Shown: positions 1 to 64,000 of the stretch, piece by piece | How the letters are laid out: each line of letters opens with the position of its first letter | How positions within the stretch are numbered: the stretch's first letter is position 1 | Assembly (NCBI GenBank): GCA_019448385.1 | Contig: JAGTXO010000008.1 | Coordinates: 372,001 to 436,000 of the forward strand | DNA from: Diacronema lutheri | Lineage: Eukaryota; Haptophyta; Pavlovophyceae; Pavlovales; Pavlovaceae | Direction: 5' to 3' | DNA: 64,000 nucleotides | Position numbers and translations under genes: made by a program | Notes under the pieces: model-generated | The model's database searches: none | What the model saw: the letters and a program-made list of their open reading frames with translations, nothing else | What the model was told of the DNA's origin: nothing

Positions 1-62
1 CGCCGCCCCGCGGCCAGGTTGGTCACGCGCCCGCGCGCTCGCGCGCCGCGCGCTGCGCGCAG

Positions 63-1787
63 GTGCCGCGCAACGTGCGCCTCGCCGCGAGCGCCATCTG
101 GGTGACGCTTTCGGATGACGAGCGCAAGGAGCTGCGCGCGCGGCTCAAGGCGCTGGACCTGCGCGACCACGATGGCGAGCCGATCAAGTGGACAGGCACA
201 AACGGCAACACCCCGCCGATGTCGGACGTGCGCGTCAGGTACGCGGTCTTTGCGACGCGCTTCGACATCTCCAACCGCGTCTTCGACTACGCCGGGCGCG
301 AGCGGCCGCCGGCCGATCTGCCGTGGCACGCGCGGCGCTCGTGGGTTGGCCTCGCGCCGCTGCCGCGCGTGCCGCTCCCGGGCCGGCAGCCCGTCAAGTC
401 GGTGGTGACAGATGGCGTCGCCGTGCACGCCGTCGGGACCGTCCTCGTGCCGAAGGCGCAGGCGCCGGCCGGCGGCTCGGGCGTCCTGCACCGCTGGCGC
501 CGGCCGGACGGGCGCATCGCCGTCGCGCTCGGCTCCGAGCTGCGGCGGGCGATCGACGTCGAGGCGGCGGTCGTCGTCGCGGCCGACCCGAACATGGGCA
601 ACATCACCACCTACTCTGCGCACGTCGGGCGGGCGGCCGTCTGGCGGCAGTTCACGCAGCGCGCGCGCGCGCGCGCCGCGGGCTTTGCGCGCGAGACGGC
701 CAAGACCAACGCGGCGCGGCGGCGCGTGCGCAAGGACGGGCGCGGCGAGGAGTTCAGCGTGGAGGCGGACGAGGCGCGGCTTGGCGAGGCGCACAGCGCC
801 AAGGTGCTCGACGCGGGCAAATACATCGCCTTCCACCGCGAGAGCGCGCGGGTGCGCGAGCGCGCCGCCGAGCACGTGTACGACGCGCCGGCGCGCCGGA
901 AGGAGCGCTGGCGGCGCGACAGCGGCGGGCGGTCCAACGCGGCGCGCGTCGCCGAGGCGCTCATCGCGGCGCACTGTGTCGACGGCGTGACGCGCGACCG
1001 GCTGCTCGTGTGCGTGGGCAAGTGGCTGCGCGACCACAAGGGCGCGCAGCCCAAGGGCGCGCCGCCCGCCTTCCAGGTGGGGCTGCTGCGCGAGCTGCGG
1101 CGGCGCGGCGTCGCGGCCGTCTTCGTGCCCGAGCCGTACACGTCGATGCACTGCTCGATGCCGCGGCTCGCCAAGGGCGGCAGGCTGCAGCGCTGCGGCG
1201 CGGAGCTCGCGCAGAACCCGCGCCTGCCCGTGGCAAAGGGCGGCACGCGCACGGTGCACGCGCTCGTCATCTGCCCGGCGTGCAACGGCGGCAAGAAGCC
1301 CGTGCACCGCGACTACAACGCCGCGCGCAACATCTTCTACGACGTGCACGACATGGCGGCGCACGCGGCCGGGCGCGACACCACGTCGACGCCTGAGCGC
1401 TTTGCCCTCGTGCTCGCCTGGTGGGCGCGCGGCGAGGTGTGGGAGCGTGAGGAGCGCATGGTGCACGGCGAGGGCGACGACTGCGACGACGAGTGCGACG
1501 GCGACGACGAGGGCGACGACGAGGGCGACGACGACGACGACGACGATGGCAGCGGCGACGGCGGCGGCGGCGAGGGCGACGGCGACGGCGACGGCGACGG
1601 AGGCGGCGGCGGCGACGACGACGATGACGGCGGGGGAGGCGGCGGCGGCGACGGCGGTGGCGACGACGGCGGCGGGCGCGGCGGCGGTGGCGGCGGCGGC
1701 TCTCGCGCCCGCACCCCCGCCCGCGGAGCTGCCAGCGCCAGTGCCGGCGGCGGCAGCGCGCGCGGGCCGAAGCGCGGCCGGCGTTGA
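63..1787 (+). CDS. Fanzor (TnpB-like RNA-guided nuclease), C-terminal exon, left copy; 5' part outside window
   Basis: Seen: 574 codons open from a CAG splice acceptor at 60-62. Near residue 175 is a RuvC-I aspartate (ADPNMGN). At residue 357 a glutamate lies in VPEPYTSMHC, the position of the relocated RuvC-II glutamate of Fanzors. Zinc-finger ligands are Cys364, Cys378, His near 399, and Cys404/Cys407 (CPAC). The RuvC-III aspartate is residue 417 in HRDYNAARNI. The first residues (VPRNVRLAASAIW) continue the PLRT...VP motif of the Fanzor wedge region, whose upstream part would lie before base 1. The protein ends in a low-complexity Asp/Gly tail (about residues 455-545) and a short basic end. 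Known: Fanzors are RNA-guided DNA endonucleases carried by diverse eukaryotic transposons. Inference: this copy's nuclease exon is intact, unlike the right copy, and may be the active source. The track-like start is a splice junction, not a start codon. Confidence 0.85.
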   Translation: MPRNVRLAASAIWVTLSDDERKELRARLKALDLRDHDGEPIKWTGTNGNTPPMSDVRVRYAVFATRFDISNRVFDYAGRERPPADLPWHARRSWVGLAPLPRVPLPGRQPVKSVVTDGVAVHAVGTVLVPKAQAPAGGSGVLHRWRRPDGRIAVALGSELRRAIDVEAAVVVAADPNMGNITTYSAHVGRAAVWRQFTQRARARAAGFARETAKTNAARRRVRKDGRGEEFSVEADEARLGEAHSAKVLDAGKYIAFHRESARVRERAAEHVYDAPARRKERWRRDSGGRSNAARVAEALIAAHCVDGVTRDRLLVCVGKWLRDHKGAQPKGAPPAFQVGLLRELRRRGVAAVFVPEPYTSMHCSMPRLAKGGRLQRCGAELAQNPRLPVAKGGTRTVHALVICPACNGGKKPVHRDYNAARNIFYDVHDMAAHAAGRDTTSTPERFALVLAWWARGEVWEREERMVHGEGDDCDDECDGDDEGDDEGDDDDDDDGSGDGGGGEGDGDGDGDGGGGGDDDDDGGGGGGGDGGGDDGGGRGGGGGGGSRARTPARGAASASAGGGSARGPKRGRR

Positions 1788-2193
1788 CGCACGGCCGAGC
1801 CGCGCAGCGGTCGACGCTTTGCGGGCTCTGCCCAGGTCGCGCGCGGCTGGCGACGCGTGCCGCGCGCGGCACGACCGTGCACGCCGCCACCCGTGGCCGA
1901 GCGCGCCGCACCAGCCGGCCCGCTCCAACCGCCGTGCGGATCACGGACGCTCGCTACGGCTCGTCGGCGCGCGTCACCTGCGCCGGCGGCCACGGCGCCG
2001 TCTGCTCCGGCCTCGTCGCGAGCAGCCCGACCGCTGCTCGCCGCCCGCACGCCGCCGCAGCAACGCTGCGCGTCGTGCTCCCCCGCTCGCCAAACGCGAA
2101 GAGCTCCCTCACAAGGACGTCCTTCCGAACGGCCCGCGCTGCACTCGGGGCGCGATCGTGCCCCTGATCGGATTTGGCTTGACCATCTATACG
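1788..2193 (+). ncRNA. Candidate guide (omega) RNA region of the left Fanzor element
   Basis: Non-coding stretch between the Fanzor stop and the point where homology to the right copy ends (the shared sequence stops at ...accatctatacg). The two copies remain nearly identical here, with a few substitutions and small indels, so it belongs to the element and not to the flanks. In TnpB and Fanzor systems the guide RNA overlaps or follows the 3' end of the nuclease gene and runs to the element end, with the guide read from the flank. I see no folded structure that I can prove by eye. The assignment rests on position and conservation only. Confidence 0.35.
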
Positions 2194-2222
2194 GAATTTC
2201 CCATTGGGAGACTCTCAAACGC

Positions 2223-2235
2223 GGTCTGTTTTACA
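2223..2235. repeat. Target-site duplication, left arm
   Basis: The 13 bases ggtctgttttaca sit directly before the retroelement end at 2236 and are repeated exactly at 4406-4418 on the other side of the insert. A 12-13 bp duplication flanking a 5'-truncated reverse-transcriptase fragment is the footprint of target-primed integration. Confidence 0.8.
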
Positions 2236-4405
2236 TACTAACGACGCTTACAGGCGGGTCAGCAGGAGGGGCGCGCACGGGGCCGAGGCTGGACAAACGG
2301 AGCGAGCGAAAGGGCGCACGCAACATCAGGCCGAAATCAGGGCGTCGACCCTGTGCACGCCGGCAGCGGGAACGGCCGGGACGGCAAGGACGTGGCAGGA
2401 CGCGTCATGGGCGGACACCCACACACGCCTAGCCACCCCTCGCCGGCCCCCGCCGGCCGCCGCCGCCGTCGCCGCGCCGGAAGCAGAGGCCGTCCACACC
2501 GCCGCAGGCGTCCACATCCGCCTGGACGCCGTGAGCCGCGTGGCGGTGCGGCGGCGCCTGTCCGCGCGCCATCTGCGCGCGCGCGAGCAGGAGCTGCGCG
2601 TGCCCACGCACGACGCACGCGGCGAGCTGGAGGCGCATGTGGCGCTCGAGGGCCGCGCGGGCGACGTCGCGCGAGGGCGCGCCCATGCGCGCCATCCACG
2701 CGTCCGCGCCCATGTGCGAGAAGGTGGCGAGCAGGTCGGCGAGGCCGGCCGACCACTCGCCGAACGAGCCGATGACCAGCGCGCGGATCGGCGGGAACGA
2801 GTTGAGGCGCGCCTGCATCGGGCCCACCTGGCCCGGCTGCATGCCGAAGAGCTCCTCGTCGAGTTGAGCGCACGCACGCCGCCGCTCGCCGCCGACGGCC
2901 GCCGCCCGCCGCTCAGCGGCCTGGCAGCGGCGCGTGTCCGACTGGCCGTAGCGCGTGGGGCAGTACGAGATCGACTTGAGCTCGCACAGTGTCTGCACGA
3001 GCTGAGGGGCCGAGCCCGCACCGTTGAGCACGACGACGAGATCGACGGTGGGCACGCGCCGACGACGCAGGGCCGCGCGCCCGGCCGGCGGCACGCCGGC
3101 GAGCACGGAGCCAAAGATGTCCGCGTCCTCGCGCCGCGCGTAGGTCCCGGCGTATCCGCGAGCCAGCGAGGCGAGCAGGTTGAGAGCCGGGTCGTGGCGA
3201 AGCTTCGCGACGTGGTCGTGGGCGACGCCCGGTGCCGCCGCGAGCGCGTCGCCGAACGCATCGACCGGGATCGGGCGCTGGCTGCCGCTGCGCGCGAGGC
3301 GCGCGCCCGCCGCCGCGAGCTGCGCGCACACGGGGCTCGGCAGACCCAAGTAGCGCGCAACCGCCTCGGCCCACTCCGCCGGCGAGAAAGCGGCATAGGC
3401 TCGCGGCAGGGCCTCGAGGAAGAGGCCGCTCTCTTTGCCGAGGCCAAACCAGAGGCCGCGTGGGCGCGAGCCCGGCGGCATGGCGGCGTGCTCAGCGTTG
3501 AGCATGTCGAAGCGGCAGCGCTCGCGGTCGCCAGTGATGTCGGCCAAGAGGCTAGGCCGGCGTCCGGCGGCGGGAGCGGCGGGCGCGACGGAGCCGGGCG
3601 GCAGGCGGAGGACGCGCACTTCCGTGTCGCCCTGGCCGCCGCCGAGCTCGGCCTGCATGGCGTGCCAGGCGGAGGCGAGATCGCGCCCCAGGCGCGAGCC
3701 CGAGGCGAGGAACGAGCGCCACCCGTGCGCGTCCATGTCGGCGAAGGCGTCGTGCCCGACGCGCGCCGCGATGGCAGGCCGGTCGAGGACGCCCGCCTCC
3801 AGGACCGAGCCGTCCGCGGCGCGCGTGTCGAGCAGGTGCGGCAGGGCGAGGCTGGCGGCGCTCCAGATCAGGGCGGGAGCGAGGTCGACCTGCTTGCGCA
3901 GGCCGGTGCCATGCATCGCAATCGGGAGCGGCAGCCGGCGGCTCGCGATGGCATCCGTCGAGACGGAGACGCCGAGAGCGACGGTAGCCTGCCGGGCGAG
4001 GATGTCGTCGAAGGCAGCCGCGGCCTGCAGGGAGTCCGACAGGTATGAGTGGGAGATCAAGTAGGAGAAGCGGAAGATGGTGGAGCGGCGGGTGAGGACC
4101 CACAGCGACTGTTTGGCCACGAGCCGAGCGTTGTGATCAGCTTGTTCGAGATGCCAGCGATCTCGTCGGTCTTGGTCGCGAGTGTCCTGCCCACGTAGCC
4201 AGGTGAGCCCACCGGCACGCCGTAGATGTTGAGGCCGTAGTGGAGAGCGCCAGTGGCCGGGTCCGCCACCGAGCCGAGGGGAACGGCCCCCCGGCAGCCC
4301 TCGAGCGCATCAGCGCTGCGCGGATCGATCCAGCACGCCGACTTGGCCAGATTGGCGTGAAGGCCGAGGCCGGCGAGCGCAGCCTCGAAGCGCGAGAGCG
4401 CGGCG
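2236..4405 (-). mobile_element. 5'-truncated RT-encoding retroelement, minus strand
   Basis: An insert of 2.17 kb bounded by the 13-bp duplication. On the minus strand it starts abruptly inside reverse-transcriptase coding sequence at 4405 and ends, after the last ORF and about 190 bp of 3' UTR, in ...GTTAGTA at 2236. No poly(A) or long terminal repeat is visible. About 100 bp of the same 3' end recurs at 53094-53193 with its own 12-bp duplication. This supports a non-LTR-like element whose copies are variably truncated at the 5' end. Confidence 0.75.
2430..4405 (-). pseudogene. Reverse transcriptase C-terminal part plus PD-(D/E)XK-like endonuclease, frameshifted
   Basis: Minus-strand coding begins without a start at 4405. 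The first frame contains LHANLAKSACW and YGLNIYGVPVGSPGYV, typical of the region after the RT catalytic core. It is shifted near 4120-4130 into a second frame (KQSLWVLTRRSTIFRFSYLI...), which carries the RT-connection pattern LPLPIAMHGTGLRKQV followed by ALIWSAASLALPHLL. Further on, PTVDLVVVLNG and CELKSISYCPTRYG give the D...ExK signature of a PD-(D/E)XK nuclease, a module often found after RT in protist retroelements. The 563-codon main frame stops at 2430. The missing 5' end and the frameshift mark a dead copy. The exact clade of the RT cannot be told from this fragment. Confidence 0.7.
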
Positions 4406-4418
4406 GGTCTGTTTTACA
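4406..4418. repeat. Target-site duplication, right arm
   Basis: Exact repeat of bases 2223-2235. It separates the truncated 5' end of the retroelement from the older tail motif at 4419. Confidence 0.8.
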
Positions 4419-4453
4419 TACTAACGGCGCTTACGTCAGGACAGCGGGGTCAG
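4419..4453 (-). repeat. Older retroelement 3'-tail motif next to the insertion site
   Basis: tactaacggcgcttac, followed by a diverged match ending gggtcag, repeats the terminal sequence of the insert at 2236 (tactaacgacgcttac...gggtcag) in the same orientation. So the younger retroelement landed directly against the 3' end of an older relative. Confidence 0.55.
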
Positions 4454-5173
4454 CACCAGCTGCGGGGGAATCGAGTAGCCACCAATGTCGTCGATTCATT
4501 ATACTTGGCAATGTCGTTTTTGAGAGTGAGTTGAGTTGAGAGAACGCAGGTTGAACCGTATGTCCGTCTGGCAACAGACGGGGTGCAGGTGTTACAGACG
4601 AAGCGCGGGGCGCAGGTTGTCGTGGCCGAACCAAAGCGCGTTGGCGACAAAGCGAGAGCGTCAGAAGACATGAGAGGCTCGGCGGCAAACGGCGTGTACA
4701 GCTGGCTGACGAGCGCACGCACCTGGTGCGTCTTGAACTCGGCCGCCTTGACGCCGGAGCCCAGGGTGATTGAGGCCATCGACGTGTGCCTTGTGGTCGC
4801 GAGCAGCTGCCGCTTGCCGTCGACGAACGTCCATGCGGTGCGAAACGCGGCCACGTCGCAGATGTCGTTAGTTGTCGTACTGCTGGCTCTTTACGTGGTG
4901 GATCGTGGCGAGAAGGAAATCCGGCTCGAGCTTGTCGTCGCCAACGTCCAGCACGTGCTGCGAGAAAAGGCCGAGCACCTCCATCGTCTTCTCCTGGTAC
5001 GTGTTGACGAGCACAACCATCGATCGGTAGTCGGTGTGCACCTCCTCAACGAGTTTCTCGACCTCGTCCCAGAATAGCGGGCCGTGATTTTTGAGGCCGT
5101 CCACGCAGAGGGGGGTGCGTACCGCGTCCGCGTCGGAGCTCACGTTGTAGACCTTGAGTGTCGTGGGCGGCAT
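4450..5173 (-). CDS. Unrecognised minus-strand coding remnants (two frames)
   Basis: Two consecutive minus-strand frames, 5173-4868 (PTTLKVYNVSSDADAV..., 101 aa) and 4854-4450 (about 134 aa), have amino-acid composition more like real protein than the low-complexity shadow frames elsewhere. GC is lower than in the gene block. I recognise no family. They may be two exons, or pieces of the older retroelement whose tail lies at 4419. The region between 5174 and 5540 holds nothing further that I can support. Confidence 0.3.
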
Positions 5174-5540
5174 ATGGGGCGAGCATCCTCATGTTTGGCG
5201 GGGCGTCACCGCTGTTGCCGATGTCCAATTGCGACGGTAGCTGGCTCGCTTGAATGGGGAGATCGCGCTGCGCGTGGTGTGTCGATGCGGCGCCATCCTT
5301 GCCAGTTTCAAAGTGGAGTCCAAAAAGGGGGGCGGTGGTACTTCGGCCTCAACGTGATAATAATAAGACGTAGCGTCCAACGTCGGAAGGCCTCGGAAGT
5401 TCCTCGCCGATAGTCGCCGATCGTCGCCGAGGACCTCATTATGGTGCCCGACACCAAGCAGCTCACAACGCCGGCGCTGCCGACCTCCGCCGAATTCTCT
5501 TGACTGCCGACATTCATCGCCTGCCCGCCATTCGAATGAC

Positions 5541-6115
5541 GTGCCGCTCACCTCGCACCATCCGTTCTCCTCGTGCTCGCCCGACGGCCTCAACGGTACC
5601 ATCGCCCACGATCACAACGTGAACGTGTCCAAGGACATCCACACCATGCCCGCGAAGCGCGGGCAAGGCCACCTCGATGAGCCCAACGTCCAGACGCTCG
5701 ACCTACACGAGGCCAGGCACGTTGCGGTCGGCGACAAGCTGCTCAAGTCGATCGCGTACTAGCCGTTCCACAACGAGCCGCAGGGCTCGGCCGTGATCAT
5801 CGACCTCAACGCGCAATTCAACCGCGGCCACACGGAGAAGTTCGTCAACGTGCTGCACGACCTAGGCGTGGACGTGCACGCTGTCGCCTTTCTCGAGCGC
5901 TCCGGCAAGCACGGCCAATCTTCAGCCACCGTGTCAACGCGTACTTGGTCGCCAACGCGACGCTATCCGTCGCGCTCTTTGGCACCAGCTTGAAGGGTTA
6001 CTGACCTCATGTCTTCCACAAGGTTGTGCGCAACGACAACGTCAAGGCATACTTTCTCCACAGCAAGCGCGGTGTCCTCAACACCGAGCCGGGCACCACT
6101 TCGCCGTCGCTTTAA
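5541..6115 (+). pseudogene. Decayed gene of unknown family
   Basis: A protein-like plus-strand reading (DHNVNVSKDIHTMPAKRGQG..., then AVIIDLNAQFNRGHTEKFVN...) is interrupted by an in-frame TAG at 5760-5762. It shifts frame near 5920, continues as FSHRVNAYLVANATLSVALF..., meets a TGA at 6002-6004, and runs on to a TAA at about 6115. Two stops and a frameshift in about 570 bp make it a pseudogene. The family is not recognised. Confidence 0.5.
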
Positions 6116-6198
6116 ACTACCACTAAGGTGCGCTCGCGGGAGAGGAACTGCACAGCGTGTGATTTGGGTGGAGGCGGAAAGGGTGCTCACTGAGGGCA

Positions 6199-6218
6199 GG
6201 GGGGGGGGGGGGGGGGGG
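6199..6218 (+). repeat. 20-bp G homopolymer
   Basis: An uninterrupted run of 20 G in AT-richer intergenic DNA, followed at about 6324-6342 by C-runs. A G-quadruplex-capable, length-unstable tract. No gene is visible between 6116 and 6498. Confidence 0.85.
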
Positions 6219-6498
6219 TGGCTTGAGGGGTGGCTTCCTCGTGCGCTCACCTCTCCCGTGCGCGCACCATGTTCGACGTGTTGCGTATCGTTACCGCGTA
6301 TCATATTTTCCCCTCTATCCTCCCCCCCCCCCCTTCCCCCCCGCTCACCTCCTCGCTGCTCGCGCCAGCGCCCTACGCGCGCAGCAGGCACGCGTTTCTG
6401 AGCGACCCTCATCGCCACCACCGCGTTCACGGAGGACGCCAAGAATCGTCCGCCGCACATTGCCCACCATCCCAACTCTCTCAGTTGCCAGACCCATC

Positions 6499-6746
6499 TC
6501 TCCAAATCTCGTTTTGATCGAGTGAGTTGAGCTGAGCTTCCTCTAAGGCTCCAAATCTCGTTTTTCTCTCTCTCCAAATCTCGTTTTGATCGAGTGAGTT
6601 GAGCTGAGCTTCCTCTAAGGCTCCAAAATAATCTCGTTCTTCTCTCTCTCCAAATCTCGTTTTGATCGAGTGAGTTGAGCTGAGCTTCCTCTAAGGCTCC
6701 AAATCTCGTTTTGATCGACTGAGTTGAGCTGAGCTTCCTCTAAGGC
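6499..6746. repeat. Imperfect tandem repeat, 4 units of about 52-79 bp
   Basis: The block tctcgttttgatcgagtgag, followed by ttgagctgagcttcctctaagg, occurs four times. The spacers vary (ccaaatctcgttttt, ccaaaataatctcgttctt or none). It is much richer in A/T than the flanks and lies 350-600 bp upstream of the nucleoside hydrolase gene. No coding potential seen. Confidence 0.85.
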
Positions 6747-6820
6747 CTAGTCAGAGAGTGACACTCGCGGACTACTCCGTCAAGTCTCAAGACTGTCTGA
6801 TTGACTCAGTCCGTGTCAGG

Positions 6821-6974
6821 CACTGATGAGTATACCGCTGGTGGCTTAAATACTGTTGAAAGGGAGGAGGGGGGTTCCTTGATCACCAAGAACGTGGCAC
6901 TGATGAGTATACCGCTGGTGGCTTAAATACTGTTGAAAGGGAGGAGGGGGGTTCCTTGATCACCAAGAACGTGT
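6821..6974 (+). promoter_or_regulatory. Perfect 77-bp tandem duplication, probable duplicated promoter
   Basis: Bases 6821-6897 are repeated exactly at 6898-6974. Each unit contains cactgatgagtataccgctg and a TATA-like ggcttaaatactg, and the second copy runs into the next gene, whose first in-frame ATG is at 7088. The duplication therefore doubles whatever core promoter or leader is present. The promoter role is inferred from position and the TTAAATA sequence. Confidence 0.55.
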
Positions 6975-7087
6975 GGGGCGGGAGGCGGCTGGCGCTCGTA
7001 TTTGCGTCGCGCGAGTGTGTCAACCTCGGCAAGCTCGAGGTGCGTGGCGGAGTTGGCAAGGCCGTCCGCGCCGGGAGCCGCGCCGTC

Positions 7088-10000
7088 ATGCTTTGCGTGC
7101 AGCGCAAGCGGCCCCGCTTGCCATCAATTGTGCTCGTCGGCGACCCCGGGCCGGATCCGGACGACGCCAAGGCGCTGCTCATCCTTGGCATCCTCGGCCT
7201 CCAGGGCGTCGTGCGCCTACGTGCCGTCGTGTGCAATGGCGGCGGCCGGCCCGAGCTGCGCGCGCGACTCGCGCGCGCGCTGCTCGACCGCATCGGCTCG
7301 CCTTGCCCGGTCGGTGTCGGCAGCGCGGGCAAGGCGCACGCCCCAAGCTCGTACGAGTTTGCGCTCACCGGCTTCGACGATGTGGACGCCTCGCGCCTTG
7401 AGGACGGGCAGACGCTTCTGCTCCGCACGCTGCGCGCCGCGCGGGACGGCTCACTCACGATCGTGTGCATCTCGTCGCTGCGCGACATCGCCGACGTAAT
7501 GGCGAGCGAGCCGGCGCTGCTTCGGCGCAAGGTTTGCGAGGTGGCGGTGCAAGGCGGCCTCGAGCTCGACCCCGTCACCAAGCGCTACGTCCCCGATTCG
7601 TCGACCAACAATGGTGCGGCGCGCCGAGAAGTCAAAGTTGGGCGACGCGCACGCGGCTTACCGCGCGCGCACGCCTCGCGCTCACTCTCCGCGCGGCGCG
7701 CCGGATGCGTGTGCGATTCGCAGGCTTCGATCCGGACGCCGCGAGGGCCGTGTACGCCTTCTGCTTTGACAATCGCTTGCCGCTTGTCGTCGTCTCGCGC
7801 GACGCGGTGCCGATGCTGCCGATGCAGGCGCGCGCACGCGCGCGGCGCGACCACGCCGCGAGCGCGCCACATGCCACACGCGCGACAGCTCGTTGTGATG
7901 CGCTCGCCCGCCGCGCGTCCTCGCCCGCCGCGCGTCCTCGCAGCTGGCGCGCTCGTTTGCGGTGCGCTCGCGGAGCCCGGTGATGGCCTACCTTGCCGCC
8001 GCGCAGTTCCTCGGCCTCCAATCCCTCTGGCGAAGGCTGTGTGTGGGCGAGCTGCCGGAGCGCTGCACCAAGCAGGCGCGCGCGCGTGTGCGCCCGCCCC
8101 GCGTGCCCGCGCGTATACGGCCCTTCGTGCCGCGGCGCAGCGGGCGCACGCTCACCCTCCGCTACGCGCCCGCTCATGAATAGTCGCCGCGCTGCCTCGT
8201 TGCGCGCTGCTGCTGCCCCCCCCCCCCCCCCTCCCCTCCCCTCCCCTTGTGCAGTGGTACTTTGCCACCTTCTGCGGCGTGAGCGCCGCCGATTTTGTCG
8301 CGCGCGGCCTCGACACCGTCGGCGTGGAGGCCACGGACATCATCAACCATCTCGACGGGCACGTGAAGCCGTACGACGTGCTCGCGCTCATGGCGGTACT
8401 GCCGATCACGCGCCACATCTTCGAGCAGCTCGACGGGGCTATGCACGTGCACGACGGCGTGACGCACCGCCTCTACCTGCGGCCGGAGCACGCGATCCCG
8501 GCCGACATCGTGAGCGACCTCCTCCGCGATGTGTACCGCGAGTGTGTCGTGCTCGATGACGGCAGCGCGGCGAGCACGGGCCGGAGCGCCTTCGGCTCGC
8601 AGGGGCCCCACATGCCGGCGTTTGCTGACGCGCTGTGCGTGAGCATGGGCTTGGAGCAACTCGCCAGCCCAAGCGAAAGCGCAGCACTTAGCTCGCCCAG
8701 CGCTGATCTGCACGGCGAGGCGTCGGTCCGCGCGCTGCTCGACAAGGCCTTTGTGCGCGTGCTCACGTCGCGCAGGCACATCGCCGCGCCCGTCAGTCTC
8801 CTCGCCGCCACCATCTGCTGCCTCGCGCTCGTGCAGGCGCCTTTCGACCAGGCGGTGACCGCCGTGTGGACGGGGCTCGACCGCGACGCGCTGATCGTTG
8901 CCGACGCCGGCTTCATCGTGCGGCAGTTTGGCTGGTCGGTGCTTGTCGTGCTTGCCGTACCGCTGTGCGTCCTGTCGATGCACTGGAGCGCGCCCTTCGT
9001 CAAGATGGCGCACAGCGTTCTCGTCTCGCTCGTCCTCGCAAATGCCGCGCTCGCCGCCGGCGACCTTGGGCGGATGCCGACCGCGCGCGGCGCGCTGCTC
9101 GGCTACGCGTGCGCGCGCGTTGCGCTGTGCGTGCTCGCGTGCGCAAACGGCGCGGTCGTCGCGCGGCACTGGGGCCGCCCGCGCCCGCTCGTGATGGGCG
9201 TGTGGCGTATGCTTGGCGCAAGCATGTTTGCCGCCTTCTTGCCGGAGCTCGTGCGGCTCCTCGTCGACGCGGCGTCCGGCACGTTCCGCACCGCGCCCGC
9301 GTGGGTGCTGCCCGTCCGGCTGCTCACCACGTGCCCGCGGCTCGCCGTCGCGAGCGCGATGCTCGTCCCGACGCGCAGCGCTGCGTACGCCGTCGCGCTC
9401 TTCGCGCGCATTTCGGGCGCGGGCCGCGAGCCGCTCGCGTTGATCGTGCCGCTGCTCGGCGCCTTCTCCGCCGTCTACGGGCGCGACGTCCACGCCATCG
9501 TCAGCGAGGCCACGCGCGCCTTCGCGCCCGCGCCGCTGACGGCCGAGCTGCTCGCGCGCGCCGCCGCCGCGCAGGCCCAGTGCGCTCAGGCGGAGCGCTT
9601 CCGCGCGCTGCCGCGCTCAGCAACGTCGCGCGCGCCCGCGCACTCGGCGCGCGCCGTGTGGCCCGTGTGGCCGGAGGGGGCGTCGCAGTCGTTGTTCGTC
9701 GCCGAGTACTACATCGTGCACGCGCAGGACGACGACGTGCGCGCGTGGACCGACGAGCTCCTCGCGCTCGCCGACGACTTTGCCGCAGCGCACGGCCGGC
9801 CGCCGCTCGTCTACCTCGCCAAGGCGTGCGCCGACCCCGCGCTCGCGCCGCATGAGCTGCTCGAGCACGTGCCCGTCTACCAGCTGCGCGCGGCGCGGCT
9901 CGTCATCCTCGCGGGGCCTGCGCTCGCCGCCTGCGCGCGCTCCGCTGTCGAGCTCGTCAGCTGGCGCGTCCTCAGCCGCGAGCCCGGCGCGGCGTCTGTG

Positions 10001-10372
10001 CGGAGGCGCTCGACCGGCACGCGCGGCGGCGCGCCCGCGCTCGCTCTCTTTGGCGACGTGCCGGCCGAGCAGGTGCAGGCGGTGATCGCGTCAATCGATG
10101 TCTACCACGCGTCGGGCTACGGCCACCTCGCGGGCCGCCTGGACGTGACGCGGGCCGGGCGAGGCCTTGACGCGGAGGCCGACCTGCGGCTTGCGCAGGC
10201 GATTCAGCTCGCTGACACAAGCACTTTCAACCGGCACGTGCGCGCCTACTTGCCCGTGCTCCTGCAAGCGAGGGATGCACGCGCCGCCCGCAGCGGGCGC
10301 GCCCTCGTGTCAAGCCGCCCAAGCGGCGCGACCAATGCTGAGCTCGCGCCGTCTTCGGCCGAGGGCGGCTGA
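7088..10372 (+). CDS. Nucleoside hydrolase-like, multi-TM, TIR-like fusion protein
   Basis: Four exons: 7088-7613, 7724-7827, 7944-8075, 8255-10372 (959 aa). Introns 2 and 3 use GC donors, intron 1 a GT donor, and all phases agree. The N-terminal part resembles inosine-uridine nucleoside hydrolases: a modified calcium/ribose motif GDPGPDPDDAKAL, then LRAVVCNGGGRPE, LTIVCISSLRDIADV and KVCEVAVQGG. The usual first aspartate of DxDPGxDD is absent. Residues about 430-660 hold several hydrophobic segments. Residues about 733-830 read as a worn version of the protist TIR-like fold seen intact at 50.9-51.5 kb (AEYYIVHAQDDDV, then LARACADP-type and LEHVPVY motifs). The frame is open upstream to 6956 but without ATG, so the start is uncertain. 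Probably a membrane protein. Catalysis by either end is doubtful. Confidence 0.65.
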
Positions 10373-10500
10373 CGCCATTTCCGCGTCCCCCACCCCCTGA
10401 GCTCCTGTTAATACTTGTTCAATCGGCGCCGCACGGGCCGAGGGACAACTGAGCCATACGGCTGCGCACGGCGCGCGCACGCCCCTCGCCTGCCAAAGCG

Positions 10501-11378
10501 TCAGACCATGCCCGATCGTCCGCGCTCAGCATGGGGCCTGCCGCACGCGCAACGCCACACCCAGCGGACGGCGCAACAAAGGACGCAAAGGCCCACCACC
10601 ACGGCCGCGATCAGCATGGCCGCAAAGCCCGGGCCCTCGACAGCGCACTGCCCCCACGCCCAGTCAGATGAGGACGAGTTGAAGACGATTTGCAGGTCCT
10701 GCCCGCTGATCTGCGCGGTCGCAAACGTGGGGCCGGCGATGCCGTTGCCGTTCCAGCATACGTTGCTCCAACGTCGCTCGAACGTGCGCTTGCGCTCGCC
10801 GACGAACGGGAGCGTCACCGTCGCGATCGCGTACCTACGGGGGTCGCGGCGCGCGCTCGCGCGAGCTAAGCGGCGCGGTGCGGCACAGCGCGGAACGACG
10901 CGCGGACGCGCAAGCGCGGCCGTGCGAACCGGCGCACGCGACGCACGATGTCGCGTTGTTCACCCACACGCAGCCGACGTGCTTGGTGCACTGCGACGAC
11001 GCGCGCGCACGGCTCGAGTAAGCCGCGCGCGCGCCGCGCGCGCGCGCACGCCCCAAGCGCAGTGCGCCAAGCCGCGCGCACAGCATCGCAGCTGGTGTAC
11101 TCGTCGGGACGGCACTTGCACACGCCCGGGTCGGTCGTCGAGTCACGGCAGAGCCCTGGCCCCGCCAGCCAGTCGCTCAAGCTCGGCGACGCGCGTGAGT
11201 AGGCAAGCGAGCACGAGCCCGTGGAGAAACACCACGCGCACACCGAGTCGAAGCCGGGGTCGGCATTCTGGCGCGTGCACGAATGGCAGTCGATCTGGCG
11301 TGAGCAATGCGCGTCGGCGCCCGCCGCGGGCGCCGCGAGCGAGAGCGCGAGGGCGGCGGCCGCCGCCGAAATGCGCAT
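10501..11378 (-). CDS. Secreted or membrane cysteine-rich protein with PSI-like repeats
   Basis: Three exons on the minus strand (11378-11082, 10990-10938, 10834-10501; 227 aa) in agreeing phase. The start MRISAAAAALALSLAAPAAG is a clear signal peptide. It is followed by CSRQIDCHSCTRQNADPGFD and SVCAWCFSTGSCS, then across the first intron CTKHVGCVWVNNATSC. The spacing of Cys with Trp resembles plexin-semaphorin-integrin (PSI) cysteine knots. An extracellular segment with possible N-glycosylation sites leads to one C-terminal membrane helix (AAMLIAAVVVGLCVLCCAV) and a short basic tail. Probably a type I surface protein. No specific function is assigned. It is transcribed divergently from the aminotransferase. 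Confidence 0.55.
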
Positions 11379-11396
11379 GAGGGAGTGAGCACAATG

Positions 11397-11466
11397 ATCC
11401 GTGCGCGCGCGATCCGTGAGCCGGATCCGTGCCCCACCATATCCGTGGGCTCGACCAAACACGGAT
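11397..11466. promoter_or_regulatory. Cluster of five ATCCGTG heptamers in a divergent promoter
   Basis: ATCCGTG occurs at 11397, 11412, 11425 and 11441, and its complement CACGGAT at 11460, all within 70 bp and just upstream of the signal-peptide gene start at 11378. The 526-bp gap to the aminotransferase start otherwise shows nothing I can name. A transcription-factor site array is inferred. Confidence 0.4.
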
Positions 11467-11904
11467 CGGGATGAGAAATCACAGGAGTCAAGGAGTCCTC
11501 CCTTGGGACTTTCACAACAGCTGTGCGTCGCCTGGGGGCGAGTCCCCACCAAGATTATTGGAACGCTCCGTGCCCCGGCCGCGAGGCTGTTCGAACAGAA
11601 GACGAGAGTCACGAGACCACTGAGCCCATCACATCGCCACCTCATGTTGTCGCGCGCGCTCGCCGTCTAGGTGTCTGCAGCTAGTCGCACCCCGGGCCCG
11701 TGTCGCAAGCGCGCTTGGCGAGGCGCGTCAGGTTCGGCGTGAGACGCAGCGCGAGCTGCCCCTCAACCCAATCCAACCCCCGTCCACTCTTTCGCACTCG
11801 CATTTCCTTTGTACTGAGTACTGATCCCGTCCTCCGCAGCCAATCGCCTTCTTCCCACAACTGCTGCTCGCGGGGAACGCGGTCCGTCCCACATCGTGAG
11901 CACG

Positions 11905-13275
11905 ATGTCAATGAGTTGCAGCGCGTGCTTCGCGCTGCTCGTCGCTGGCGCGGCGGGCAAGGCCGCGCCGAGCGTCTCAACCGCACGACCATTTGTTGCG
12001 GCCGCGCCGCCGCGCGCCGCGCCCGCGCCGCCGGCGGTCGGCCCGCGCATGCCGCGCGTCGACGAGCGCGTGACGTGCCCCGTTCCCGAGGAGGGGATCG
12101 AGCACGCCGTCGCGCTGATGCGCGAGGGCCTGCTCTTTCGGTACACGTACCCGACGGGCACCGAGTCGCCGGTGACCACGTGCGAGAACGCGCTCGCCGC
12201 GTACACCGGCCACAAGTACGCGGTCGCCGTCAACTCGGGCGCGTCGGCGCTCTACCTGTCGCTCCGCGCTGCGGGCGTCGAGCAGGGCGCAAAGGTGCTG
12301 TGCAACGCGTTCACGTTCGGCGCGGTGCCATCGGCGATCGTGCACGCCGGCTGCGAGGTCGTCTACGTCGAAAGTGGCGCCGACTATTGCATCGACATCG
12401 ACGACCTGCGCGACACGCTGCGCGAGCACCCGGACGCGCGCGCTTTGATGCTCAGCCACATGCGCGGCCGCGTCGGGCAGATGGACGCGATCCGCGAAAT
12501 GTGCGCGGAGGCGGGCGTGACGCTGCTCGAGGACTGCGCGCACTCCCTCGGCGTGCGCTACGACGGCGTGCACACCGGCCACCATGGCGTCGCGTGCGGC
12601 GTGTCAGCGCAGTCGTTCAAATTGCTCAACTCCGGCGAGGGCGGCTTTGTGCTCACGGACGACCCGGAGGTGGCGATGCGCGCGGCAGTGCTGGCCGGCG
12701 CGTACGAGACGAACGCCGACAAGCACAAGAATCTGCCCGAGATCGAGGAGCGCTTCGCCACCCTCGCTGTCGATCTGCCGAATTTGTCGCTGCGCATGTC
12801 CGCCCTCACCTCGTCCATTCTCATCCCGCAGGTCGCGACGCTCGACGCGCGGATCGAGGCGTACAGCCGGCGGTACGACGCGCTCGTGGCCAACGTGCGC
12901 GCCTCACCGGCCGCCAACGCCGCCCTCCTCATCCCCGACGACCTGCCCGAGGTGGCGCCCGTGCACGACGAGCTGCTCTTCACGATCCGCACCGACGCGC
13001 TTGCGCGCGCGGGCGGCGCGGGCGCGGTCGGCGCGTTCCAGGCGGCGTGCGCGGCGCGCGGGCTGACGATGAACCTCTTTGGCAGCAAAACCAACGCGCG
13101 CAATTTCGTCAACTGGAAGTTTGCGCCGCACGCGCGCTCGGGCCCGCTGCCGCGCACTGCGGACATGATTCAGCGTTCGTTCGGCGTGCGGCTGCCGCTC
13201 CAGTGGTCGGACGATGACATCCTCGCGATCGGCGACGTGCTCGACTGGTGCGCCGCCGAGGTCTTTGGCACCTAG
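11905..13275 (+). CDS. DegT/DnrJ/EryC1-type PLP aminotransferase
   Basis: An intronless 456-aa frame. After an N-terminal hydrophobic, Ala-rich leader (about 45 residues, signal or plastid-type) comes the sugar aminotransferase fold: GHKYAVAVNSGASALYLSLR, NAFTFGAVPSAIVHAG, LEDCAHSLGVRYDG, and the pyridoxal-phosphate lysine in SAQSFKLLNSGEGG. The C-terminal segment (NLFGSKTNARNFVNW..., FGVRLPLQWSDDDI) matches the substrate side of the family. Members transfer amino groups to keto-sugars in nucleotide-sugar or antibiotic-like pathways. The exact substrate cannot be read from sequence. ATG at 11905 is preferred over the GTG at 11896. No sugar-biosynthesis neighbours are visible apart from the distant GT61 gene. 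Confidence 0.8.
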   Translation: MSMSCSACFALLVAGAAGKAAPSVSTARPFVAAAPPRAAPAPPAVGPRMPRVDERVTCPVPEEGIEHAVALMREGLLFRYTYPTGTESPVTTCENALAAYTGHKYAVAVNSGASALYLSLRAAGVEQGAKVLCNAFTFGAVPSAIVHAGCEVVYVESGADYCIDIDDLRDTLREHPDARALMLSHMRGRVGQMDAIREMCAEAGVTLLEDCAHSLGVRYDGVHTGHHGVACGVSAQSFKLLNSGEGGFVLTDDPEVAMRAAVLAGAYETNADKHKNLPEIEERFATLAVDLPNLSLRMSALTSSILIPQVATLDARIEAYSRRYDALVANVRASPAANAALLIPDDLPEVAPVHDELLFTIRTDALARAGGAGAVGAFQAACAARGLTMNLFGSKTNARNFVNWKFAPHARSGPLPRTADMIQRSFGVRLPLQWSDDDILAIGDVLDWCAAEVFGT

Positions 13276-13785
13276 GCACGCCGCGCGGCAACGTGTCGCG
13301 CTCGGCTCCGCACGCGCGCGCACTCTCGCGCACACGGCATAGGGCCGTGTGTGCGCTCGGACGACGCGCTCGCGGGCGCGCTCGCGCGCCCCGCCGGCGC
13401 GCGCCGACCACCGCCGCCGCCCACTCGCGGCTGTACTCGACTGTCGGCGTCGACCCCTTTGCCCACGCTGCACGCCACTCATCGACACTCCCCTGTTTCT
13501 TCACTGCTCAAAGATCACCCCTGTCCATTCCTCACGCCCGCACGCCAACATGTCAAACCTTTTCACTCTTGTAGCTCGCCTGGCTCAATGTGGGTCAGCG
13601 AGATGACACACTGATTCTGCACGCGCCTTGCCCTCCGGCACGCGTTGTGTCACAAGCGCCGCCGCAGCCCGCCCGTGCGGGCTACACTCGGCACTCGCCC
13701 TGCAGCAAAGAGTCGTGAATTAGCCACTGAATTCTGGCATTCTTGCACGGGCGCCATTTTGGCGGGCGCCTTTTGGCGGGAGGCG
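13276..13785. other. Intergenic/leader region without supported gene
   Basis: 510 bp between the aminotransferase stop and the BEACH gene start. Frames are open but show only low-complexity translations. I see no tRNA-like or repeated structure. It presumably contains the promoter and 5' UTR of the downstream gene. Confidence 0.5.
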
Positions 13786-19538
<5,753 letters not shown>

Positions 19539-19602
19539 ACATTGGGCTGGTGACGAAGCTTCCTCTCAGCGGTGTGCAGGCTACAGCGCAGAGCGCAACA
19601 CC

Positions 19603-21066
19603 TCATTGGGCTCGGGAGGAGGCAAACGCGAAGTCAGCAGTCGACTCGCGCCTGATGCGGCCGCCGCCGGGCGCGCCGGTGCTTGCGATGCCGCGCTGCA
19701 TCACATTGAGCAGGATCGACCGCGACTGATGCTGCGGTGCGACACGCATGTTTGAGCGCAGCACCGCTGGCACGTTGTCCGCCATGCTCGGTTGGTGCCA
19801 GACGGCGAGCGCCAGGCTGATGAGATCGTCCTTGGAGAGGCCCTGCAAGTTCTTGCGCTTCACCGTCTGCAGACGCGCGGCGCGCGGCGCGCGCGAGGTA
19901 TGGGCGCGCGGGACGAGGGCGTCATGTGGCGCGAAACGGCCCGCAAGTCTTGCGCTCGCCGCCGGCAGATTCGCCATTGCGCGCCGCGCGGGCGCACGCA
20001 CCTCCGTGATCAGGTCGATGATGTCATCGTTGTCAAGTAGCCGGTCTTTTGCCCGCGTTTTGTCAAGGGCCTTTGCGCTCTCCGTCGAGCGCTTCTCCGC
20101 GGCGTGCGCGCGCTCGGTCGAGGCCGCCTTGGCCTTGCGCACCTCATTGTCTGCAGTCGCGCCGAGATACTTCTCGAGCAGGATGGCGACGACCACGTTG
20201 GCCATCACGATGCCCGCGACGAAGGTGAAGGAGACGAAGAAGATGACGGCGAGAGCGCCGCTCTGGTCCACGTCAAAGATGAGCGGCCGTGCGATCCCGC
20301 TTGCCCAGCCATCCATCGTCATCACCTGCCACATGGTGAACATGGCGCGGAGGAAGGTGCCAAATTCCTGCGGCGCAAACTCGGCGAAGAACTGCACGCC
20401 GATGATCGCCCAGATCCCCATCAGGATCCCGAGGATCATGAAGGCGTTGGCGACACCCGGCATGGACGCCGCCACGCCGTCGATGATCACCTTGAGCGAA
20501 TCGACGCGTTTGAAGAGGCGGAAGACGCGGAATGCTCGGAAGAGGCGAAGGACGGACACGCCGGGCAACGGAACCTCGCTCAGACTCACAAACGTGATCG
20601 TCACGATCGCACAGTCGAACACATTCCACGCGCTGCGCGCCGACCGCGAGGCGCGGACGCGCGCGGGCGCGCGGCATCCGGTGAGCGAACAGCTCGAGCG
20701 CAGGCTCGCCGCGCCGGGCGCGAGCGCGCACGAATGCCAAAAGAAGATGAACCAGTGCGCGTAGATATTCCACAAGAGCTCGACGCCAAAGACCACCGCA
20801 AAGAAGATCTCCAGGCCCCGGATCGCCGCGAGTGCGGACGAGCCTGGCGTCGGCCGCATCTGCGCCTCGACCGCCGAGATCACAAAGTTGGTGAAGATGA
20901 AGGCGGCAATGGCCATCTGCACCTGGGCGGTATTGTACGCATAGCGCACGCGCGTCTGGAACGGCAGCACCTCAGGGATCACCTCGCCCTCCGCCTCGTC
21001 GTCATTCTCGTCGCGCTCCTCGTCAATGCTGTAGATGGCCGCGCTGCTCGCCGCAACCGCGACCAT
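19603..21066 (-). CDS. Single-domain voltage-gated cation channel (EukCat/BacNav-like)
   Basis: Three exons: 21066-20732, 20632-20002, 19866-19603 (409 aa). One six-helix unit: S1 (QMAIAAFIFTNFVISAVEAQ), S2 (LEIFFAVVFGVELLWNIYAH), S3 (WNVFDCAIVTITFVSL), S4 with arginines every third residue (LRLFRAFRVFRLFKR), S5 (ILMGIWAIIGVQFF), pore FTMWQVMTMDGWAS, and S6 (FFVSFTFVAGIVMANVVVAI). The T-M-D-G-W filter carries one acid per subunit. A homotetramer would conduct Na+ and/or Ca2+ across the plasma membrane. The C-terminus has an amphipathic coiled segment and a short conserved end. Known: EukCat channels in diatoms and haptophytes drive fast action-potential-like signals. It is paralogous to the channel at 28.2-30.2 kb. 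Confidence 0.8.
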   Translation of the reverse strand: MVAVAASSAAIYSIDEERDENDDEAEGEVIPEVLPFQTRVRYAYNTAQVQMAIAAFIFTNFVISAVEAQMRPTPGSSALAAIRGLEIFFAVVFGVELLWNIYAHWFIFFWHSCALAPGAASLRSSCSLTGCRAPARVRASRSARSAWNVFDCAIVTITFVSLSEVPLPGVSVLRLFRAFRVFRLFKRVDSLKVIIDGVAASMPGVANAFMILGILMGIWAIIGVQFFAEFAPQEFGTFLRAMFTMWQVMTMDGWASGIARPLIFDVDQSGALAVIFFVSFTFVAGIVMANVVVAILLEKYLGATADNEVRKAKAASTERAHAAEKRSTESAKALDKTRAKDRLLDNDDIIDLITEVRAPARRAMANLPAASARLAGRFAPHDALVPRAHTSRAPRAARLQTVKRKNLQGLSKDDLISLALAVWHQPSMADNVPAVLRSNMRVAPQHQSRSILLNVMQRGIASTGAPGGGRIRRESTADFAFASSRAQ

Positions 21067-21216
21067 CGACCGCGACGGCCGGACGGCTGGCCTGCGCAAG
21101 CAAAAGCGCTCTCCTCGGCGGCGTTCTCGGGAGCGCGACGCGCGCCTTCCGAGCCCGCCTTGCCCTGATTCGAACGAGCGTGCGAGCAAGGTGGGGCCGC
21201 CGCTGACAACGACAGG

Positions 21217-21217
21217 T

Positions 21218-21257
<40 letters not shown>
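21217..21257 (+). repeat. 41-bp G homopolymer in a divergent promoter
   Basis: An uninterrupted run of about 41 G between the channel start (21066, minus) and the OGFR-GNAT start (21282, plus), ending only 24 bp before that ATG. Strongly G-quadruplex-forming and prone to length change or sequencing error. Confidence 0.85.
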
Positions 21258-21258
<1 letters not shown>

Positions 21259-21281
21259 AGGGCCCTTGGCTCCTAGGCACG

Positions 21282-22603
21282 ATGGCGGTGGTGCGCCCGC
21301 CGGCGTGGGAGAAACTCGCCCCGCGCACGCATCTGGCCCTCGACGTCGACAGCTTCAAGCGGCGTCAGCAGGGCCATCTCGCACGCTGGCGCACGCTCGC
21401 CCAGCAAGGCGCATGGCGCGCGCTCCACGCCGACCACTTCGACTGGTGGATGTGCGCGCTGCGCACGCTCAAGCGCAGAGCGTCGTGGCGCCGCGACGCT
21501 GGCGCGTGGCCAGCGTGCGAGCTCTTCGTCCCAGTCGGGGCTAGCTCGCACGCTGGCGCACGCTCGCCCTGGTTCTGCGCCCATCCCGTGCTGCGCCGCG
21601 CTGTGACCCCAAGCCTGCAACACGCGCCGCGCGGGGAGGGCGGCGCAGGTTCCCCATCGACGACGGGTCGCAGCCACAGTTCAACGTGCGCTGCGAGGCG
21701 GACATTGCGCGGCTGCTCGCGGATGACGAGTGGCGCGAGGGCTATGCGGAGGGTGTCGCGACGTGCGTGCGTGCGTGGGGCTGGGACGCGCACGCGGGCG
21801 CACGCATCGAGCGTGACGGCCCCGATTGGGACGAGGAGATGGGCTGGATGGACTGGGACGTGCGACTTGCAAAGGTCGTCCGATCGCTTTGGCTCTTCCA
21901 GCACGCGCTGTTCCCGTCGATACAGGCGCTCGCACGTTCGATCCACGCCGACGAAAAGGGTGGGCGTGCGTTCACCTACGGGCATCTCAACCTCAACGAG
22001 ATCCTGCACATGACGCTTCCGCGCACGCGACCGGCCATCGGTCTGGCCGCTTTGGACGGCGCGAGCAGCGACGCAGATAGTCCGGCGGGCCAGGCGATTG
22101 GTTCGTCGCCCGCCGCGGAGGCGTTGCCCGCAGCCGATGTGCCGCACGCTGCGGGCAGCAAGCGTCAGCGCACCGATGACGACACACTTGCGGCAGAGGC
22201 GCCCGCCGCGCTGCCCATCGGCGCGTCCACGCTTGGCGTCGAGGTTGAGGCCGACCCGGCTCGAAAGGCGGCAGACGCGTCGCGAATTGTGCACGTGCAA
22301 ACGACGGACGCCGCTGGCCGCTTTGAGCGCGAGCACGCCGATGGCACCGTGAGTGTCCTCGAGTACGTGCTGCGCGAAGACGACGTGACGGTGATGGACG
22401 TGTGGCACACAGAAACGCCGCCACACCACCGGCGGAGGGGCCACGCGCTCGCACTCACGCGCGCCGCATTCGCGCACGCGCGCGCGCGCGCTTGGGCCGT
22501 GCAGCCGACGTGCTCGCACGTGGCGGCCCTCGTCATGAAGCGGCCTTGGCTGGTGGCCGAGCTGCAGCTGCGCGGCGCGTCCGTGTCGGCATCCGATGCG
22601 TGA
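21282..22603 (+). CDS. OGFR-domain and GNAT acetyltransferase fusion protein
   Basis: Two exons, 21282-21451 and 21649-22603 (374 aa). The intron removes 197 bp and restores HFDWWMFPIDDGSQPQFNV, the hallmark of the opioid-growth-factor-receptor conserved domain (residues about 45-200, with WDVRLAKVVRSLWLFQHAL and YGHLNLNEILHM). A disordered linker with a basic KRQR patch follows. The last about 100 residues (SVLEYVLREDDVTVMDVWHT, PPHHRRRGHALALTRAAF, VQPTCSHVAALV) match small GNAT acetyltransferases of the NATD1 type, with the acetyl-CoA pyrophosphate loop RRRGHA. Possible nuclear or cytosolic acetyltransferase; the substrate is unknown. Confidence 0.7.
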
Positions 22604-22687
22604 CGCATGGCGCAAAGACGGCAGAGGCTCGGGCAGGTTTCAGGGGACGAGTCCCAAGGCGTGCCAGGCGATGGCCGACGCGGCGCC

Positions 22688-25207
22688 TCAGACCATCGTG
22701 TCGGACGGCATAAGCGCGAGTACTGACGACGTCACTTTCCAATGGCCGCCCGGCTTCTTGAGCACGTGGCACTTTTGGTTGAGGTCCTCGAGGGCCGCGT
22801 CGAAGAGCGACGCGTCCGCGCCGGGCATGGCGAGGTAGGCGCGCCGTGCCTCATCTGTCGTGAGAAGCGCGTCGCCCTTTTGCATGGCGGCGTGCTCGAG
22901 CGCGGCAATGAAGCGCTTTGCGAGGTTTGACTTTGAAAGGCCCGCAACTGAGCCCCCGCTCGCCGCACGGCTGGCGCCGAGCGCGAGGCCAAAGCCGAGC
23001 GCGCCAGCGGCGGCACCGCCAGCCGCGCCGCCGAGCTGCATGCCCAGGTCGGCCATGTGGTCGTAGTAGAGGCTCTCCTTCATGATGTCGACCACGTCCT
23101 GCACGTGCGCCTCGCTCACTTCCTCGAGGAGCTCAAGCTTGGCGCGCGCCTCGCTCATGCGCATGAGGGACTCGAGCTGGCGCGTCGTGATCGCGCCGCA
23201 TTCGGAGCCCGCGTGCCGCGCGCGCAGCTGCAGGTAGAAGCTCTTGAGCAGCGCGCGCGCATCGTCGGTCAGCTCCGGCCGCACGTGCGCGCGAGCATAC
23301 TCAATGTATGTGCGCAGCAGCTTGGGCGGCAGCGGGTCGAATTCGGCGCCGGTTACGACGAGGCGCTCGGAGAGCGGGCGGCTCGCGTGCCAGTCCGCGT
23401 GCCCCGGCTGCTGCGACCACACGTACGCTGGATCATCCGCCGCTGCATCTGCGCCTGCGCCGGCCGCGCATGCGCCGGCAGCAGCGCGCGCGCCACCGCC
23501 GGTGCGAAGCTTGCCTGCGCGACTGTGCATGGCAAAGACGTGGCGCGAGAGCCGGCGGTCCTTGCCTCGGTCCGGCGCGTCAAGCAGGATGAAGATGAGG
23601 TCGAAGCGCGAGAGGATCGGCGCCGACATGCGCAGGTTCTCCGCGACCGTCTTGGCGCGATTGTAGTGGCCGCCCGTCGGGTTGGCGGCGGCGATGACGG
23701 ACGCGCGCGCGGGCAGGGAGCAGACGATGCCTGCCTTGGCGACGGAGATCTTCTGCTGCTCCATCGCCTCGAGCAGCGCCTGGTGCTCCACCGCCGTCAT
23801 CTTATCAAACTCGTCGATGCAGCACACGCCACGGTCGGCGAGGACGAGCGCGCCCGCCTCGAGCGCAAACTCGCCAGTCGCCGGGTCGCGCACGACCGTT
23901 ACAGTCAAGCCCGTCGACGAGGTGGTGTTGCCGCAGACGTAGACACCGCGTGGCGCAACCATTGAGAGGTAGTTGAGCATCTGCGATTTGCCCATCCCCG
24001 GATCGCCAACGATGAGCATGTGCGGGTCCGAGCGGCGCGCGCCGTCGAGGCCGCGCGGCTCCCGCGCGGTGCCTCCGAAGAGAGAGAGCGCGAGGCCCGC
24101 CTTCACGAGCTCGTGACCAAAGATGCCAGGCGAGAGCGAGTTGACGATGAGCTTGAAAAGCTCGGGCTCGCGCTTAATCTCGCGGATCGCGTTCAGCTCC
24201 GCCGCCGAGAAGAGCCGCTCCGTCGCCGCGCCCGCGCTGCCGGCGCCGCGCGCGTGTCGCGCCCCTGCGCCCGCGCCCTTCGCGACTGCGACGGAGTTGG
24301 CGTCGACGTAGAGCTTCCAAATCGTCTTGTTCTCCTTAGAAGCGCCGCGCCCGGCGGTCGCCTCCTCCACCGACTCGGCCTTGACCACGCCCGACACCGT
24401 GACCGTGTCGCCCGGCACGCACGCGTCGACGAGGTCGAAGGTGAGCTCAACGTCGACCGTGCGCGGCACGCGGCCGGATTCGGCATCGTCCTCGCTCGGC
24501 AGCTCCTGCAGTCGGATCTTCTGCCAGTCGAACACGCGCGCGGCATCGCGCCGCAGCGCGAGCGCCTTGGCGCGGCACGACGGCACGCCGCACAGCGCGG
24601 GCGCCGAGTAGCGGCCGTCGGCGAGGTGCACCCGCTCGTGCGAGCGGCAGCGCACGCACTCAAAGTCGAGCGATGTGACGAGCGGGCGCATATTCGACAC
24701 GCGGACGACGTTGCCACGGATCGAAACATACTTGCCAATCTTGTGCGACTTAAGGTCGCGCATTGGCATCACCGGCTCGAAGCCGAGGAAGCGCGCGTGC
24801 ACGCGCGCGGCGAGCATGCGCTCGCGCCAGCAATGCCGGTCTGGCACGCCGGCCGCGGGCAGCGCGCGGTGGGCGAGGAGAGTGCGGTGGACGACGAGGT
24901 GGAGCAATGGAAGCACGATGTGCGGATCCTTGCCCAGCTTGCCCTGCATTCGCTCGCAGCACCGGATCAGGTCCGCCTTGTGCACCGGGACTGCGCACGC
25001 CGAGTTTGAGCCGGCCATGAGCACCTCCTGCGGCGCGTGCGCGCGCGCGGCGTCTGAGTCGGCGTAGCGGAGAAGCTCGGTGTATACGCTGACGTGCTCG
25101 AGCGACGGCTCCTCCCCTGGCAGGTAATACTCCCAAAGCCGTCGCTCCTCGTCCGTCTCGTTCAGGCCCGCGACGGGCCCACCCTGCGGCCTCGCCGTCA
25201 CGGGCAT
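22688..25207 (-). CDS. MCM8: MCM8 minichromosome maintenance helicase
   Basis: An intronless 839-aa frame. N-terminal OB and zinc region: KIGKYVSIRGNVVRVSNMRP, CVRCRSHERV...CGVPSCRAK, QKIRLQELPSEDD, RVPRTVDVEL. The AAA+ core has Walker A GDPGMGKSQML, VCGNTTSSTGLTVTV, Walker B VCCIDEFDKM, sensor-1 IAAANPTGGHYN, and the arginine finger SAPILSRFDLIFILLD. The VCGNTT and ANPxGGHYN motifs and the order of segments fit MCM8 better than MCM2-7 or MCM9. Known role: with MCM9, homologous-recombination repair and meiotic DNA synthesis in the nucleus. A C-terminal winged-helix-like region follows. The ATG at 25207 is chosen; minus-strand frames continue upstream to 25765 (MFKLFEDMTGSA...), so a longer 5' exon is possible. 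Confidence 0.88.
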   Translation of the reverse strand: MPVTARPQGGPVAGLNETDEERRLWEYYLPGEEPSLEHVSVYTELLRYADSDAARAHAPQEVLMAGSNSACAVPVHKADLIRCCERMQGKLGKDPHIVLPLLHLVVHRTLLAHRALPAAGVPDRHCWRERMLAARVHARFLGFEPVMPMRDLKSHKIGKYVSIRGNVVRVSNMRPLVTSLDFECVRCRSHERVHLADGRYSAPALCGVPSCRAKALALRRDAARVFDWQKIRLQELPSEDDAESGRVPRTVDVELTFDLVDACVPGDTVTVSGVVKAESVEEATAGRGASKENKTIWKLYVDANSVAVAKGAGAGARHARGAGSAGAATERLFSAAELNAIREIKREPELFKLIVNSLSPGIFGHELVKAGLALSLFGGTAREPRGLDGARRSDPHMLIVGDPGMGKSQMLNYLSMVAPRGVYVCGNTTSSTGLTVTVVRDPATGEFALEAGALVLADRGVCCIDEFDKMTAVEHQALLEAMEQQKISVAKAGIVCSLPARASVIAAANPTGGHYNRAKTVAENLRMSAPILSRFDLIFILLDAPDRGKDRRLSRHVFAMHSRAGKLRTGGGARAAAGACAAGAGADAAADDPAYVWSQQPGHADWHASRPLSERLVVTGAEFDPLPPKLLRTYIEYARAHVRPELTDDARALLKSFYLQLRARHAGSECGAITTRQLESLMRMSEARAKLELLEEVSEAHVQDVVDIMKESLYYDHMADLGMQLGGAAGGAAAGALGFGLALGASRAASGGSVAGLSKSNLAKRFIAALEHAAMQKGDALLTTDEARRAYLAMPGADASLFDAALEDLNQKCHVLKKPGGHWKVTSSVLALMPSDTMV

Positions 25208-25856
25208 TCTTTTGATCTTTTCGCGCCCTTGATCAAGGACGTGTCGCCAGTCAAAAATTAATGACGAGGCTCTCAAAACAGAAAGGAGCCAGAGCAGCTG
25301 CGGGTGCGTTGAGCGGAGCGAGCCGCCCAGGCACTCGAGCTCAAAGGGCTCGGCCAGCCGAGTAGCCGCTCCGACGCGGCCGTGCATCGCTGCGGGGCGG
25401 TCTGCCTGCTCAGCTGCGTGCACGTCGAGATCGCCGAGAGCTGCTGCGCCTGCTGGAAGCACGTGTCGGCGTGCGTATCCCATCCGCCGGAGAGCAGGCC
25501 GCTGGCACACTGCTGGCTTGCGGCGAACGCCAGCTCGCGTATCTGCTCGAGCTCGAACGGCTTGACCTCGACGCGCGCGCCCGTGGCGCGCAAGCGCAGC
25601 AGCCGATCGTGATCGCCCGCGGGCGGCACGAGGAGGTCGCGACGCCGAAAGGCTGGTGGGTGGCCAGCGTTGCGGTCGATGGCATCGCCGACGCGTGGTA
25701 CCGCGCGCGAGCGCGAACAGGTCGAGGCAGCCGACCCGGTCATGTCCTCAAAAAGCTTGAACATGGAAGTTTCGCAGCCATCGTTTCGTGCGAGGGCGTG
25801 CTCCGGCACAAAGTCGCAGTGCGTGCTCCGCCCGGCGCGCGGAGGCGCAAGCGCAG
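25208..25856. other. Bidirectional intergenic region between MCM8 and NEK kinase
   Basis: 649 bp with a short A/T-richer patch at about 25205-25290. A minus-strand frame 25809-25273 (methionine at 25765) gives protein-like sequence and might be an unrecognised 5' exon of MCM8 or an independent short gene. I cannot support either. The plus-strand kinase ATG at 25857 is preceded by gcgcag, which could also be a splice acceptor. Confidence 0.35.
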
Positions 25857-28085
25857 ATGCCGCTCTTTGAGGACATCCCGGGGGGCGTGTATGCGCTGAT
25901 CAAGAAGCTCGGTAAGGGGAGCTATGGGACAGTCTACCTCGTGCGCAACAAGAAGACGAGCAACGTGTGCTGCCTCAAGAAGATGTCGTTAAAGTCCATG
26001 TCCGAGCAGGAGCGCATGCGCGCGCTGCAGGAGGCGCAGCTGCTCGCTCAGCTCAACCACCCGAACATCGTGGCGTACGTGGACTCGTTCGTAGCCAAGT
26101 CTAAGCTCCACCTTTTCATGCAGTACTGCGAGGGCGGCGACCTCGACGCGCGGCTCGTGCGGATGAAGGCGGCTGGCGAAGTCGTGCCCGAGACGCTCGT
26201 CCTTGACTGGGCGTCGCAGATGGCGTTCGCGCTGTCGTACCTGCACGAAAAGAAGGTGCTGCACCGCGACCTCAAGGCCGCTAACGTCTTCCTCACCGGT
26301 TCGGGCGTCGTCAAGCTCGGTGACTTTGGCGTCTCGCGCGTGCTCTCGGCGACGCAGGAGCTCGCGTCGACGTTCGTCGGCACGCCGTACTACCTCTCGC
26401 CCGAACTGCTGGGCAACCAGCCGTACAATTCGGCGTCGGACGTGTGGGCGTACGGCTGCATCGTGTACGAGATGTGCACCTACGCCCATCCCTTTGAGGC
26501 CGCTGATTTCCCGACGCTTGCCGTTCGCATCCTCAACGCGGAGCCGCCTGCGCTGCCGCAGCCGCCCTACTCCGAGGCGCTCGCCAGCCTCGTCGCGGGC
26601 ATGCTGCGCAAGAACCCGAGCAAGCGGACGGGGCTGCGCGAGGTGTTGGCCTCGCCCATCGTGCGCGCGCGCATGGCTCGCTTCGTCGAGGAGTTTGTCG
26701 CGCCTGCGGCCTGCGCGACCGGTGCGACCGGCGGCGGCGGCTCGGCGCCGGCTGGCGCGCGCGCGCCCACCGTGGGCAAGGCGGTGCGCGCCGGCAAGCA
26801 GCCGGGCTTATCGGCTGTGGCGAGCGTCCGATCCCCACCGTCGCTGCCGGTCGAGGCGCACGCGGCCGCTGGCCGCGCCGGCGCGCCTACCGCGCACGCA
26901 GATTCTGAGGCGACCATTGAGCCGGCGCGCCCGCCGACGAGCGGCTCGAGACGGACGGCGGCGGGCCGGCCGACCACCGCATCCGCGCAAAGCGCCGAGG
27001 CCGAGGCAGTTCGGCGCGAGCACGAGGCGCTGATCCTGGCTGAGATCGAGTTTGAAAAGGCGCGGCTGCAGGACAAGATGGCGGCTCTGGAGCGAGAGCA
27101 GATGCGAGTCGCGGCGCAGCAGCAGCAGTCGTCGTCGCTGCGCGCGTTCCAGCGGCTGCTCGAGCACGCGGGCGGCGGCGAGGGCGAGCAGTCAGCCGAG
27201 CCGCCGCACCCGCCGCCGCCCAAGCCCCGCGTCGTCGCCCACGGCGACGAGCGGTGGCCTGCGTTGCCCGGAGAGCCAGGCTGGGCGGAGCCCGTCACAG
27301 CCGCCGCGGCGAATGCGGGCGCCTCGCCACCGTTCACCGCCATCGTGCCCGGTGCCGGCGCGCTCGACCGCACACTCTCGGCGCCGACGTCTCCGGCGGC
27401 GCTTGGCGCACGCGTGGACGCAGGCGCCGTCGCCGGCGCGGACGGCGGCTCGCGCGCGCACGCCGACATTTCGCTGGAGGGCACGGTGCAACTTGTGGCG
27501 GGCTTGGCGCCGCCGCGCGTGCGAGCGCCGGCGCTCCTCGAGGCGACGTTGGACGCCGTGCAGCTCGGGCTTGGCCTGGATGGCGGCCGAGCGCACGCGC
27601 TCAGCGAGCCGCCAACTCGCACACTCGACGAATGGTCGCAATGCTACGCGCCGAGTGCGGACGGGAAGGGGCTGCGGATCCAGTCACAGCTCTCGCACTC
27701 GGCGCAGTCAGCAAAGTCGGCCGAGCTCAGCGGCGCGGGCGCGGGCGGGCATGCCGCGCCGCAGCGCCCGCCAGTGGCTGGCCGACAGCCCTCGGGCGGC
27801 GAAGAGACGTACGAGTCTGACTTTGAGCGCTACTCGTCGCAGCTCGAGGAAGAGGAGGCGCAGCTCGCGGAGGCGGATGGCGCTGACGATGCCGTGCCGC
27901 TCCGGCCCAGCCCGCCGCGCGCGGCGCGTGCGGACCGCTGGGTGGCGCCGGGGCGCGGCGCGGGCGGGCACGACGGCGTGTCAGAGCTCGAGGCGGAGCT
28001 GCTCGAGCTGCAAAACCTCGAGCAATTCATGCAGACCGCGAAAGTCTACAGCGTTGTGCTCGGCGGCCGGCAGGACGACCCGTGA
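25857..28085 (+). CDS. NEK-family serine/threonine protein kinase
   Basis: 742 aa in one frame. The kinase domain covers residues about 10-270: glycine loop LGKGSYGTVYLV, VCCLKKMSLK (catalytic Lys), EAQLLAQLNHPNIVAYVDSF, YCEGGDLDARL, catalytic loop VLHRDLKAANVFL, LGDFGVSRVL, activation segment FVGTPYYLSPELL, SDVWAYGCIVYEMC. The HPNIVxYxDSF and YCEGGDL motifs are typical of NIMA-related kinases. The C-terminal two-thirds is Ala/Pro/Gly-rich and disordered, with short coiled coils (EIEFEKARLQDKMAALEREQ; the segment ending LEAELLELQNLEQFMQ). NEKs control cilia, microtubules and mitosis. The start at 25857 puts the kinase domain ten residues in, but an upstream exon is possible. Confidence 0.82.
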   Translation: MPLFEDIPGGVYALIKKLGKGSYGTVYLVRNKKTSNVCCLKKMSLKSMSEQERMRALQEAQLLAQLNHPNIVAYVDSFVAKSKLHLFMQYCEGGDLDARLVRMKAAGEVVPETLVLDWASQMAFALSYLHEKKVLHRDLKAANVFLTGSGVVKLGDFGVSRVLSATQELASTFVGTPYYLSPELLGNQPYNSASDVWAYGCIVYEMCTYAHPFEAADFPTLAVRILNAEPPALPQPPYSEALASLVAGMLRKNPSKRTGLREVLASPIVRARMARFVEEFVAPAACATGATGGGGSAPAGARAPTVGKAVRAGKQPGLSAVASVRSPPSLPVEAHAAAGRAGAPTAHADSEATIEPARPPTSGSRRTAAGRPTTASAQSAEAEAVRREHEALILAEIEFEKARLQDKMAALEREQMRVAAQQQQSSSLRAFQRLLEHAGGGEGEQSAEPPHPPPPKPRVVAHGDERWPALPGEPGWAEPVTAAAANAGASPPFTAIVPGAGALDRTLSAPTSPAALGARVDAGAVAGADGGSRAHADISLEGTVQLVAGLAPPRVRAPALLEATLDAVQLGLGLDGGRAHALSEPPTRTLDEWSQCYAPSADGKGLRIQSQLSHSAQSAKSAELSGAGAGGHAAPQRPPVAGRQPSGGEETYESDFERYSSQLEEEEAQLAEADGADDAVPLRPSPPRAARADRWVAPGRGAGGHDGVSELEAELLELQNLEQFMQTAKVYSVVLGGRQDDP

Positions 28086-28189
28086 CTGGCACACGGGAGC
28101 TCAGTGACTGTCCCAACGCCTCGTCGTAGACAATCGTTAGTAAGCGTGTCCTGCGCACAGTGGTGACGCACGCACTGCAAGAAAATGGT

Positions 28190-30156
28190 TCACACGCGCT
28201 CTTCCCCGCTGGGCTTGCCAAGCTCTTGCAGGCCGCGCACGATTTGCCAGGGCGTTAACGTGCGCCGTCGTCGCGCGATCTCGCCGGCGTGCTGTGCGCT
28301 ACCCGCGCCGACCGCCGTCGCGCTCGCAGCGGACGCGGGCGACGTGTGCTTCTCAGCGCCCACGCCCGCTGGCGGCGGTGGCGGCGCGTGGTCGCCAGCG
28401 TGCCGCTGCGCTGCGAGCCACCGAAGCAAATCGCCGGCCTCCGTGCCTCGCTGAATGCGCGCCTCGCTCACCTGCGCCGCGCGTTCGAGGAGGGGCGCGC
28501 GCGCGAGCGGGCTCGTGTAGAGCACGGCGGCGAGTTGCAGCAGCTCGTCGCGCGGCAGCTGGACAAGCTTGTGCACCGCGCACGCCGAGGTGAGCACGTG
28601 CGCGCAGATCGCCGGCGCGCTCACCGCCGCCTTGAGCGGAGAGAGCACCTGGGCACGCCGAGCGGTGAACGCGCGCCGCGCCTCCGCGCGCGCGCCGCGC
28701 ACGATGGCGTCTGCCTGCTCGGCGCTGAGAAGCGAGCCGTGCCTCTGCAGCCACGCGAGCGCTTTTGCCGCCGCGCGCTCCTCAAGCTGCATGCCCTCTG
28801 CGCGCTGCTGCTCGCGCAGCCGATCAATGGACTCGAGCTTGGCTGCCTCCTCGCGCTGCGCACGCCCCTCACGTCGCCTCTCCTTGAGGCCCTCGACAGC
28901 TCGGAGGTACTGTGATGGCGTGCGAGCGCGTAGCGTGCGTTGTGTGCGTGCGGGTGTGTGTGCGTGCGCGGGCGAACGCACGTGTGAGCGCGCGGCGCGC
29001 ACGGCACGGGACGCGTGCGCATAGCGGCGCGGCGGCGGCGCGCGCATCTCGGCTCGCACCTTGTCGAGAAGCATCGCAACGACAATGTTGCTCAGCATGA
29101 TGGCTGCCACGAACGTGTAGCTCACGAAGTAGACGGGCGCGGCGATCGGTTGGGCGTCGTCGTCGAGCGCGCCGCCGCCGAGCATCAGCTGCCGTGCGAC
29201 CTGCGCCCAACTGTCAAGAAAGAGGATTTGCCACAGCGTGAGCAGCGCTCGGCCAAAAGTGCCAAAATCGAGCGGCGCGGCGCGCCCAAACAAGTCGACG
29301 CCGATGATCGCCCAAATGCCCATCTGCGCGCGCGCGCGTCACCGCCGCGCGTGGCGATCTGAGGACTGGGCGCGCGCGGCGCGCAGCCACCGCCGCGCGC
29401 GGCGCGGCGCGGCGTGGCGCGCACGATAATCGCGAGCACGCCAAAGGTGTTCGCGATCGCTGGCATCGCGTTCAGTACGCCCTGGATGATCGAACGGAGC
29501 GAGTGCACGCGCTTGAAGAGGCGGAAGACACGGAATGCGCGGAAGAGGCGGAGGACGGACACGCCGGGCACGTCGTCGGCCGCGAGCGACGCCCACGCGA
29601 CGGCGATGATGGCGAGGTCAAAGACGTTCCAACCCGACGTCCAAAACGGGCGGAGCCAGTGCGCCGCCATGTTGACGAGCAGCTCGGCGGTGAAGACCAC
29701 GGTGAAGAAGATCTCGATGCCGAGGAACGCTGCCTCCGACGAGGGCGCAGCGGTCGACCATCGCAGCTGCGCCTCAACCGCCGAGACCACAAAGTTGGCC
29801 GCGATGAGCACCGCGAGGCCGAGCTGCGCAGGCGTCGAGGCGTACGCGGCGCGCAGCCGCTGCTGCGCCGCGCGGAGCCAGCTTGGCGGCGCGCGCTGCT
29901 GCAGGAGGAGGCGCGAGCCAACCGTTGTTGCGCGCTGCATCTCGGTCGTCAGCGAGTCGAACGACTCGCTGCGCGCGCGGGTCGGCGCGGTGGGCGGCAC
30001 GTCGAGGCCGCTTGTGCATGAGAGGTCGCGGCCGCTCGCGCACGAGAGGTCACGGCTGCTTGTGTACATGATATCGCGGCCGCTCGTGCCCGAGAGGTCG
30101 CGCAGGGACGGCAGCGGAGGTCCCTCCGGATCCGCGCCCACCCTTTTCGCGCCCAT
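28190..30156 (-). CDS. Second single-domain voltage-gated cation channel
   Basis: Three exons: 30156-29425, 29323-29060, 28909-28190 (571 aa). The junctions restore VLAIIMGIWAIIGVDLFG and LLDKYLRAVEGLKER. One six-helix unit parallels the channel at 19.6-21.1 kb: S2 LGIEIFFTVVFTAELLVNMA, S4 LRLFRAFRVFRLFKR, S6 SYTFVAAIMLSNIVVAMLLD. The pore is LTLWQILFLDSWAQ, so the filter is L-D-S-W instead of T-M-D-G-W, predicting different selectivity. The cytosolic N-terminus holds four to five RDLS-containing repeats of about 10 residues with potential phospho-serines. The C-terminus has a long charged coiled coil (REEAAKLESIDRLREQQRAE) and ends near a convergent kinase gene (105 bp gap). Confidence 0.78.
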
Positions 30157-30278
30157 CGTGCAGAGCACAGCGCGTCCGATTCACTCGGAGAATCCGCGAC
30201 TGATGATGTCCCAACTGTCAAATTCCCCATACTTACGATTCGCCGAGTTTGGTACACGCCCAGGCCAGCACAACCGAA

Positions 30279-32822
30279 TCACCGCACGGCCGGGCGCACG
30301 GCCTTGGGCACGCCACGCGCCTGGCTGACCGCCCACTGCTCCTGCTTGATGTCGCTGAGCGCGCCGCGCTGCTGCGCCGCCGCGCGCTTTGCGAGCGCGC
30401 GCGTGCCGTCGGTCAGCCGCGCGGCGAGCGCGAGCAGCTCGTCCGACGACTTGACGCCAGCGGAGAGCGGGAACGGCTCGTCGTCCGACGGGAAGGGGAG
30501 GCGCAGCGCGGAGAGGGGCGCGGTGCCAAGCAAGTGCTCGTGCAAATGCGCCTTGTTTGCGCAGTCGTGCCGCATGTCGACAATCGCAACCCCGAGCGCG
30601 TCGAGCTGCACGCCGAGCTGCGCGTCGAAGCCGAGCAGCTCGCCCTCGACGTGCCGCGCGACGCTCGCCTCCTTCTCAAGCGCGAGCTCGAGCGCGCGCG
30701 ATGGCGGCGCATCGCCGCGAGGGCCCTCCGTCGAAAGCGCGCGCAGCCGTTCACTCACGCCGTCCGCAACGTTGCGAGCGGTGCCGGCGGCCGCGAGCAG
30801 CGCGGCGCGCGTGCGCTCGGCGGCGATGCGCGCCGCGTCCGCCGCGACGATGAGCCGGGCGAGGCGCTCGAGGAATGCGGACGTCTCGCGTCGCAACGCC
30901 GTGCGCGACTGGCGCGCGAGCTCTTGTGCCTGCACCATGCCCTTGGGCGACCCTCCCGACGTGAGCTCGTCAAGCAACCGGCGCCGGCGCGGCGGTGAGT
31001 TGCCCGCGTCGCGCGCTACGGCGGCATGCTGCAGCCGCTCGGCTGACGCTGCGCGCGGCTTTTGCGCGGGCGCCGTTTCGGCGCTTCCGCCACCGACGCG
31101 CCGTGCGGGCGTGCGCTCAAAAGACGCGGCACGCCTGAGCATCGGCGCATCGACGGGCGCGCGTAGATCGAGCGGCGTGGAGACGGCCGCGCGAAAAGCT
31201 GCCGTGCTCGCCAGTGCGCCGCTCCCGCCGTTGGTCAAAGCGAGCAGTCGCGCCTCTTCACCTCGCGCCCCGGCGTGGCCACCGGCTACCAGCGCACCCC
31301 GGCGCGCGCGCGCGCCGACCACGCGCGACGGCGACGACCTTAGCCGAGCGCCGCGCGCGCCGGAGCGCGCCGCCGCATGCAGTCCGGCCGCGCAGTCCGG
31401 CGATGGGGCTGTGCAGCGCTGCCCTGCAAAGGCGCGCGCATCGAAGCGCGCGCGCACGTGCGCCGACGCGCCGAGCCGCGGCGCGTCGCGGCGCGTGACG
31501 TGCGCGAGCGCCTCGTGCGCTGGCCGCTGCGCGCTGGCCGCTTGCGCACGGGCACCACACGGCGCCTCGCGCGCGCTGCCCCTGCGAGCGACACCCAATC
31601 GCGTGCGCGGCTCGTCGCGTTCGTGCGCGTGGAGGCGCGGCAGCTCGAAGCGAGCCTCGCGCGGCCGCTGCGCGCTCGCGCCGGTCGGCGACGGTACGCA
31701 CCGCGTTGTGCCGGCGCGCTCTGCCCGCCGCGCGTCGCGCCACGCGCGCTCGAGCTCAGCAGCGCCTCCGCCGTGCGGTACGCCCCCGCCCCCGCCGTCG
31801 CTTTCGCGCACGCCCGTGCCGCGCCCCTGCTCAACTCGCGCTGCGATCGCGCGCGCCTCGGCGTCAAACTCCGCCTCGGCCGCTGCCTCCGCCTCCCACT
31901 CGCGCAGCCGCGCGCGTGCGCTCGCCCTCTCCTCCATGCTCCGTTGCGCGCGCAGCTCGTCGTCGTCATCGTCGAGCGTCGGGCCCGCGCGCGCCGGGTC
32001 GCGCGCGGGAGCGGTGCCAACCGAATCTGAGCCGGCGGAAGCTTCGAAGCGCCGAGGCCTCTCGTACGAGCCGCCCCGCGGGCTCGACTGCACGTCTTGC
32101 CGTTCGGTCTGTTCAGTGACCAAGTGCGGCGAGCGGTGGTCGCTGCCGTGCGAGAGCAAAGGCGAGCCGACGCCGTAACCCGCAGCAGGCCTGCGCGCCT
32201 CCTCCGCGCTCGGGCTCAGCGCGAGCGGGTAATCGGCGCTGCCCGACGCCGCGTCAAGCGTCGCGCGTCGCGCTCCGCCGGCCGCGCTCGCGCTCGCGCC
32301 CAGTCGAGCTGCATCGTCCGGCAATGGGCCCAGGAGCCTCGCGCGCTCGCGGATGTCGACTCGCACCGCGCGTCGCGGATGCTGGGACGCAGTCGAGCAC
32401 GGCGACGCCGCGAGCAAGGCCGAGCGTGGCGTGGACCGAGGCTCGGCCAGTGCGCGCGGCGTGTAGAGCGTCTCGAAAAAGCTCTCCTTGGCCTGCGCGT
32501 TGAGCCGTGTAGTGGCGCGTGCGAGCGGCGTCTGACGGTTAGGTTCAGTGCCCTGCCTCGACGAAAGGCGCGATGCCGCGCGCTCGCGCGCCATGCTCGC
32601 GCCGCGCGTCGTCTCTCCTTGCGGCGCGCCAGCCGAGCCGGCGCGCGCGTCCCGCTCGCGCTTGCGGCGCAGGAAGCCGCGCGCGTAGAGCTGCAGCCGA
32701 CGGGCCATCCGCTCGTGCTTGTACCCGAGGCGCGCAGCCATCTCAATCTGCCCGGAGCGCACGTAGTACGTGACCCATTCCTGACGCGCGAGCTCGTTCG
32801 CGTCCTCACGTCCAGCCTCCAT
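30279..32822 (-). CDS. Unrecognised 847-aa mostly disordered protein
   Basis: One intronless frame from ATG at 32822. The first about 60 residues look folded (MEAGREDANELARQEWVTYY..., HERMARRLQLYARGFLRRKR), with a weak IQ-like basic helix. The middle 500 residues are Ala/Arg/Ser-rich and disordered. The last about 200 residues form predicted helices (SRTALRRETSAFLERLARLI, LELALEKEASVARHVEGELL, MRHDCANKAHLHEHLLGT), perhaps a coiled-coil or cytoskeletal module. It starts only 54 bp after the stop of the large upstream gene on the same strand. No family is recognised. Confidence 0.5.
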   Translation of the reverse strand: MEAGREDANELARQEWVTYYVRSGQIEMAARLGYKHERMARRLQLYARGFLRRKRERDARAGSAGAPQGETTRGASMARERAASRLSSRQGTEPNRQTPLARATTRLNAQAKESFFETLYTPRALAEPRSTPRSALLAASPCSTASQHPRRAVRVDIRERARLLGPLPDDAARLGASASAAGGARRATLDAASGSADYPLALSPSAEEARRPAAGYGVGSPLLSHGSDHRSPHLVTEQTERQDVQSSPRGGSYERPRRFEASAGSDSVGTAPARDPARAGPTLDDDDDELRAQRSMEERASARARLREWEAEAAAEAEFDAEARAIAARVEQGRGTGVRESDGGGGGVPHGGGAAELERAWRDARRAERAGTTRCVPSPTGASAQRPREARFELPRLHAHERDEPRTRLGVARRGSAREAPCGARAQAASAQRPAHEALAHVTRRDAPRLGASAHVRARFDARAFAGQRCTAPSPDCAAGLHAAARSGARGARLRSSPSRVVGARARRGALVAGGHAGARGEEARLLALTNGGSGALASTAAFRAAVSTPLDLRAPVDAPMLRRAASFERTPARRVGGGSAETAPAQKPRAASAERLQHAAVARDAGNSPPRRRRLLDELTSGGSPKGMVQAQELARQSRTALRRETSAFLERLARLIVAADAARIAAERTRAALLAAAGTARNVADGVSERLRALSTEGPRGDAPPSRALELALEKEASVARHVEGELLGFDAQLGVQLDALGVAIVDMRHDCANKAHLHEHLLGTAPLSALRLPFPSDDEPFPLSAGVKSSDELLALAARLTDGTRALAKRAAAQQRGALSDIKQEQWAVSQARGVPKAVRPAVR

Positions 32823-32876
32823 TTTTCGAAACTTTTCGGGCGTTGCCAGCCGTTACACTTTCTCACTGCCCTCGTA

Positions 32877-35800
32877 TCACTCTGCGGCGGCGGGTGCGGC
32901 TTGCAGCTGCGGCGGCTGCGGTGGCTGCGGCGGGTGCGGCTGCGCTCGGCGCATCGTGTTCGCAATCAGGTTGCTTGCTGCGAGCCGGCCGGCAACGCCC
33001 GCGGCTCGCTCTGCGAGTGGAGTGCTCGCCGCCAGGCCGCGCGCCGCGTCCGCCGCACGCTCGCGCGTCGACTGGATTCGGCCAACGCCCGCCCAGAAGG
33101 CGCTGCCCGCTTGATCGCCGTGCGCGCGCAGCGACGGCGGCAGCCGCTCACCAGCCGCGCCAAGGATTTTGCTCCCGATCGCGCCAGCCGACCCGGCGGC
33201 GTTTGTGAGCGACGCGGCAAGCTGCTGCCCGCCGGCGGCAAGGCCCACGCCCACGCCCACGCCCACGCCACCGGCCAGCGCACTCGGCACCTCCGGCCGC
33301 GCGCCGCTCCCGACGATGCCGTCGCCCGCGCCCGCCGCAGAGCGCGGGAGTTCACCTTCAATCTGTTCCGCCCCAGCATGCACGCGAGTGCCTCCCGCGT
33401 CCGCGCCACCAGCAAGCCCGCCGTGCGCCATGTCGGCATGCACCGGGTAGCCATCGAGCAGCAGCTGCACGGCCATCTCCTCGTTGCCCTGTGCGAGCGC
33501 AAGAGCCGCGCGCACGTCGACGGCGCCAAAGCCCATGTCGACGAGCCGTTGCTCCGCTATAGCCATGTCAGCCATGGGCGGCTGAAGTGGGCGCGCACTC
33601 GGCTCAACGTGCCGAGCCGCACGCAGCCACTGCGCACCGGGCGACGCGGGATCCATTGCCTCCACGCACGCGCGCGCAGCGTCGGCGGCGCAACTCGTGC
33701 GCGGGGGCACGGGCGCAACCACCGCCGAGGCCGCACTGCCGCCGTACGGTCCGCGCGCGCCGTCGTCCATGCGGCCGCGCTGCGCGGCGCAGGAGGCGAG
33801 CGCACCCAGCGCGGCCGGTGTGGGCAGCTCAGCGCGCGCCGCTCCGCCAGCGAGCGCTGTGGACCCGGCCTGCGCCGCGCTGAGAGCGGGGCACGCCACG
33901 TGCGGGCGGCACTCGCACGATGCCACCGCTGCGCCCACGCGAGGGGCTGCTGCTGGTGCTGGTGGTGGCGCGCGCGGTGGCGATGAGGCGCTTTGTGAAG
34001 GTGCGGGCACCGCCGTGAACGCAGCCGTCAGCACATCGCCAGCTGCGCTCGACGGGCACAACGGCTCGCGCTCGTCGAGTGGCCTGCCATTCGACGCGCG
34101 AACGGCGCTCCCCGCGCGCCCATCGTCGCCCGTGCCCACAGCAGCCGCGCCGCCGTGCGCGAGGAGGAGCTCAAGCGCATCTGCGACACTCGCTCCATCG
34201 CCGAGCTCCATCGACGCAGCCAGAGCCTGGTCAGCGTCAAAGCCCATCGATGCCAGCTGCGCGGCGAGGCCCCCACCATCGGCGCCACCGCCCGCATCCG
34301 CGGCGCCGGCGCTCGCGTCGGCGCGTGGGCTGACGTGCGCGCACGCGCCGTCGGCCGCGAGCGGCGGCGCCGGCACGTGCACGGGCGTGGCGAGCGCAAC
34401 GGGCAGCGGTGCGCCAGCCGCGCCACTCGCGCCGGGCGCAATGCTCGCAACGGCAAGCGGCACCGGCGACAGCGCTGTGCCCGCGGCCGCGCGGCGCGGC
34501 TGGGCGGCGGACGCGGCGGGCGACGTGCCGCCGCCCAGCCCAGCAAAGATGGCGCGGCGTATCGGCACGATCGGTCCCTCGCGCTCGGCGACCCCCTGCG
34601 CGCGCGGCGTGCCGCCACCGCCCACCTTCTCTCTCGCGCGTGCAACGCCCTCGCCGGCGGCCACCTCGCCGCCGTCCGCGCGGCGCGCGCCAGCGATCTG
34701 CGCGTCAGCCGGGCGGGCATCAGAGGCGTGCTCAGTCTCGTCGTCCGAGTCGCCAAAGTCGAGGTTGAGGTCCATCTCATCGCAGCACGCGCTGCTCGCC
34801 GTCGCATCAAGGCCCGGATCCTGCTCGCCGTAACCGCCATCGTGCCCATCGTCCGCCGCGCAGTCCCAAGCCGCAGCACCGGTGGACACGTTCGCGTCCG
34901 CGCGCGCGGCGATGGCCTCAGCCTCGGCCTCGTCGCCGCTCGAGCCCTCGTCGTACCCGCCTGCCCAGTCGGGCGCGCCGGCTGGTGCTAGCGCGCGCAC
35001 ATCGCGCGTCGCTGCGGCCGCGACCGTGGCCTCGCCGGCGCGAAGCGCGGCGAGTGCGGCTTCCGGCCCTGCGAGCGGGCCCCAGAGCGGCTCGGCAAGG
35101 CGCGCGCCGGGCCGCTCGGGATCGAGCGCGCTCAATGCGCTCAGCGCGGCGAGCGCGTGGCACAGCCACCTGCGCGCCGCAGCGGCCGGGGGGGGGGGGG
35201 GGGGTGGGGCGTCGGTTTCAAACACGCGGAAGCAAAGGGCGCGCGCGCCCGGCGGGCAGGCGGCGCAGCTCGCGGCGGCGGCGGCACGCGCGCGCGCGCT
35301 CACATGCTCTCGCTCTCGTCGGACTCCGCCCAATTTGAAATCTGCGTCAGCTCGCACAGCGCGAGCGGCACGCGCGCGCGCGCGAGCACGAGCACGAATG
35401 CGGGCAAGAAGTCGTCGGCGGAGGTGGTGGCGCGGAAAGTGCCGAGAACGCCGAGCGTGCAATCCCACGCGCGCAGCAGCCGCGCGAGCTTACGCCGCGG
35501 ATGCGCGCTCGCCGAGAGCATCCGCAGCTCCGCTCTCGCCGCGCTGAACGTCGCCGCGTCGCACCCGGCCGCCAGGTCCGGCGCGAGGCCGACCGAGGCC
35601 GCACGCAGCTCGCGCGCGCGCGCGCGCGCGCGGAGCTCGCGCGCGCGCGCGTCGAAGAGCCCGTCGAGGGCGTACGGCGCCTGCAGCACGCCCAGGCAGT
35701 GCCCCACTGCCGCCGAGCGAAGCGCGCGGCGCAGCGCGGCGTCGAGCACGCCCTCGAGCGCGCGCGAGCGTGGCGTAGGCGCGCCGCTTGCGGCCCACCG

Positions 35801-38800
35801 CTCGAGCGCCGCGCGCATCGACGGCAGTGCGCCGCCGCCGCCGTCCGCGCGCAGCTCGCCGAGGAGCGCGGCGCAGAGCGGCGCGGCGCCGGCGTTCTCG
35901 AGGACGCCGTGCGCGCGCGCGTCGCCGCCCGTGGGCACGCCAGCCGCCGGCGCGAGCGCGCGCGCGGCCACGGCCGCATCAGCTTCTGCGCGCTCGAGCA
36001 CCGCGCGCGCCGCGCCGCACGGCGCGCAGCGCAATTCCATTGGCGCGAAGCAATAGCACGGCAGTCCCTCGGGCGGCACGGCACATCGTAACGCGTCCGC
36101 CGCACGTGCGTGCGTGAGTGCCGCTGTCGCCTCGACCGCCACGCGCCGCGCGCCGCGCAGCGCGCCGATCCGACGCAGCGCGCCGCGCGCTGCGCCGTCG
36201 ATCGCCGCGTGCGCCAGCCGCTCGCTCTCCTCCGCCATGCGCGCCGCGTCCTCGATGAGGTGCGCGCGCGCCTCGCGCAGCGACGTGGCGCGGCGCTCGA
36301 GCGCGGCGGGGCGTGCGAGCGAGGTCGCCTCGGCGAGTACCGCATCGAGGAGCGCAAGCTCGGCCGCCGCGGCCGCGCCAGGCGCCGACGGCGGCGGCGC
36401 CGTCCCGTCCTCGAACGCGGCGCACCCGCGCGCGCCGAGATCGCGAGCGATCAGCGTGAGGACCAGGAGCCGCGCGGCGCCCTCGCCGTCGCCGCGCGCG
36501 TGCGCGGAGAGCGCGGCGGCGTGCGTCGCGCCGGCGAGCGGCCGCTGAGCGCAGAGCAGCTCGCTCTGAGCGAGCGCGCACTGGTAGGCGAGCCGAGCGG
36601 CGGCGGCGGGCACGCGCGCGCTCTCACCAACGGTCGGCTCGACGGACGCGGGCGCACCGCACTCGTCAACGCTCGGCGGCTCGGGCGTGACGGGCAGGAC
36701 GAAGGTGAAGACGGGCCACGAGCCCACCGGCGCGCCTGATGCGGCGGCGGCGCCCGCATGCGCGCGCGCGCGAGAGACCGCGTCGATGCCAAACCGCGCG
36801 GCTGCGGCCGCGCGCTCCGCGGCCGTTGCACGCGCGCCGGCGCCACGCTCGGCTGCGGCGAGCGCAACCGCGGCCTCAAGCGCGCCGAGCGCGCGCGCGT
36901 CGAGCGCGACGAGCTGCGCCGCGTCGGCGGTGCGACCCCGCGCCCAATGGCCGCCGCTGCCGCTGCCACTGCCGCTGCCGCTGCCGCTGCCGCTGCCGCT
37001 GCCGCTGCCGCTGCCGCTGCCGCTGCCGCTGCCGCTGCCGCTGCCGCTGCCCGCGCATCTCTGCTCGCCAGAACCGCCATGCGCACCGCCAGTGACGGCG
37101 GAGGCGGTTGGCCCGTCACCGTCGGAACCTCGCCGAACGGCAGCGGCTGCGCCGGCGAACGCGAGCGCCGTCGGCGCGCCGACGAGCGCGCACGCCGCGT
37201 CGAGCGCCGCCGCCGCCTCCTCGCCCCCCGCCTCCTCCTCCTCCTCCTCCTCCGCCGCGCCCCCCGCCGTCGCAGCCGCGGCCGCGCCGCGCGCGCTGCC
37301 CGACGCGCGCGCGCTTGCGCGCAAGTTGATTGTACCGCCCGCCGTCGCGAGCGCGTCGCGCGCGCTCGCGCCGAGTGCGATGAGCTGCGGCGGTAGCAGC
37401 GCGAGGAGCGGGTGCTGCCGCTCCTCCGCCGCGCGCCCCGCACCGCCAGTGCCGCCATCGTTCGCGGGCGGATCGGAGCAGACGAGGACTTCGACAGCGA
37501 TCGAGAGCGCGGCGAGGCTCGTGCGCGCGGTGCGGCGCACGGGCGCGTCGCGCGCGACGAGGCCGTACGCCTCGGGCGCACCAATCGCGGGCGCGATGTA
37601 CCCCTCGACGAGCAGCTGCGCGCAGAGAAGACGCGCGGCATCTGCGCCGATGCCGCGCGCGCGCGCCTCGCGGCCGACCGCTGCAAGGAGAGCGCGCAGC
37701 GCGCGCGGCATTGCGCGCGCCTGCGCGCGCGTGCCGAGCAGCGCGGCGGTGCACGCGCGCGCGAGCGCGGCGGCTCGCCTTGACAGCTGCGCGGCGACGG
37801 CCTCATGCTCCGAGATCGACGCGCACACGCCAGCGGCCACGTCGGCGTCGACGGCCGCGCGCGCGCGAGCGTCGAGCGCCTCGTAACAGCTCATCGGGTC
37901 TGCGAGCAGCGAGCTGTCCGCGTCCGCGCGACCGCGCGACGCGGCGAGGTCGCGCACCGCTGGCAGCGCCCGCTTCAGCCACGCGCCGCCGTCCGCCGCC
38001 GCCGCGCGGAGCAGCGCACGCATGAGCCGCGACGCGAACGCGCGCCCGGCGAGCAGCGAGCGCGCGAGCGCGCGCGCCGAGGCACTCTCGCCGAGCGGCG
38101 GCGACGGCTGCGGCGAAGGCCGCGCGGCCGCGTGGGGCGCGTGCGCGGGCGCGGCGGGCGCGGCGGGCGCGGGCCGTTGCACAGCGGCCATGCTGGGCTG
38201 AACGATGGCTGCCGGTGCGCAGAGCGTCGCGTGCGGGGCTTCGGCGGCCGCGTCGGCGTCGGCCGGTGCGTCGGCCGGCGCGGCGGGCGCGTCCACAGGC
38301 GCGGACGCCGGCGCGGCCGCCGGCGCGGCCGCCAGCGAGGCCGCCGGCAAGGCCGCCAGCGCGGCCGCGCCGCCATCAACCGCAGCCGCGTCGCGCCCGC
38401 TCGCGTCTGCGGCCGCCTCGAGCGCGTGGTCGAGCATGCAGCCGATCAGAGCGCCGCCAAAGAGCACGAGAGCTCGCACATCCGCCGGGTGCCACGCGCA
38501 GCTGCCAAAGAGGCCACCGCCACACAGCCCGCGCACAAGCCAACCCTCAACCGCGGCGGCATGCGCACCGCGACCCTTCCCATCAAGCACGCCGGACGAC
38601 GCGAGCGCACGCGCGACCGCCTGCGGCCTCGAGCGCAGGCGCGCAAGCCACGGTGCGTACGCGCCCGCCTCCGGGTGGACGCAGCGAAACGGCTCGCCGC
38701 TCGCCGCCGCCGCCGCCTGCGCCGCATCCGACAATGCGGCGGTCGCAGCGTCGGCCGCATCGACGCCGGCCGGCGCGGTCGAGCCGCCGCTCCAGAAGCG

Positions 38801-41800
38801 CGCCCTGCCAGCAGCCGCGCCACCCACCGCTCCCGCCGCCGCCGCCCCGCCCGCCCCGCCCGCCCCGTCCGCCCCGCCGGGAGCCTGCCGCGCGACCGCG
38901 TCCGGCCCCGCTTCGCCGTGCGCCGCGCGCGCGAGGGCCTCGTGAAGCAGAAGGCGCGCCTCGGCGACGGAGGCGGTGGCGAGCAGCTGCGCGCTCGCGA
39001 GCTCAGTCTCGAGTTTGAGCGCGCGATGCGCGCGCGACACGCGACTGAGCGCGGCGCGCGCAGTCACCGCGCGCTCGGCCACAACGCCGCGCGACGGTGC
39101 GCCGATGTCGTCGTTGGCGGCGGGGGGTGCGCTGGCGGGCGCCATGCCAAACGCGGCCGCCGCCATCGTCCCACCCGGCGTGTCCGCACCTGCGCCTGCG
39201 CCGGCAAAGCGCGCCGCCGGCTGGGTCGGCGAGAAGATGGCGAGGGTCGGCGGCTGGAGCAAGTGGACGAGCGCGAGGCGCAGAAGCTCGGGAGCTGCCG
39301 CGGGCAGAGTAGACACGCCCGCGCCCGAGCTCGCGCCGGCAACAAGGGCCGCTTCGCCGCCGTCGCCGCCGGCGCCAACGGCCTCGCCGCGTGATGGCGC
39401 GCCGTGCGGCGCGTGCTGCGCCGTCCGCACGCCGTCGTTGAGCGCCGCATCGAGCAGCGCGGCGGGAAGCCATTGCGAGCGCGCAAGGGCTTGGGCGAGC
39501 ATCCACGCGAGCGGTCGAACAACGATGGCGGATGCGCTCGAGCCGGCGGCCGCGTTGAGCTCAGCCGAAGGGCCGCTCGCGCGCATCGCCGCGGCGAGCT
39601 GAGCGCACACGCTGCGCGCGAGCGGCGCATACGAAGGCTCGGGCGCGCCCGGCGCGGGGTGGCCGCCACGCGCCTCCAAGGGCGCTGCTAACCCGTGTGC
39701 GCTCACGGCGAGCCGCTCGGCCGCAAGCTCGAGAGCGAGCAGCGGGGCACACGCCTCGGCTGCGCGCCTCGCGCCTGGAGGGCAGCCGAGCATCGCCCAG
39801 AGGGCGGACGGCGAGTGTGCGGCGGCGAGCTCAGCCACCATGCTGAGCGCGGCAGCGCGCGCCGCGCTCGGCGCCGCACCCGCGACGGCGCGCGGCGAGG
39901 TGGGGCGGTGGGGTGACGGGCGCGCGCCGCTCGCCGCAACAGGCGCGGTGCCCTGTCCGACGGCGAAGGTGACGTTGGTGCCGACGGAGGGCAGCGCGCG
40001 CGCGAGGTCGCACAGCTCGCCCAAGTGCCGAACCGCTGCGCGCATGTCGTCCGCGTCGGACTCGGCCGCGCGCCGCGCGTCGCGCTGCGCGCTCGAGCGC
40101 TGCTCGAGCGCGCGCAGCCGCGCGGCAGCCGCGGCGAGCAGCGCAGCGCACGCGTCGCCCTCCGTCTCGCCATCGCCCGCGCCGCCGCTCGCCGCTGCAG
40201 GCGCGCGTGCGGCCGCGCCACCCTCCGCCGCGCGCGACTTTGACGTTGCGTCAGCGAGCGCGCGCGCGTGCGCCCATTGGCGCAGCGCCGCCGCCGTTTC
40301 GTCGAGCTGGGCGTAAGTGCCGAAACGGCCGTGCGAGCGCGCCGCGGCGGCCTCGCGCTCGACGAGGCGCAGCACGCCGCCGACGGTCGGTTGCGCGCGC
40401 TCGCCCGAGCTGGCGCGGCGTGCGCGCTCGTCGGCGCCAGCGCCGCCGTCCGCGCTGCCGGCGCGTGCGCGGCCCGTGAGCGCGGCCGTCTCGGAGGGCA
40501 CGGCGTGCACCTTTGCGAGCGCGACGACGAGCCACGAGGCGGCGTGCTCGAGCAGCCGCGTAGCATGCTCGGCGTGCGCCAAATCTGCAGCCGCGTCCGC
40601 CGCCACGCCGCCAGCTGCCGCGGCCGCTGCCCGTTCCGCGCCCGCCGCGTCCTCGCCGTCCGCCCGCTCGTCGCCCAGACCCGGCTCGGCCGGTCCGGGG
40701 TCGTCGGACCCGCCCTCTCGCGCCTCCCAGTCGTCGATCACCTTGGCATGCACCGCGAGATAGAATGACGCGCCAAGCGGGTTGGCAGGCAGGGCGGCCG
40801 CAAGCGCGCTCGCTTCCGGCAGCTGCAGACCGGCGCCCGCCGGCGCGACCGCGCCGCTCGCAACGGCGGGGCGGAGCGCCCTGAGGATCTCGATGAGCTG
40901 CCACGAGCCCGGCACCGAGCACAGCTGGTCCGCATGCGCAACGCACAGCCGCACGAGCACGGCCGCGTCCGCGCCGTAGAAGCGTACGCGCGGCGCGGGC
41001 ACAGATGGCGCGCCGTCCGCGCCGTGCGCCGCGAGCGACGCCACGGCTGCAGACGGCACGGACGGGTGGGCGGGCGCGCACGCGCGGAGCACGGCGCGCA
41101 GCGCGCGCGCCGCGAGCGCGACAAGCTCGGCCGCACGCGGCCGCGCAACCGTGAGCGCCGCTGCCACCGCGTCGACGGCCGCGTCTGTGTCCAGTTCCGC
41201 GCCCTCGCCCATGGAAGAGCGACCCGCGCTGGTGCGCGCGCCAGCGGCCGGATCGCCGCTGGCGCCATCGTGCGAGACGCCATCGTGCGAGACGCAGCGC
41301 CCCGCGTGCGCAAAAAGCACGCGCAGCGCCTCGGCGATGGCGAGGAGCGCAGCGGCCGAGCCCTTCCCACCTAGCAACCAGCGCGGCCTGTCAGGCCTGT
41401 CAGCCGCCGCGCTGCTGGCGGGTGCGCTGCCGCGCGCGCGCGCGGCGTCGCAGACGAGGCCGTAGGCTTCGGGCGCGGCAATTGCGGGAGCGATAAGGCA
41501 GTCGACGAGCAGCTGCGCGCACAGCACCGCGCCCCCGCGTTCGCCGCCCGCGCGTGCGCCCAGCGCGGCTGCGCTCGCGAGCAGCCGCCGAGGGAGCGCG
41601 GGAATGGCGGGCGCATGCGCGCACAGCGCGGCTGCGACGTGCGCGCATGCGTTCGCAGTGGCGTCGGCGCGCGTGCCGTCATCGTCGGTGCTCTCAGCCA
41701 ATGCGTTGAAGCGCGCCGCTGCCAGCTGCTGCTCCTGCGGCGGTGGCGGCGGCGGCGGCTGCAGCTGCGCGCCCGCGTCGCGTGTGGCTATGGGCTGCAC

Positions 41801-42549
41801 CGCCTCGCCGAGCGCGCCGAGCGCGATGGCGCGCAGCCAGCCGACGCCGTGCGGTGCGGTGCTCAGCAAAGCCGTGATGATGCGTCCGACGTACGAGCGC
41901 GTGGGGTCGCACGCTACGCCGAGATCACCCCCCTCCGCGCCGCGCGACCCGCCCTCCGCCGCGAGCGCGTCGAGGCGTGCGTCGAGGAGGGCGACGCAGA
42001 AAGCGCCAGCGCCGTCCAGGTCCTCCGCGTGCCACAGGCTGCCGAAGAGGCCGCGCGAGACGAGGCGCGTGAGCGCGCCCTCTTCCTCGGCGTGGCACTG
42101 CGTGTCGGTCGCGAGCCCGTCGCCGCTCGCGAGCAGCTGCACAAGGAAGCTCGGGTCGGACCGGAGGAGCGCGCACAGAGCCGCGAGCGGCAGCCCAAAC
42201 GGGCGCAAGGCCTGCGGGAGGGAAAGCGAAGCCGACACGCTCGGCACGGACGGGAGGAGCCGTGCATCGTGCGCAAGGTGCAGCCGCTCAGCGAGCTCCA
42301 GCGCGCTCGCCTCGAGCTCGTTGAGCTCGGCGCGTGCGCGCCGCGTGCGCTCGTCCTCTGCTCGGCGCGCGTACCGCAGCCGCCGCGGCGTGCGCGCAGG
42401 GCGCCAGGTGCGTGGCGCGCGTCAGGCTCGCGCAGGGTAGCGCGGGCCGGGGCTCGGGCTGAGCGCGCGCGCGTGCGCGCACCTTCGGCGCGCCAGGTGT
42501 ACACGCGTCTCGACCAGGCGCCCAATCCGGCCAAATCGCCGACCTCCAT
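32877..42549 (-). CDS. Giant GAPVD1/RME-6-like protein: two RasGAP-like domains, VPS9, two UBA domains
   Basis: Three exons on the minus strand: 42549-42483, 42357-35304, 35169-32877 (3137 aa). Introns of 125 and 134 bp fit the phases, and the second has a C-run before its acceptor. RasGAP-like unit 1 lies at about residues 85-330 (CAQLLVDCLIAPAIAAPEAY) and unit 2 at about 1250-1620 (CAQLLVEGYIAPAIGAPEAY). A VPS9 guanine-exchange segment for Rab5-type GTPases is at about 2300-2400 (TSADDFLPAFVLVLARARVP, completed across intron 2 as ESMWLCHALAALSAL). UBA domains lie near 2673-2712 (LAAQLASMGFDADQAL) and 2906-2950 (AEQRLVDMGFGAVDVRAALA). RasGAP plus VPS9 defines the endocytic regulator GAPVD1/RME-6. 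The tandem RasGAP and C-terminal UBA pair are unusual. Long Gly/Ser and Ala-rich linkers include a pure (GS)n run at about 36958-37040. Confidence 0.72.
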
Positions 42550-42728
42550 GCTGGCGATGCGAGAGGGACTGCTGTCGCCTGTCGTGTGTCGGTGAGACTG
42601 TACGTCGCGGCCGACGGCGACATCAACGGGGAAGCTGAGTGAGCCACGCTGCACCTACACCGCAACATTGACGCACAATCCCACGTTGCCGGCCCTGGTG
42701 ACCCATGACTTGACTACATCGGACGCAC

Positions 42729-42790
42729 GGGGGGAGGGGGGTGGGGGGGGGGGGGGGGGGGGGGCGGGGCCGCGGGGGGCGGGGGGGGGC
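42729..42790 (+). repeat. G-rich tract with a 22-bp G run
   Basis: Near-continuous G (longest uninterrupted run about 42743-42764) between the large GAPVD1-like gene start (42549) and the small gene ending at 42959. The 410-bp interval shows no other supported feature. Confidence 0.8.
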
Positions 42791-42958
42791 TCACTTGATC
42801 AACGGGTTCCAAGCGACGCTCTTGATCGGATTCTTGATCGGACACAGTTGCGCGGCCTGGCCCACGTTCAGCGGCGCGCTTGGCACGCAAGGTGAACGAC
42901 TGGCAGGCCAGACGTGGAACTGGCAAAGTCGCAGACGACGCGGCGCCCGAACTTGGCG

Positions 42959-43300
42959 TCACGCTCGCGGGTGGTTCCGAGCGTGGAGCTGGTCGATCAT
43001 GCCGGGGAACGAATCGAGGAGGCCAACGCCGATGCGGGCACCCTTCAGCCCCTGGTCAGCCCCCTGCAGGCTGTGCGTGTGCGCGTCGTGGTCGCTCGCG
43101 CCAAGAAATGTCGGGTCGTTCGCCTCGATGTCGAGTTCGTCTTGCACGCCTGCGTCGACGATGCCGAACAAGTTTGCAAGGACCCCCATGCCCTGATGCA
43201 TCCCCGAGATCGACCGCTCGTGGTGGCACTGCTCAGCGAGCTCGTGGCGCTCGGCTGCGGTCGCACCCACGAGCTCGCACGGCGACGGAGTGTGGGCCAT
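42959..43300 (-). CDS. Unrecognised 113-aa protein or exon
   Basis: Minus-strand frame from ATG at 43300 (MAHTPSPCELVGATAAERHE..., then SISGMHQGMGVLANLFGIVD and NDPTFLGASDHDAHTHSLQG). Composition is protein-like, with His/Asp/Gly-rich stretches and lower GC than the neighbours, unlike the arginine-rich shadow frames. The stop at 42959 sits in gcgtgacgcc, which could be read as a GTGACG donor continuing into downstream exons. No family recognised; possibly a fragment of an older mobile element. Confidence 0.4.
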   Translation of the reverse strand: MAHTPSPCELVGATAAERHELAEQCHHERSISGMHQGMGVLANLFGIVDAGVQDELDIEANDPTFLGASDHDAHTHSLQGADQGLKGARIGVGLLDSFPGMIDQLHARNHPRA

Positions 43301-43360
43301 GGAAATCCGTCCGGGAAAAGCGGTGGGATGAGGGATCAGTCGAACTCTGATGAAGGACTA

Positions 43361-43387
43361 ACTAACGACGCATCCGGGCGAGTTCAG
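43361..43387 (-). repeat. Diverged copy of the retroelement tail motif
   Basis: actaacgacgcatccgggcg followed by agttcag aligns with the retroelement end actaacgacgcttccgacgg gtcag seen (inverted) at 53055-53080, and with the tails at 2236 and 4419. It suggests another old truncated insertion here. The match is short, so chance is not excluded. Confidence 0.35.
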
Positions 43388-43601
43388 CGGCAGAGGAGCG
43401 AAAAGCCACCCACAGCCTGGCAGCCCGAGCAACGCCACGCAGAGAGGCTACCGGCGAAGCAGGCAATCAAAGGCCCCCCTCGCGCCTAGCGCCCTAGCCA
43501 GCCTGTGCCTAGCCGGCGAGTGCCACACACGCAGACTCTGAAGTGGGATGTGCGGTCAGTGCGACGCCAATGGCGGGGCAATTTCAGGCGCCGCACGGCA
43601 G

Positions 43602-44384
43602 TCAGCCAAGGTCCATCGGATCGTCCACGCTCGCGCCCGGCCGAGATCCGCGCGCGGCGCTCGGGCCAAAGTAGTCGCGGATTGTTCTCCGGATTTGCTT
43701 TGGCGGCGGCGGCTCGCGCTTGTGCGGGAGTGGCGGCTGCGGCGGCGTCAAGTTGACGGGATCCTCTGCATCCTCTGCCGGCTCCACCGCGAGCGTGCAC
43801 GCGACGACGGTTGCAGACGCATCGAGCGCGTGCGGCGCGCCCGCGCCGAGCTTCGCAGCCACCGCGAGTGTCGCGCGCTGCCGGCGCGCGTGGAAGGCGA
43901 TCCGCCCGGCGGGGGCGGGGGCTGCAGGCGCGCAGTTGTACCGATCCGACGCGACGGCCACGCCGCCGCCATCCGGTCCGCTCACCCATGCCCACAGCCC
44001 GTCTGGACGCAGCTCGCACGGATGCATGCGCTGTGCCACGCCCTGGCTCACCGTGTGGCACCGCCCGGCGCCGTCAAGCGCGCGCTCGAGGAGTTCACCC
44101 GTGCGCAGGCGGATGTGACGGCCATGTGCCGGGCAGACCAAGCATGCCTCGTCCTCAATGTCGACCAGCGTGCCCTGCGCGAGGCTGGCGCCCATGTGGT
44201 GGCAGAGGAGGTCGAGCGCGAAGAATTGATCGCGCGCCTGCACGACGAGCACCTGCCGGCCGCTCGCCGAACGAATCGACGCACGCGCTTCGCCACGCTC
44301 CGCGCCGAGCGCGCGCAGCTGCTCCGTCGTGAGCAGCCGTACGGGCGTAGGCTGCTCCGTCGTGTGCCGATGGCCCCCCTCCAT
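43602..44384 (-). CDS. Rieske [2Fe-2S] domain protein with nucleic-acid-clamp-like tail motif
   Basis: 260 aa, one frame. Cluster ligands are in the two Rieske boxes, CHHMGASL (C-x-H) and CPAHGRHI (C-x2-H), separated by the usual about 17 residues. The domain occupies about residues 20-135. It resembles soluble Rieske-type ferredoxins more than the cytochrome bc1/b6f subunit, since there is no N-terminal membrane anchor. The disordered C-terminus contains KQIRRTIRDYFG, close to a PCNA-interacting box except for the missing glutamine. Electron-transfer partner unknown. The ATG at 44384 is preferred over an upstream TTG. Divergent from the small gene at 44614. Confidence 0.7.
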   Translation of the reverse strand: MEGGHRHTTEQPTPVRLLTTEQLRALGAERGEARASIRSASGRQVLVVQARDQFFALDLLCHHMGASLAQGTLVDIEDEACLVCPAHGRHIRLRTGELLERALDGAGRCHTVSQGVAQRMHPCELRPDGLWAWVSGPDGGGVAVASDRYNCAPAAPAPAGRIAFHARRQRATLAVAAKLGAGAPHALDASATVVACTLAVEPAEDAEDPVNLTPPQPPLPHKREPPPPKQIRRTIRDYFGPSAARGSRPGASVDDPMDLG

Positions 44385-44511
44385 TTTCGCGCGCAAACTT
44401 TTGAAATGTTTTGGATACTATGAGTATGGGGATACTTTATTTAGCGGCGCGTTCCATATAGCGGCGCGGGGATGTGCCATGGGGCACCAAAACCTCGTTA
44501 GGTAGACGCGA

Positions 44512-44608
44512 GGCGCGGGGCCGCGCGCGCGGGCAGCGTGGCTGATGCGCCCATCCCCCGGCGCGGGGCCGCGCGCGCGGGCAGCGTGGCTGATGCGCCC
44601 ATCCCCCG
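44512..44608 (+). repeat. 48-bp tandem duplication upstream of a small gene
   Basis: Two exact tandem copies of a unit containing gggcagcgtggctgatgcgc followed by ccatcccccggc, ending 5 bp before the ATG at 44614. They lie in the short divergent promoter shared with the Rieske gene. Confidence 0.75.
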
Positions 44609-44613
44609 GCGCT

Positions 44614-45259
44614 ATGCGCCATTGCGCCGCGCCGCGCAGAGTCGACGGGCTATGTACGGCGGACGACACGACAATCACGCCCACGCTGCTGGACGTGTGC
44701 GGCGTGCAGGCCGCCTCGGCGTACACCGCATCCTCGGCAGTCATGAACGTCACCGGGTTACAGAGTGCGCGCGTCCCCGCTCCATGCGCCGCCCACGCGC
44801 GCCGATGCGTGCATTCGTGTCAGGCCGTGGTTGCCGCTCGGCCGACGCGCCGCCCCAGCCACGCGCACACACCGCCCTGCAGCACTTGTGGCACAGACGG
44901 TCAACCCAGCCGTATACAACCTCGTCGGTATATCCGCGGTGACCGCGTACACGGTCTCGCCGTATTTGGGGTCAACCTACGGCGTGCAGGCGCTCGACGT
45001 GTCCACCGTCTCACCAGATATGTTCTCGGCGAACGGCGTCGTGGCAACCAACGTGTTCGTCGGCTCGCCGGCGATGGGCCAGTACACGGGCGTGGAGGCT
45101 CACAATGCGTTCATCGGGCTTGGCGCGCTGACCGGCTTGAAGCACCTGAGTCACATGCACAACCACGTGCTGCAGGGCGCTCTGAACGCCATTTTCCCAG
45201 GATTTGGCCACATCGCAGGGGATTATGTCAGCAACGCGTACTTTGGCGGGGGTTTGTAG
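44614..45259 (+). CDS. Small unrecognised protein, 175 aa
   Basis: Two exons, 44614-44764 and 44883-45259. The intron (GTGCGC donor, CAG acceptor) gives VTGLQTLVAQTVNPAVYNLV in phase. The sequence is rich in short Val/Thr/Ala/Ser stretches repeating about every 12 residues (VCGVQAASAYTASSAVMNVT, ISAVTAYTVSPYLGSTYGVQ, FSANGVVATNVFVGSP), suggestive of a small beta-solenoid or beta-repeat fold. It ends in a Gly/His-rich helix (GLKHLSHMHNHVLQGALNAI). No family recognised. It precedes the kinase gene by 145 bp on the same strand. Confidence 0.5.
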
Positions 45260-45404
45260 CGCGGGGTCGGGAAGGGGGTCGCGATCGCCGCCGATCGGGC
45301 CCAAAGTGTGCCGTCGATCGGCATTTCAATTTCCTTCCCATGGGAAGTTTCACGAAATTCAAAACCGAGCGACAGCCGAACCATGGCCGGCCGCTAGAGC
45401 AGCG

Positions 45405-45919
45405 ATGGGCGGCGACTCGATCGGTGACGGTCGCTACGTCTTGGCAGCGGCACTGGGCGAGGGCACGTTTGGTGCGCGCCGACGCACGCCGCGTCAATTT
45501 GCATGCCCGGTTGACGGCGCGCGCGGCGCCTCCATCTGAGCGCCGCGCACGCGCCGCCGCGCGCATGCACTCCTCCGAATCGCCGCGCACGGCTGCGCGC
45601 AGGGCAGGTGCGGCTCGGGCACGAGGTGCGCACGGGCGAGGCGGTGGCGGTCAAGGTGCTCGAGCGCGCGCGCATTGCCGACGCAGACTCGCGCGCGCGG
45701 CTGCACAACGAGATCGAGATCCTGCGCAAGATCGAGCACGCGTCGTTGCTGCGGCTCCTCGAGGTGATCGACGAGCCTGACGCGACCTACCTCGTGACTG
45801 AGCACGTGAGCGGCGGCGAGCTCTTCGCGTACATCGACAAGGTTGGCCATTTGCCAGAGACTGAAGCCGCCGAACTCTTCGCGCAGATGCTCTCCGCCGT
45901 CGACTCGCTGCACGCGCTT

Positions 45920-45952
<33 letters not shown>

Positions 45953-47575
45953 ATGCTCCTCGAGCTGCGGCAGCATGGCGACAGCAGCGGCGGCGGCGGT
46001 GGTGGGCCAACGCGCGAGATCAAGATCATCGACTTTGGCCTCGGCGCGTTGCTGCCCTCAGCCGACGAGGTGCTGACGAGCGCATGCGGATCGCCGCACT
46101 ACGCCGCGCCGGAAATGTTGATTGGCGACGGTTACACGGGCAGGCGGGCCGACCTGTGGAGCCTGGGCGTGTGTCTGTACGCCACGCTGTGCGGATGCCT
46201 GCCCTTCGACGAGGACGACATGGAGGTGCTCTACGACAAGATCATCGACGGCGACTTCTCGTTCGACGGCTGCCCGGTGCTCTCCGCAGCGGCCATCGCT
46301 CTCATCAAGGGTGCGCGCGGCCGTGCGTGCGCGCGCCGCGGCGACGCCGCGCCCCGGCTTGGCGGCGCGCGGCTGGCCATCGCGCGCGCCGGCGCGGCGC
46401 ACGTGCGCGCGCCGTGCCGACGAACGCTGCGCCCGCCGCCGCGCCCGGCCCGCCACCCGCGCTCGCGCGCACGCTGTGTCCGGGCGCCGCGCCGCGCGCC
46501 GCGCGTCCCCGCCGGCGCCGTCGGGGCATGCGCAGGTCTGCTCACGACGGACCCCGAGAAGCGGCTGACCGCCTCGCAGGCGCTGCAGCACGAATGGCTC
46601 ATCGAGTCGCGGCGCGGCGCGGCCGCGCGCGTGCCTGCCGTGCTCGCTGGGTCGATGACGGACCTTGCGCGCGCGCGCGTACTGCGCGCGCTGGCGGACG
46701 AGTTCTCGCTCTCAAAGGACGCTGTGGTGGGCGCGCTCGCGCGGCGCGACCGCACGTACGAGACAGCGCTCTACTTCCTCGTCCGGCAGCGCGAGATCAA
46801 CACGGGACGCGTGCTTGACCAGCCGCGATTCCTGCCGACGCCGCCACCACCGCGCCCGGGTGCAAACGGACGGCGGCCGGTGCCGCGCCGCCTGCGCGAG
46901 GCGCGCACAGCCTTCGCCGCGCGCGCGGGCGCGCCGCGCCCGCCGCCGCTCCGTTCCGAGCTCCCTGCGCGCGTCAAGGCGGGCGGCGGGGAGCCGGACG
47001 GCGCAATCCGCGCACACGGCGGCGTGGACGACGTCGTCGAGCGCGGCTGCGCGCAGAGCGGCGCGCACGCAGCCGCGCCGCTCGAGATGCCTGCGGCCGG
47101 CGCATGTGCGCGGTGCGCGCCGGAGGGCCCGACCGCTCGCGCGGCGGGCGGATCCTCGAGCGGCGGCGCCATGGAAAGCCGACCCGGCGTGCTGAGCGAC
47201 ACGTGCGCGGGTGGTAACGAGGGCGCAGAGGCCATGGGCAGCGGCGATGCTTTGGAGGCGAGTCGCACTGCACACGATCGCGCGCGACACGCAGCCGCCG
47301 CCGTCGACGCCCTTACCGTTCACGCCGCGCCCGTCGCAGACGCGCCGGTCGTGAGCGGCGGGCGCCCGCGCGGCGATGCCGACGTGCGAGCCGCGGAGCC
47401 GCGCCCGCGCGCCGGCGGCAGGCGGCCGAGCTGGGGCTCGGCTGCGGCGGCTGCGCTCGACCGAGGGGCCAAGGCGAAGGGCGGGAGCCCGTCATCCAAA
47501 GCGACTGGCGGCAACTCGGGCAAGCCGTCCGCGTCTCTCGCGAGCAACGTCATCCGGAGACTATGGCAGAGATGA
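45405..47575 (+). CDS. SNF1/AMPK-like (CAMK group) serine/threonine kinase
   Basis: Three exons: 45405-45471, 45603-46310, 46536-47575 (604 aa). Splicing restores ALGEGTFGQVRLGHEVRTGE and KGLLTTDPEKRLTASQALQH. Kinase motifs: VAVKVLERARI, IEHASLLRLLEVIDEPDATY, HVSGGELFAYI, IVHRDLKPENMLLE, IIDFGLGALL, CGSPHYAAPEMLIGDGYTGR, DLWSLGVCLYATLCGCLPFD. These place it in the SNF1/MARK/BRSK branch. A helical segment after the kinase (ARVLRALADEFSLSKDAVVG) resembles the UBA-type autoinhibitory domain of that branch. The C-terminal 250 residues are disordered and end in a basic NVIRRLWQR. The reading frame stays open through the second intron, which is recognised because it would interrupt the kinase fold. 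Confidence 0.8.
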
Positions 47576-47729
47576 CACGAAAGGAGATGGGAAGGGGAAG
47601 AGGGCGGGGGGCGATGGCCGAGAACGGCCGCGTGCGCCGGTACGGCTCGGCCGCGCGCGTCGGCCCGATCGGATCCAGGCCACGGTCGAGCCGACCGTTG
47701 ACGGTTGACCGCTCGAGTCGCTTCGCGCG

Positions 47730-49640
47730 ATGGCGGTCGGCGGACCCATCCGACGAGCGCTCGTCGGCGTGGTGCTCTTTTCCGGCGTGGGCTGCGCGCC
47801 GCCGACGCCGCCGACGCGCACCACGCGCGGCGCGGCGCGCTACGGGGCTCCTGCGCCGACGGCAGCCCCTGCGCACCGCGCGCTCGCCGAAGCGACGCAT
47901 GCCACGCGGCGGCGGCTCGGCGGCCGCCAGCACGTGCGGCCCAAGAACAAGGTAACGTGGCCGCTGCCGAGCGCGGAGAGGCCGCGCTTCGTCCCGCGGG
48001 GCCTTGGATTTGATTCGCGCGAGTGCCCCGAGCCGCCGTCTCGGCAAGCGGCCCTCAACTGGCACGCGCCGCTCACGGGTGCGACGGCGAGCGCGCACGC
48101 GACGCGCGCGCCGCCGTCGGAGGCCGGCTCGTGCGAGGTGCGCGACGGAGTGCTGGCGATGCGGCATGCATGCCTGCACGACGGTACATTCTACGTGCGC
48201 ACGGCCGTTGGCGGTGAGCGCCTCGCCGTGCGCACGCCGCGCTGGGGCCCATGGGGCCGTGGCGGCCGCGCGGAGCCGCCCGTCCACGTTCAGCCTTGGC
48301 GCGACCCGGCGCACGGCCCGCCTGGCGCGCGGATGTGGCTGCGCGGCACGTGGCTCTTTGCGCAGCCGCGCCTCGCATTCTCGCCCAAGAACGTCTACCA
48401 CGCCCTCGACGAGCTCGAGCTTCTCGACGGTCTCGCGCGCCGGGCGGACATGCGCCTGCGCACACTGACCGCATTCGTCTCACTGAACCACCGGCCGCCG
48501 CTGCTCAATGGAACACTTCTTGGCGCGCTGCTCGCGCTCGCGACGGAAGCACCCATGGCATACCACCTGCCGCCTGAGCCCATGCCCGCCGCGCTGTGCT
48601 TCGATGCTGCGCTGCTCGAGGTTGATCAGAACGTCAGTGCGCTCGCCGCCGCGTGCGGCGCCGCCGGCGCCGCCGTGGCCGGCGCCGCCGCACCGCCGCC
48701 GCGCGCGCCGCACGGCACGCACGATGGCTTCGTCGATATTGCGCGCTCGTCGTACGCGCGATTGCGCATGCACGGCACACCGCCGCGCTCGGCGAGCGCC
48801 TTCGAGCGCACGCGTGTGCTGATCGTCAATCGTCTGAGCTCGCGCACCCTCGTCAATCTGCCATACCTTGCGCACGCGCTCGTGCGCGCGGGCGCGCACG
48901 TGACGGTGGCCGCGTTCGAGTGCCTCGAGCTTGTTGCGCAGATTGCGCTCGTGAGCCGCGCGTCGACGCTGATCGGCGCGCACGGCGCCGCGCTCTCGCT
49001 CGGCCGCTTCTTGCCGGACGACGGCGCGATCGTCGAGTTGCGCTCGGCGCCGTGCATCGAGGACGACCTGTCGTGGATGGGATTTCGCAGCCGGTTCGCC
49101 GTGCTCGGCGCGCCGGCGCGCGCGACCGTGTCCGACTTGCCCTGCCCGCTCTGGCGCGCCAAGACGGGCATGCCGTTCGTCGTCGACATCATCGCCGTGC
49201 TCGGCGCGGTCCGCGCGCTCGATCGCGTCGCGTGCCGCCACGCGCGGTGCGCGCGCGCGCCGCCGGCGTGCTCGGCGGCGCAGCTCGGCGGCGAGGCGGC
49301 CGACGGCCATCTTGCCACCCACGGCACGCTGCCGGGCGAGCTACGCCCGGGCGTGCCGCTCGTGTCCGTGCGCGCCGCGCGGTACGAGCGCGAGGTGCGC
49401 GGCCGGGCGGAAGTTGCGCGCGCCGACGCGGCTCGCGGCGGCGCGCGCGAGCGCGACTCGGCGGCGGCGACGCAGCTGGCCGGGAACCGCGCACCGCGCG
49501 CGGGAGAGAGTGACAATGCCACGCAGTCCGGCTGGGTGCAGCCCTGGCGCGCGTGGGACGCTTGCCGCCGGGCGCACGCCGCACTGGCACCGCCGCACGT
49601 GCGCCACGCCAGCGCGGACACAGCAATGGCGAACGGCTAG
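47730..49640 (+). CDS. GT61-family glycosyltransferase, type II membrane protein
   Basis: 636 aa, no intron. A short N-terminus with a hydrophobic anchor (ALVGVVLFSGVGCAPP) is followed by a Golgi-lumenal stem. The GT61 (DUF563) pattern lies at residues about 360-460: TRVLIVNRLSSRTLVNLPYL, VTVAAFECLELVAQIALVSR, STLIGAHGAALSLGRFLPDD, GAIVELRSAPC. Family members add xylose, arabinose or O-GlcNAc to glycans in the secretory pathway. The donor cannot be read here. The C-terminal 130 residues are low in complexity. The gene sits 154 bp after the kinase and 15 bp before the next gene. Confidence 0.75.
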   Translation: MAVGGPIRRALVGVVLFSGVGCAPPTPPTRTTRGAARYGAPAPTAAPAHRALAEATHATRRRLGGRQHVRPKNKVTWPLPSAERPRFVPRGLGFDSRECPEPPSRQAALNWHAPLTGATASAHATRAPPSEAGSCEVRDGVLAMRHACLHDGTFYVRTAVGGERLAVRTPRWGPWGRGGRAEPPVHVQPWRDPAHGPPGARMWLRGTWLFAQPRLAFSPKNVYHALDELELLDGLARRADMRLRTLTAFVSLNHRPPLLNGTLLGALLALATEAPMAYHLPPEPMPAALCFDAALLEVDQNVSALAAACGAAGAAVAGAAAPPPRAPHGTHDGFVDIARSSYARLRMHGTPPRSASAFERTRVLIVNRLSSRTLVNLPYLAHALVRAGAHVTVAAFECLELVAQIALVSRASTLIGAHGAALSLGRFLPDDGAIVELRSAPCIEDDLSWMGFRSRFAVLGAPARATVSDLPCPLWRAKTGMPFVVDIIAVLGAVRALDRVACRHARCARAPPACSAAQLGGEAADGHLATHGTLPGELRPGVPLVSVRAARYEREVRGRAEVARADAARGGARERDSAAATQLAGNRAPRAGESDNATQSGWVQPWRAWDACRRAHAALAPPHVRHASADTAMANG

Positions 49641-49655
49641 AGAAACGATACTGAA

Positions 49656-50816
49656 ATGCACGGCCTGCTGTGCGTGCACGCGCGGTCGGGCGCTCTGCTC
49701 TACAGCCGCGCGCTCCGGCCGGCGTTTGGGCTGAGCATGAGCTCCGGCGACGCGGCGCTCGACGCCCTTCGCCTCGCTTCGTCGCTCTTCGCATGGCATG
49801 CGAACGCTGCGGCCGTCAACGTGCGCGCCGTGAGCGCCGACGGCGGCGCGCGCGCCGAGGCGGACGAGCCCCTCGTGCTTTATACCGTCGGCGAAGTGTC
49901 GATGCACGTGCACGTCGAGCCGCGCGCGCAGCTGCTCGTCGTCGCCGTCACGTCCTCCCGCGTGCCGCACGAGCGTGGGCTCGCGCTCGCCGCGGCGATT
50001 GGAGGCGAATACGCTGCGCGCGTCACGGACGCGGCCGCCGCCTTCTCGCGAACGGTTTTCAGCGCGGCGGTCGCCGAAGCGTTCGGCAGCGCTATTCCAC
50101 TCGCGTACGCACGCGCGTGCCTCGACGCGGCGGATGGCGCGAGCTGGGCGTGGATTCTGAACCTCGGCACGCCGTCGGCCGAGCGCGCGGCCACGTTTGA
50201 CGGCTGGGCGCGCCTGCGAGGCGCGCCGTGGCCTCCGGCGGGTGCTGACGCCGCGATGACCAAACGCGGCCATGCGCGGCCATGGCGAGCGCACTCCGCG
50301 CCCGGGACGGCGCAGCACGCCGCCGCCTCGCGCACGCGCGGCCCATGGCTGGCGCAGCGCGTCGCGCCGGCGTCGGACCGGCGCGCGTGCGGCGAGCACG
50401 CCGGCGCCGGCGCCGGCACGGCTGCCGCGGCGCGCACGCGCGCCGATCCGACGCGCGGTGCTGTCTCCGGCCCAGCGCCCTGGCCGTGGCCGCCCCTGGA
50501 GTTACCAACGGCCGCACACGTGCCGGCGCTGCTGCGCACGCTCGCGCGCGGCGGCCTTGAGACCCACGGCGCGCTGTCCGGTTGGGCTGAGCTCGCCGCC
50601 CCGCCCGGTGATGGGAGCGAAGGGCGCGCGGCATGCGTTTTGCTGCTGCGCAGAGGGGCCACGCTCCTCGGCCTCGGCCTGCTCCTGCCTGAGCCACGAG
50701 CAGGCGAGGAAGGACCGGCCGAGTCAGGTCGCCAGTTTGCGCTTGCCGACGCGAGGGCCGGCTGTCTGCTCGCCGAGCTCGACGAGCTCCTCGCCGAATT
50801 TAACACACGACAGTGA
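49656..50816 (+). CDS. Longin-like domain protein, unassigned
   Basis: 386 aa, no intron. It begins MHGLLCVHARSGALLYSRAL, followed by an amphipathic helix and a strand pattern (VGEVSMHVHVEPRAQLLVVA, then RGLALAAAIGGEYAARV). This is the alternation typical of a longin/roadblock-type trafficking module such as those of HPS, CCZ1 or Fuzzy proteins. A disordered middle is followed by a second possible folded part (GRAACVLLLRRGATLLGLGL). No ortholog is assigned. It starts only 15 bp after the GT61 stop. Confidence 0.45.
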   Translation: MHGLLCVHARSGALLYSRALRPAFGLSMSSGDAALDALRLASSLFAWHANAAAVNVRAVSADGGARAEADEPLVLYTVGEVSMHVHVEPRAQLLVVAVTSSRVPHERGLALAAAIGGEYAARVTDAAAAFSRTVFSAAVAEAFGSAIPLAYARACLDAADGASWAWILNLGTPSAERAATFDGWARLRGAPWPPAGADAAMTKRGHARPWRAHSAPGTAQHAAASRTRGPWLAQRVAPASDRRACGEHAGAGAGTAAAARTRADPTRGAVSGPAPWPWPPLELPTAAHVPALLRTLARGGLETHGALSGWAELAAPPGDGSEGRAACVLLLRRGATLLGLGLLLPEPRAGEEGPAESGRQFALADARAGCLLAELDELLAEFNTRQ

Positions 50817-50817
50817 G

Positions 50818-50854
50818 AGGGGGGGAGGGAGGGGGGGGGGGGGGGGGGGGGGGG
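50818..50854 (+). repeat. G-rich tract with a 24-bp G run
   Basis: Located in the 75-bp gap between two convergent genes (stops at 50816 and 50892). The last 24 bases are uninterrupted G. As the shared 3' region of both genes it could act as a roadblock or terminator-like element; that is inference. Confidence 0.8.
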
Positions 50855-50891
50855 TTCCCCTCCCTCTGAGCCTCGCACTCTCGTCTCACCA

Positions 50892-52957
50892 TCATCGAGA
50901 CTGGCGCGTCGCGCTCACGCCCGCCAGCTTTGCGCCCACGGCGCGTTCCGCCTGCCGACGCACCGCTGCCGCGGGCAACAGCGTCGCGCACACCCACTCG
51001 TTGAACGCGGCAAGACCCTCGCCGCTCCCTTCGATCACCGCGAGGAGCCGCGCCTGGTCGTCCGGGTCGGACGCAGCCGCACGCTGCACGTCGAACGCGG
51101 GCGCGCCGCGCACATGCTCGACGCCAAGCGCACCGGCGCGCGCGGGCTGCGCTCCGGCCGTTCCGACCGTGCGCTCGCCCTCGCCGTCAAGCGGCACAAA
51201 GAAGATCTGGTCGAGCGAGCCGCCCATCTGGTGGACGATGTGCAGCTCGAGCACGCACCAGAGCCTTTGAAAATAGGTTGGCCCCGCAAGCGCGAGCACC
51301 GATTTGCAGCCGGCGAGGTAGATAGGCACCGACGGCAGCTGCGCGGCAATGTTGTCTTGGTCGATGCACAGCGCGTCAAACCAGACGGTCGGCTCGCGCC
51401 CGTGCGCCTCGACAAACTCGCGCCGCCATGCCTGGAGCGCCGCAAACTTGAGCTGCGGATCGTCGTGCCAGCTGGCGCACACGGGCGGGGAGGGACGCGG
51501 TGGGGCGTCCGGGCGCCGCGCGTAAGGCGCGCGCGCGCGAGCGCATGTGGGGCCGGTAGCGTCGCGGGCGTACGGGCGCGCGCTGCAGCCACGCGCACGA
51601 GTGCGAGATGAACGCATCGACGGCGCCAAGTAGCGCGGGCGCTGAGAAGGCGAGCCGTTCCTGTGAGCTCAGCTCGCCGTCTGCGTGCAGCGAGGCGAAG
51701 CTGCTCGCCAACATTCGATCAGGTGGCGGGGACGGAGCGCCGCGCGGCGCGTCCTCTGCGCCCGCAGGGCCGTCAGACTGAGCCAATCCGCACGCCGCGA
51801 GCGTGGGCACGACGCGCGCGCTTTGCCTGCTGCTGACCGAATCGTGCGCGTTGGCGCTCAGGCGATCGGCCGTGCTGCGGAGGCGAGGCCGCGCGCTGAG
51901 CAAAGCCCTCATCCTCGAGGTCCGCCGCAGCTGCCCCGCGGCGACCGGACGCGCAAGGTGCTCGACCGTGAGTGCGCTGAGCGGCAGCGCGCGGAACGTC
52001 GCCTTTGCACGTGCGATCACCTCGTCGGGCGGCAGCCCGCCGAGCAGCTCGGCGATGCCCGCCGCTGCGGACACGCCCTCGCCGATGCGCACGAGAAGCT
52101 CATACACCTGTGCGGCGGCCGCGACGTGCGGCGCGGCGCGGTGCGTCACGCCACGCAAGGCGAGCACGGCGCGGGGCGCAGTGCGGCTGGGCACGCGGCG
52201 TGGCAGCAGGGCGCACGCGCACCTCCGTTCGGAGCGGCTGCCAAAACGTGCCGCATCCGAGCGCAAAGACGACGACGGCGAGCCCCGCGAATGGCGGACC
52301 ATCGCGGGCTGTCCACAACACATACGTCGAGAAGTGCAGCAGCGACAGCGCGTAGGCAGCGTACGCACAGCCGCAGAGGACATATAAGAGGCCGACCGCG
52401 AGGTAAAGGCGCGAAAACGCCTGTCGCGCGGGCGCGCCCCAGCAGAGGTCGCGGACGAGTGTTTGGATCCACGTCGCGCATGCCGTCGCGCACGCGACCA
52501 TGATCAGCCCATCGGCGCTGCCCGAGAGCAGCTGGCCCGCGTTCGGCGACGTGCGCGCAACGTCGCCAAAGATGGAGATGAAGTCCGGAACGACGCTCAC
52601 GCCGCCGCCCATGCCGAGGATCGTGAAGAGGACGAGCAGGGTGCGGACGGCGCGCCGATCTTGCGGCCGGAGCGCAAAAATGGCGAGCCACGGGCCTGTG
52701 TGGATGAAAACCATCCCGACGAGCGCGTGCCACGTTGGGCTGGCACCGCGATCGAGCGTGGTGAGCACGATCAGGAGCACGCCGATCATGCCGCTCACGC
52801 TCCCGCTCACGAGCGGCGGCAGCTGCACGAGCCGGCGGCGGCGACGGCCCTCGGCGCGGAGCACGGTGACGCGGTCTTGAATGTGCTCCGTCGTGCTCCG
52901 CGAGACGGCTGGCGACGCGGCGGCTCGCGAGACGCGCTCGAGAGCCTGCTGAAGCAT
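50892..52957 (-). CDS. Six-TM protein with C-terminal TIR-like domain
   Basis: Three exons: 52957-52223, 52107-51599, 51471-50892 (607 aa). Six hydrophobic segments lie within the first about 240 residues (for example SGSVSGMIGVLLIVLTTL, GLIMVACATACATWIQTLV, LYLAVGLLYVLCGCAYAAYA). A cytosolic region (VYELLVRIGEGVSAAAG...) precedes the TIR-like domain, restored by splicing: DAFISHSWHDDPQLKFAALQ, EPTVWFDALCIDQ, VPIYLAGCKSVLALAGPTYF, RLWCVLELHIVHQMGG. This FISHSW...ClDQ...RxWCxxEL family is common in protists and relates to TIR/HET-like signalling modules. Whether it has NADase activity is unknown. The nucleoside hydrolase fusion at 7.1-10.4 kb has the same TM-then-TIR-like order. A C-terminal helix closes the protein. 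Confidence 0.65.
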
Positions 52958-53054
52958 TCCTCAAACGCTCGCAGGACCTCAAACGGAACTCCCTCATGAT
53001 ATTCCCAAATATATTTTTCATTTTCCCGCGGTCATACGTCTGACCCCGCACTTC

Positions 53055-53080
53055 CTGACCCGTCGGAAGCGTCGTTAGTA
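53055..53080 (+). repeat. Retroelement tail motif, opposite orientation
   Basis: ctgacccgtcggaagcgtcg, ending ttagta, is the inverted partner of the tail beginning at 53095. The two tails face each other across catacgtatagata. It marks the 3' end of an older plus-strand copy. Nothing else of that copy is recognisable between 52958 and 53054, which is A/T-rich. Confidence 0.6.
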
Positions 53081-53093
53081 CATACGTATAGAT

Positions 53094-53193
53094 ATACTAA
53101 CGACGCTTACAGGCGGGTCAGCAGGAGGGGCGCACACGGGGCCGAGGCTGGACAAACGGAGCGAGCGAAAGGGCGCACGCAACATCAGGCCGT
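53094..53193 (-). mobile_element. Severely 5'-truncated retroelement insertion (100 bp) with 12-bp duplications
   Basis: About 99 bp nearly identical to 2236-2335 (the 3' end of the left retroelement; one substitution, g/a, in gggcgcacac), flanked by exact atacgtatagat repeats at 53082-53093 and 53194-53205. It lies within the 3' boundary of the right Fanzor element, so it was inserted after that element. It shows the element can integrate with almost all of its 5' part lost. Confidence 0.8.
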
Positions 53194-53197
53194 ATAC

Positions 53198-53604
53198 GTA
53201 TAGATGGTCAAGCCAAATCCGATCAGGGGCACGGTAAAGCGCCCCGAGTGCAGCGCGGGCCATTCGGAAGGACGTCCTTGTGAGGGAGCTCTTCGCGTTT
53301 GGCGAGCGGGGGAGCACGACGCGCAGCGTTGCTGCGGCGGCGTGCGGGCGGCGAGCAGCGGTCGGGCTGCTCGCGACGAGGCCGGAGCAGACGGCGCCGT
53401 GGCCGCCGGCGCAGGTGACGCGCGCCGACGAGCCGTAGCAAGCGTCCGTGGTCCGCACGGCGGTTGGAGCGGGCCGGCTGGTGCGGCGCGCTCGGCCACG
53501 GGTGGCGGCGTGCACGGGCGTGCCGAATGCGGTACGCGTCGCCAGCCGCGCGCGACCTGGGCAGAGCCCGCAAAGCGTCGACCGCTGTGCGGCTCGGCCG
53601 TGCG
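53198..53604 (-). ncRNA. Candidate guide (omega) RNA region of the right Fanzor element
   Basis: Homologous to 1788-2193 on the opposite strand, directly after the Fanzor stop. Conservation ends at accatctatacg, the same base as in the left copy. The 12-bp duplication of the small retroelement overlaps this end. Evidence is positional, as for the left copy. Confidence 0.33.
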
Positions 53605-55334
53605 TCAACGCCGGCCGCGCTTCGGCCCGCGCGCGCTGCCGCCGCCGGCACTGGCGCTGGCAGCTCCGCGGGCGGGGGTGCGGGCGCGAGAGCCGCCGCC
53701 GCCACCGCCGCCGCGCCCGCCGCCGTCGTCGCCACCGCCGTCGCCGCCGCCGCCTCCCCCGCCGTCATCGTCGTCGTCGTCGTCGTCGCCGCCGCCTCCG
53801 TCGCCGTCGCCGTCGCCGTCGCCCTCGCCGCCGCCGCCGTCGCCGCTGCCGTCGTCGTCGTCGTCGTCGTCGCCCTCGTCGTCGCCCTCGTCGTCGCCGT
53901 CGCACTCGTCGTCGCAGTCGTCGCCCTCGCCGTGCACCATGCGCTCCTCACGCTCCCACACCTCGCCGCGCACCCACCAGGCGAGCACGAGGGCAAAGCG
54001 CTCAGGCGTCGACGTGGTGTCGCGCCCGGCCGCGTGCGCCGCCATGTCGTGCACGTCGTAGAAGATGTTGCGCGCGGCGTTGTAGTCGCGGTGCACGGGC
54101 TTCTTGCCGCCGTTGCACGCCGGGCAGATGACGAGCGCGTGCACCGTGCGCGTGCCGCCCTTTGCCACGGGCAGGCGCGGGTTCTGCGCGAGCTCCGCGC
54201 CGCAGCGCTGCAGCCTGCCGCCCTTGGCGAGCCGCGGCATCGAGCAGTGCATCGACGTGTACGGCTCGGGCACGAAGACGGCCGCGACGCCGCGCCGCCG
54301 CAGCTCGCGCAGCAGCCCCACCTGGAAGGCGGGCGGCGCGCCCTTGGGCTGCGCGCCCTTGTGGTCGCGCAGCCACTTGCCCACGCACACGAGCAGCCGG
54401 TCGCGCGTCACGCCGTCGACACAGTGCGCCGCGATGAGCGCCTCGGCGACGCGCGCCGCGTTGGACCGCCCGCCGCTGTCGCGCCGCCAGCGCTCCTTGC
54501 GGCGCGCCGGCGCGTCGTACACGTGCTCGGCGGCGCGCTCGCGCACCCGCGCGCTCTCGCGGTGGAAGGCGATGTATTTGCCCGCGTCGAGCACCTTGGC
54601 GCTGTGCGCCTCGCCAAGCCGCGCCTCGTCCGCCTCCACGCTGAACTCCTCGCCGCGCCCGTCGGTGCGCACGCGCCGCCGCGCCGCGTTGGTCTTGGCC
54701 GTCTCGCGCGCAAAGCCCGCGGCGCGCGCGCGCGCGCGCTGCGTGAACTGCCGCCAGACGGCCGCCCGCCCGACGTGCGCAGAGTAGGTGGTGATGTTGC
54801 CCATGTTCGGGTCGGCCGCGACGACGACCGCCGCCTCGACGTCGATCGCCCGCCGCAGCTCGGAGCCGAGCGCGACGGCGATGCGCCCGTCCGGCCGGCG
54901 CCAGCGGTGCAGGACGCCCGAGCCGCCGGCCGGCGCCTGCGCCTTCGGCACGAGGACGGTCCCGACGGGTGCACGGCGACGCCATCCGTCACCACCGACT
55001 TGACGGGCTGCCGGCCCGGGAGCGGCACGCGCGGCAGCGGCGCGAGGCCAACCCACGAGCGCCGCGCGTGCCACGGCAGATCGGCTGGCGGCCGCTCGCG
55101 CCCGGCGTAGTCGAAGACGCGGTTGGAGATGTCGAAGCGCGTCGCAAAGACCGTGTACCTGACGCGCACGTCCGACATCGGCGGGATGTTGCCGCTTGTG
55201 CCTGTCCACTTGATCGGCTCGCCATCGTGGTCGCGCAGGTCCAGCGCCTTGAGCCGCGCGCGCAGCTCCTTGCGCTCGTCATCCGAAAGCGTCACCCAGA
55301 TGGCGCTCGCGGCGAGGCGCACGTTGCGCGGCAC
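53605..55334 (-). pseudogene. Fanzor C-terminal exon, right copy, with 1-bp deletion
   Basis: The same RuvC/zinc-finger exon as 63-1787, in inverted orientation. RuvC-I ADPNMGN, the VPEPYTSMHC glutamate, CPAC and HRDYNAARNI are all present. Near 54969 one base is missing relative to the left copy (gtgcacccgtc for gtgcacgccgtc), so the frame coming from the acceptor at 55335 ends in the wrong register (VAVHPSGPSS instead of VAVHAVGTVL). A few substitutions (N/S, T/I, A/T, K/T, A/V) and a different number of Asp codons in the acidic tail distinguish the copies. Either this copy is inactivated or the base is a sequencing error. The exon joins in phase to the giant upstream frame. Confidence 0.8.
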
Positions 55335-55464
55335 CTGCGCGCAGCGCGCGGCGCGCGAGCGCGCGGGCGCGTGACCAACCTGGCCGCGAGGCGGCGCGCA
55401 CGGCGGCGGCGCGCGCGCGCTTGGGCCCTCGGCGGCGGCAGCGGCAGCCGCGCCTCGCGCGCAC
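55335..55464 (-). other. 130-bp intron joining the giant frame to the Fanzor exon
   Basis: Donor gtgcgcgcg after THN (55465) and acceptor gcgcag before VPRN (55334). Removing it gives YNVAPLRTHNVPRNVRLAAS, which rebuilds the conserved Fanzor PLRxxxVP motif with both sides in phase 0. The left copy shows the same acceptor at 60-62. Confidence 0.75.
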
Positions 55465-58400
55465 ATTGTGCGTGCGCAGCGGCGCCACATTGTACCGCGG
55501 CGGCCGTCCGGTCAGCTGCGTGTGGATGTGCGCGAGCCGGCAGAGCAGCGCCTGCCCCTCGGCCACGTGCTGCAGGGTGCGGATCTGCACGAGGAAGTAG
55601 CGCGTCGTGTGCCGGTCGTAGTTCCACCTTTTCGTGGGCGTGCACTTGTAGTCGATCTTGTGGAGGACCATGTCGGGCAGGTGGCGGTCGAGCGCGGCGG
55701 GGCAGCCGACGCGCGCGCCCTCCACGTCGCCGCGCAGCAGCCGCTCGCACAGCTCGCGCACGCGCGCGTTTCGCTGCATCTCGGGCAGCGCGACGAGCGC
55801 CTCGTCGCGCTCGACTGCCGCGCGGACGACGTCGCGGAGCAGCCCGTTCACGACGCGCGATGGGTGCATCAGGCACGCGGTGGACACCTGCGTCGCCTCC
55901 GCCTCGAGGATCTCCGTGAGGCCCACCGCGCAGACGGGCTGGACGCCCTCGGCCATCTCGCCGACGGCGCGCGCCGTCGCCGCCTTGGTCTGCGCGGCGG
56001 CTTGCTCGGCGGGCTTGCCTCGCGGCGCTGCACCGTACGTGCTCTCGTCCTTGTGCCAGCCGATGGCCGAGAAGATCGCACGGACGGATCCCTTGTCCAT
56101 CGTGGTCGACGTGTGCACGCTGGTCGACGGGCCGCCCGACGCCGCGCCGACGGCCTGCGCGCTCGCCACCGCAGCCTCGTCGCGCACCACCTTGTTGATG
56201 ACGCGGTACGCCTGTGTCGTGAGCCTGTGCACGGCCGCCGCGATGCGCCGCAGCTCCTTCCGCGCACCGGGCTGCGCCGTCACCGCCTGCGGCCCCGCGT
56301 TGAGCGTCGAGCGCTTGACCACGAAGCCCGGGAGCACGCTGCCGCGCGTGCGCGCCGTCGCGCCGCCGGCGGCGCGCGCGCTCGGCGCAGCGGGCTCGTC
56401 CACGCGCGCGCGCTCGACGCCGCGCGCGCGGGGAACGCTCGGCGCGCGCGCGCCCGCGGCGTCGCGCGCGCTCGCGGCGGCACCCGCCGCGGCGCGCTTG
56501 CCCGCGGCGCCCGACTCGCCGTGCGCGCGAAGCGGCGCCGACGCCAATGCCGACGCCGCGCCCGCGCCGCCGCTGCCGCTGCCCGATCCGCCCGCGCGCC
56601 GCTTCTGCTCGTCGCGCGTCTTGCGGAACTGGGCGACGAGGTCGCTGCTCACGTTGGCCTCAGGCTCCCACGTGTCGGCGCTCTCGTCGTAGCCCCGCCA
56701 CCTGATCCGGAACTGGAACGTCACCTTCTTGCCCGCCTTGCGGCGCTCGTCGACGACCGCCTCGACCTCGTACGTGCGCGCCTCCTCGTCGACGCTCGCG
56801 CCCGCCGCGCTCGCGCCCGTGTCCGGCCACCCAGCGACCGTGCCGCCCAGCCTCTCGGCGGCCGCGCGCAGCTGCCGCTCGCGCTGGGCGGCCGCGGCGC
56901 CTCGCGCGACCAGCGCGGGCAGCATGCCCGCGCCGCCCGCGAGGCCGTGCGCGCCGACGCTGGCGGTCATCAGCGCGTCGAGGCACGCGAACGTTGCGAG
57001 CGCACACGCGCCATCGTCGCCGCCGCGCGGCTGCGAGCGCACGACGGGCGATGGCCGCGGCTCCCCCTCGGCCGCGAGCAGCGGCCAGATCGCACTGGCC
57101 AGCGCGACGGCATGCGCGCCGACCGCGACGGCCACGTCCGCGTCGAGCGGCGCAAAGTCGTAGCGCACGAGCGCGGCCGGGCGCGAGTCGTCCGTCGGCC
57201 GGTCGGCGACGAGCAGCCCGACCGGGCGCGGCGGCTCGCCGGACGGCGCGGCGACGGGCACGCAGAGGAGCACGACGAGCAGGCGCGGCGTGCCGCCGAG
57301 CAGCGCGCGCGCGGCATCCGCCCCGTCGGCTCCGCCGCGCGCGGCCGCGGCGAGCAGCTCGGCCGCGCGCGTCGGGCCCAGCGCCGTGCGCGCGTCCTTG
57401 CGCGCGCGTGCGCGCGCCGTGTACGCGGCGCAGGCGTCGTCGAGCACCGCCGCGCTGGGCGCGGTGCCAGTCGTCGCCCACGCGCGCAGCGCGTCGCGCA
57501 CCCGCGTGACGATCGCCTGGTCGACCGCCGCCTCGCCGGCAGCGTGCGCCGGCGCGCACGCCGGCGGTGCGGCGGCAGGCGCGAGCGCGGGCGCGCCGTC
57601 GGCGCCGTCAACGCCGACGGCGCCGTCGGCGCGCCGCCACGCGAGCTTCGCCTCGATCTGCTGCCGGACGGCGTGGCAGTGCCGGTCGATGCCGCGCGCG
57701 TCGTCGAGCGCGGCCAGCGCGTCCTCAGCGGCGGGACGGCCGCTCGCGTCCGCGACGGCCTGCAGGCAGAGCAGCGCGGCCGCACGCGCGTTGCACGCGC
57801 TCTGCGGCTCGGGCGCGAGCGCGTGTTCGAGCTCGAGCGGCGACGCGCCTCGCGCCGCGGCGATCGCGTCCATCAGCACGTCCAACCGCTGCACCAGCGC
57901 CCTGTGCGCGTCGCGCGGCGCGCCCGTCGACGGCGCGCGCGAGCGCGTCGCCACGAGCCCGAGCGCGCGCGCCGGCGCGCCCGCCGGCGTGTGCAGCACG
58001 AGCAGCGCCGCGCCCGCCAAGCTCGCGTTGCGCGTGACGAGCGCGAAGATGCGCGTCGCCTCGTGCGCGCCCACCGACGCCCAGATCGCAGCGCGATCGG
58101 CGTCCGTCTGCGCGTCGCACAGGTCGCGCACGTCGTCCGGCGCGAGCAGCGCGCCGCCGCCGGCGGAGCGCGCGACGATCGCCCGCGCCTCCGCCACGAA
58201 GACGGCCTGCGGCAGGTCGGCGTGGCGCGCGTCGACGATGGCGCGCGTCGCGTGCACGCCGAGCTCCACGCCGCGGTAGAAGGCGCGCGCGTTGGCCGCG
58301 CGCGCGTGCGCCGGCCGTCCGTCCGCGTTGCGCCTCGCGCGCGCCTGCTTGCTCGTGCGCGCGAGGCCGTCGCGTGGCGGTGGCGGCAGCGTGGCGAGGA

Positions 58401-61400
58401 AGCGCGCGGTGGGCGGCGGCGCGCGCACGCCGCGCTGCCGCCGTGCGATGGCCGCGAGCCGCCGGCCCGCCGCGCTGCCGCCCGCGCCGACGTGCTGCCA
58501 GCGGTTGAGCGCCGCCGGTGGCGGCGGCGGCGGCGGCGCGGCGGCGGGCGGCGGCGCGACGGCGGGCGGCGGCGCGGCGGCGGGCGGCGGCGCGGCGGTG
58601 GGCGGCGGCGCGGCGGCGGGCGGCAGCGGCGGCGGCGCGGCGGCGACGGCAGCACCAGTCGGCTTGTCCGCCCACGCACCCGAGACGCTGTCCCAGGCCT
58701 TGCCCGGTGGCGCGCGCCCACGCGGCCGCGGGTGGCGGGCTCGAGCGGCGGGGGGCGGGCGGCCGGCGCGCCAGTCGAAGACAGGTGCAACCGTGGCGGC
58801 AGGCGCCGAGTGCAGCGCGTCGGTCACAGAGCGCGTGGTGCGCGCGGCGACCGTGGCGCGCATGGCAGGCGGGCGGTGAGCAGCGCCCGCCGGCGCGCCG
58901 GCGGGCGCGGCAGCCGGCGCGCCGGCGGGCGCGGCCGCCTCGAGCCCGGCGGAGGCGCCGCGCTTGCGCTTGCGCGTGCCGCCGCGCGTGCGCCTGCGCG
59001 CGCGCCCGCCGCGCGCCCGTGCGGCCTGCGCGTCGCCAGCCGCGTCGCCGGCCGCGTCGCCGCGCCGCACGTAGACGATCGCGAACGCCTCCTCGCCGGT
59101 CCCGTCGACGCCGCCGCGCGCGCGGCGTAGGACCGACCGCCACTGCAGCCGCCGCGCGCGGCCGGGCTCGCACGCAAACCAGCGCCCACCGCGCCTGACG
59201 ACGGCCACAAAGTCGTCGTCGCGCCGCCCGCGCCGGCGCGTGCGCAGCAGCACGCACTGCACGTCGAGCCAGCCCTCGTGCCAGTCGGCCGTGCTGGGGG
59301 CGACGCGAATCGACTGCGGGAGCTCGACGCCAAAGCCGGCGAGGCGCACGATGTGCGCGACGATGACGCTCGAAATGGCGGGGGCGCTCGACGGGTCGTC
59401 CGCTGCAGCGAGCACCGCCTCGCCCCAGTGCTCACGCGTGACGCAATCCGCGTCCTCGACGTGCACGTGCGCCACGCTCGCGCCGAGCTGGTGCAGCAAC
59501 GCGCAGATGTCGGCGTCGACCGTCCTCTCCTCCTCGGCCGCCTCGGCCGTGCCGCGGGCGGCGGCGTCGCCCGCCGGCTGCCCGAGGTACGCGATCGCCC
59601 GCTCGACGGCCGCGCCCTCCGCACGCGCTGCGCTGGCGATCGCCGCATTGCCGACGGGCGCGCGCAGCGCCGCGATCGCGTCTTGCAACGCCGTCGCGTC
59701 GCCCGTCGCCGCCGCCGCCGTCACCGCCGCCGCGCTCGCGGTGCCGTGCGCGACGGCGTGCAGCGCGGCGGCGCGCGCGGCGGGGATGCGCCCGTCCAGC
59801 GCGAGCACGAGCGGCGGCCCGGCCGGCGTCTGCTGCCGCCGGTGCCGCCGGCTCGCAGCCGGGTGGTCGGCGCGAGCGCGCTCGAGCCGCGCGCGCCGCT
59901 CGACGACGCGCGCCCAGAAGGCCTGCACCCTCGGCTGCGCGAATGCAAGCCAGCCGGCGCCGCGCGTCACGACGTGCACGACGATCCGGTCCTCGTGCCT
60001 GAGGTACTGCACGTAGAGCGCTTTGCTCACGCCGAGGACGTGCATGCCGAGCTGCAGCTGATCGCGGTGCGGCTGCGGCGGCCCGTCCTCGTGCGCCTTG
60101 GCGTCCGCCTTGGTGAGCGTCTTCACCTCGACGAGGACCTGCTCGTTGTTTTCGGGGAGGATGGCGAGCCCGTCCGGCGAGAAGGCGAACGGCGCGCTCT
60201 TGTCGTGCGGGTCCGCACGCACCATCGGCAGGTTGCACACGACGGTGATGCCGTACGCGGCCGCCAGCTTGCGCAGCGCGACGGCCTCGCCGAGGATGCC
60301 CGCGGTCGTCGCCTTGGTCCGCACCTCGCGCCGCCGCCGGTGCACGTACTCGTCGGTGAGCGTCTCGTGCGCGACGCCGGCGTTGTCGTTCACGACGTCG
60401 CCAACCTTGCTGCCCGTGACCTCCTCCCATCGCTCGTCGTGCCAGCGCGGGCTGCGCTGCGCGGGCGCGCCCGCGCCGACGGCGTCGAGCACGCGGCGCA
60501 GCGCTGTGCCGTCGGGCGCAGCAGGCACGCGCGCGCGGTCCTGGGCCTCGCGAGCGTCGAGGACGCGGCCCGTAGTGGAATCTTGGGGTAGGTCGAGCTT
60601 GCTCGCCTCGCCGTAGCGGCTCTCCAGCTGGCGCGGTGCGTCGGCAGGGCCGCCGTCCGTGCGCGCACCCGACGCGCCCGCCAGTGCACGGGGCGCAGCG
60701 TCCGAGGCGCCCGCCGCGCCCGCGCCGCCGCCAATCGCGCCGGCGCACGCGCGCGCCGCGACCTGCGGACGGCCAGCCGCAGGGGCCTCGTCCGCTCGGC
60801 CGGCCGCTGCGTCGGCCGTCCGCTTGGCCGCCTCGCGCACGTCTCCGAGCGCGAGCGTTGCTGGCGCCGTCCAGCTCCCGTTGCGTTTGTCCCAAAATTT
60901 GAGCAGCCCGCCAAGGAAGGGCGTGCCCGTCGGGCGGTCCTCGGGCACCTCCGCCAGGATCGCGTCGACGCGCAGCGCGGCCGCCACATCGCAAAACGCG
61001 CGCGCGGCGCGCGCCATCCGCTCGGCGCGCGCGCCGCCGTCGTCCGCCGCGCGGCGGATGGCGTGGCTCACGTGCGCGACGCGGAGCGAGACGACGGCGT
61101 GCGCCGGCGCGCCGGCGCCCGTGCCGAGCGTGTGCCGCCGGATGGCCAGCTGCCCATCGCCCATGCGCGGCGGCAGCGACGCGCACGCCGCGACGGTCGT
61201 CGTGCCGGCCGCGCTGTCGCACAGCCAGCTCGCCTCGCCGCCGCCCGCAAACTCAAAGGTCGCGAAGCCCTCGCGGCCGAAAAGCGCGACGAAGTGGTCG
61301 AGCACCGCCTTGTTGATCGCGCGCGCCGCCGGCCGCGTCGATGCGCCGCGGGCAGCGCCACCCGCCGCGCCGCGCGCATCGCTGCACGTCGCAGGGCAGG

Positions 61401-64000
61401 TGCAGCCGGACGCGCGCACGCCGTCCGACCGCGTCCGCGGCAGCTCGAGCTCGCGCACCTTGGGGCAGAACCAGAGCGGGTTGGACGCCTCGAGGCACAG
61501 CACGACGAGCCGCCCGTCCGTGCCGGCCAGCGCGCGCGCGTCGCGCAGCAGCTCGACGGCGAGCTCGGACGTCGCCGCGTGCACCGCCGGCTCGCCCGTC
61601 GCGCGGTCGGGCGGGAAGAGGCCGCCGCCGACGAGCGGGCTGGGGCAGCGGCCGAGCATCACGAGCAGCGGCGGCGGCGGCGTCTGCGGCGCCTGCTGCC
61701 CGACCGCAGCCGCCGTCAGCCCGGCCAGGTCGGAGCTCGTGCGGAGGGCCTTGAGCGCGACGCGCGAGCCGGTGCCCGCCTGCTCGGAAAACGTGGCGCG
61801 CATGGCGCACGTGCTCGCCCTCGCGCCGCACTGCCAGCTGACGCGCGCGAGGAGGCCTTCCAGCGTGTCGTTTTCGCGCGGCCGCGTGACCGCGTCGAGC
61901 GCCGCCGGGCCGAGCTGGAGGCTGCCGGGCGTGACGCACAGCACCGCCTCGTGGTAGGCGCGCAGCAGCTCCCTCGGCAGCTGCTCGGCGGGCGTCGCCG
62001 CCTGCCCGCCCACCCACCGTGCACCGTGGCCGCCGTCGCCCGCGCCCGCGAGCCGCACCGCCGGCCCGCCCGTGATCGCCGAGGTCGGCGGCGTGCCGAG
62101 CGCGTCGACGAGCGCGCGCACGGGCGCGACACGCCTGCGCGCAGCGTCCGCGCCGACGGCGAGCGCGGCGATCTGAGCGCCCTCCCATGCGCGCCCCCTC
62201 GCGTCGTCCCGCGCGGCCGCCGGCGCGGCGCCCGGCCGCGCGCCGTGCGGCACCGCGCACGCCGCCGCGACGACCTCCGCGCGCGCGCCGGCGGCGTCGG
62301 GCGCGTGCAGCTGCGCGAGCGCGCCAAAGAGCGCGGCGGCCGAGCGGTAGCGGCCGTGCGCCGCGACGAGCGCGTAGAGCACGCGCAGCGCGGCCACGCC
62401 CGCCTGGTCGGGCGCGTCGCCAGCGATTTGCTCGACCTCCCACGTGCGCGTGGGCGGCGGGCTGCCGTCGGCCGGGTCCGGACGCAGCGCCCACGCGCGC
62501 TCGACGATCGCGTTGAACACGTCGCGCGCGGCGCCCTCGTCAAACTCGGCGGCGCCCGCCGCGTGCGCGCACCACCCGTGCACGCGCGACGTGGGCGCAT
62601 CCACGGCGCGCTGCACGACGAGCACCGCCGGCCGGTCGACGCAGCCGAGGCTCACCGCCGCGTGCTTGCCCTCGAGCAGCGCCGCCGCCGCAGCCTCGAC
62701 CAAGGCGTCATCAGGCGCGTCGCCGACGACGACGGCACAGCCGTCGCCGTACTCGGCCTGCATCGCGGCGACGCACGACGCGACAAAGTCGCCGCCCGCG
62801 GCCGCCGCGTGTCGCGCCGCCAGCATCCGGCGCGCGATGGCAAGCCAGACGTACTCGGCCGGCGCGCGCGCGGCGCGCGCGCGAGGCGCGCCGGCCGCGC
62901 CGCGTGCGCCAGCGCGTGCGCCTCCAGCGGCCGCAACGGCCGAGGCGGCTGGAGCGGCGGTGAGCGTGCGCCGCGCGCGCTTCGCCGGCCGCGCGATGGG
63001 CGATGCACCCGCCGTCGCACCGCCCGCAGCAGCCGGTGCGGCCGCCACAGCGCCCGCCGCAACGCCACTCGTCACGACGCCCGTGGCGGGCGGCGCGGCG
63101 TCGGACGCGGCCGCCTCGACGGGCGTCGCGCAACTACCGCCAGCGGTCGCGGACGCGCCCGGCGACGCGTCGGCGAGGAGGTGGCGCAGCACGCCGCGCG
63201 CGAGCGCGACTCGCACGGCGAGCGTCAGCGCGCGCAGGCGGTCGGAAGGCGAGGCGTCGCGCTCGGCGTCGGCGGACGTGGCGGCAGCAGGCGGGGCGGC
63301 GGGCGGCACGGCGGCGGACTGGGCGGCCGCCGGCGCAACCTCGTCGGCCTTGGCCAGCCAGACGAGCCCGGCGACTGCGAGCACGACGCTGTACGCGCCG
63401 ACATCGTCACCCGCAACGCGCGCCAGCCGGGCGTGGGCGTCGGCCTCGGACACGGCGACGCGGAAGAGCACGTCGTCGCGGGCAGCTTGCTCGGCAAACT
63501 GACGCAGCTGCTTGGCCATCGTCACGCCGGCGACGCACGCCTCGCCCGCCTCTGCCTCGACCTGCTCGTCCTGGCCGATGGCGGACGCGCCGGCCTCGGC
63601 GCCAGCGTCGAGTGTCCGGCGGCGCTCGAGGGCAAAGCCACGCACACAGACGCTCTGGAGGCCGCCGATCGCGTTCGCCTTCTCGTGCAGCGCGCACGAC
63701 AGCTCGACCACCGAGTCCACGCGCCTCGCGGCGGCGCCCCCCCGCTCGCCGCGCGTGGCCGCGCGCACGACGAACACCGTGAATTGCGCGCGCTTCGCCG
63801 CGCGCGCCGACGCGCACGCGTGCTTCAGGAGCCGGCAAAGCGCGGGCCTTTGCGCCGCTGCGCCCCGCGTGCACAGCAGCAGTTGGCCGCGCTCGTCGCC
63901 CAGCTCCTGCTCGACGGCGGCCTCGAGCGCGTCGTCCGTCAAATCGCCGTGCTCCGTCGAGGCGAGCGCGCGCGCAGCCGCGAGCGCCAGCTCGCCTGCG
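55465..64000 (-). CDS. Giant mobile-element protein: FEN1-like, YqaJ exonuclease, chromodomain, Fanzor N-terminal half (5' end outside window)
   Basis: One minus-strand frame without a stop from the window edge to the donor at 55464 (over 2840 codons). Counting from the first start-like codon at 63942: residues about 60-195 resemble the XPG-I/FEN1 fold (VAVSEADAHARLARVAGDDV), but the FDG and DSD-type aspartates are lost. Residues about 1165-1330 form a YqaJ-type exonuclease (SPRWHDERWEEVTGSKVGDV, GEAVALRKLA, FSPDGLAIL, VLVEVKTLTKADAK, QLQLGMHVLGVSKALYV), with the PDG...ExK catalytic pattern. Several intervening stretches recall degenerate Ulp1-type peptidases (for example DAPDQAGVAALRVLYALVA); this is weak. 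Residues about 1767-1815 are (P3A3)n. About 2384-2437 is a chromodomain (RTYEVEAVVDERRKAGKKVT, IRWRGYDESADTWEPEANV). From about 2535 the Fanzor N-terminal helical region begins (KELRRIAAAVHRLTTQAYRV, MDKGSVRAIFSAIGWHKDES). No transposase is recognised. Confidence 0.7.

Follow-up and report, generated by a model that had tools for sequence, protein, structure and literature searches.

A high-copy 31-kb element of the haptophyte Diacronema lutheri with a predicted Fanzor-like nuclease in frame with a RecE-type exonuclease and a chromodomain

A repeated element and its affinities

The window, by which we mean the whole 64,000-nucleotide stretch of Diacronema lutheri DNA that was analysed (C71:372001-436000), carries parts of two copies of one repeated element, here called copy A and copy C, which are 98.6% identical (Table 1). 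Copy A is 5'-truncated, with its break at about C71:439,073-439,083, and relative to copy B it has lost one base near 54968 in exon 2, which ends after 308 codons instead of the 574 found in copies B, C and E. This deletion puts the RuvC/zinc-finger part of copy A out of frame; the copy is a relic, unable to make the full nuclease, and the anatomy was settled from other copies.

Table 1. Features of the two element copies in the window (window positions)
Feature	Position	Strand	Remarks
Element copy A, part within window	53198..64000	-	Extends beyond window to about C71:439,073; lacks first ~18.3 kb of element
Exon-1 part of giant frame	55465..63999	-	Open at window edge
YqaJ / RecE-type exonuclease domain	60037..60444	-	Frame residues 1186-1321; PHROG match 1178-1369
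Chromodomain	56620..56772	-	Residues 2410-2460; PF00385 E=3.1e-12
Presumed Fanzor N-half	55465..56328	-	Presumed from its position and motifs; profiles gave no match
GT-AG intron, 130 bp, phase 0	55335..55464	-	130 bp in copy B, 128 bp in copy E
Exon 2, RuvC / zinc-finger half of Fanzor-like nuclease	53605..55334	-	Broken by 1-bp deletion near 54968
TNB (zinc-finger / RuvC-III) domain	54064..54303	-	PF07282 E=1.7e-6, 28.5 bits
Element 3' noncoding end, ...GACCATCTATAC	53198..53604	-	Candidate guide-RNA scaffold (inferred)
Flank past 3' end, predicted guide segment	53178..53197	-	Inferred from known families; length arbitrary
Copy C, 3' end of second element copy	1..2192	+	Cut by window start; ends in CTATAC
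Copy C exon 2, intact frame, 574 codons	63..1784	+	Stop 1785-1787; PF07282 28.4 bits

The earlier note's view that the gene belongs to a mobile element held up: the long-frame gene makes up the 3' portion of an element of 31,016 bp with the termini CTATATAC...CTATAC, found at no fewer than 125 merged places (partial ones included) on 68 of the 103 contigs of the genome. Its ends are precise, with near-identical copies sitting in differing flanks and a sharp 3' end in 24 of 25 loci. The genome has been described, in the available text of its publication, as 22.9% repetitive, with LTR elements making up 32.7% and LINEs 3.8% of masked bases (PMC8379373), and the element may be part of the repeats that are neither. 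No relatives were confirmed in viral_contigs or genome_contigs. Several contigs begin at the element 3' end (C1, C5 and C6, and by position C10, C12, C26 and C29), and C14 and C33 end there, one base beyond. A telomeric element was considered and set aside, as CCCTAA runs, among the places listed, occur where C15 and C30 begin, and also on C29; given this placement, the contig ends at the element 3' end are read as assembly breaks at a repeat.

No transposase was recognised in the element, and no target duplication was seen by eye in the five copies with both flanks readable. A flank search for an empty site returned filled sites on C45 and C39 only; these have a common 5' flank and differing 3' flanks, so that the assembly may have mis-joined the flanks of these 31-kb repeats, and the absence of target duplications is not firm. 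A Crypton or other tyrosine-recombinase element was rejected, since PF00589, present at 16 places in the genome, is missing from copies B and E. Separately, one PF00589 place (C69:95472) lies within 31 kb of an element 3' end at C69:118981.

An ordinary Helitron carrying a Fanzor1 passenger is a distinctly unlikely source of the element, although it has one Helitron trait, a Pif1-type helicase with its 2B domain (PIF1, 3.7e-14 and 1.8e-24; Pif1_2B, 6.2e-13; the pieces on different frames), and the apparent lack of target duplications would also suit a Helitron. The domain before Pif1 is putatively single-strand-binding. Fanzor1 cargo in Helitrons is published: according to the available text, the Chlamydomonas Helitron and Helitron2 elements likewise come from an alga, have a Pif1-type helicase in the group, carry Fanzor1 and occur as 5'-truncated copies (PMC3627910). 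The D. lutheri element differs from these in its 31-kb length, in having its Fanzor-like part in frame with other domains, and in its ends, which do not match 5'-TC...CTRR-3'. Its longest terminal inverted match is 7 bases, a length that 253 of 500 shuffles also attain, so that there are no asymmetric terminal inverted repeats beyond chance. No HUH Rep domain (PF14214) was found in the element ORFs scanned, and the sole Helitron_like_N (PF14214) place in the genome, on C63, lies outside the element and is absent from copies B and E. Helitron or Helitron2 membership was rejected on these grounds.

The long reading frame and its domains

The uninterrupted frame of more than 8.4 kb reported in the earlier note is real and longer than the window could reveal: on the minus strand 55279-63999 it has 2,906 codons without a stop, runs off the window, and in copy A continues for a further 1,027 codons of the contig, 3,933 in all. 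Antisense open frames reach 1,251 and 1,136 codons in the window and 2,902 codons in copy B, so that frame length by itself is weak evidence of coding. The coding case rests instead on the domains, on a codon-position GC pattern that is continuous with the long frame, and on indels which, over the long frame, come to net multiples of three. These observations, along with many intact copies (no frameshift in 23 of the 25 loci sampled for exon 2, or in 9 of 10 for the exonuclease region), disfavour a chance open frame in GC-rich DNA with transposon debris and no functional gene; in spite of the antisense frames and the truncated, frameshifted copy in the window, we hold that explanation to be highly improbable. 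Among variants common to at least two loci there is little purifying selection on amino acids, with 22 nonsynonymous (~799 sites) and 8 synonymous (~284 sites) changes in exon 2, and 21 (~2,247 sites) and 12 (~852 sites), respectively, in the exonuclease region. A protein search with the long frame found no relatives.

The YqaJ exonuclease proposed for this frame was recovered by profile. It matches phrog_434, 'RecE-like recombination exonuclease', with E=1.7e-16, while PF09588 (cut-off 22) scores 15.9 bits on the whole ORF of copy A, 22.0 bits on the excised piece and 28.2 bits in the near-identical copy B; a TIGR03033 match in the region falls below its cut-off. The same three profiles describe phage YqaJ, RecE and lambda-type exonucleases, from which this one differs in its setting, a eukaryotic frame of great length that also encodes a chromodomain and a Fanzor-like part. 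Downstream in the same frame, the chromodomain was likewise confirmed (46.7 bits, cut-off 25.1), and it is predicted to be a chromatin reader. A FEN1-like region, also suggested earlier, found no support, as neither Pfam nor PDB sequence searches returned a FEN1/XPG match. Ulp1-type protease-like modules suspected in the linkers from motifs were dropped when Pfam gave no support. The element does contain a UCH-like peptidase piece, below cut-off.

It is possible, though rather less than likely, that the long frame gives rise to more than one protein, with an internal promoter or a different 5' exon serving the Fanzor-like nuclease, or with a polyprotein cut by proteases, and that the exonuclease does not act in the nuclease's molecule. 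In-frame ATGs between the exonuclease (~residue 2789) and the chromodomain (~4017) are consistent with this, and leave the link between those two domains resting on their shared frame; the peptidase piece could be read the same way, as could two metagenomic relatives of the nuclease, P0003 and P0004, which were called as proteins starting at the exon-2 position. Against it stand the continuous frame and codon signal, the lack of any in-frame ATG between the chromodomain and the presumed Fanzor start in copy B, and the fact that exon 2 by itself is without the N-half. Stops between the parts, which the earlier note had named as evidence against a fusion, are absent from the stretch that runs from exonuclease through chromodomain to Fanzor N-half in both copy A and copy B, and from the 351 codons read just upstream of the intron in copy E. 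P0003 and P0004 comprise the C-half only, and are therefore silent on whether the fusion is conserved.

The intron and the Fanzor-like nuclease

The proposed intron was upheld, and its 128-bp length in copy E, where both exons are open, supports splicing, as the change in length is not a multiple of three. It is of phase 0. The claim of an in-phase join to the RuvC/zinc-finger part fails in copy A itself on account of the 1-bp deletion. A Fanzor/TnpB-like identity stands for the C-terminus, whereas the N-half, assigned partly from motifs that we presume to be diagnostic, has no profile match and no significant PDB match. PF07282 (TNB, cut-off 26.3) is exceeded in copies A and C and in P0002 (28.0 bits); the relatives P0004 (23.7 bits) and P0003 (11.4 bits) fall below it. 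D171, E353 and D413 are invariant in 3 of 3 relatives, and the triad is retained in two relatives of about 45-47% identity. In the available text of PMC3627910 the Fanzor/TnpB motif is given as D-X(125,275)-[TS][TS]-XX-[C4 zinc finger]-X(5,50)-RD. The D-X184-TS and RD spacing agrees with this, but the zinc finger has its own spacing in P0002 and is incomplete in P0004. The prokaryotic TnpB subfamily model NF040570 (guided_TnpB, NCBIfam; cut-off 100 bits) gives 14 bits for P0002, 11 for P0004 and none for P0003, for which reason 'Fanzor-like' is used here and not TnpB. In a PDB sequence search no solved Fanzor structure matched significantly, the best relevant match being Cas12f1 (E=0.35 and 0.17), and an AlphaFold2 model of the C-half from three sequences (pLDDT 41) was unusable, as was a second structure prediction.

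The Fanzor-like part might no longer cut DNA and serve as an RNA- or DNA-binding module of the giant protein. The zinc finger is divergent in P0002 (C-x13-C-x25-C-x2-C) and lacks the last Cys in P0004, RuvC-I reads DPN and not DPG, and pN/pS is near 1 among shared variants. Retention of the D, E, D triad in 3 of 3 relatives, TNB scores above cut-off in both window copies and the scarcity of frameshifts across loci nevertheless make loss of cutting unlikely.

The Fanzor exon stops ~0.4 kb before the element 3' end. The RNA fold of 53198-53460 (z=-2.13; 6 of 200 shuffles equally good) points weakly to this end as a candidate guide-RNA scaffold, and if the nuclease works like known Fanzors, the 20 nt of 3' flank would be the predicted guide.

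A possible homing-like cycle and its significance

On balance we consider it somewhat more likely than not that this is a high-copy haptophyte element whose Fanzor-like nuclease is linked with a resecting exonuclease and a chromatin reader, and that a homing-like step serves to keep or spread it. The three parts would be translated as one protein, perhaps a polyprotein that is cut later; the nuclease would carry an RNA with the element 3' end as its scaffold and the 3' flank as its guide, and would cut the sister site or the allele that lacks the element; the exonuclease attached to it would resect the cut ends, and repair would copy the element in, while the chromodomain would keep the complex on marked chromatin. 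A stronger version, which we regard as doubtful, is that the element represents a new class among the giant mobile elements of eukaryotes, one that lacks a known transposase and spreads by RNA-guided homing, with a single chromatin-tethered polypeptide in which the 3' flank of the element itself guides Fanzor to cut the empty allele and the RecE-like exonuclease resects, the element helicase helping.

Parallels with Fanzor1 of eukaryotic transposons, as far as the available texts describe it (PMC3627910, PMC10432273, PMC10711439), are a RuvC/TNB C-half whose D, TS and RD spacing fits D-X(125,275)-[TS][TS]-...-RD and carriage by a eukaryotic mobile element with the gene near the 3' end. The D. 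lutheri nuclease departs from those descriptions in following a chromodomain and a RecE-type exonuclease within a single frame, in its unusual zinc-finger spacing and in the absence of a recognised transposase; the available text of PMC3627910 uses neither of the terms chromodomain and YqaJ. PpFz1, with its inserted FRI domain, is also a Fanzor1 with an extra domain, in that case one binding the host protein cyclophilin, but as described in the accessible part of PMC11423790 this is a small insertion inside Fanzor and not a chain with an exonuclease and a chromodomain. What Fanzor does for eukaryotic transposons is described as unsettled in the available text of PMC10432273. With its near-identical, mostly unbroken copies and published genome, D. 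lutheri offers a high-copy system in which to approach this question, and if the proposed arrangement is true, finding a guided nuclease naturally combined with an exonuclease that resects ends and with a chromatin reader would point directly to guided cutting as a step that feeds copying by recombination.

Coding capacity of the long frame and its intron

According to the earlier note, one uninterrupted frame of more than 8.4 kb carries a YqaJ exonuclease, a chromodomain and the N-terminal half of Fanzor. The length is borne out in copy A, the window copy of the 31-kb mobile element, where minus strand 55279-63999 reads through 2,906 codons without a stop as far as the window edge, and a further 1,027 codons are open on the same contig up to the point at which this copy breaks off. 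Openness alone is weak evidence here, because GC content is ~75-81% and long antisense open frames occur, of 1,251 and 1,136 codons over the same stretch of copy A and of 2,902 codons in the sister copy B. It is nonetheless clear from its domains, codon-position GC pattern and in-frame indels that the long frame is coding. Both domains were recovered from the copy A frame: the chromodomain profile matches at E=3.1e-12, and a YqaJ/RecE-type exonuclease is matched by phrog_434 at E=1.7e-16, with a YqaJ Pfam score of 22.0 bits for the cut-out piece (cut-off 22 bits) and 15.9 bits for the whole ORF. The codon-position GC pattern keeps a single frame across most of the length, its weak windows being Ala/Pro-rich and tandem-repeat parts, and indels between copies A and B within the long frame are net multiples of three. 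The exonuclease region is free of frameshifts in nine of ten loci, the window copy included, the exception being locus L011 (+1).

The proposed in-phase junction with the RuvC/zinc-finger exon holds for the 130-bp intron itself, which is of phase 0 and GT-AG, but exon 2 of copy A is disrupted by a 1-bp deletion near 54968. This exon still matches TNB, the zinc-finger/RuvC-III profile, at 28.5 bits (cut-off 26.3); that of copy C is unbroken over 574 codons and scores 28.4 bits. Among the 25 3'-end loci, whose coverage of exon 2 starts near element position 29,216, 23 lack frameshifts, the exceptions being the window copy (-1) and L039 (+2). In copy E the intron measures 128 bp, and the 351 codons read upstream and 574 downstream are all open; the altered length would put the two halves out of phase if the intron were retained, and so speaks well for its being spliced out.

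Extent of the product and its relatives

In copy B the chromodomain begins at about residue 4017, and the stretch from about residue 4170 is presumably the N-terminal half of Fanzor, judged from motifs and from its place; a PDB search with this stretch gave no significant match. Between residue 3971, which precedes the chromodomain, and residue 4246, which falls within the presumed N-domain of Fanzor, the frame has no ATG, so that a product begun at an ATG of this exon would either include the chromodomain or miss the first part of the presumed N-domain. In-frame ATGs are present between exonuclease and chromodomain, and the prediction of a single product containing both therefore rests on their shared frame and codon signal.

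A Fanzor protein search returned three proteins from 8,000 candidates scored, P0002 (100%) and the metagenomic relatives P0003 (47%) and P0004 (45%), with D171, E353 and D413 invariant in all three. P0003 and P0004 start with MPR where the first exon-2 residues fall, which fits a conserved splice acceptor, or could instead be a true protein start. The long frame as query found no relatives in the protein search, and scans of viral and prokaryotic contigs confirmed none. Variants present in at least two loci number 22 nonsynonymous and 8 synonymous over ~799 and ~284 sites in exon 2, and 21 and 12 over ~2,247 and ~852 sites in the exonuclease region; clear recent purifying selection is not seen in these shared variants, and the support comes from unbroken frames and from residues retained at 45-47% identity. 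In the literature searched, most subscription papers lying outside its scope, no paper was found that mentions YqaJ together with a chromodomain, with Fanzor, or with Pif1 and eukaryotic transposons. Fanzor and haptophytes occur together in one review, and TnpB, chromodomains and eukaryotic transposons in two papers.

Anatomy of the element and its surroundings

Copy B (C71:151838-182853) is 31,016 bp long, with ends 5' CTATATACGG... and 3' ...GACCATCTATAC. At the 3' end the sequence halts at an identical base and gives way to differing flanks in 24 of 25 3' loci; in the other, L051, the end motif is absent. A search of 43,492,796 bases in 103 contigs, one of them of 3,042,068 bases, placed the element, among the matches listed and with copies B and D added, at no fewer than 125 places on 68 contigs, a lower bound in which some places are partial and copy B alone was read end to end. 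In copy A the element is present from position ~18,342 onward, with an enlarged array of ~57-bp units within the long frame. For copy E, read in part through its middle, identity is 99.4-99.6% in the first ~18 kb and 99.6% across 3.2 kb close to the end; near-identity of copies suggests recent activity, gene conversion being another possible cause.

Copy D has its 3' end at L003 (C71:452451, minus strand), ~13 kb past the 5' break of copy A. A near-palindrome of ~870 bp with nested repeats lies near the element 5' end (L068/L067, C71:153837-154707, element ~2000-2870). The 3' end coincides with the starts of contigs C1, C5, C6, C10, C12, C26 and C29 and the ends of C14 and C33, probably assembly breaks; no contig edge falls at the 5' end among the matches listed. 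Paired loci on C45 (L071/L072) and C39 (L073/L074) hold two copies with a common 5' flank and differing 3' flanks, reflecting either recombination between copies or an assembly mis-join.

The first Pif1 piece opens with a domain in the same frame (L067:1204-2589), a candidate single-strand-binding protein related to the stand-alone metagenomic proteins P0006 (53%, 255 residues) and P0007 (52%, 264 residues). No HUH, tyrosine-recombinase or DDE profile was found in the element ORFs scanned. Helitron_like_N occurs at one place genome-wide, outside copies B and E, and phage-integrase at 16, none within either copy; six of these (C17, C50, C4, C35, C34, C92) lie ~10 kb or less from an element end, some ends being length-inferred. 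By Pfam, window 11818-49637 holds host-type genes, and self-comparison of the window reveals a tandem array of period ~27 bp at 15547-16060.

Features of the element copies and of the surrounding window
Feature	Location	Strand	Remarks
Pif1 helicase	copy B element 3367-5771		pieces on different frames; 3.7e-14; 1.8e-24; 2B domain 6.2e-13
UCH-like piece	copy B element 6879-8372		below cut-off
1,345-codon frame	copy B element 11,689-15,723		no match
Giant frame	copy B element 15,386-28,756
Intron	copy B element 28,757-28,886
Exon 2	copy B element 28,887-30,608
Intron, copy A	window 55464-55335	minus	130 bp, GT-AG, phase 0
Copy C	window 1-2192	plus	second copy within window; tail towards copy A
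Copy E	C9:2136663 to ~2167720
DegT aminotransferase	window 11818-13272		Pfam
Ion channels	window 19606-21354, 28193-29338		Pfam
MCM8-like helicase	window 22691-25747		Pfam
Protein kinases	window 25761-28082, 45515-47572		Pfam
Glycosyltransferase 61	window 47709-49637		Pfam

A possible route of mobilization

Known TnpB/Fanzor systems take their guide-RNA scaffold from the element 3' end and the guide from the adjoining flank. In copy A 407 bases separate the end of the Fanzor exon from the element 3' end, and the last 263 bases of the element fold somewhat better than shuffled sequence (z=-2.13, 6 of 200 shuffles being as good). Both flanks are readable in five of nine copies, and inspection of these five by eye showed no target duplication, flank pairing being unreliable for 31-kb repeats. 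A phage integrase might possibly serve the element as a helper in trans. The parts are seen in the sequence, and every step of their action is one that we infer: the Fanzor-like nuclease would cut an empty site under guidance, the linked exonuclease would resect the cut ends, and repair would then copy the element into the gap.
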